From an uncultured Chthonomonas sp. (GTDB lineage: Bacteria; Armatimonadota; Chthonomonadetes; Chthonomonadales; CAJBBX01): a stretch of 34,070 bases of DNA. Below the pieces are notes generated by a model. It worked only from the letters and a program-made list of their open reading frames with translations. It did no database searches and was not told the origin of the DNA. Below are positions 1 to 34,070 of this stretch, in pieces. A program made the position numbers and the translations under genes. The stretch lies in NCBI GenBank assembly GCA_903885605.1, contig CAISJD010000005.1, positions 1-34,070 of the forward strand. Reading direction: 5' to 3'. Position 1 is the stretch's first letter. Each line of letters opens with the position of its first letter.

Positions 1-546
1 GTCGCCGGCGGTCTTGAGGCCCTCGCCGATCGCCTTCAAGCCGGCTCCGATTACCTTGGAACCCCAGCCTCGCGCCATGCCCGCCAGGAGGTCGGCCGGG
101 ATCGAGCCGGGGTTCTCGTAGTCCAGCGTCACCTGCGTACCGGTGCCCGCGATGGGCGCCACCACCGCGCAGATACGCCACTGACCCTCGTCCTTGCGCA
201 TCTTGAGCTTGAGTGGGAGGCTCCCCTCGGGGGCGCTGGGGTCGATCAGCGTCACGTCTGCGGTCTCGCCTTCCACCTGTGTAGCACCGACGCGCAGGCG
301 CTTGCGTAGGTCCTCGTCGCCTGCGGGTGTGACTTCGACGCGGAGGGGCATGCCGGCCTGTTTGCCCGCCTCGCGGGCCTTGCGGGTGAAGGCGGCCTCG
401 TAGGCGGCGGAGTCGCCCTCCTGAGAGGCTTGCAGGAAGGCGTCGGCGGTCCGGGCGGGGGTGGGACGACCGTAGACTGCCGCGGCACCCCCGGCGAGGG
501 CTACCACGGCCACGGCCGCTCCAACGGCAATCCATCGTCTTTTCAC
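1..546 (-). CDS. Membrane-anchored or exported protein, NTF2-like (DUF4878-type) candidate, C-terminus cut by window edge
   Basis: The reading frame stays open from a GTG at 546 to the window edge, giving 182 codons. GGAGGG lies seven bases before the GTG, a good ribosome binding site. The protein starts MKRRWIAVGAAVAVVALAGG, a basic N-terminus plus one hydrophobic segment (about residues 5-24) that reads as a signal anchor or signal peptide. The following part (ARTADAFLQASQEGDSAAYE, about residues 31-50) and the later beta-rich stretch ending GQWRICAVVAP resemble small NTF2-like lipoprotein domains such as DUF4878. That resemblance is by eye, and no catalytic residue can be named. It follows the isocitrate dehydrogenase-family gene on the same strand after 88 bases and may be the last visible gene of that run. 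Translation initiation and coding status are well supported; function is unknown. Confidence 0.7.
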   Translation of the reverse strand, partial: MKRRWIAVGAAVAVVALAGGAAAVYGRPTPARTADAFLQASQEGDSAAYEAAFTRKAREAGKQAGMPLRVEVTPAGDEDLRKRLRVGATQVEGETADVTLIDPSAPEGSLPLKLKMRKDEGQWRICAVVAPIAGTGTQVTLDYENPGSIPADLLAGMARGWGSKVIGAGLKAIGEGLKTAGD

Positions 547-604
547 GTTCGATCCCTCCAGCGCCCCGCGATCTGTGGGTGCGCGTGACGCTGAAGGGAC
601 TACG

Positions 605-621
605 GGACGCGTGGGGCGTCC
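605..621 (-). terminator. Small hairpin between the icd-like gene and the next gene
   Basis: GGACGC (605-610) and GCGTCC (616-621) form a 6-bp stem with a 5-base loop, 14 bases after the stop of the icd-like gene in the direction of transcription. No T-run follows, so it may be a weak terminator, a processing site or chance in GC-rich DNA. Confidence 0.25.
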
Positions 622-634
622 GTTTCCGTCGCCC

Positions 635-1705
635 TTACGCCTGGAGCCGCTCGATGATGGCGTCCGCCATCTGGCTCGTGCCCACGGCGGTGGGGTCGTT
701 CCGGTCGGCCTTCATGTCGTAGGTCACCCGGTCGCCGTCGGCGATGACGCCGGAAACCGCTTGCTCCAGCCTGTCGGCCGCATCCAGCTCGCCGAGGTAG
801 CGGAGCATGAGCATGCCCGAGAGGATCAGCGCGGTGGGGTTCACCTTGTTCTGGCCCTTGTACTTGGGCGCAGAGCCGTGGGTGGGTTCGAAGACGGCGG
901 TGTCGGCACCGATGTTCGCACCCGGAGCCACGCCCAGGCCGCCTACCAGTCCGGCGCAGAGGTCGGAGAGGATATCGCCGTAGAGGTTGGGCATGACCAG
1001 CACATCATACGCCTCGGGCCGCTGGACCAGCTGCATGCACATGGCGTCGACCAACACCTCTTCGTAGGCGATGGAGGTATGCTCCGCCGCCACTTCGCGC
1101 GCCGTGCGGTAGAAGAGGCCGTCGGTGCATTTCATGATGTTGGCCTTGGCCACGGCGGTCACCTTGCGGCGGCCGTTCTGTTCGGCGTAGTCGAAGGCGA
1201 ACTCCACGATGCGGCGGGTCGCTTCGGCCGAGATGGGCTTCACGGAGATGGCGGCCGACGGAACGATTCGTCCCTTGGAGAGCTCGATGATGGTCCGGGC
1301 CTCGTCCGTATAGGGTTCGTACTCGACGCCGGCGTAGAGGTCCTCGGTGTTCTCGCGGACGATCACCAGGTTGATGTCGCTGTACCGGCTGCGGACACCC
1401 GCGTAGCTCTTGCACGGGCGCAGGCAGGCGTAGAGGCTCAGCTCCTTGCGCAACGCCACGTTGACGGAGCGGAACCCGGTTCCGATGGGCGTGGTGATGG
1501 GCCCCTTCAATGCCACCTTGTTCGCCCTGACGCTGCTCAGCACGCTCTCCGGCAGCGGGGTGCCCGCCGTCTCCATGATGTCGACGCCGGCGTGCTGGAT
1601 ATCCCAGTCAAACGCGACGCCGGTTGCCTCCAGTACGCGTCGTGCGGCCTCCGTCAGCTCGGGCCCTGTGCCGTCGCCCGGGATAAGGGTCACTCGGTAT
1701 GCCAT
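635..1705 (-). CDS. icd: Isocitrate dehydrogenase of the short isocitrate/isopropylmalate dehydrogenase family
   Basis: This 356-residue enzyme should oxidatively decarboxylate isocitrate to 2-oxoglutarate in the cytoplasmic TCA cycle. Visible landmarks are the N-terminal [10 protein letters not shown], the substrate loop [19 protein letters not shown] with Ser80 and Arg86, then [16 protein letters not shown], catalytic Lys187 in VAKANIMK, and metal-binding Asp220, Asp244 and Asp248. The length matches the short IDH3/IPMDH-like type rather than the roughly 416-residue E. coli enzyme. The cofactor loop [15 protein letters not shown] (276-290) has Lys281, Tyr282 and Val288 where E. coli NADP-IDH has K344, Y345 and V351, while NAD enzymes usually have Asp-Ile there. 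Tyr329 matches Y391, but the R395 position is Ala333. NADP use is therefore possible but unproven. GGAGGG precedes the ATG. Homoisocitrate or isopropylmalate dehydrogenase are less likely alternatives. Confidence 0.85.
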
Positions 1706-1729
1706 ATCGGCTCCCTCCTGGTTGTGGAC

Positions 1730-3226
1730 CTACTGCGGTCGAAGTTGGATGATTGCCGGAGCGCTGAGCGCTCCAAGCCGCGAGACTGCGCGAACAACGG
1801 CGGCATCGGCGTCGGCCCGCGGTGCAATGGCTTCGCGCCGTGAGCCGGGCAGGACGTCCTGTGACCAGTCGCTGCCATGCTTCCACTGTACGAGCCACAG
1901 CCATGGAGATGCTCCGGACGTTAGGCTGACAGCCCGCATGGAGCCCCTGCTCGCCGCCTGCAGGGCCGGCTTGGCCGGCGCCTTTCCGCCGAGCCACGGC
2001 GTCGGCGGCACAAGTGCCGGGGCTGCGTACACCCCCTGCTTCAACTGCGCTCCCAGATCGCCGCGTCCGCCCATGAGCGCGACCATGCTGAAGTGGACAT
2101 GGCCTGTGGCGCCCGGTTGCGCCCGCGTGGCTTCGACCTGCCTCGTCACCTGGTCGGGCTTCCATTGCGTGGCGCTCCCGTCTTGTACTCGACTCGTGTA
2201 GAGGCCCGGCCACAGGTGCCGGCCCTTGCTGTTCTGTTCGGCCCACCACTTGAGCAGCACGGGGTAGCTTTGCGCCTTCGCTTCGATGGGCCAGTAGAGC
2301 TGCGGCGTCCAGTAGTCGACCCAGCCGTTGCGGAGCCACCGGAGCGAGTCGGCGTAAATCTCAGCGTAGGCATCGAACCCGCGGATCTGGGGCGGGTTGC
2401 CCGGCCGCCAGATGCCGAACGGGCTGATCCCGAACCTGACCCAGGGCTTCACGCGCTTGACCTCGGCGTACACGCTTCGCACGAACTCATCAACGCAGGA
2501 GCGTCGCCAATCGTCGCGGGCAAGCGTGCCGCCGCCCGCCTTGTACCGCGCATAACTAGGCTGGTCAGGGAAGTCGACCACCGCGCCTGCCGCATCCTTG
2601 ACCTTGTACGGATAGAAGTAGTCGTCAAAGTGAATGCCGTCCACGTCGTACCGGCGCACGACATCCATCACCACCGAGAGCGAGTAGGCCGCAGTGGCCG
2701 GGTCGCCCGGGTCGAGCCAGAGCGACTTGCCGTAGGTGCGCACGATCTCAGGCCGCTTCTTGCTCACGTGCCCCGGAGAGATGGCCGAGCGCGAGCCGAG
2801 GTGCTTGGCTCGATATGGATTGAACCAGGCGTGCAGCTCAAGGCCCCGCTCGTGCGCCTGTTCGACGGCGAACTCCAGAGGGTCGTAGGCGGGCGATGGC
2901 GGCTTACCCATGGCTCCGGTCAGGTACTCGGACCAGGGCTCTATCGCCGACGCGTACATGGCGTCGCAGGCGGGCCGCACCTGGAAGACCACTGCGTTGA
3001 GCCGAAGCTCTACGCAGCGGTCCAGGATGCGCAGCATCTCGGCCTTCTGCTGGGCTACGGGCAGGCCCGGTTTGCTCGGCCAGTCGATGTTGGCCACCGT
3101 GGCGACCCAGGCCGCGCGGAACTCGCGCACGGGCTCCGGCGCCTCGATGGCCGGGTCGGCCGAGCCGCACAGGCAGAGGCAGGCCGCCAGGATCGCGGGC
3201 AGCGACCGGAGGAGCATGGAGGCCAC
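1730..3226 (-). CDS. Exported GHL10 (DUF187, YngK-like) family glycosyl-hydrolase-like protein
   Basis: The protein has 498 residues from the GTG at 3226, one base after the purE stop, with GAGG six bases upstream; an ATG at 3217 is the alternative start. The N-terminus MLLRSLPAILAACLCLCGSA is a signal sequence containing a possible lipobox (L-A-A-C), so it may be a lipoprotein. The GHL10 hallmarks follow: EFRAAWVATVANIDWPSKPG near residue 35, NAVVFQVRPACDAMYAS, LHAWFNPYRA, DGIHFDDYFYPY near 195, FGISPFGIWRP and VDYWTPQLYWP. Members of this family are TIM-barrel proteins thought to act on extracellular glycans or peptidoglycan; the substrate is not defined. After the barrel comes a tail of about 100 residues without recognised motifs. 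The one-base gap to purE suggests translational coupling. Confidence 0.88.
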   Translation of the reverse strand: MASMLLRSLPAILAACLCLCGSADPAIEAPEPVREFRAAWVATVANIDWPSKPGLPVAQQKAEMLRILDRCVELRLNAVVFQVRPACDAMYASAIEPWSEYLTGAMGKPPSPAYDPLEFAVEQAHERGLELHAWFNPYRAKHLGSRSAISPGHVSKKRPEIVRTYGKSLWLDPGDPATAAYSLSVVMDVVRRYDVDGIHFDDYFYPYKVKDAAGAVVDFPDQPSYARYKAGGGTLARDDWRRSCVDEFVRSVYAEVKRVKPWVRFGISPFGIWRPGNPPQIRGFDAYAEIYADSLRWLRNGWVDYWTPQLYWPIEAKAQSYPVLLKWWAEQNSKGRHLWPGLYTSRVQDGSATQWKPDQVTRQVEATRAQPGATGHVHFSMVALMGGRGDLGAQLKQGVYAAPALVPPTPWLGGKAPAKPALQAASRGSMRAVSLTSGASPWLWLVQWKHGSDWSQDVLPGSRREAIAPRADADAAVVRAVSRLGALSAPAIIQLRPQ

Positions 3227-3227
3227 G

Positions 3228-3722
3228 CTACGCCTCTCGGGGGTCGGGATGGTCCAGCACGTTTTGTGTCTGCGCCGCACGGAATGCACGCCAGGCGACG
3301 CCGATCTCGGGGTACTTGAGGCCCAGGATCGCCGCCGCGAAGAGCGCCGAGTTCACCGCGCCGGCCCGGCCCACAGCCAGAGTGCCCACGGGGATGCCCG
3401 CCGGCATCTGAACCATGGAGAGCAGGCTGTCGAGCCCGCTCATGAGCTTGCTTTCCATCGGAACGCCGAGGACAGGAAGCGCCGTCTTGGCCGCCGTGAC
3501 GCCCGGCAGGTGGGCCGCGCCGCCGGCTCCGGCAATGATCACCTCGATGCCGCGCTCCTCGGCGGTGGAGGCATACTCGAACAGGCGGTCCGGCGCCCGG
3601 TGCGCTGAGATCACCTGGACCTCAAAAGGTACGCCGAGCTTCTCCAGCGTCGAGCATGCGTGGGACATGATGTCCCAGTCCGACTTGGATCCCATGAGGA
3701 CCCCCACCAGCGGATAGACCAT
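3228..3722 (-). CDS. purE: N5-carboxyaminoimidazole ribonucleotide mutase PurE
   Basis: PurE converts N5-CAIR to CAIR in de novo purine synthesis in the cytoplasm. The 164-residue length is usual for the class I enzyme. Visible motifs are [10 protein letters not shown] (7-16), ISAHRAPDR with the catalytic-type His41, [13 protein letters not shown] (62-74), GVPMESK (86-92) and [17 protein letters not shown] (102-118). The last motif is followed by RAGA where EAGA or KAGA is more common. AGGAG lies eight bases before the ATG. No purK lies beside it, so the carboxylation partner must be elsewhere if this is a class I enzyme. It sits between a membrane protease and a GHL10 protein with tight spacing on both sides, which suggests co-transcription without an obvious metabolic link. 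Confidence 0.95.
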
Positions 3723-3782
3723 CCATTTGCTCCTGGTTTGGTAGAGACCGCAGAGTTGCGCGAACGCCGGTGCGTCGCAGGC

Positions 3783-4487
3783 CTACAGGATACCGCCGGG
3801 CTTCCAGTAGATGGCCAGCACGTCGAAGGTGATGGAGACCGCCCAGTGTGTCAGGAAGCAGGGCACGAACGACCGCGTCCGGAGCGCCACGATCCCCAGC
3901 CCAACGCCTGCTATGAACGATCCTGCGACTTCGGGCGCAGGCTTGCCGAGGTGCATGATGCCGAAGGCCAGGGCCTGCAGCGCCACCGCGGGCCAGGCGC
4001 CGTACCCTCGCGCCAGGCCGTGCGTCAGGAAGCCACGGTAGAACCACTCCCAGGCCAGCATGTAGAGGCCATAGCTCAGTTCGTGGTACGTGAACATGGT
4101 CCACGACATCGCCGCTTGAGGCACGATCGGGTAGTAGTCGTGGAAGGCGGGCCACCGCGAGGCGATGACCAGCACCGGCAGCATGGCGAGGTACATGGCT
4201 GTCGCGGTCCGTGCGCCCGCCCGGCCGGGAGCCCTCCAGCCGAAATCGACCGGTGTCAAGCCCGGTGCGAACCAGGCCACGAGCATCGGCGCCAGCATCA
4301 GGGCCGTGAGGTTCACGACCAGGTACTCCTCCCAGCTTCGCGCCGCCGTCGCCATGGGCGTCGAGGAGACGGAGTAGGGGTGCAGGTTGTACCGGGTCAG
4401 CCAGGCCACGGTGCCGGCGCCGATGATCAGCACGACCGTGGAGACCGCCAGGTCCCGTGCCCGGACCGAAGGGAGCGCGAACCTCAT
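3783..4487 (-). CDS. CPBP-family intramembrane glutamic protease (Abi/CAAX-protease-like)
   Basis: This 234-residue polytopic membrane protein has hydrophobic segments near residues 13-30, 57-74, 95-110, 126-146, 165-180 and 188-202. CPBP motif 1 appears as WEWFYRGFL (146-154) and motif 2 as FGIMH (175-179); a third conserved His lies in LTHW (His214). In the canonical EExxxR motif the first Glu is replaced here by Trp146, leaving Glu147 and Arg151. Similar WE-type variants occur in the family. Its role could be prenyl-protein processing, bacteriocin self-immunity or membrane-protein cleavage, and nothing nearby decides between these. The start overlaps the stop of the upstream aminohydrolase gene by four bases (ATGA), so the two are probably translationally coupled. 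Confidence 0.85.
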   Translation of the reverse strand: MRFALPSVRARDLAVSTVVLIIGAGTVAWLTRYNLHPYSVSSTPMATAARSWEEYLVVNLTALMLAPMLVAWFAPGLTPVDFGWRAPGRAGARTATAMYLAMLPVLVIASRWPAFHDYYPIVPQAAMSWTMFTYHELSYGLYMLAWEWFYRGFLTHGLARGYGAWPAVALQALAFGIMHLGKPAPEVAGSFIAGVGLGIVALRTRSFVPCFLTHWAVSITFDVLAIYWKPGGIL

Positions 4488-5857
4488 CGAGGCGCCTCGG
4501 CGATCTTGCGCGCCGCCGCCCGCAGGCGCCTACGGTGCGCCGCCAGGTCGGCAGTGTGGCGTCCCCGCCACCAGAGGGGCCGCCCATCGACCATCGTCAG
4601 GGCCACGTCGCGGGCGGATGCGGCGTAGACCAGCGCCGACACCGGGTCGTAGCAGGGCGCCGTATGCAACCGGTCCAGCCGGACGGCCGTCAGGTCGGCG
4701 CGCTTGCCCGGTTCCAACGTGCCGATAAGGTGTTCGAGGCCTAGCGCACGCGCGCCGCCCAGCGTGGCCGCCTCCAGCGCCTGCGCGGCATCCATCGCAT
4801 CGATGCGCCGGCGCGAGGCGCGCTGCATCAGCACGGCGAACCGCATCTCCTCGAGCATGTCGAGGCCGTTGTTCGATGCGGCGCTGTCGGTGCCCAGCGC
4901 CAGGTTGCCGGTGGGGCAGGCTGCACGGAGCGCCCAGAGCGGCGCCACCCCGTTGCCCAGCTTGGCGTTGGACTTCGGGCAGTGGACCCATGAAGCGCCG
5001 GCTCGGGCCACGGCATGGGCGTCAGTGCGGGAGACCTGAACGCCGTGGACCAGCAGCGTGCGGTCCGTCAGCAGCCCATGCCGCGCCAGGTGCGCCACCG
5101 TGGTGACGCCTGGCGTGGTCCACTCGATGCCGCGCTCGGCGAGCCTGCGGGCGATGGGGCCCGAGCCGCGCAGCATCAGCTCGGCCTCGGCCTGCGACTC
5201 GGATGCGTGGATGCAAAGCCGCAACCTCCGCTCCCCTGTGTAGCAGGCCAGGGCATGCATCAGGTCCGGACGCACGGTGTAGGGCGCATGGGGCGAGACG
5301 GCCGGAGTGAGTAGCGATCCCCGTAGCGTGACCGCCATACGGGCCAGTTTGGCATCGAGGGCCATCACCGCCTCCTGCGCCGTCTGCTTGCCGTCAATGC
5401 CGAAGACCTCCTGATAGATGACGCCGCGTAAGCCAACGGTTGCCGCCCCATCTGCGGCGGCACCTGCATCGGTGCAGTCGGCGATGGTACCGGTGCCCGC
5501 TGCCGCGGCTTCGGCGGCGCCCAGCGTGGCAGACGCCACCCAGTCGGCGGCCGTGACGGCGGGTTTCAGCGCCGTCAGCGCACCGATCCAGGGGAGGAAC
5601 TCGATGTCCTCCAGGCGGCCCCGGAAGACGTTGTACTCCAGATGCGTATGGGCATTGACGAACGCGGGCAGCAGGGCGCATCGACCCAGGTCAACGACAT
5701 CGGCGGCAGGACCGACTGTGAGCCTCCAGGGGCGTACATCAACGATGCGGCCGTCTTCCACTACGACCTCGTGGTCAAGCAGGGGTGGGCCGCCTATGGG
5801 CAGGACCCAGGCCGCACGGAAGCGTACACCGCGGCCCTCAGCCCGGAGGCCGGTCAC
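4484..5857 (-). CDS. Metal-dependent aminohydrolase, SAH/MTA deaminase or aminofutalosine deaminase type
   Basis: This 457-residue amidohydrolase-superfamily enzyme should deaminate a purine nucleoside-like or related substrate. Predicted metal ligands are His70 and His72 in FVNAHTHLEY, His217 in IHASES and Asp324 in LGTDSAASNN. Glu220 is the expected proton donor and His271 (VHG) a second-shell residue. SPHAPYTV (188-195) and CPKSNAKLGNG (293-303) are also typical. NAHTHLE, together with HASES and a following G-x-GP-x-A-R-R-L helix, resembles aminodeoxyfutalosine deaminase of menaquinone synthesis (MqnX) as much as MtaD-type SAH deaminase. I cannot separate these by eye. The start is a GTG 39 bases after the pilin stop, with no strong ribosome binding site; the C-terminus overlaps the CPBP gene by four bases. 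Confidence 0.82.
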   Translation of the reverse strand: MTGLRAEGRGVRFRAAWVLPIGGPPLLDHEVVVEDGRIVDVRPWRLTVGPAADVVDLGRCALLPAFVNAHTHLEYNVFRGRLEDIEFLPWIGALTALKPAVTAADWVASATLGAAEAAAAGTGTIADCTDAGAAADGAATVGLRGVIYQEVFGIDGKQTAQEAVMALDAKLARMAVTLRGSLLTPAVSPHAPYTVRPDLMHALACYTGERRLRLCIHASESQAEAELMLRGSGPIARRLAERGIEWTTPGVTTVAHLARHGLLTDRTLLVHGVQVSRTDAHAVARAGASWVHCPKSNAKLGNGVAPLWALRAACPTGNLALGTDSAASNNGLDMLEEMRFAVLMQRASRRRIDAMDAAQALEAATLGGARALGLEHLIGTLEPGKRADLTAVRLDRLHTAPCYDPVSALVYAASARDVALTMVDGRPLWWRGRHTADLAAHRRRLRAAARKIAEAPR

Positions 5858-5896
5858 GCGGCCCGGCCCGCCGAAGCCCGGTTGCGCGGGGCTCGG

Positions 5897-6529
5897 TTAG
5901 AGCGGTGCGGCCCAGCGCATCTCCAACTCGTCGCGGGTAAGGTTCTTGGCGTGGCCGTCAGCATGGAGCACGTTGTACCGCAATTGGCCGAACAGGGCGC
6001 CACCGTGCCACCTACCCGCTGCATCGAACAGCAGATTAACGCTGCTCGGCTCGCGGATAGAGCCCTCGCCCGCGCGACGAAAGGCGATCTCCGTGCGGTA
6101 GTTATAGCTGGTGCCGAACTTCTGGTAGCTTGTGGGACGGGCGTCCAGCGGCTCACCGTTGAAGTCCTCGACATCGTAGCCGCTGTCGGCGGGGCAGTGG
6201 AAGAGCTCCTTCGACTTGATGTAGCTCTGCAGCGCCTCGTGGATGAAGGGCATATAGGGGATCTGCGCCTGGAACTCGGGGTACTGCGACCAGATCTGCG
6301 GCGTGTACCTGTCCGTGGCGTCGACGGCCCAGGGGTAGAGTTCATCGTAGTCCTGCGTGTACATCTTGATGGCCATACCGATCTGGCGGAGGTTCGAGAC
6401 ACAGGTGATCTCCCGAGCCTTGCCGCGTGCGGTGGCGAATACAGGGAAGAGAAGGGCGGCTAATACGGCAATGATCCCGATGACGGTGAGTAGTTCCACC
6501 AGCGTGAAGGCGCGGCTCTTGCGTTGCAC
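5897..6529 (-). CDS. Type IV prepilin-like protein with H-x-DG C-terminal motif
   Basis: The 210-residue protein starts at GTG 6529, where AGGGGG precedes the start; an open frame runs further upstream but would extend past the cleavage region without a pilin leader. The class III signal is short: MQRKSRA, then FTLVELLTVIGIIAVLAALL. The residue before the cleaved Phe is Ala rather than the usual Gly, and the Glu at position five of the mature protein is present. LFPVFATARGKAR and CVSNLRQIGMAIKMYTQDYD follow, and NVLHADGHAKNL lies near the C-terminus. This pattern is very common in Armatimonadota and Planctomycetes pilin-like families. It is probably exported and assembled by a type IV pilus or type II secretion system, but no such genes are present here. 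It is transcribed divergently from the D-aminoacylase gene. Confidence 0.9.
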   Translation of the reverse strand: MQRKSRAFTLVELLTVIGIIAVLAALLFPVFATARGKAREITCVSNLRQIGMAIKMYTQDYDELYPWAVDATDRYTPQIWSQYPEFQAQIPYMPFIHEALQSYIKSKELFHCPADSGYDVEDFNGEPLDARPTSYQKFGTSYNYRTEIAFRRAGEGSIREPSSVNLLFDAAGRWHGGALFGQLRYNVLHADGHAKNLTRDELEMRWAAPL

Positions 6530-6613
6530 GGGCTTTCCCCCTCTGGCTCGGCGTTGGCACTCAACATATACGAGCCGACGCTCCGATCGGTGCCGGCCGA
6601 CTTGGAGCGGCGC

Positions 6614-8254
6614 TTGACCGCCTGCGCATCGGGCGGCGCGGACCAGGTCGTCGATATCATTGTAGCGGGTGGCACCGTGCTTGACGGCTCCGGCACCGAC
6701 CCGATCCGCGCCGACGTGGCGATCCAGGGCGACCGGATCGTGGCCGTGGCTGCGGCCCTGCCTGGTTACCATGCTGCCGCCGTCATTGACGCCCACGGCC
6801 TCCGCGTGGCTCCCGGCTTCATCGACATCCATACACACTCCGACATCTCGGTCCACTTCAACCCCGGAATGGCGAGCATGGTCTCTCAGGGCGTCACGAC
6901 ACAGGTGGTGGGGAACTGCTCGCTCTGCCTCGGACTGGCTCTGGACGATCCCGCCTTTGCGTTCGAGCGGCGCTGGCTCAGCAGCCACGGGGTGAAGATC
7001 ACGTGGAGCGATATGGCGGGCCATCTGGGCCGCGTCGAGGACGACGGGGTCGCCACCAACTACGTCATGCTCGCGGGCCACGGCACGATCCGAAAGCGCG
7101 TCATGGGGATGGCGGGCCGGGCGGCCGGCGCCGATGAGATCGAGCGGATGAAGGCCATCGCCCTTCGAGCCATGGAACAGGGCGCCTGGGGGCTCAGCAC
7201 CGGCCTGGAGTACCAGCCCAGCTCATACGCCGGCGTAGAGGAGCTTGCGGCGGTCTCCAGCGTCATGCGTGCGTACGGCGGCTTCTACGCGACCCACCTG
7301 CGGAACGAGGGAGACCTGCTGCTGGAGGCGGTGCGCGAGGCCATCCAGGTGGGTGAGGAGGCCGGCGTGCCGGTGCAGCTCTCCCATCACAAAGCCGAGG
7401 GACGACAGAACTGGGGCAAGGTACACGAGACGCTCAAGCTCGTGGAGGCCGCGCGGGCCCGCGGCGTCGATATCCAGATGGACCAGTACCCCTACACCGC
7501 ATTCATGACCTCCATGTCGATCCAGTTCCTGCCGGACTGGGCGCTGGAGGGCGATGCCGACGACGTGGGCGCCCGCCTGCGCGATCCCGGCCAGCGGGCC
7601 AGGGTCCGCGAGGCCATGCTGGCCAATCGCCCGGAATGGGCCGATGACGCCCCGGGCGGCGTCTGGGGCGACGTGCGGATCGGCGCCTCGCGCGACAATC
7701 CGGCGCTGCAAGGCCGGACCATCGCGGAGTTGGCCGCTGAGCGGGGCGTCTCCTGCGTCGATACCACGCTGGACCTCATCGCCTCGGCGCTTAACTTCAT
7801 CAGCGCGGTGAACTTCGCCATCAGCGAGGAGGACATCGCCGTCGTCATGCGCCACCCATGGACGATGATCGGCTCCGATGCCGTCGGCACCGCGCCTGTG
7901 GGCAAGATGGCTGAGGAGAAGGTCCACCCGCGCTGCTACGGAACCTTCCCGCGCGTCCTGGGCCGCTACTGCCGCGAGAAGGGCCTCCTTTCCGAGGCGG
8001 CTGCCGTCCAGAAGATGACGCAGCTTCCGGCATCGCGTTTGGGCTTGGATGGGCGCGGTTTGCTGCGTCCCGGCTACTTCGCCGACCTGGTGGTCTATGA
8101 CCCCGAGACCGTTGGCGATGCGAACTCCTACGAGGATCCACACCAGTTTTCGCACGGTATCGATACCGTGCTGGTGAACGGTCGTGTGGCGTGGCAGGAC
8201 GGGGCGGAGACAGGCGTTCGGTCGGGCCGCGCGCTGCGGAGGCCCAGTCCGTAA
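6614..8254 (+). CDS. N-acyl-D-amino-acid deacylase (D-aminoacylase family amidohydrolase)
   Basis: The enzyme should hydrolyse N-acyl-D-amino acids, which can come from peptidoglycan turnover or antibiotics. I chose TTG 6614 because GGAG lies six bases upstream and the homologous region begins soon after (VVDIIVAGGTVLDGSGTDPI). This gives 546 residues, close to the usual 500-550. Metal-site residues include His73 and His75 in GFIDIHTHSD, and Cys102 in VVGNCS, the bridging cysteine known from Alcaligenes D-aminoacylase. ATHLRNEGD near 227, LSHHKAEG near 257 and MIGSDAVGT near 420 follow. The C-terminus has the usual LRPGYFADLVVYDPETV and VLVNGR. It lacks a signal peptide and is probably cytoplasmic. 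D-glutamate-specific or D-aspartate-specific relatives cannot be excluded. Confidence 0.9.
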   Translation: MTACASGGADQVVDIIVAGGTVLDGSGTDPIRADVAIQGDRIVAVAAALPGYHAAAVIDAHGLRVAPGFIDIHTHSDISVHFNPGMASMVSQGVTTQVVGNCSLCLGLALDDPAFAFERRWLSSHGVKITWSDMAGHLGRVEDDGVATNYVMLAGHGTIRKRVMGMAGRAAGADEIERMKAIALRAMEQGAWGLSTGLEYQPSSYAGVEELAAVSSVMRAYGGFYATHLRNEGDLLLEAVREAIQVGEEAGVPVQLSHHKAEGRQNWGKVHETLKLVEAARARGVDIQMDQYPYTAFMTSMSIQFLPDWALEGDADDVGARLRDPGQRARVREAMLANRPEWADDAPGGVWGDVRIGASRDNPALQGRTIAELAAERGVSCVDTTLDLIASALNFISAVNFAISEEDIAVVMRHPWTMIGSDAVGTAPVGKMAEEKVHPRCYGTFPRVLGRYCREKGLLSEAAAVQKMTQLPASRLGLDGRGLLRPGYFADLVVYDPETVGDANSYEDPHQFSHGIDTVLVNGRVAWQDGAETGVRSGRALRRPSP

Positions 8255-8264
8255 GGGGTAGCCC

Positions 8265-8312
8265 TGCCGTCCGGCGAAGCCCCCACGGAGGGCATGGCCT
8301 TGTCGGACGGCA
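8265..8312. terminator. Inverted repeat between convergent genes, candidate bidirectional terminator
   Basis: TGCCGTCCG (8265-8273) is perfectly complementary to CGGACGGCA (8304-8312), a 9-bp stem around a 30-base spacer that can itself pair partly (GCCC with GGGC). It fills most of the 64 bases between two convergent stop codons, where a shared terminator is expected. No clear T-run follows on either strand. Confidence 0.45.
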
Positions 8313-8318
8313 ACGAGC

Positions 8319-10151
8319 CTACTGCTGGAAGAGCCCGGCGCGGCGAAGTGCGGCGTTGATGGCGTCGCTGTTGAAGCCCACCACCGTGGCGAGCACCTTG
8401 CCGGTTTTGCTCACCACGATCGTGGTTGGGTACGTCGTGACCGAGAAGAGCTTGACCAGGTCGGTCGTGCTCTTGTTGGTGGCCACCGGGATCGTCAGTC
8501 CGACCTCCTCCACCCAGGTCCTGAGGGCTTCGGTGGTCTCACCCGTACCGTTCACCGCCAGCACCTCGAGGCCACTGTCCTTATACTGGTCGTTCAGCTT
8601 CTGGAGCTCGGCCAACTCCTGCAGGCTTCCCTCAGAAGTGGTGTAAAACAGCGCGATCACCACGATCTTGCCCCGCTTCTGTGGGAGGCTCCATGCCTCA
8701 CCCGTGAGCGTGGTCAGCGCGATGACCTCGGAGGGCTCGGGCAGCGTCGGGTTGGGGAACCGGCTCACCAGGCGTGCCCCGTCCGGCAGTGAGTAAGCCA
8801 GGGCCTCGGCCGGAAGCTCGCCGTTCACCGTTGCCTCGACCACGTCCTCAACGGCAAGCTCGGTTGCCCCGTCCACCAGTGCCGCTCGCTTGACGAGGCC
8901 GTCGTCGAGGCCGATATGCACCTTCATGCTCATCTCGCCGGAGTAGGCCATCGATACTACATAGCAGAGGGTACCGCGATAGGCCATGGGCCCGGCCATG
9001 GTGGCGCTCGCGAGGCGCTCCGCGAATGCCGACTGCCCCCGGCTCTGGCCCTGGAGCAGGGCCGCGATGAACTCCGTCGCAGGGCAGAGGAGGTTAGTCC
9101 CGGCCAGCACATTGGCTCCGGCAATCGCCTCGGGGGCCCTGGCTTCCGTGTATGCCTTGGCCTTGCTGCGCACCACCAGGGCCTTGTCGCCGGCAACGGA
9201 CACGACGGATGAGAGCGGTTCCGACTGCGCATCGATCAGCAGCCTGTTCGGGCGGCTCATGGCGAGCGAAACCGGCTGGGACCAGACCTTGTCTCCGACG
9301 GTGCGAGACCACGTGGTCGTCATCCGCAGCGTATCCATCGTCCGGTAGGCGTTGGCCGACTTGGCAACGAACGCCGCCATCTCCTTGCTCCGGTCCACTG
9401 GCCTCACGGATATGTCCAGCTCGCCGAAGCGGGCCGCCATGGTGGGCGTGTCCGCCAAGAGCTTTCCGCCGTCGGGTGCGGTGAATGCCACGTCCCGTGC
9501 GCTGACGGCGGCGCCGGTCTCGATGGCGCCCACCTTCTCCGTAAGCACCGTGCGGCCGTCCCGGGCCAGGGCCACGCGGCGGATCATCCAGCCGGACGTG
9601 TCGACAAGCATCCTGGCGATGTGATTGTCGTTGTAGCGGAAGGTCACCTCAAGGCAACGCACGCCGTCGATCTCGTCGGAGCCGATGACCTCCATCCGTG
9701 ACAGCGCGGTCGAAAGGAGGCCTTCCCGATCCTGTCCCAGCCCGGTAAGGAGGGCCAGCGTCAGCCGGGTGAGAGGAGACGGGATGCCCATGCCTCCAAG
9801 GTGCCGCAGTTGCGCGAAGGAGGCGGGTGCGCCGAAGCGTGTGAACGTGGCAGGCGAGGTGCGCGCGAGCCCAAGGGTACGGCCATCGCACCGTGCTGAT
9901 GCGGAGGCGTCGCCGGCAACCAGATCGACGGCAAGCAGGTTGGGCCGCTTGGCGGTCAGGGTCAGGTTGCCGGTGAGCTCACCTGCCGTGTCCCGGAGGG
10001 TCCAGGCGCTCTGGATCCGGACGCTCTCGATCGACCGGTAGGCGCCGGTCATCCGGTTGAGCACCACCGCCGCCGGCGGCAGCTGTGCATAGGCGCCGGC
10101 CGCACAGAGGGCGGCCCCGACCGGGAAAACTCCGAGGCACAGACGTTTCAT
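8319..10151 (-). CDS. Exported protein: two DUF2092-like domains plus a cysteine-less thioredoxin-like domain
   Basis: From ATG 10151 (AAGGGGTGA-type ribosome binding site; GTG 10160 is the alternative) the protein has 610 residues. A signal peptide (MKRLCLGVFPVGAALCAAGA, cut near AYA-QL) sends it out of the cytoplasm. Two similar halves, about 25-235 and 255-470, each contain an AYRSIESVRIQSAW or AYRTMDTLRMTTTW start, a KRPNLLAVDL or SRPNRLLIDA strand and later beta-rich parts. This is the DUF2092/LolA-like type. The last 130 residues are TlpA/AhpC-like (GKIVVIALFY, LEVLAVNGTGE, cis-Pro loop TTYPTTIVV, KTGKVLATVVGF). Where TlpA has W-C-x-x-C, this protein reads FYTTSEGSL, so no redox cysteines remain. 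It is the last gene of a seven-gene operon, 12 bases after the preceding stop. A lipid-carrier or scaffold role is an inference only. Confidence 0.8.
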   Translation of the reverse strand: MKRLCLGVFPVGAALCAAGAYAQLPPAAVVLNRMTGAYRSIESVRIQSAWTLRDTAGELTGNLTLTAKRPNLLAVDLVAGDASASARCDGRTLGLARTSPATFTRFGAPASFAQLRHLGGMGIPSPLTRLTLALLTGLGQDREGLLSTALSRMEVIGSDEIDGVRCLEVTFRYNDNHIARMLVDTSGWMIRRVALARDGRTVLTEKVGAIETGAAVSARDVAFTAPDGGKLLADTPTMAARFGELDISVRPVDRSKEMAAFVAKSANAYRTMDTLRMTTTWSRTVGDKVWSQPVSLAMSRPNRLLIDAQSEPLSSVVSVAGDKALVVRSKAKAYTEARAPEAIAGANVLAGTNLLCPATEFIAALLQGQSRGQSAFAERLASATMAGPMAYRGTLCYVVSMAYSGEMSMKVHIGLDDGLVKRAALVDGATELAVEDVVEATVNGELPAEALAYSLPDGARLVSRFPNPTLPEPSEVIALTTLTGEAWSLPQKRGKIVVIALFYTTSEGSLQELAELQKLNDQYKDSGLEVLAVNGTGETTEALRTWVEEVGLTIPVATNKSTTDLVKLFSVTTYPTTIVVSKTGKVLATVVGFNSDAINAALRRAGLFQQ

Positions 10152-10163
10152 GGAGGTCACCCC

Positions 10164-10832
10164 TTACTGCAGGTGCAGCCAGTTGTGCATCAGGAACCAG
10201 ACGCGGTCGATCAGCAGGGCCATCCGCGCCATGACCGTGGAACCGAAGATGGCGCCGAAGGCGAACATCAGCATCAGCCGGCCGGTCCGGGCCGATGCCG
10301 CAACGACCTTGTTCTTCTGCTCGAAGGAGAAGAAGAAGTAGGTGAGCACCGTCACCATGATGAAGACGAACAGCAGGTTGTTCAGTCCGATCCCCAGCGT
10401 CGTGAGGCCCGAGCCTGTGGGGATCATCTCAGGTGTGACGTAGAGCGGTTTGAACGACCTGCGGATCTGGGGGATGTAGTCCGACGCCGTGGTCTGGAAC
10501 GCCTGGCCTGCGGCAAAGCCCATCAGGGTCCCGATGGCAATGCGGCTCATCCAGCTGTGCTTCTTCGAGAAGATGGTGTAGAAGAGCAATCCGAACCCGG
10601 CTACGAGCGCCCACGGCCATTGGCCGTCACGGAAGAGCGGCGTGAACCACTGCGGACCCAGCACCTCCGTCCACGTCGTCTTGATCAGGTAGCCTGCGGC
10701 AAGGCCGATGAAGATGTGCTCAAAGAGCCGGTAGACGCGGTTCTCGCGGTAGATCAGGGAGAAGAGGGCCAGCGTCCCGATGGCGCCGAACCAGACGCCT
10801 ATCGGGTGCGACCAGGTGGATGCGGTATCCAT
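10164..10832 (-). CDS. Polytopic membrane protein of unknown function, about six transmembrane segments
   Basis: The 222-residue protein has hydrophobic segments near residues 9-28, 38-55, 74-90, 96-113, 146-172 and 184-206. I do not recognise a family. The loop between segments 4 and 5 (ASDYIPQIRRSFKPLYVTPE) is conserved-looking and could face the outside. The start codon shares one base with the stop of the upstream gene (TGATG), so translation is coupled and the two products probably act together in the membrane. There is no charged motif of a transporter or enzyme that I can name. Confidence 0.75.
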   Translation of the reverse strand: MDTASTWSHPIGVWFGAIGTLALFSLIYRENRVYRLFEHIFIGLAAGYLIKTTWTEVLGPQWFTPLFRDGQWPWALVAGFGLLFYTIFSKKHSWMSRIAIGTLMGFAAGQAFQTTASDYIPQIRRSFKPLYVTPEMIPTGSGLTTLGIGLNNLLFVFIMVTVLTYFFFSFEQKNKVVAASARTGRLMLMFAFGAIFGSTVMARMALLIDRVWFLMHNWLHLQ

Positions 10833-11668
10833 CAGGAGTTGCCCTCCATCTTCTTCGTGGCATACATGCCGTAGTTGCCGAGGCCTATCAGGACGAACAG
10901 GAGTACGAGGGCCAGCGACACCGGCGTGATGGCCCGGGTGGTGAACCCCTTCTCGCCCAGCAACTGCTCATATTCCGCGGCGCCCTTGATACCGAACAGC
11001 ATCCCGCGGATCTGGCCCGAGTCGAGGTAGGTGTAGAGCTCCGGCGCCATGACTGACGTGGGCGCATAGCAGAAGGCGGCGTTGGTGGAGCCTACGACCA
11101 GGCCGACCCAGGATTTGTAGTTGCCCGACGCGGAGAACTCGGCGATGACGCTCAGGTCCTTCACGTTTCTTACGCCGGCCATGACCGGGTACTCGGCCAG
11201 CGGGCGGCGGTTCACCGAGTCGGTCTTCAGCGTCTCGTTGATGTCCCGCACCATGCCCTTCAGCGTCCCTGCGATATCCTGCCGAAAGCCGAGGTTGATC
11301 CAGTCCTTGCCATATTCGTACTTGTAAATCCTGGCCTGCTCCTCTGCGAGTTCCTGCGCCAGCGTGGTCGACTGGGCGTCGCCGAACGCGATCAGGGCGA
11401 AGCGGATATGACGCTTCATCAGGTGCTTGAGGACGACCTGCGTCTGCGGCCTGTTCTCGCCCTGTGTACTTGCGCTCCAGAGCGTCGAGACGAGCACCAG
11501 CTTGTCTTTCGGCGCGCTCTCGATGGCCTCATAGAACCGCGTGGCCTCAGGCGACACGGCCAGGGGCAAGGGGATCGGCACGATGAGGCCGATCACCACG
11601 ATGGCCAGTAGCGCGCCGTAGAGCCAGTGCCGATTGATGCGGGTGAGTGGATGCCCTGGGTTGCTCAT
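10832..11668 (-). CDS. Bitopic membrane protein with a large Rossmann-like extracytoplasmic domain, unknown function
   Basis: Of 278 residues, one transmembrane segment lies near 17-37 (LYGALLAIVVIGLIVPIPL) and one near 249-271. The roughly 210 residues between them form one domain with alternating strands and helices: KDKLVLVSTLWSAST, HIRFALIAFGD, YPVMAGVRNVKDLSVIAEFS, YKSWVGLVVGS and SGQIRGMLFGIKGAAEYE. The two-segment layout places this domain on a single side of the membrane, probably outside. I do not recognise a catalytic motif. It overlaps the preceding gene by four bases and the next gene by one base, so all three are tightly coupled. The hairpin topology suggests a receptor or scaffold subunit, but this is an inference. 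Confidence 0.75.
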   Translation of the reverse strand: MSNPGHPLTRINRHWLYGALLAIVVIGLIVPIPLPLAVSPEATRFYEAIESAPKDKLVLVSTLWSASTQGENRPQTQVVLKHLMKRHIRFALIAFGDAQSTTLAQELAEEQARIYKYEYGKDWINLGFRQDIAGTLKGMVRDINETLKTDSVNRRPLAEYPVMAGVRNVKDLSVIAEFSASGNYKSWVGLVVGSTNAAFCYAPTSVMAPELYTYLDSGQIRGMLFGIKGAAEYEQLLGEKGFTTRAITPVSLALVLLFVLIGLGNYGMYATKKMEGNS

Positions 11669-12477
11669 GACTCGTCCGCCTTCGCCTCAAAGTAGGCCCC
11701 GCGCTCCAGCGACAGCCAGATGCGTAGCGCGATGGCCAGCCCGCCGATGCCGAGGCCGAAGCCGATGGCTCGTTGGGCCGGCGCGTTCACCGTGGTGAGA
11801 AGCCAGTTGCTGATGTTGTCGAGCCGCAGCAGTGAGAGGTAGGAGCCCTTCACCGGCAGCCAGTGCGTCAGGTACTGCCCGATCGGGATCTGGCCCAGCA
11901 TCACCACCAGAGCCGCCACCATAAGCAGCGTGGCTTCGGCCGACTTGATGCGGAACGCCCGGTAGGCGGCCGACACAATGAAGAACGCCAGCACCGCGAA
12001 CATGGCGGCGTCGAAGCTGTTGAGCACGTCGCGGAACAGCGATCGGTAGAACAGAGTCTGCTCGAACTTGATGCCCGCCACGGCCATCACTACCATGGAG
12101 GTCAGCAGCAGGGCGCTGTTCTCCCAGCCGGACTTTACCTTGACCACGTTGGCGCCATGGATGCGGATCAGGCTAAGCACACCCAGCCCGAGCGTCATGC
12201 CGCCCAGCACGTTGGTGACGTTGCCGACGGTGGGTACGGCGAAGGTGAGGATGTTCTCATCCTGACCGTTGGCGGGCAGGAAGAACTCCAGGGCGTAGAA
12301 GAGGCCCGCGACGAATGTCACGGCGGCGATCACGGCCTTGCGCGCCTTGCCCGGAAGGGCCTGCAGGATGAGCACAGCGACGACGCACGCCACGACGCAG
12401 CCGGCCACGGCGCCGGCCAGCGCACCGCCGTGCAGCGCAGGGAATGCGCGGCTCAGGAACGACTGAATAGGGTTCAT
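11665..12477 (-). CDS. Polytopic membrane protein of unknown function, about seven transmembrane segments
   Basis: The 270-residue protein has hydrophobic segments near 16-41, 47-68, 78-105, 120-138, 154-174, 182-204 and 236-256. Glycine-rich helices such as GGALAGAVAGCVVACVVAVL and NVLGGMTLGLGVLSL suggest tight packing. GGAG lies twelve bases before the ATG. The stop overlaps the start of the Rossmann-like bitopic protein by four bases (ATGA). I recognise no family and see no transporter signature. With its neighbours it probably forms a multi-subunit membrane complex. Confidence 0.75.
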   Translation of the reverse strand: MNPIQSFLSRAFPALHGGALAGAVAGCVVACVVAVLILQALPGKARKAVIAAVTFVAGLFYALEFFLPANGQDENILTFAVPTVGNVTNVLGGMTLGLGVLSLIRIHGANVVKVKSGWENSALLLTSMVVMAVAGIKFEQTLFYRSLFRDVLNSFDAAMFAVLAFFIVSAAYRAFRIKSAEATLLMVAALVVMLGQIPIGQYLTHWLPVKGSYLSLLRLDNISNWLLTTVNAPAQRAIGFGLGIGGLAIALRIWLSLERGAYFEAKADES

Positions 12478-12492
12478 AGTTGCCGGCGTCTC

Positions 12493-13275
12493 CTACTTGA
12501 TCGTGAACCACTGGACGAAGAAGAACTCCTCGCCCAGGGGCTTGATGGACAGCGCCAGCGTTCCGAGTACCACGATGAGCAGCATCATCCCCTTGCAGAT
12601 GTCTTGTCCCACAAGGCTGCCCAGCAGCGTCGGCTCCCGCGAGATGTATGCGGAGGCCGCGTAGTACTCGTCGCCGATGATCGTGTAGTCGCAGCTGGCG
12701 ATGAAGAAGGGCAACTGCGTGGTCTGCACCGTGCCCGCCACCTGGATCGCGCCGACCTGCTGCCCGGACTCCGCAAAGATCAGCGATTCCGCGAAGAAGT
12801 CGCCGAAGAGGAAGCTCGCCGCCACCTTCTCGCGGTGGATCGTGCCCGCCACGCCCGAAGCGAATGCGAACTGCCTGTCGGACAGGAAGTAGACCGAGGT
12901 CGGGTCGAAGTCCTCCGGTCGGCCGGCGGATGCGTAGGACTCCCGCACGACCTCTTCTGCCACGGTGTAGAGCGCCGGGTCGGCCACAGGCATCAGGATG
13001 CGGTTGCCGAACTTGGCCGCGGTCTTGATGATGTAGCTGAAGATCGTCAGGGCCTGCAGCCCGACGACGCCCAGGCCGCTGAGGCCCGGCACCATCAGGA
13101 TTGGGCGGCCCATCTCCGTGGCGCGGCCCACAGCCTCATCAATGGCGTTCAGGCCGGGGATGCGGCGGATGAAGTACTTTCTGCCTCGCTGGGCCGTGAT
13201 GACTGTGACGAGCACGATGATGCTCCACAGGGCCACAAGGAACGCGGCCTCCCACTTGTCGCTGGCGTGGGTCAA
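12493..13275 (-). CDS. Membrane protein resembling DUF6754 proteins
   Basis: The 260-residue protein has an N-terminal transmembrane segment (AAFLVALWSIIVLVTVITA, about 10-28). It then has a conserved-looking part with RRIPGLNAIDEAVGRATEMG and RPILMVPGLSGLGVVGLQAL (to about 77), a soluble domain (about 90-225) and a final transmembrane segment near 228-247. The GRATEMGRPI segment matches my memory of DUF6754 proteins, but I cannot confirm it without a profile search. The middle domain includes FFAESLIFAESGQQVGAIQV and FFIASCDYTIIGDEYYAASA. The start overlaps the preceding small gene by four bases; the next gene starts 15 bases after the stop. The biochemical role is unknown. Confidence 0.75.
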   Translation of the reverse strand: MTHASDKWEAAFLVALWSIIVLVTVITAQRGRKYFIRRIPGLNAIDEAVGRATEMGRPILMVPGLSGLGVVGLQALTIFSYIIKTAAKFGNRILMPVADPALYTVAEEVVRESYASAGRPEDFDPTSVYFLSDRQFAFASGVAGTIHREKVAASFLFGDFFAESLIFAESGQQVGAIQVAGTVQTTQLPFFIASCDYTIIGDEYYAASAYISREPTLLGSLVGQDICKGMMLLIVVLGTLALSIKPLGEEFFFVQWFTIK

Positions 13276-13583
13276 GGTGTCTCTCCTCCAACAGGCGTCC
13301 TTTTCTGCATCGTTAGGTCCTCGATCCGGCGAATGAGGCGCTCAACATTGCTGCGCTCCTCAAGCAATCGCGATACGGTGTGAACCCGCTCAAAGCCGAT
13401 CAGCGGGGCCAGGAGCGGCGATGTCACCACGAGGCCCTGGCTGGCCATGAAGGTCAACGGCTTGTGCATCTCAAGGAACAGGATGGCAGGGGTCTCAAGG
13501 CCCCTGCCCACGACCTGGCTCGCGATCTTGTCCAGCACACGATCGCGTTCATCGTCGCTGATGGGCTCTTCCCAGCTAGGCAT
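13272..13583 (-). CDS. Small soluble protein of unknown function
   Basis: This 103-residue acidic-to-neutral protein has no signal peptide or transmembrane helix long enough to be certain. Residues 33-65 (ILFLEMHKPLTFMASQGLVV, then TSPLLAPLIGF) are moderately hydrophobic and may associate with a membrane partner. The C-terminal third (RLLEERSNVERLIRRIEDLT) should form an amphipathic helix or coiled coil. Coding status rests on four-base and eight-base overlaps with genes on both sides in the same operon. No family is recognised. Its size and position suggest an accessory cytoplasmic subunit of the membrane complex. Confidence 0.7.
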   Translation of the reverse strand: MPSWEEPISDDERDRVLDKIASQVVGRGLETPAILFLEMHKPLTFMASQGLVVTSPLLAPLIGFERVHTVSRLLEERSNVERLIRRIEDLTMQKRTPVGGETP

Positions 13584-14058
13584 GGTCCTGCAGTCCCCTG
13601 GCGCGCTCTCGGACTATGGCCATGGCGGACCTCCTGGTCTCCGCGTCGCCGAAACGAAGCTGCACCCCGCGGAACGCCTCCAGCCGGTTGGGCCGCCCAA
13701 ACGGCGACAGTCGGACGCACTCCTCCGAGACGAGCACCCGGCGGACCCGCTCCCACTCGATCTCCAGTCGTGCCGCGCCGTAGGCCGCCATTGCGCGCCG
13801 CGCAGTCAGGCGATAGTGCGCGGGGAAAAGGAACTCCGCCGTAGCCGTCAGCACCAGGGCCGGACCGAGCAGTACGAACAGGAGGGAGTGGAAGCTCCAC
13901 CAGCCCATGACGGCGGCGACGGCGGCGACGGCGGCCACAGCAAGGCCATGCGCGGGCGCCTGGCGCCACAGGTGCACCGTCCACTGGAGGAGTATTGCCT
14001 CATCGGCGTCGGGCGCCGTGCCGCGGTCCGGACCATCATCATTTCCCTGGGCAGACAT
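13576..14058 (-). CDS. Membrane-anchored protein with a PH-like C-terminal domain, first gene of the left operon
   Basis: I chose ATG 14058 (160 residues) because the hydrophilic N-terminus MSAQGNDDGPDRGTAPDADE is a sensible cytoplasmic start. The open frame continues upstream but that extension is rich in Arg, Cys and His and looks non-coding. Two hydrophobic segments near 34-52 and 54-74 form a membrane hairpin. The remainder (RLTARRAMAAYGAARLEIEW, VRRVLVSEECVRLSPFGRP, FRGVQLRFGDAETRRSAMAI) has the pattern of bacterial PH-like domains found in YdbS/YdbT-type proteins, which is an inference. The gene overlaps the next by eight bases. No strong ribosome binding site is visible; GGGAG lies about 14 bases upstream. 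Confidence 0.7.
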   Translation of the reverse strand: MSAQGNDDGPDRGTAPDADEAILLQWTVHLWRQAPAHGLAVAAVAAVAAVMGWWSFHSLLFVLLGPALVLTATAEFLFPAHYRLTARRAMAAYGAARLEIEWERVRRVLVSEECVRLSPFGRPNRLEAFRGVQLRFGDAETRRSAMAIVRERARGLQDHA

Positions 14059-14149
14059 AGGCGCGAGAATGCTCCCGTGCGAGGCGTGCCCGGCAGCGCT
14101 GGTGCATGACGCCGAGTGCGCAATAGCGTACCCCGAGCCGCGTGGTTTG

Positions 14150-14177
14150 CGCCCGGTTCCGCGCCATCGCCCGGTTC
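14150..14177. repeat. 10-bp direct repeat, candidate operator
   Basis: CGCCCGGTTC occurs at 14150-14159 and again at 14168-14177, an 18-bp period that puts the copies near the same DNA face (about 1.7 turns). It lies about 90-110 bases before the left-operon start and 105-130 bases before the right-operon promoter, so one regulator could reach both. The regulator is unknown. Confidence 0.45.
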
Positions 14178-14280
14178 GCAACAGCCTCCAGAACGGCGCA
14201 CAAGTGGCGGTGTGACACGCCATACACCCATTTGCGGGTCCGGTGAGTCCTCGACCTACTCGGGAATCGGCCGACGGTTG

Positions 14281-14309
14281 TTGCCTTTTGACGGGCCGTG
14301 TGTTATGAT
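14281..14309 (+). promoter_or_regulatory. Sigma-70-type promoter with extended -10 for the right operon
   Basis: TTGCCT (14281-14286) and TATGAT (14304-14309) are separated by 17 bases, and TGT directly before the -10 box gives an extended -10 element. Transcription would start near 14316, leaving a leader of about 80 bases before the ATG at 14395. This also rules out translation from the upstream in-frame ATG at 14116. Confidence 0.65.
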
Positions 14310-14394
14310 AACCCGACCACTCGTAGCCCCCCCAACCACTACGGGCGCCTCCGGCATAGTGGCTGGGAGGCCGCTTGCGGAAAGGATAGCGCGG

Positions 14395-17300
14395 ATGAGA
14401 ATGACCCGGATTCCGACCGTGGGACTGTACGCCTTTGTCTCGGTCCTCGTTCTGAGTTCGGTGGTGGTCGGGCCAAGGGCTCTCGCCGCGGACGCATCGG
14501 AGCAGTACCGCAAGCTAACGGCTCAGATCAGCACCAAGAACCTGACCGAGACAGTCACCACGCTGGCCGGTTTCGGGTCGCGCGTGGCCGGCTATCCCGG
14601 TGATGCCCAGGCCGCCGACTACGTCGAGCAGCAGTTCGCCGAGATATTCGGCGTCGATAAGGTGCGCTCCGGTTCGTACGACGTGACCGTGCCGATCGAC
14701 AAGGGCGCGAGCATCACCGTGAACGGGGTAACCAAGCCCCTGTTCGCGCTCTGGCCGAACCTGGTCCGCACCTCCGAGCTACCTACCGAGGGCCTGACAG
14801 GCAAGCTCGTCTACGTCGGCGACGGCAAGATCAGCAATTTCAACGGCAAAGACGTCGAGGGCAACATCGTCCTGGCCGACTTCAACAGCCGGGCCGAGTG
14901 GCTCAACGCCACCCGCCTGGGCGCCCGAGCCGTCGTCTTCATCGCCCCAGAGACCACCATGCGGGGCGAGGCCGAAGCGAAGTTCATCTCCATCCCCATC
15001 AATATCCCGCGGTTCTGGGTCAGCAGGGCAGACGTGGCGCCGCTCCTGGTGAGCACCGCCGGCGCGCAGCCGCCGACCTGCACAGTCAAGTGCGACATGC
15101 CGTGGGAGTCGCGCAAGGCGAAGTGGTTCTTTGGATCCATCGAGGGCACCGACCCCAAGATGAAGGACCAGGTGGTCGTCCTGCAGTCCTACTACGACTC
15201 GATTTCCGTGGTGCCCGCCCTGGCGCCCGGCGCCGAATCTGCCTGTGGACTGGCGAGCATGCTGGAGTTGGCGCGTCTTTACAGGGCGAACCCGCCCAAG
15301 CGGTCTATCTACTTCGTCGCCACCAGCGCACACTTCCAGGCCTTGCAGGGCGTACGTGAGTTCCTCAACGCGCATATAGACGGCTGGGTGCAGCCCAGCA
15401 TGGCCGAGGTCGCCGTCGCCAAGGAGAACGCCGTTCGCACCGCCCTGTGGCTCGGCGGTATCGCGGTCCTGCTGTTGATCTGGCTGGCCACGCGGGTGAT
15501 GGCTGTCACGCCCGGCGGCAAGCGCCTGAATGCCGGTTCCTGGGTCCTGGCCGCCTTCGTGCTCTGTGCGCTGGTCCTGAACGTGCTCTTCTACCTGCAA
15601 CCGCGAGATCAGGCCCTGCGCAAGCGCGACAGCATCTACCTCTGGGCCGGGCTTGACCTCAGCAGCCAGAGCCGGGGCGTAGGCATCTTCTACAAGAGTT
15701 GGTTCTACGATGTCCGCGAGGATATCCAGGGCCGCTTCTCCGACATTGCCCGGGTCTGCCGCGAGAACGCGGAGAAGATCGGCAACGCGCTGGGTTTCGA
15801 CCCGAAGAAGGCCTTCGCGGATGGCGTCAACCCCGTCGATGGAAAGAACTGGCGTAACCATATCCCCGGAAAGCCGGCGTTCGACTCCGAAGTGATCACC
15901 ATGGCTCAGGGCCTTGGCGTCACCTTTGCCAGCATCGACGATGCACGCGCCCTGGTCGATACCCCGTTCGATACTGCCGATCGCGTGAACGTGGCCAACC
16001 TGGCGTTCCAGACCCGGTTGCTGGCCTGCCAGTTCTATCACATCCTGACGGACACCAACGAGCCGGGCGATGTGAATGCCCAGCGTATGCCCATCACCGA
16101 GCCCGCGAAGTGGTCTCGAATGGCGCTGCAGGGCGGCTTCGCCACGGTCCGCGGTCGCGTTACGCTCTACAACCCGAAGAAGACCTTCATCGCCTATGCC
16201 GACCCGGCGCTGGCGAACTCGCTGGCCGTGATCCGCAACCGGACCAAGAGCTACATGGGCGTCCGGGGCAATATGATCCAGGCCGTTTATGCCGACGAGA
16301 AGTCGAAGGAAAAGAACGTCTTCGAGTTCCGCGGTGTCGCCCCGCTCACGGCCTACGGCGGCAACGCTGTGACCCGCGTGGCCGCCTACCACCTGGACAC
16401 GCGGGATACCTCGCCCGAGCTCGATGCGGCGACCGGCAAGCCCACGGGCATGATGATCCCGAACCCGCGCCGCGGCGATATTGACTATGCGCCTGACCTG
16501 GGCGTCACCGGCGCCAAGTTCATGCCGCTCGACGTCATGGTCACAACCGCCCAGAAGGAAGTCTCGGTCATCCTCTTCCGGTGCGTTGCGACATCGGTCT
16601 ACGACCTGGTGGACCAGCAGTCGCTCCGCGCACTGGCTACCCTTGACGTGCTGGACGGCGACAGCAACGGTGAGCCGCGCATGTTCGGTTTCGCCATGGA
16701 CCCGCAGGACCCGGGCCTGGTGGGTTCCTACGTCGAGGACATGGCCGTCATCTTCTCGCAGCCCGGCGCCCGGCTGAAAATCCTGATGGGCGCAGGTCCC
16801 GGCGCCACGAGGTTGCTGCTGATCAACCCGGACAAGGAGCAGCCTGAAGGCCGCGGCTACCTTGTGGGCGGCGACCCCAACGAGGCGCAGGACGCCGATA
16901 TGCGGGGCAAGGTCACGCTGGACAAGTACGATCCCAAGCGTGAGATCGCCCGGGGCGGCGCCATCTACCATTCGGCTCTGCACGTGGCCAAGGATATGTG
17001 GACGCTGAACGACTTTCGCATCCGCCGCCTGGCCAAGTACCGCATCATCAACGAAGGCATTAACGACCTGCATTCCATGGCCAAGTCGTCGATCGATGAG
17101 GCCGAGAAAGCACGGGCCGACAGGAACTGGGAGCGCTTCGACGCCGAGAGCCGCGCAGCGTGGGGCTTCACGTCGCGGGCCTATCCCGACGTGCAGCGAA
17201 CCGCCATCGACGTGGTCCAGGGTGTCCTCTTCTATCTGGCCCTTCTCATTCCGTTTGCCTACTTCATGGAGCGGCTCGTCTTCGGCAGTTACGACCTGAA

Positions 17301-19335
17301 GCGCCAGTTGGGCTTTGCCGCCCTCATCTTCCTGGCCATCTTCTGGGTCTTCAGTCAGGTCCACCCGGCGTTCGATATCACGATGAACCCGGTCATTGTG
17401 CTGCTTGCGTTCGTGATGCTGGCGCTCTCGTGCATCGTGATCGCGCTCATCACAGGCAAGTTTGAAGAGCAGTTGAAGCAGATGAACCAGCAGGTATCCG
17501 GCGTCCACAAGGCGGACATCGGGCGCGTGTCGGTTGCCATGGCGGCCTTCAACCTGGGTATCTCCAACATGCGCCGCCGCAAGGCCCGCACCGTGCTGAC
17601 CTGCATCACGCTCGTCCTCCTGACCTTCACGGTGTTGTCGTTCACCTCCGTGGTGCAGACCATGCGGTTCAACCAGGTCCCAGCACCGGGTATGCCCCGG
17701 TACAACGGCTTGATGATCCGCACCGCCATGTGGGACCAACTGCAGGAGCCTGCCTACCGCCTGCTCGCCGACGAGTACGGTGCGAACCACTCGGTGGCCC
17801 CGCGCTCCTGGTTCTTCGGCACGCAGCTGGGCGAGCAGTCGTTCCTTACCGTGAAGCGCGGCGATGCCCAGTTCGATGCCAAGGCCCTGGTCGGCCTCAC
17901 GCCGCAGGAGTCGATGGTTACTCGACCGCAGGATGCGCTCATCGCCGGTCGCTGGTTCGGACCGGACGATGTCTACACGGTCATCCTGCCTGACGTGATA
18001 GCTGCGGCGTTACGGATCGATCCGCAGGACGTAGGCAAGGCGACGGTCTCATACGCCGGCGTCGACTATCAGGTGGTCGGCATCTACGACATCCAGAAGT
18101 TCAAGAAGCTTGTCGACCTCGACAGCGAGCCCCTGACGCCGGTTGACTTCATCCTGATGCAGAAGATGTCGCGCCAGGGCAAGTCAGGTGGAGAGACCGG
18201 CTTCCGTGAGTACACGCACCTGGAGCCGGACTCGATCTTCCTGGTTCCGTACCAGACGGCGACGAACCTGGGCGCCGAGTTGCGTTCCATCGCCATCGAC
18301 TTCGGCGATGCGGACCGCGTCACCAAGAAGCTCGGGCCGCTCATGCACCGTCTCGGCCTGAACCTCTACGCAGGTCGCGTCCCCAAGGAATCGGGCAGCA
18401 AACCGACCATCGTGCGCTATTCCTCGATCGCGGCGACGTCGAGCAAGGGGTTGGAACTCGTCTTCTTCCCGGTGCTGATTGCGGCGCTGATCGTTCTCAA
18501 CACGATGCTGGGCTCGGTCTTTGAGCGTGTGCGTGAGATCCATATCTTCTCGTCAATTGGTCTGGCGCCCTCGCACATTGCCATGCTGTTCATCGCCGAG
18601 GCCATGGTCTACGCCATCCTCGGATCTGTCGCCGGCTACCTTGTAGGGCAGTTGGCCACGAAGATTCTGGTCTGGACCGGCGCCTTCCAGGGCCTCTACC
18701 TGAACTTCTCGTCCGTCTCGGCGGTCATGACGACACTGATCGTCGTCGGTGTTGTGCTTCTTTCGACGCTCTATCCGGCGCGCAAGGCGGCTGAGGTGGC
18801 GACGCCCGCCATCGATCGCACGTGGCGCGTCCCGGACCCGGATGGTGACGACTGGACCATTCCTCTTCCGTTCTCCGTTACGGGCGAGCAGGCCAGCGGC
18901 CTCAACGGCTTCCTCCAGGAGTGGTTCTCGGCCTACGAGGAGTACAGTATCGGCGACTTCGTGACACAGAACGTCGAAGCCGACGAGTCGCCCGTGCCTG
19001 TGCCGCAGGCGCCGGGTAGCGCCAAGTCGCCGACGATGGGCACTATGTACAGCATCCGGTGCATGACGTGGCTGGCCCCCTTCGACCTGGGTGTGAGCCA
19101 GCGCGTGGCCATCGAGACCAGGCCCACGGATATGGCGGACGTGTTCGACATCAGCGTGACGATCCACCGCGAGAGCGGCGACATCTCGAACTGGAAGCGC
19201 GTCAACCGACGCTTCTTGAACACGCTGAGGAAGCAGTTCCTCATCTGGCGCACGCTGAAGCAGGGCGAGCGCGAGAAGTACCTGGCGCAGCAGGAGGGCG
19301 GCCCCGGCGCCGCCACTCCGGAACCGGCGGCTTAG
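14395..19335 (+). CDS. Giant FtsX-type ABC permease fused to a degenerate M28-peptidase-like domain
   Basis: The protein has 1646 residues from ATG 14395 (AAGGA eight bases upstream). After a signal or anchor segment (about 8-30), residues 38-330 follow the M28 aminopeptidase layout with a PA-like insert near 140-215: LAGFGSRVAGYPGDAQAADY, then VVVLQSYYDS near 256, GAESACGLASMLELARLY near 278 and SIYFVATSAHFQ near 308. The usual zinc ligands (HxD, DD and EE) are mostly lost, so it is probably not catalytic. Two transmembrane segments (349-369, 380-401), a domain of over 500 residues, three more segments (937-1020) and an FtsX/MacB core follow. The core has NMRRRKARTVLT and a segment at 1063-1086, an outer domain of about 260 residues, and segments near 1351, 1391 and 1441. 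The ATPase at 24568 is the likely motor. The cytoplasmic tail is about 185 residues. Confidence 0.85.
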   Translation: MRMTRIPTVGLYAFVSVLVLSSVVVGPRALAADASEQYRKLTAQISTKNLTETVTTLAGFGSRVAGYPGDAQAADYVEQQFAEIFGVDKVRSGSYDVTVPIDKGASITVNGVTKPLFALWPNLVRTSELPTEGLTGKLVYVGDGKISNFNGKDVEGNIVLADFNSRAEWLNATRLGARAVVFIAPETTMRGEAEAKFISIPINIPRFWVSRADVAPLLVSTAGAQPPTCTVKCDMPWESRKAKWFFGSIEGTDPKMKDQVVVLQSYYDSISVVPALAPGAESACGLASMLELARLYRANPPKRSIYFVATSAHFQALQGVREFLNAHIDGWVQPSMAEVAVAKENAVRTALWLGGIAVLLLIWLATRVMAVTPGGKRLNAGSWVLAAFVLCALVLNVLFYLQPRDQALRKRDSIYLWAGLDLSSQSRGVGIFYKSWFYDVREDIQGRFSDIARVCRENAEKIGNALGFDPKKAFADGVNPVDGKNWRNHIPGKPAFDSEVITMAQGLGVTFASIDDARALVDTPFDTADRVNVANLAFQTRLLACQFYHILTDTNEPGDVNAQRMPITEPAKWSRMALQGGFATVRGRVTLYNPKKTFIAYADPALANSLAVIRNRTKSYMGVRGNMIQAVYADEKSKEKNVFEFRGVAPLTAYGGNAVTRVAAYHLDTRDTSPELDAATGKPTGMMIPNPRRGDIDYAPDLGVTGAKFMPLDVMVTTAQKEVSVILFRCVATSVYDLVDQQSLRALATLDVLDGDSNGEPRMFGFAMDPQDPGLVGSYVEDMAVIFSQPGARLKILMGAGPGATRLLLINPDKEQPEGRGYLVGGDPNEAQDADMRGKVTLDKYDPKREIARGGAIYHSALHVAKDMWTLNDFRIRRLAKYRIINEGINDLHSMAKSSIDEAEKARADRNWERFDAESRAAWGFTSRAYPDVQRTAIDVVQGVLFYLALLIPFAYFMERLVFGSYDLKRQLGFAALIFLAIFWVFSQVHPAFDITMNPVIVLLAFVMLALSCIVIALITGKFEEQLKQMNQQVSGVHKADIGRVSVAMAAFNLGISNMRRRKARTVLTCITLVLLTFTVLSFTSVVQTMRFNQVPAPGMPRYNGLMIRTAMWDQLQEPAYRLLADEYGANHSVAPRSWFFGTQLGEQSFLTVKRGDAQFDAKALVGLTPQESMVTRPQDALIAGRWFGPDDVYTVILPDVIAAALRIDPQDVGKATVSYAGVDYQVVGIYDIQKFKKLVDLDSEPLTPVDFILMQKMSRQGKSGGETGFREYTHLEPDSIFLVPYQTATNLGAELRSIAIDFGDADRVTKKLGPLMHRLGLNLYAGRVPKESGSKPTIVRYSSIAATSSKGLELVFFPVLIAALIVLNTMLGSVFERVREIHIFSSIGLAPSHIAMLFIAEAMVYAILGSVAGYLVGQLATKILVWTGAFQGLYLNFSSVSAVMTTLIVVGVVLLSTLYPARKAAEVATPAIDRTWRVPDPDGDDWTIPLPFSVTGEQASGLNGFLQEWFSAYEEYSIGDFVTQNVEADESPVPVPQAPGSAKSPTMGTMYSIRCMTWLAPFDLGVSQRVAIETRPTDMADVFDISVTIHRESGDISNWKRVNRRFLNTLRKQFLIWRTLKQGEREKYLAQQEGGPGAATPEPAA

Positions 19336-19385
19336 AACAATGGCGACCCACTTCGTTGAGGCGGCGCCCCATGGCGTTTGCGCAA

Positions 19386-19399
19386 GCGCACCGGTGCGC
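19386..19399. repeat. Perfect 14-bp palindrome between the giant permease and OPT-like genes
   Basis: GCGCACCGGTGCGC reads the same on both strands and lies in the 102-base gap before the OPT-like start. It could be a protein-binding site or a short RNA hairpin (5-bp stem with a CCGG loop). In GC-rich DNA a chance occurrence is possible. Confidence 0.35.
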
Positions 19400-19437
19400 G
19401 GGAACCGGGTGTTGGACCACAAGGGAGGACCGGACGC

Positions 19438-21474
19438 TTGGCAGTAGATGACATTGCCCGAGCTAGGGCCGTCGTAGAGGACGCCTCCAAGGAAGAGGGC
19501 GTACAGACTCAGGCACCCAAGTTCGAAGAGGGCTTCACCGCTAAGACCGTAGCGGGCGCCCTGTTCGTTGGGTTCGTGATGCTGCCCGGCGCCCTCTACC
19601 TGGGTCTCGTGGCGGGCCAGGGGCTGGGTGAAGCGGCTACCTGGGTCACCATCGTCCTCTTTTCGGAGGTCATGCGGCGATCCTTCTTGCCTATGAAACG
19701 GCAGGAGATTTACATCCTGTACTATGTGGCCGCCATGCTCTCCAGCTTGCTGATGGCGGACAGGGGCATTTCCGGCGGCCCATTCGGTGCCCTGATCTGG
19801 AACCAATACTTCCGTCAGGCGCCTCAGGCCGGCCTCATCGCCAGCGAGATTCCCAACTGGGTCGTGCCACCGGCCGGCTCGGCAGCCCTGACCAAACGGA
19901 CGTTCTTCGACTCGATGTGGGCCGTGCCCATTATGCTCCTTGTGATCAATGAGGTGCTGGGCCGTCTGAACTGGATGAGCGTCGGGTACGTGCTGTTTCG
20001 GGTGACTTCGGATGTTGAGAAGCTCCCGTTCCCCATGGCTCCCGTCGCTGCATCGGGTGCGACGGCTCTCGCAGAGGCCGCCAGTAAGGAGGAGTCGTGG
20101 CGTTGGCGCGTCTTCTCGATCGGCAGCGTTGCGGGCCTGGTCTTCGGCTTCTTCTATGTGGGTATACCGGTCTTCACCGGCGTCGTGTTCGGCAAGGCGC
20201 TCCAGCTGATTCCGATCCCGTTCTTTGACCTGACATCAAGCACGGAGAGCCTTCTGCCGGGCGCCCTGACAGGCCTGTCGGGCAACCTCGGCGCGGTGCT
20301 TGTCGGCTTCGTACTACCGTACCATATCGTCGCAGGCAGCGTCGTCAGTGCGCTCTTCTGCAAGGTCTTCCCGATGCCGAACATCCTTCACAGCATGGGC
20401 ATGTTCGGGGACGCTACTAACAACGGCTGGACGCGGGGCATGGACGCCATCAACACCCGTATGGTCACGGACATCAAGTTCTGGACCTCCATCGGTATCG
20501 GCCTGCAGTTGGCCGTGGCGTTCATGGGCATCGTGCAGGTGGTCCGAGCCCTGATGGCCTTCAAGAAGACGCTGTCGGGGAAGGGCATGTTCGCCGACGT
20601 GCCCAAAGGCCGCGGCGACGTGCCGATCTGGATTCCGCTGGTGACCTGGTTCTCAATCACCTGCTTCTATATCATCCTCGCCCAGTACCTCCTGAAGGTC
20701 GACGGGCACGGCGGCCAGTTCCCGATCTGGATCATGATCTTCTTCGGCCTGGTCTGGACGCCCATAAACTCCTTCATCAGCGCGCGAATGATGGGCCTCA
20801 CCGGTAGCGGCGTTTCGTTCCCGTTCCTGCGTGAAGCCTCGATCATGAAGAGCGGCTATCCGCATGCCGACATCTGGTACGCGCCCATTCCGTTGGCGGA
20901 CTACGGCCCGCTGGCTCAGCGCTTCCGGGAGGTCGAGCTGACGGGCACAAAGTTCACCAGCGTCGTCAAGGTAGAGTTTGCGGTTCTGCCGATCTTCCTG
21001 GTATCGTCGTTCATCTTCTGGGCCTTCTTCTGGCATACAAGTTCGATCCCGTCGTCTCAGCATCCGTACGCCCAGCGGTTCTGGCCCATCTCGGCCACCT
21101 TCTCGGCCATGTTCATGACGATCAACAAGCCGGATGGGCCGAAGTGGGTGCTTGAGGGCATCAACGGTATGCGCATCGCCTGGGGCATGGGGATCGGCCT
21201 GGTGGTCTACGGCATCATGTCCGTGTTGAAGCTGCCGATGCTCTTCTTCTACGGCATGGTGGGCGGCGTCGGGGCTTGGCCGTCAGATATCGTTCCGACG
21301 TTCTTCGGGGCCTGGCTGAGCCGCCGGTATTTCCAGAAGCGCTTCGGCGTGGACCAGTGGCGGCAGTACGCCCCGGTCCTGCTGGCGGGCTTCTCTTGCG
21401 GCACCGGCCTTATCGCCATGGCTTCCATCGCGCTGTCACTCATCGCCAAGTCGGTGAACTACCTGCCGTTCTAG
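19438..21474 (+). CDS. OPT-family-like transporter
   Basis: I chose TTG 19438 because GGGAGG lies nine bases upstream and MAVDDIARAR begins a normal hydrophilic N-terminus; this gives 678 residues. About 14 or more hydrophobic segments cover the rest. FPMAPVAASGATALAEAASK near 200, TPINSFISARMMGLTGSGVS near 440 and FPFLREASIMKSGYP are OPT-like features. Known OPT proteins import oligopeptides or metal chelates by proton coupling, but many bacterial relatives are uncharacterised. The gene lies between a giant ABC permease and a pilin-like membrane protein in one direction with small gaps, so a role in the same envelope system is likely. Secondary transport of peptides released by that system is one possible model; the sequence does not prove a substrate. 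Confidence 0.7.
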   Translation: MAVDDIARARAVVEDASKEEGVQTQAPKFEEGFTAKTVAGALFVGFVMLPGALYLGLVAGQGLGEAATWVTIVLFSEVMRRSFLPMKRQEIYILYYVAAMLSSLLMADRGISGGPFGALIWNQYFRQAPQAGLIASEIPNWVVPPAGSAALTKRTFFDSMWAVPIMLLVINEVLGRLNWMSVGYVLFRVTSDVEKLPFPMAPVAASGATALAEAASKEESWRWRVFSIGSVAGLVFGFFYVGIPVFTGVVFGKALQLIPIPFFDLTSSTESLLPGALTGLSGNLGAVLVGFVLPYHIVAGSVVSALFCKVFPMPNILHSMGMFGDATNNGWTRGMDAINTRMVTDIKFWTSIGIGLQLAVAFMGIVQVVRALMAFKKTLSGKGMFADVPKGRGDVPIWIPLVTWFSITCFYIILAQYLLKVDGHGGQFPIWIMIFFGLVWTPINSFISARMMGLTGSGVSFPFLREASIMKSGYPHADIWYAPIPLADYGPLAQRFREVELTGTKFTSVVKVEFAVLPIFLVSSFIFWAFFWHTSSIPSSQHPYAQRFWPISATFSAMFMTINKPDGPKWVLEGINGMRIAWGMGIGLVVYGIMSVLKLPMLFFYGMVGGVGAWPSDIVPTFFGAWLSRRYFQKRFGVDQWRQYAPVLLAGFSCGTGLIAMASIALSLIAKSVNYLPF

Positions 21475-21478
21475 GTTC

Positions 21479-22309
21479 ATGATGATGGCTAGCGGAGCAT
21501 CGGAACAACCGACTGACCACCCGGCGCGCGGTGCCGGCCTCACCGGCCGCATCGCGCGCCTGGTGGCGCTGTCGCTGCTGCTCGGGTGGTTGCCGCTGGT
21601 GGGGCAGGTGATCGCCGGGGCGGTGAGCGCGCGCGGAGCCGCACCGAGAGAACGGGGAGTCCTCGCGGCGGTTGCGGCGGCCCTGTGGGTCGCCCTGCTC
21701 GGGCTGGCATCCGGCCAGACGGCAAAGCTAAACGGCACCGATGTGGCGCTCAGGCCGTTGCTGGAGTTGGTGCCGGCGCTGGTCGGCGCGGCCGCGCTCG
21801 GATGCCTCGCGGGAGCAGCCTCTACGCGGATCGCCGGCGCAGCATTGCTTGTGGTGGGACTGGCTGCTACGGCGGCTCGGCTCCAGCCTCTCGTTGCCTT
21901 CGCGCGTGTGCTGGCGCCGTCGGAGTCGTACAAGGCGGAGAAGAACAAGACCTGCCCGGAGAACCTGAAGCAGCTGCACTCCGCCTTGATGCTCTATGCG
22001 GATAGCTGGGACGGCAAGCTGCCCCCGGCCGAGGCGTGGATGACGGCGATCCGCGACAACGTGCCGGAGGACGCCTGGATGCACTGCCCGGATTCGGGCA
22101 AGCCCGGCGGCTTCGGTTACGCGTTCAACAAGGCTCTGGGTGGGGCCTGCGTCAGCTCGGTTAAGGGCAAGGCGACGACCCCGCTGCTGTACGATAGCTC
22201 GGACGTGCAGGAGGACGCGACGGATAATGCGGCGTCGTTGCCTCGTCCGGGCAGGCACACGGGCCGAAACAACGTGCTGTACCTGGATGGGCACGTCGAG
22301 CAGAAGTAG
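21479..22309 (+). CDS. Polytopic membrane protein with a prepilin-like (H-x-DG) C-terminal head
   Basis: The 276-residue protein begins four bases after the OPT-like stop at the first of three consecutive ATG codons; no strong ribosome binding site is visible. Hydrophobic segments lie near 28-50, 60-77, 93-110 and 115-133. There is no prepilin cleavage signal. The C-terminal half then reads like the head of Armatimonadota/Planctomycetes pilin-like proteins: CPENLKQLHSALMLYADSWD, HCPDSGKPGGFGYAFNKALG, and RHTGRNNVLYLDGHVEQK at the end. So the usual N-terminal pilin helix has been replaced by a membrane domain. The head probably faces outside and may bind the same kind of partner as real pilins of this group. 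Function is unknown. A simple annotation as a pilin would be misleading. Confidence 0.75.
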   Translation: MMMASGASEQPTDHPARGAGLTGRIARLVALSLLLGWLPLVGQVIAGAVSARGAAPRERGVLAAVAAALWVALLGLASGQTAKLNGTDVALRPLLELVPALVGAAALGCLAGAASTRIAGAALLVVGLAATAARLQPLVAFARVLAPSESYKAEKNKTCPENLKQLHSALMLYADSWDGKLPPAEAWMTAIRDNVPEDAWMHCPDSGKPGGFGYAFNKALGGACVSSVKGKATTPLLYDSSDVQEDATDNAASLPRPGRHTGRNNVLYLDGHVEQK

Positions 22310-22345
22310 GCCTGCAGGTCGGTGGCAGGTTGTGACAGGAGCGCT

Positions 22346-23377
22346 ATGCCGGTTCGTTCAAGTGATGACGGGAACGTGGAGCAGGATGCTCCGCAGACCC
22401 TGATAGGGTGGCAGGGGGTTCGGTTCCTCCTTCCGCCGGAGTGGAACCTGACAGGGTTCTCCCTGGATCGATCCAACGGATACTTGAAAGTCGACTCCCC
22501 GGGCAGTATGTTTGCCCAGGTGAAGTGGACGGACCCGAAGTACACGCAGTCTCGCTCGGTTGCCGAGTGGGCATGGCGGAGTTGGAAGACATACCGGGGC
22601 GGTGGAGTCGCCGCGGGCGGCGACCCTGATCTGAAGCAGACGCTCGATGCGTTCCTGAAGGACACGGCCAAGGCGGCGAAGAAGAGCCGGTCTGAGTTCG
22701 AGTGCAAGGTCAAGCCGGAGAGCGAGGAGTTGGGCGGGCAACGCATGGCCCATAACTTCTCATGGACGGGTAACGGTCAGGGCCAGGGCAAGATCTGGTA
22801 CTGCCGCGAGTGCAAGCGCGTGGTGATCGCGCAGGTCGTGGGCACGGCGCGTGACCCGGTGCCGGCGGTGGCGTCCGTGATGTTCAGCGAGATGCGCGAC
22901 CACGGCGAGGACGGCTGGGAGACCTGGGCGCTGTTCGATCTGGTGATCGGAGTGCCGTCCAACTTCTCGCTGAAGGCGCAGAAGCTGATGTCGGGTTACC
23001 TGCGGCTGGAGTTCCAGCGCATCGGCGGGGAGAAGTTGGTGGTCGAGCGGTGGGGCCTGGCCGATGTGGCGCTTCGGCGCTTCTCGCTCGGCGAGTGGTT
23101 CGAGAAGACCTGTCCGGTTCGTCAGCATGCCGGTCGCGTCGCCGAGAGCGAGGTTAACGGGCATAAGGCTGTGATGACGTCAGGTTCAGTGAAGTCGCCG
23201 TCGGCGTGGGCGCGTGCCCTGGCCGAGGGCGCCGCAACCAAGAACCCGGCGCTGCACTATGAGGCAGCGGCCTGGTCCTGTCCCGAAGCGAACAGAATAT
23301 ACGCGGTTCAGGTTTGGCGGGGCAAGCAGACCGTCGGCCTGATCGATGAGGTGGTCGCCAGGTGCGAGTGCCACTAG
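22346..23377 (+). CDS. Soluble protein of unknown function, in the ABC transporter operon
   Basis: From ATG 22346 (AGGAG four bases upstream) the protein has 343 residues. It has no signal peptide or transmembrane segment and is probably cytoplasmic. I do not recognise a family. It has two tandem alpha/beta-looking halves that each begin with a tryptophan-rich strand: WQGVRFLLPPEWNLTGFSLD near 22 and LFDLVIGVPSNFSLKAQKLM near 197. Both read as versions of a phrase 'V-x-x-PSxF-L', hinting at an internal duplication. IWYCRECKRVVIAQVVG near 150 contains a Cys pair, and the C-terminus CECH adds two more cysteines and a histidine, a possible metal site. It overlaps the PqqD-like gene by 16 bases, so the two products probably act together. 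Confidence 0.7.
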   Translation: MPVRSSDDGNVEQDAPQTLIGWQGVRFLLPPEWNLTGFSLDRSNGYLKVDSPGSMFAQVKWTDPKYTQSRSVAEWAWRSWKTYRGGGVAAGGDPDLKQTLDAFLKDTAKAAKKSRSEFECKVKPESEELGGQRMAHNFSWTGNGQGQGKIWYCRECKRVVIAQVVGTARDPVPAVASVMFSEMRDHGEDGWETWALFDLVIGVPSNFSLKAQKLMSGYLRLEFQRIGGEKLVVERWGLADVALRRFSLGEWFEKTCPVRQHAGRVAESEVNGHKAVMTSGSVKSPSAWARALAEGAATKNPALHYEAAAWSCPEANRIYAVQVWRGKQTVGLIDEVVARCECH

Positions 23378-23793
23378 CCCTCCGTGCGCGGATGCTGGCA
23401 GGCAAGTACCTGCCGTTCCTGAAGCTGGGCCCGCCGACTGATCGCTCGGTGGCCTTCAGGCTACGGCCTGTGCGGAACTCGGCGATCGAGTGGGAGTGCG
23501 GCGAAGAAGGCGAGGCCTTGCTGAAGGTGCCTTACAGGAAGGACAAGCTGGGTAGGGCGCTGAGCTTTCTGGTCCATCTACCGGAGGCGAAGGCTGTCCA
23601 GCTTGATGAGGTCGGCACATTCGTCTGGCAGCTCTGCGACGGTGAGCATACGCTGGAGGCCATCGTCAAGGAGATGAGCGGCAAGTACAAGATGAACCGT
23701 CGCGAGGCCGAGATGTCGGTGACGACGTTCCTGCAGATGCTGTCCGAGCGGCGGTTTGTCGGGTTCTACGAGCGAGGGGGGAAGCAAAGATGA
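23362..23793 (+). CDS. PqqD-like (RRE-type) protein
   Basis: The 143-residue protein starts at GTG 23362 (GAGGTG eight bases upstream); GTG 23368 is possible. The PqqD-like winged-helix core spans about 65-137: LVHLPEAKAVQLDEVGTFVW, QLCDGEHTLEAIVKEMSGKY, REAEMSVTTFLQMLSERRFV. In RiPP pathways such domains bind the leader of a precursor peptide and hand it to a maturation enzyme. No radical SAM or other maturase and no obvious precursor gene is visible here. The 60-residue N-terminal extension is not part of PqqD. It overlaps the upstream gene by 16 bases and the downstream permease by four (ATGA), so it belongs to the transporter operon. It may recognise the exported substrate. Confidence 0.75.
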   Translation: MRVPLALRARMLAGKYLPFLKLGPPTDRSVAFRLRPVRNSAIEWECGEEGEALLKVPYRKDKLGRALSFLVHLPEAKAVQLDEVGTFVWQLCDGEHTLEAIVKEMSGKYKMNRREAEMSVTTFLQMLSERRFVGFYERGGKQR

Positions 23794-24503
23794 GTGAGCC
23801 GGTGAGCGCTTCCGGCACCGTGATTCGGCGCCAGATCAAGCTGCCGTTCACGAAGGCCGTGGAGATCAGCCTGAAGAGCATCCGTATTCGCTTCTGGCGA
23901 TCGATGATCACGGCCGCGGGCATCCTGCTGGGCATCGCTTTCTTCGCTTCGGTGCGCATGTCCGCCGTCTTCAGCCACGCCCAGCAGACAAGGGTGGATG
24001 AGAAGCGGGCGACGCTGGCGCGCGGCGGCAAGCTCTCTGCGGAGGACGTGATCCTTATCAACTCCGCGGCTGCCAACGCCAAGGAAGAGGCCGCCGCCGG
24101 CACACGCTTGCAGTGGCTGTCGATCATGGCCCTCCTGGTCTGCACGGTGGGCATCACCAACTCCATGCTGATGTCCGTCACCGAGCGGTTCAAAGAGATC
24201 GGCACCATGAAGTGCCTCGGAGCCCTGGACGGCTTCATCGTGAAGCTCTTCTTCATCGAGTCCTGCTTCCTCGGCTTCATCGCATCTGTGCTGGGCTTCG
24301 TTGTTGGATGGCTCGTGATCTCGCTCATCCGGCTTGCCATGGATGGCGTCGAGGTCTTCGGCCCCTATTTCTGGATGCAGTCGTTGCGCCTCTGCGGGCA
24401 GTCGGCGGTGATCGGCACGGTCCTCACGTTCTTAGCGACCATTTTCCCGGCGTACCGGGCCGCGAAGATGCCGCCCGTGGCGGCGTTGCGTGCTGAGGTA
24501 TAG
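23790..24503 (+). CDS. Short FtsX/MacB-type ABC transporter permease
   Basis: The 237-residue permease has transmembrane segments near 36-56, 109-131, 153-178 and 207-226, the normal four of the FtsX family. The start SLKSIRIRFWRSMITAAGIL and the module ITNSMLMSVTERFKEIGTMK, CLGA are typical coupling regions. The outer loop between the first two segments is only about 55 residues; MacB-type permeases have about 200 there. It therefore has almost no extracytoplasmic domain, in contrast to the giant permease of the same operon. It should pair with the ATPase encoded next. The start overlaps the PqqD-like gene by four bases. Confidence 0.88.
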   Translation: MSEPVSASGTVIRRQIKLPFTKAVEISLKSIRIRFWRSMITAAGILLGIAFFASVRMSAVFSHAQQTRVDEKRATLARGGKLSAEDVILINSAAANAKEEAAAGTRLQWLSIMALLVCTVGITNSMLMSVTERFKEIGTMKCLGALDGFIVKLFFIESCFLGFIASVLGFVVGWLVISLIRLAMDGVEVFGPYFWMQSLRLCGQSAVIGTVLTFLATIFPAYRAAKMPPVAALRAEV

Positions 24504-24526
24504 CTTTCTGGTATGACTCAGGGTGT

Positions 24527-24546
24527 GGTGCGCCGACGGGCGCGCC
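24527..24546 (+). other. Hairpin in the leader of the ABC ATPase gene
   Basis: GGTGCGCC (24527-24534) pairs with GGCGCGCC (24539-24546) with one G-T wobble and a GACG loop. It lies in the 64-base gap between permease and ATPase genes, about ten bases before the ribosome binding site. It may tune relative expression or protect RNA ends; no T-run follows. Confidence 0.35.
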
Positions 24547-24567
24547 CCTTGCGAAAGGATGTCGCGC

Positions 24568-25311
24568 ATGGCCAATGAGTACGTGGTGCGGACCAAGGAT
24601 CTGGTCAAAGAGTACACGATGGGGGACCAGACCCTCAAGGCGCTGAACGGTGTGAGCCTCGATATCTTCCGTGGCGAGTACATCTCCATCATGGGCCCGT
24701 CCGGTTCCGGCAAGTCGACGCTCTTCAACGCCGTCGGCGGGCTCGACAAGCCGTCCAGCGGAAGCGTGTTCATCAACGATGTCGACATGGCCCAACTGGA
24801 CGCGCAGGAGCTGGCCTACCTCCGCTGCCACACCATCGGCTACATCTTCCAGACCTTCAACCTGATCCCGGTTATGACTGCCCTTGAGAACGTGACGCTG
24901 CCGACGGTTTTCGCCGGCATGTCCACGGACGAAGGCGTCGAGCGCGGCATCGAGCTGTTGGAGCTGGTGGGCCTCGGCGGCCGCCTGCACCATAAGCCCT
25001 CGGAACTCTCCGGCGGCCAGCAGCAGCGCGTGGCAATCGCCCGGTCGCTGGCGAACAACCCATCGATCATCCTCGCCGACGAACCCACGGGTAACCTTGA
25101 CCTGAACACCGGCAAGGAGATCATCGACCTCCTGAAGTCGTTGAACAAGGACCAGGGCGTCACGATCATCTCGGCGACGCACGACCTGAAGATGCTGGAC
25201 GTGTCGGACCGGATCGTCTGGATCCGCGACGGCCAGATAGCCAAAGTCGAAGAGCGCAAGGACCTGGACATCCGCATCGGCGAGATGGAGGGCCAGGAGG
25301 CGCTCCACTAG
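24568..25311 (+). CDS. ABC transporter ATP-binding protein of the LolD/MacB type
   Basis: The 247-residue ATPase powers FtsX-type permeases. Walker A is GPSGSGKST (43-51), the Q-loop is at Gln95, the signature LSGGQQQRVAIARS starts at 148, Walker B is IILADEP (167-173) with catalytic Glu172, and the switch His is His205 in ATHDLK. IFQTFNLIPVMTALENV is characteristic of the LolD/MacB/FtsE group. I chose ATG 24568 because AAAGGA lies eight bases upstream; ATG 24559 would put that site against the start. It is the only ATPase in the operon, so it probably serves the short permease and the giant fused permease, perhaps as one asymmetric complex. The C-terminal tail after residue 225 (RKDLDIRIGEMEGQEALH) is short. 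Confidence 0.95.
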   Translation: MANEYVVRTKDLVKEYTMGDQTLKALNGVSLDIFRGEYISIMGPSGSGKSTLFNAVGGLDKPSSGSVFINDVDMAQLDAQELAYLRCHTIGYIFQTFNLIPVMTALENVTLPTVFAGMSTDEGVERGIELLELVGLGGRLHHKPSELSGGQQQRVAIARSLANNPSIILADEPTGNLDLNTGKEIIDLLKSLNKDQGVTIISATHDLKMLDVSDRIVWIRDGQIAKVEERKDLDIRIGEMEGQEALH

Positions 25312-25343
25312 GCGCCGCCGCGCCGGTTATTCCGCCGGGCTTG

Positions 25344-25371
25344 CCGGGCGTTGCGCATGGGCGCCGCCCGG
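25344..25371 (+). terminator. Strong hairpin after the ATPase gene, candidate terminator of the right operon
   Basis: CCGGGCG (25344-25350) pairs with CGCCCGG (25365-25371). Inside it, after a two-base TT bulge, GCGC (25353-25356) pairs with GCGC (25361-25364) around an ATGG loop. The result is an 11-bp stem located 33 bases after the stop. No T-run follows, so termination may be of the U-less type or the element may only protect the 3' end. Confidence 0.45.
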
Positions 25372-25472
25372 TTCCGGCCAAGGAGTTGCGAACACAGGCA
25401 GGATGTGGAAGGCATCATGTAGAACCTGAAGGTATCGGAGCCCCTCCGTCGCGCGGAAATCCTGCCGGGCGC

Positions 25473-25502
25473 TTGACCTATGTCGCGTCTACGCGGTATC
25501 CT
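25473..25502 (+). promoter_or_regulatory. Sigma-70-type promoter for rpoBC
   Basis: TTGACC (25473-25478) and TATCCT (25497-25502) are 18 bases apart. The expected start site near 25509 leaves a leader of about 25 bases that carries the ribosome binding site AGGAGGG before TTG 25535. Together with the hairpin upstream it supports rpoB as the first gene of its own operon. Confidence 0.6.
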
Positions 25503-25534
25503 TTCGCTTCGCGTGTCATTAGGAGGGCCCCGAC

Positions 25535-29902
<4,368 letters not shown>

Positions 29903-29956
29903 GCCGGTTCGACACCCCGCGAGGGGCATGACAGCAATGTCGCGAAGCTGCCGGCT

Positions 29957-29976
29957 CCAGGGCTGCAAGGCCCTGG
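29957..29976 (+). other. Perfect hairpin in the rpoB-rpoC spacer
   Basis: CCAGGGC (29957-29963) and GCCCTGG (29970-29976) form a 7-bp stem with a 6-base loop in the 187-base gap between rpoB and rpoC. No T-run follows. It may be an RNA-processing or attenuation element that separates the two messages, or chance. I found no clear promoter in the rest of this gap. Confidence 0.4.
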
Positions 29977-30089
29977 GTCCGGCGGCGTTCGCCTGTTTCA
30001 TCAGCAAGTTCGCATCGGTTGCCGGGCAGTCCAGCGTCCGGCGCATCGGCGCGGTATGTTCGCGTGTAGAGCGGACGGGAGGGTTGTAA

Positions 30090-33000
30090 ATGGCCGACTC
30101 CAGCACCTTCTCAAAGATTCGTATCGGGATCGCATCGCCCGACGAGATAAGGGCCTGGTCTTTTGGCGAGGTCAAGAAGCCTGAGACCATCAACTACCGG
30201 AGCTTCAAGCCGGAGCGCGACGGCCTCTTCTGCGAGCGCATCTTCGGACCTGTAAAGGACTGGGAGTGCCACTGCGGCCGCTACAAGAAGGTCAAGTTCC
30301 GGGGCATCACCTGCGACCGTTGCGGCGTTGAGGTCACACGCAGCAAGGTGCGCCGTGAGCGCATGGGCCACATTGAGCTGGCGGCGCCGGTCTGCCACAT
30401 CTGGTACCTGAAGGGCGTCCCGAGCCCGCTGTCGCTGATCCTGGACGTGCCTCCGCGCGCACTGGAGAAGGTGCTCTACTTCGCGAGCTACATCGTCACG
30501 TCGGTCGACCATTCGCGCATCAAGGACGAGATGGACGCGATCCGCGATGCCGCCTCTGCCGAGATCGACCAGATCCGTGAGGACCGGGATGAGGGTCTTG
30601 AGCGCATCCGGGACAGCTTCATCAACGAGCGCATCCGCCGCACTTCCGAGGAGACCCCTGAGGAGGAGCGCTGGGATGCGGACACCATCGCCCGCAAGGA
30701 GCGCGAGCATCTCGTGCGCCTGGAGCAGGAAGCGCGCGACGCCGACGACCGCATCCACGAGATTGAGCATGCCCTCACCGTCATCGAGGGTGTCGAGAAG
30801 AAGAAGCTCATCGACGAGGATGACTGGCGCGCCCTGGAGCGCCTGATCGACGCGGCCACGCGGCACGCCGACCCCTCGTTCGAGACGATCGTCACCGCAG
30901 GCATGGGCGGCGTCGCCGTCAAGCAGCTCCTTGACGAGATCGACCTGGAGGCCCTGGCCCGCACGCTCCGCAATGAGATCGCCAATGTGCCCGGTCCGCG
31001 CCGCCTTCGCGCCATCAAGCGGCTCGAGGTGACCGAAGCCTTTATACAGAGCGGCTCGCACCCGTCATGGATGATCCTGGAGTGCATCCCCGTCATCTCG
31101 CCTGAGCTTCGTCCCATGGTGCAGCTGGACGGCGGCCGCTTCGCCACGTCCGACCTCAACGACCTGTACCGCCGCATCATCAACCGCAACAACCGCTTGC
31201 GGAAGATCACCGAGATCCGCGCGCCCGAGAGCATCGTCAACCACGAGAAGCGGCTCCTGCAGGAGGCCGTCGATGCCCTGATCGATAACGGACGCCGCAC
31301 GCGCCCCGTCGTCGGATCCACCAACCGCCCGCTGAAGTCGCTCAGCGACATGCTGAAGGGCAAGGAGGGCCGGTTCCGCAAGAACCTGCTCGGCAAGCGT
31401 GTGGATTACTCGGGCCGCTCGGTCATCGTCGTGGGCCCGCACCTCAAGCTGCACCAGTGCGGCCTGCCCAAGGAGATGGCGCTCGAGCTCTTCAAGCCCT
31501 TCGTGATGAAGACGCTTGTGGAGCGCGGCTACACCACCAACATCAAGACCGCCAAGCGCATGATCGACAAGATGCGCCCCGAGGTCTGGGACGCGCTGGA
31601 GGAGGTGATCCGCGAGCATCCGGTCATGCTGAACCGCGCTCCCACGCTCCACAGGCTCGGCATCCAGGCGTTCGAGCCGGTGCTCGTCGACGGCAAGGCG
31701 ATCCAGATTCACCCGTTGGTCTGCCACGCGTTCAACGCGGACTTCGACGGCGACCAGATGGCCGTCCACGTGCCGCTGTCGGCCTACGCCCAGGCCGAGG
31801 CGCGCGTGCTCATGCTCTCGTCGCACAACCTCTTCTCGCCCGCGAACGGCAACCCGATCGTAGCGCCGATCCAGGACCTCGTCCTCGGTTCGTACTACCT
31901 GACGAGCCTGCGCGAGCGGGACGTGAACGGCGATCCCATTGAGACCTATCCCGAGGTCTTCTCCAGCCCGGAGGAGGTCGCGCTGGCCTTCGACGCCAAC
32001 AAGATCCACCTCCATGATCCGATCCAGGTTCGGGTGCAGCGGCACGGCGAGTCGGTCGTTGTCGGCGCGCCGCCCGCCAAGCCCACGACTCACGGTCGGC
32101 TCGTCCTGAACAGCATCCTGCCCGAGGATATGCGCTATGAGGACAAGTACCTCTTCAAGACGCTGACCAGGAAGGGCGTCGCCGAGATGGTCGCCGAGGT
32201 CCATGAGCGCATGGGCAAGGAGACGACCATCAAGTTCCTGGACGACGTCAAGCAGCTCGGCTTCAAGTACGCCACGCTCTCGGGCGTGACGATCGCCATG
32301 GACGACATGGAGGTGCCCGACAAGCGAGACTCGATTCTGAACAAGACGGAAGCCGACGTTGCGGGCATCAACCGCCAGTACCGGCGCGGCAACATCACTC
32401 TCGGCGAGCGCAAGCAGCACGTCCTCAATCTCTGGATGAGCGCCTCGGAGCAGGTCGCCGAAGCCATCATGGACGGCCTCCACCCGTACAACCCGATCTA
32501 CCAGATCATCGACTCGGGTGCAAGAGGCTCCTCGAAGCAGATGACGCAGTTGTCGGGTATGCGCGGCCTCATGGCCGACCCGTTCGGCAACCTGATCGAG
32601 GACCTGCCGATCAAGTCGAACTTCCGTGAAGGCCTCAACGTGCTTGAGTACTTCGTCTCGACGTGCAGCGCCCGTAAGGGTCTCGCCGACGCCGCGCTCC
32701 GCGCCGCCGACGCCGGGTATCTCACCCGCCGCCTCGTCGACGTGGCGCACGATGTCATCGTGCGCCACTGCGACTGCCGCACGCTTCAGGGGATCAAGGT
32801 AAAGGAGATCTTCAAGGACAACGAGCCCTTGGAGCAGCTCAGCGAGCGCGTGCGGGGACGCCACCCGGTCCACGACGTGGTCGATCCCTTCACCGGCGAA
32901 GTGCTTGTGGAGGCCAACGCCGAGATCACCGACGAGATAGCCCGCAGGCTTGACGGCATCCGGATCGCCACGGGCGACACTGTGGATGAGGCGACCGGCG

Positions 33001-34070
33001 AGTTGCTGCACCACGTCGGCGGCGCCATGACGAAGGCGGAGGCCGAGGAGCTAGTTGCACGCGGCGTTCGCCGTGTCGCTCCCGGCCACAAGCCGAAGAA
33101 GGCCGACGCCATCCAGAACATCACGAGTTCGCTGGAGATCACCGTTCGCTCGGTCCTCACCTGCGAACTGCGCCAGGGCGTCTGCGCCACCTGCTACGGC
33201 CGCGACCTGGCGACCGGGCAGCCCGTAGACATCGGCGTGGCGGTGGGCATCATCGCCGCCCAGTCGATCGGAGAGCCGGGAACCCGGCTCACAGTGACGG
33301 TCGCTCCCGCAGCCGGCGGCGGCGCAGTGCGGCATCCGCAGAGCGCTCTGCGCGAGTTGCACGAGGACATCCGGCGCGGTCACGCAAACTTCGAGGAGGA
33401 GGGCGGCTCCCGCGCGCGCGCCCGGTCGGTCCAGTCGGTCCTCAAGGTGCTTGAGCACCAGGTCTGCGGCCTGCTGCGTGTCGTGGAGCTCCTCGAGGCC
33501 CGACGGCCCAAGGGACAGGCCATCATCACCGAGATGGAAGGCAAGGTCGTCGATATCGACCGCAAGGGCCTTCGCCACGTGGTGATCCACTCGCCGCTGC
33601 GTCTCACCGACCCGACCATCAAGCTGGTGGGCGAGGTGATCGCCGAGGACATCATCGATCCGGGTAGCGGCGACGTCGTCGTCCGCGCCGGTGAGACCAT
33701 CATTGAGAAGCTGTCGCGCAAGGTAAAGGACCTGGAGCTGCCCGAGGTCCAGGTTCGGCGCACCATCCTGGTGCCCTACCGCGGCGAGCTTGAGGTGGAG
33801 GTCGATGACGTGGTGGCCCCCGGCGACCGCCTGACGGAAGGCCCGCTGGACCCGCACAAGGTTCTGGAGCTCATGGGACCCAAGGGCCTGCAGGAGTACC
33901 TGATCCAGGAGATCCAGCACGTCTACAAGGGCCAGGGCGTGGACATCAACGACAAGCACGTCGAGGTGATCGTTCGCCAGATGCTGAAGAAGCGGCGCAT
34001 CATCCAGCAGGGCGGCACGCCGTTCCTGCCCGGCCAGATCGTGGACAAGTTCGCCTTCGAGGACGCCAAC
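30090..34070 (+). CDS. rpoC: DNA-directed RNA polymerase subunit beta' (RpoC), C-terminus cut by window edge
   Basis: The frame runs from ATG 30090 (GGGAGGG six bases upstream) to the edge, 1327 codons. RpoC holds the catalytic magnesium. Visible are the first zinc site (Cys60, 62, 75, 78), the lid/rudder region ([20 protein letters not shown]), the catalytic NADFDGDQM with Asp551, Asp553 and Asp555, the bridge helix ([20 protein letters not shown]), and the second zinc site around [20 protein letters not shown]. The end, [17 protein letters not shown], is normal. Two catalytic elements are abnormal. After [12 protein letters not shown] (ending at 1065) the trigger loop reads [13 protein letters not shown] instead of QLTMRTFHTGG. 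The bridge helix begins TCSARKG instead of THGARKG (Cys859, Ser860). The region before the second zinc site also carries extra residues (about 940-1010). Confidence 0.97.

Follow-up and report, generated by a model that had tools for sequence, protein, structure and literature searches.

A predicted M28 aminopeptidase fold with a rewritten metal site, fused to a Type VII ABC permease in Armatimonadota

Type VII ABC proteins perform mechanical work in the cell envelope; they typically act via a periplasmic partner, and it is this partner that sets their role. The M28 peptidase fold can also serve purposes other than hydrolysis, and the transferrin receptor, nicastrin and nicalin, all membrane-tethered, have this fold without the normal zinc site and use it for binding. 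Nicalin has been modelled on nicastrin (PMC7505659). In Type VII proteins of the MacB kind, ATP hydrolysis is turned into periplasmic movement, and no cargo passes through the inner membrane (PMC5985334). YbbAP holds the hydrolase TesA above its periplasmic domains and is thus a precedent for a hydrolase on a Type VII ABC protein (PMC12646458), and FtsEX-EnvC provides one for an adaptor (PMC7668044). In the gene described here, this partner appears to be part of the permease itself. Its fold is still recognisably that of an enzyme, with a remodelled active site, and the fusion is conserved in about two thirds of the Armatimonadota genomes sampled.

The window, i.e., the whole stretch of 34,070 nucleotides from an uncultured Chthonomonas sp. 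that was analysed, contains a large permease of 1646 aa, counted from the likely start codon, the ATG at 14395, which is preceded by GGAAAGGA at 14379-14386; the stop codon ends at 19335. Residues are numbered here with codon 14404 as residue 1. The earlier note had proposed an M28 layout fused to an FtsX-type permease, and both parts were found in one open frame with significant Pfam matches, at 1.3e-7 for Peptidase_M28 (residues 246-324, over the cut-off) and 9.7e-14 for FtsX (residues 1354-1463). Along the chain, the export signal or TM segment is followed by the pseudo-M28 domain, with its PA insert and TM hairpin, the beta domains, three extra TM helices, the MacB-like periplasmic core domain with the FtsX core, and a C-terminal cytosolic domain. 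The features of the gene are:

14395..19335, + strand: large permease gene (single open frame; Pfam; Armatimonadota homologues end to end)
14416..14472, + strand: N-terminal hydrophobic segment or signal anchor, residues 5-23 (hydropathy scan, sequence)
14506..15408, + strand: pseudo-M28 N-terminal half, residues 35-335 (Pfam M28; PDB profile match to 2ek8)
14797..15039, + strand: PA domain insert, residues 132-212 (Pfam PA, 2.8e-6)
15451..15597, + strand: two-TM hairpin inside M28, residues 350-398 (hydropathy; helices in the model)
15634..16071, + strand: pseudo-M28 C-terminal half, residues 411-556, with D418 and D519 (VIA-align to 1amp)
16156..16983, + strand: all-beta periplasmic region without a family, residues 585-860 (secondary structure of the models)
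17212..17451, + strand: three extra TM helices before the FtsX core, residues 937-1016 (hydropathy; model helices)
17590..18096, + strand: FtsX TM1 and MacB-like periplasmic core domain (Pfam MacB_PCD below cut-off; fold matches)
18463..18792, + strand: FtsX C-terminal permease domain, residues 1354-1463 (Pfam FtsX; fold matches)
18844..19257, + strand: conserved cytosolic C-terminal domain, possibly helix-grip/Bet v 1-like (VIA fold match)

An ALA-ADA stretch after the N-terminal hydrophobic segment is a possible signal peptidase site. Hydropathy and positive loop residues suggest that the M28, beta and MacB-like parts lie outside and the C-terminal domain inside.

The C-terminal half of the protein carries an FtsX domain and four TM helices around a periplasmic domain, as judged by Pfam, fold and hydropathy. 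Pfam MacB_PCD matched residues 1063-1231 with 4.1e-5, below its cut-off, and the fold of this core domain matched the periplasmic domains of MacB and LolE. The model of residues 557-1640 (pLDDT 79, pTM 0.67) resembled MacB, LolC/E, FtsX and HrtB, and the FtsX domain reached a fold Z of 13-16 to HrtB, MacB, LolC/E and FtsX. The cognate LolD/MacB-type ATPase gene sits in the same operon and is conserved in relatives. By fold and ATPase type, the permease belongs to the Type VII ABC superfamily, and it shares with MacB, LolCDE, FtsEX, YbbAP-TesA and HrtBA the FtsX core, the MacB-like periplasmic domain and the LolD/MacB-type ATPase. Unlike these relatives, it has a fused pseudo-M28 domain with PA insert, beta domains, three extra TM helices before the FtsX core, a folded cytosolic C-terminal domain, a minimal partner permease and an operon with an OPT-like protein. 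In comparison with LolCDE, both the permease and the ATPase fall below the curated LolC/E and LolD cut-offs: the permease scored 19.8 against 362 bits with NCBIfam lolCE, and the best NCBIfam model for the ATPase, LolD (2e-70), gave 236.7 against 307.75 bits. MacB has its ATPase fused N-terminally to the permease, whereas here the ATPase is a separate gene. The cytosolic C-terminal domain (18844-19257) is highly conserved; its match to helix-grip/Bet v 1 folds (VIA Z 8.6-9.4, about 3.1-3.4 Å over about 115 residues) is suggestive only.

The M28 half was then compared with known structures. A PDB profile search with the permease family matched 2ek8 at 2.5e-25. Residues 30-860 were modelled with AlphaFold2 from 31 window and locus sequences (mean pLDDT 87.4, pTM 0.87), and the best Foldseek matches of this N-terminal model in the PDB were PA-containing M28 aminopeptidases and the transferrin receptor. 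VIA-align superposed it on the Vibrio/Aeromonas aminopeptidase 1amp with a Z of 30.0 and 2.6 Å over 269 of 291 residues, spanning model residues 1-523. Structure prediction thus gave a full M28 fold besides the MacB/LolC/FtsX fold. The M28 fold, with its PA insert, is predicted to be complete, because VIA-align placed residues from both sides of the two-helix hairpin on 1amp. The domain end proposed earlier, at 15400, was too early, since the C-terminal half continues past the hairpin to about 16071. The hairpin itself is a lineage feature, found in 11 of 43 relatives, and was discarded as a defining part of the protein on this count; in the other relatives this site is nearly empty or holds a helical insert, and L111 has several hundred additional residues here. 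The PA-domain M28 aminopeptidases (2ek8, BSAP/YwaD and PaAP of P. aeruginosa) have the same fold, domain order and PA insert. The permease differs from them in its fusion, in the replacement of the zinc ligands and the catalytic Glu and, in the lineage of the window, in the splitting of M28 by the two-TM hairpin.

To describe the metal site, we used Vibrio/Aeromonas aminopeptidase numbering for the zinc ligands His97, Asp117, Glu152, Asp179 and His256 and for the catalytic Glu151, and counted residues in 43 non-redundant relatives with less than 80% identity. The three altered motifs lie where the earlier note had put them:

15184..15201, + strand: QSYYDS, residues 261-266, His97 replaced by Tyr263, second-shell Asp265 kept (43-relative alignment)
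15229..15249, + strand: GAESACG, residues 276-282, bridging-Asp loop (hhalign gap; alignment counts)
15325..15336, + strand: SAHF, residues 308-311, Glu151 replaced by His310 and Glu152 by Phe311 (43-relative alignment)

The His97 position was occupied by Y in 35 relatives, F in 4, S in 2, P in 1 and H in 1, and one relative, L061, retains the His of HxD; the second-shell Asp99 position (Asp265) was D in 43/43. The GAESACG loop corresponds to GADDNASG minus one residue, and the bridging Asp117 is deleted according to hhalign or swapped for Glu/Asp278 according to HMMER; position 278 was E in 31 relatives and D in 12. At the catalytic Glu151 position, H was found in all 43 relatives, and at the Glu152 position, F was found in 33 and E in none. 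Two positions can be added to the earlier description, i.e., the kept Asp179 (D418, D in 43/43) and His256, replaced by Asp (D519, D in 42 and E in 1). Of the two-zinc ligand set, only Asp179 is surely kept. H310, at the catalytic-Glu position, is the sole invariant His of the M28 region, and on this ground intact ligands at unaligned positions were ruled out.

The six ligand and catalytic positions averaged 4.19 bits, as compared with 2.40 for the region (p 1.2e-4 from 100,000 random draws, which ignore the correlation of neighbouring sites). In the control set of 24 other M28 proteins of Armatimonadota, the His, Asp, Glu, Asp and His were invariant, and the second Glu was kept in at least 90%. 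Since the altered positions are kept across relatives and intact M28 proteins retain their ligands, the alignment indicates that an ancestor lost the canonical two-zinc site and acquired in its place a different residue set, which has been retained. The description of the zinc site as eroded is therefore right in that the canonical ligands are gone, across the phylum as well as in the window, but misleading in that the altered positions are strongly conserved; decay of a redundant M28 domain was rejected for the same reason. As the M28 fold is present and the canonical metal site is not, the permease should not be called an M28 peptidase. The conserved E/D278, H310, D418 and D519 are candidate metal holders and could support some chemistry.

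Nicalin ranked third in the PDB profile search with the permease family (1.3e-11). In searches with two profiles of intact M28 proteins, it was absent from the top 60. The Pfam Nicastrin profile matched 4 of 31 relatives, with a best E of 0.0029. Because profile depth differs between the searches, we treat the nicalin resemblance of the M28 domain as a lead only. Unlike the permease family, nicalin/nicastrin and the transferrin receptor are eukaryotic and not ABC-linked.

The permease was found in 196 of 291 Armatimonadota genomes, and this distribution ruled out an assembly artefact as the origin of the fusion. Near-identical proteins occur in Chthonomonas/Armatimonadetes metagenome-assembled genomes. 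Among about 100 genomes searched from other phyla, three (G327, G328 and G364) carry the permease. None of the sequences collected, these about 100 genomes included, contained an active M28-FtsX fusion, and a plasmid search gave a generic ABC permease only. Literature searches on M28 plus FtsX, pseudopeptidases and Armatimonadota gave no description of such a fusion. The architecture can thus be called new, as previously suggested, as far as literature and PDB searches reach.

Downstream of the permease, neighbouring genes between 19335 and 24523 overlap or are separated by short gaps, as expected of a single operon:

19405..21474, + strand: OPT-like multi-pass membrane protein, start approximate (conserved neighbour; weak OPT match)
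21479..22309, + strand: 276-aa protein of limited conservation whose C-terminus is pilin-like/DUF1559-like (Pfam below cut-off, E 0.049)
22322..23377, + strand: 351-aa conserved protein without export signal, with a CxxC motif (conserved neighbour)
23362..23793, + strand: PqqD-like protein of the RiPP-recognition type (Pfam PqqD, 2.1e-14)
23790..24503, + strand: minimal FtsX permease, 237 aa, likely the partner permease (Pfam FtsX, 3.2e-21)
24523..25311, + strand: LolD/MacB-type ABC ATPase (Pfam ABC_tran, 4e-33)

The minimal FtsX gene overlaps the PqqD-like gene by ATGA. The order permease, OPT-like, 351-aa, PqqD-like, minimal FtsX and LolD-like ATPase is usual in most loci with enough flank; in L054, L058 and L062 the minimal FtsX and ATPase genes lie upstream of the permease, the genes are not adjacent in L055, L056, L063, L064, L071 and L073, and in several genomes the OPT-like gene is apart from the permease. 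In all three genomes outside the phylum, the OPT-like, PqqD-like and ATPase genes are present, as is the minimal FtsX gene in two of them. The OPT-like gene is likewise present in 196 Armatimonadota genomes, with both genes in 188, the permease alone in 8, the OPT-like gene alone in 8 and neither in 87, giving an odds ratio of about 256, a value inflated by shared ancestry; most of the discordant genomes are assemblies in fragments. The assignment to OPT is weak: Pfam OPT matched 1 of 19 members of the family (E 3.8e-4), the copy in G208 exceeded the cut-off, and the copy in the window had no Pfam OPT match.

The combined analyses are best explained, in our view, by a mechanotransmission ABC complex whose fused periplasmic domain serves as a non-hydrolytic receptor and recognises a peptide-like or lipoprotein end; we give this reading roughly an even chance. 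The gene product would form, together with the minimal permease, a heterodimer powered by two ATPases, and would be the larger of the two permeases in this Type VII complex; movement of the stalk, driven by ATP, would open and close the periplasmic domains. The pseudo-M28 pocket would bind its ligand uncut, most likely a terminus of a peptide or of an envelope (lipo)protein, and binding would select or release whatever cargo or partner is handled by the ABC motor. The pseudo-M28 domain would be the built-in partner, because Type VII proteins act via a periplasmic partner, and by analogy with YbbAP. The OPT-like and PqqD-like neighbours make a peptide-like cargo plausible, although they are no proof of it. 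The title of PDB entry 2anp, which calls an aminopeptidase E151H mutant 'functional', weighs against the non-hydrolytic part of this reading. The His of HxD retained in L061, the separation of the OPT-like gene from the permease in several genomes and the weakness of the OPT assignment also count against it.

The retained replacement set argues for a binding pocket and leaves room for a new metal site. If the site were rewired rather than dead, E/D278, H310, D418 and D519, with D265 and E496, would make up a new site for a metal or for acid-base chemistry. The domain would then be an enzyme of altered chemistry, comparable to TesA on YbbAP (PMC12646458), and would process the cargo that the ABC motor brings to it. 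This would fit the invariance of H310 and D418 and the retention of the other two (D519 in 42/43, E/D278 in 43/43), and glutaminyl cyclases, which are among the fold neighbours, show that other chemistry is possible on the M28 fold; nevertheless, the loss of both canonical His ligands, the aromatic residues at two ligand positions (Y263 and F311) and the shortened bridging-Asp loop make it an unlikely solution. Recruitment of the peptidase fold as a binding domain, already proposed in the earlier note, is the best reading, though still an inference because the invariant E/D278-H310-D418-D519 set could be such a metal site. Pocket residues show some of the strongest conservation in the domain, which would be needless in a structural spacer or a dimerisation arm without ligand; we regard this role as very improbable, even though identity to the window averages 51% in the M28 half and a higher 59% in the FtsX half, and the inactive transferrin receptor ranks with the best fold matches.

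Signalling in the manner of FtsEX was also weighed. The ABC pair would then transport nothing, and the pseudo-M28 domain would dock an independent enzyme of the periplasm, possibly a cell-wall hydrolase, and activate or inhibit it. The FtsX fold of the permease, the FtsEX-EnvC precedent (PMC7668044) and a LysM insertion at the PA region of one distant relative are consistent with this, but LysM occurs in that relative only, there is no hydrolase in the operon and the conserved OPT-like transporter partner suggests small cargo, so that we hold this for a poor prospect. Similar doubt applies to a wider proposal, which we put forward only as a whole: that these proteins form a distinct Type VII ABC class, widespread in Armatimonadota and present also outside this phylum, in which the pseudo-aminopeptidase, with its remodelled His/Asp/Asp/Glu pocket, might be the built-in receptor of a peptide-like cargo that an OPT-type transporter also handles, and the M28 module a bacterial cousin of nicalin/nicastrin. 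The permease family makes it possible to test directly how the fold of an enzyme turns into the receptor of an ABC motor, and it points to a widespread envelope system, without described function, in the little-studied phylum Armatimonadota.

Some further observations were made on the relatives and the neighbouring genes. The 2437-aa relative from outside the phylum (L111:3044-10354) has a LysM match and further LysM-like stretches near its PA domain, and the M28 loop that holds the hairpin in the window carries in this protein a long charged insert, probably a coiled-coil. The minimal FtsX permease of the window is almost without periplasmic domain, and in L024, L119 and L120 this partner is longer by several hundred residues between TM1 and TM2. 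The CxxC motif of the 351-aa protein, which had no Pfam family, reads IWYCxxCxRxVIAQV. Upstream, a run of membrane or short proteins at 10164-13583 on the minus strand is divergent from the permease; five of these were searched (three with Pfam, two with NCBIfam) and gave no family. The operon is followed at 25535-34070 by rpoB and rpoC, recognised by eye in the translations.
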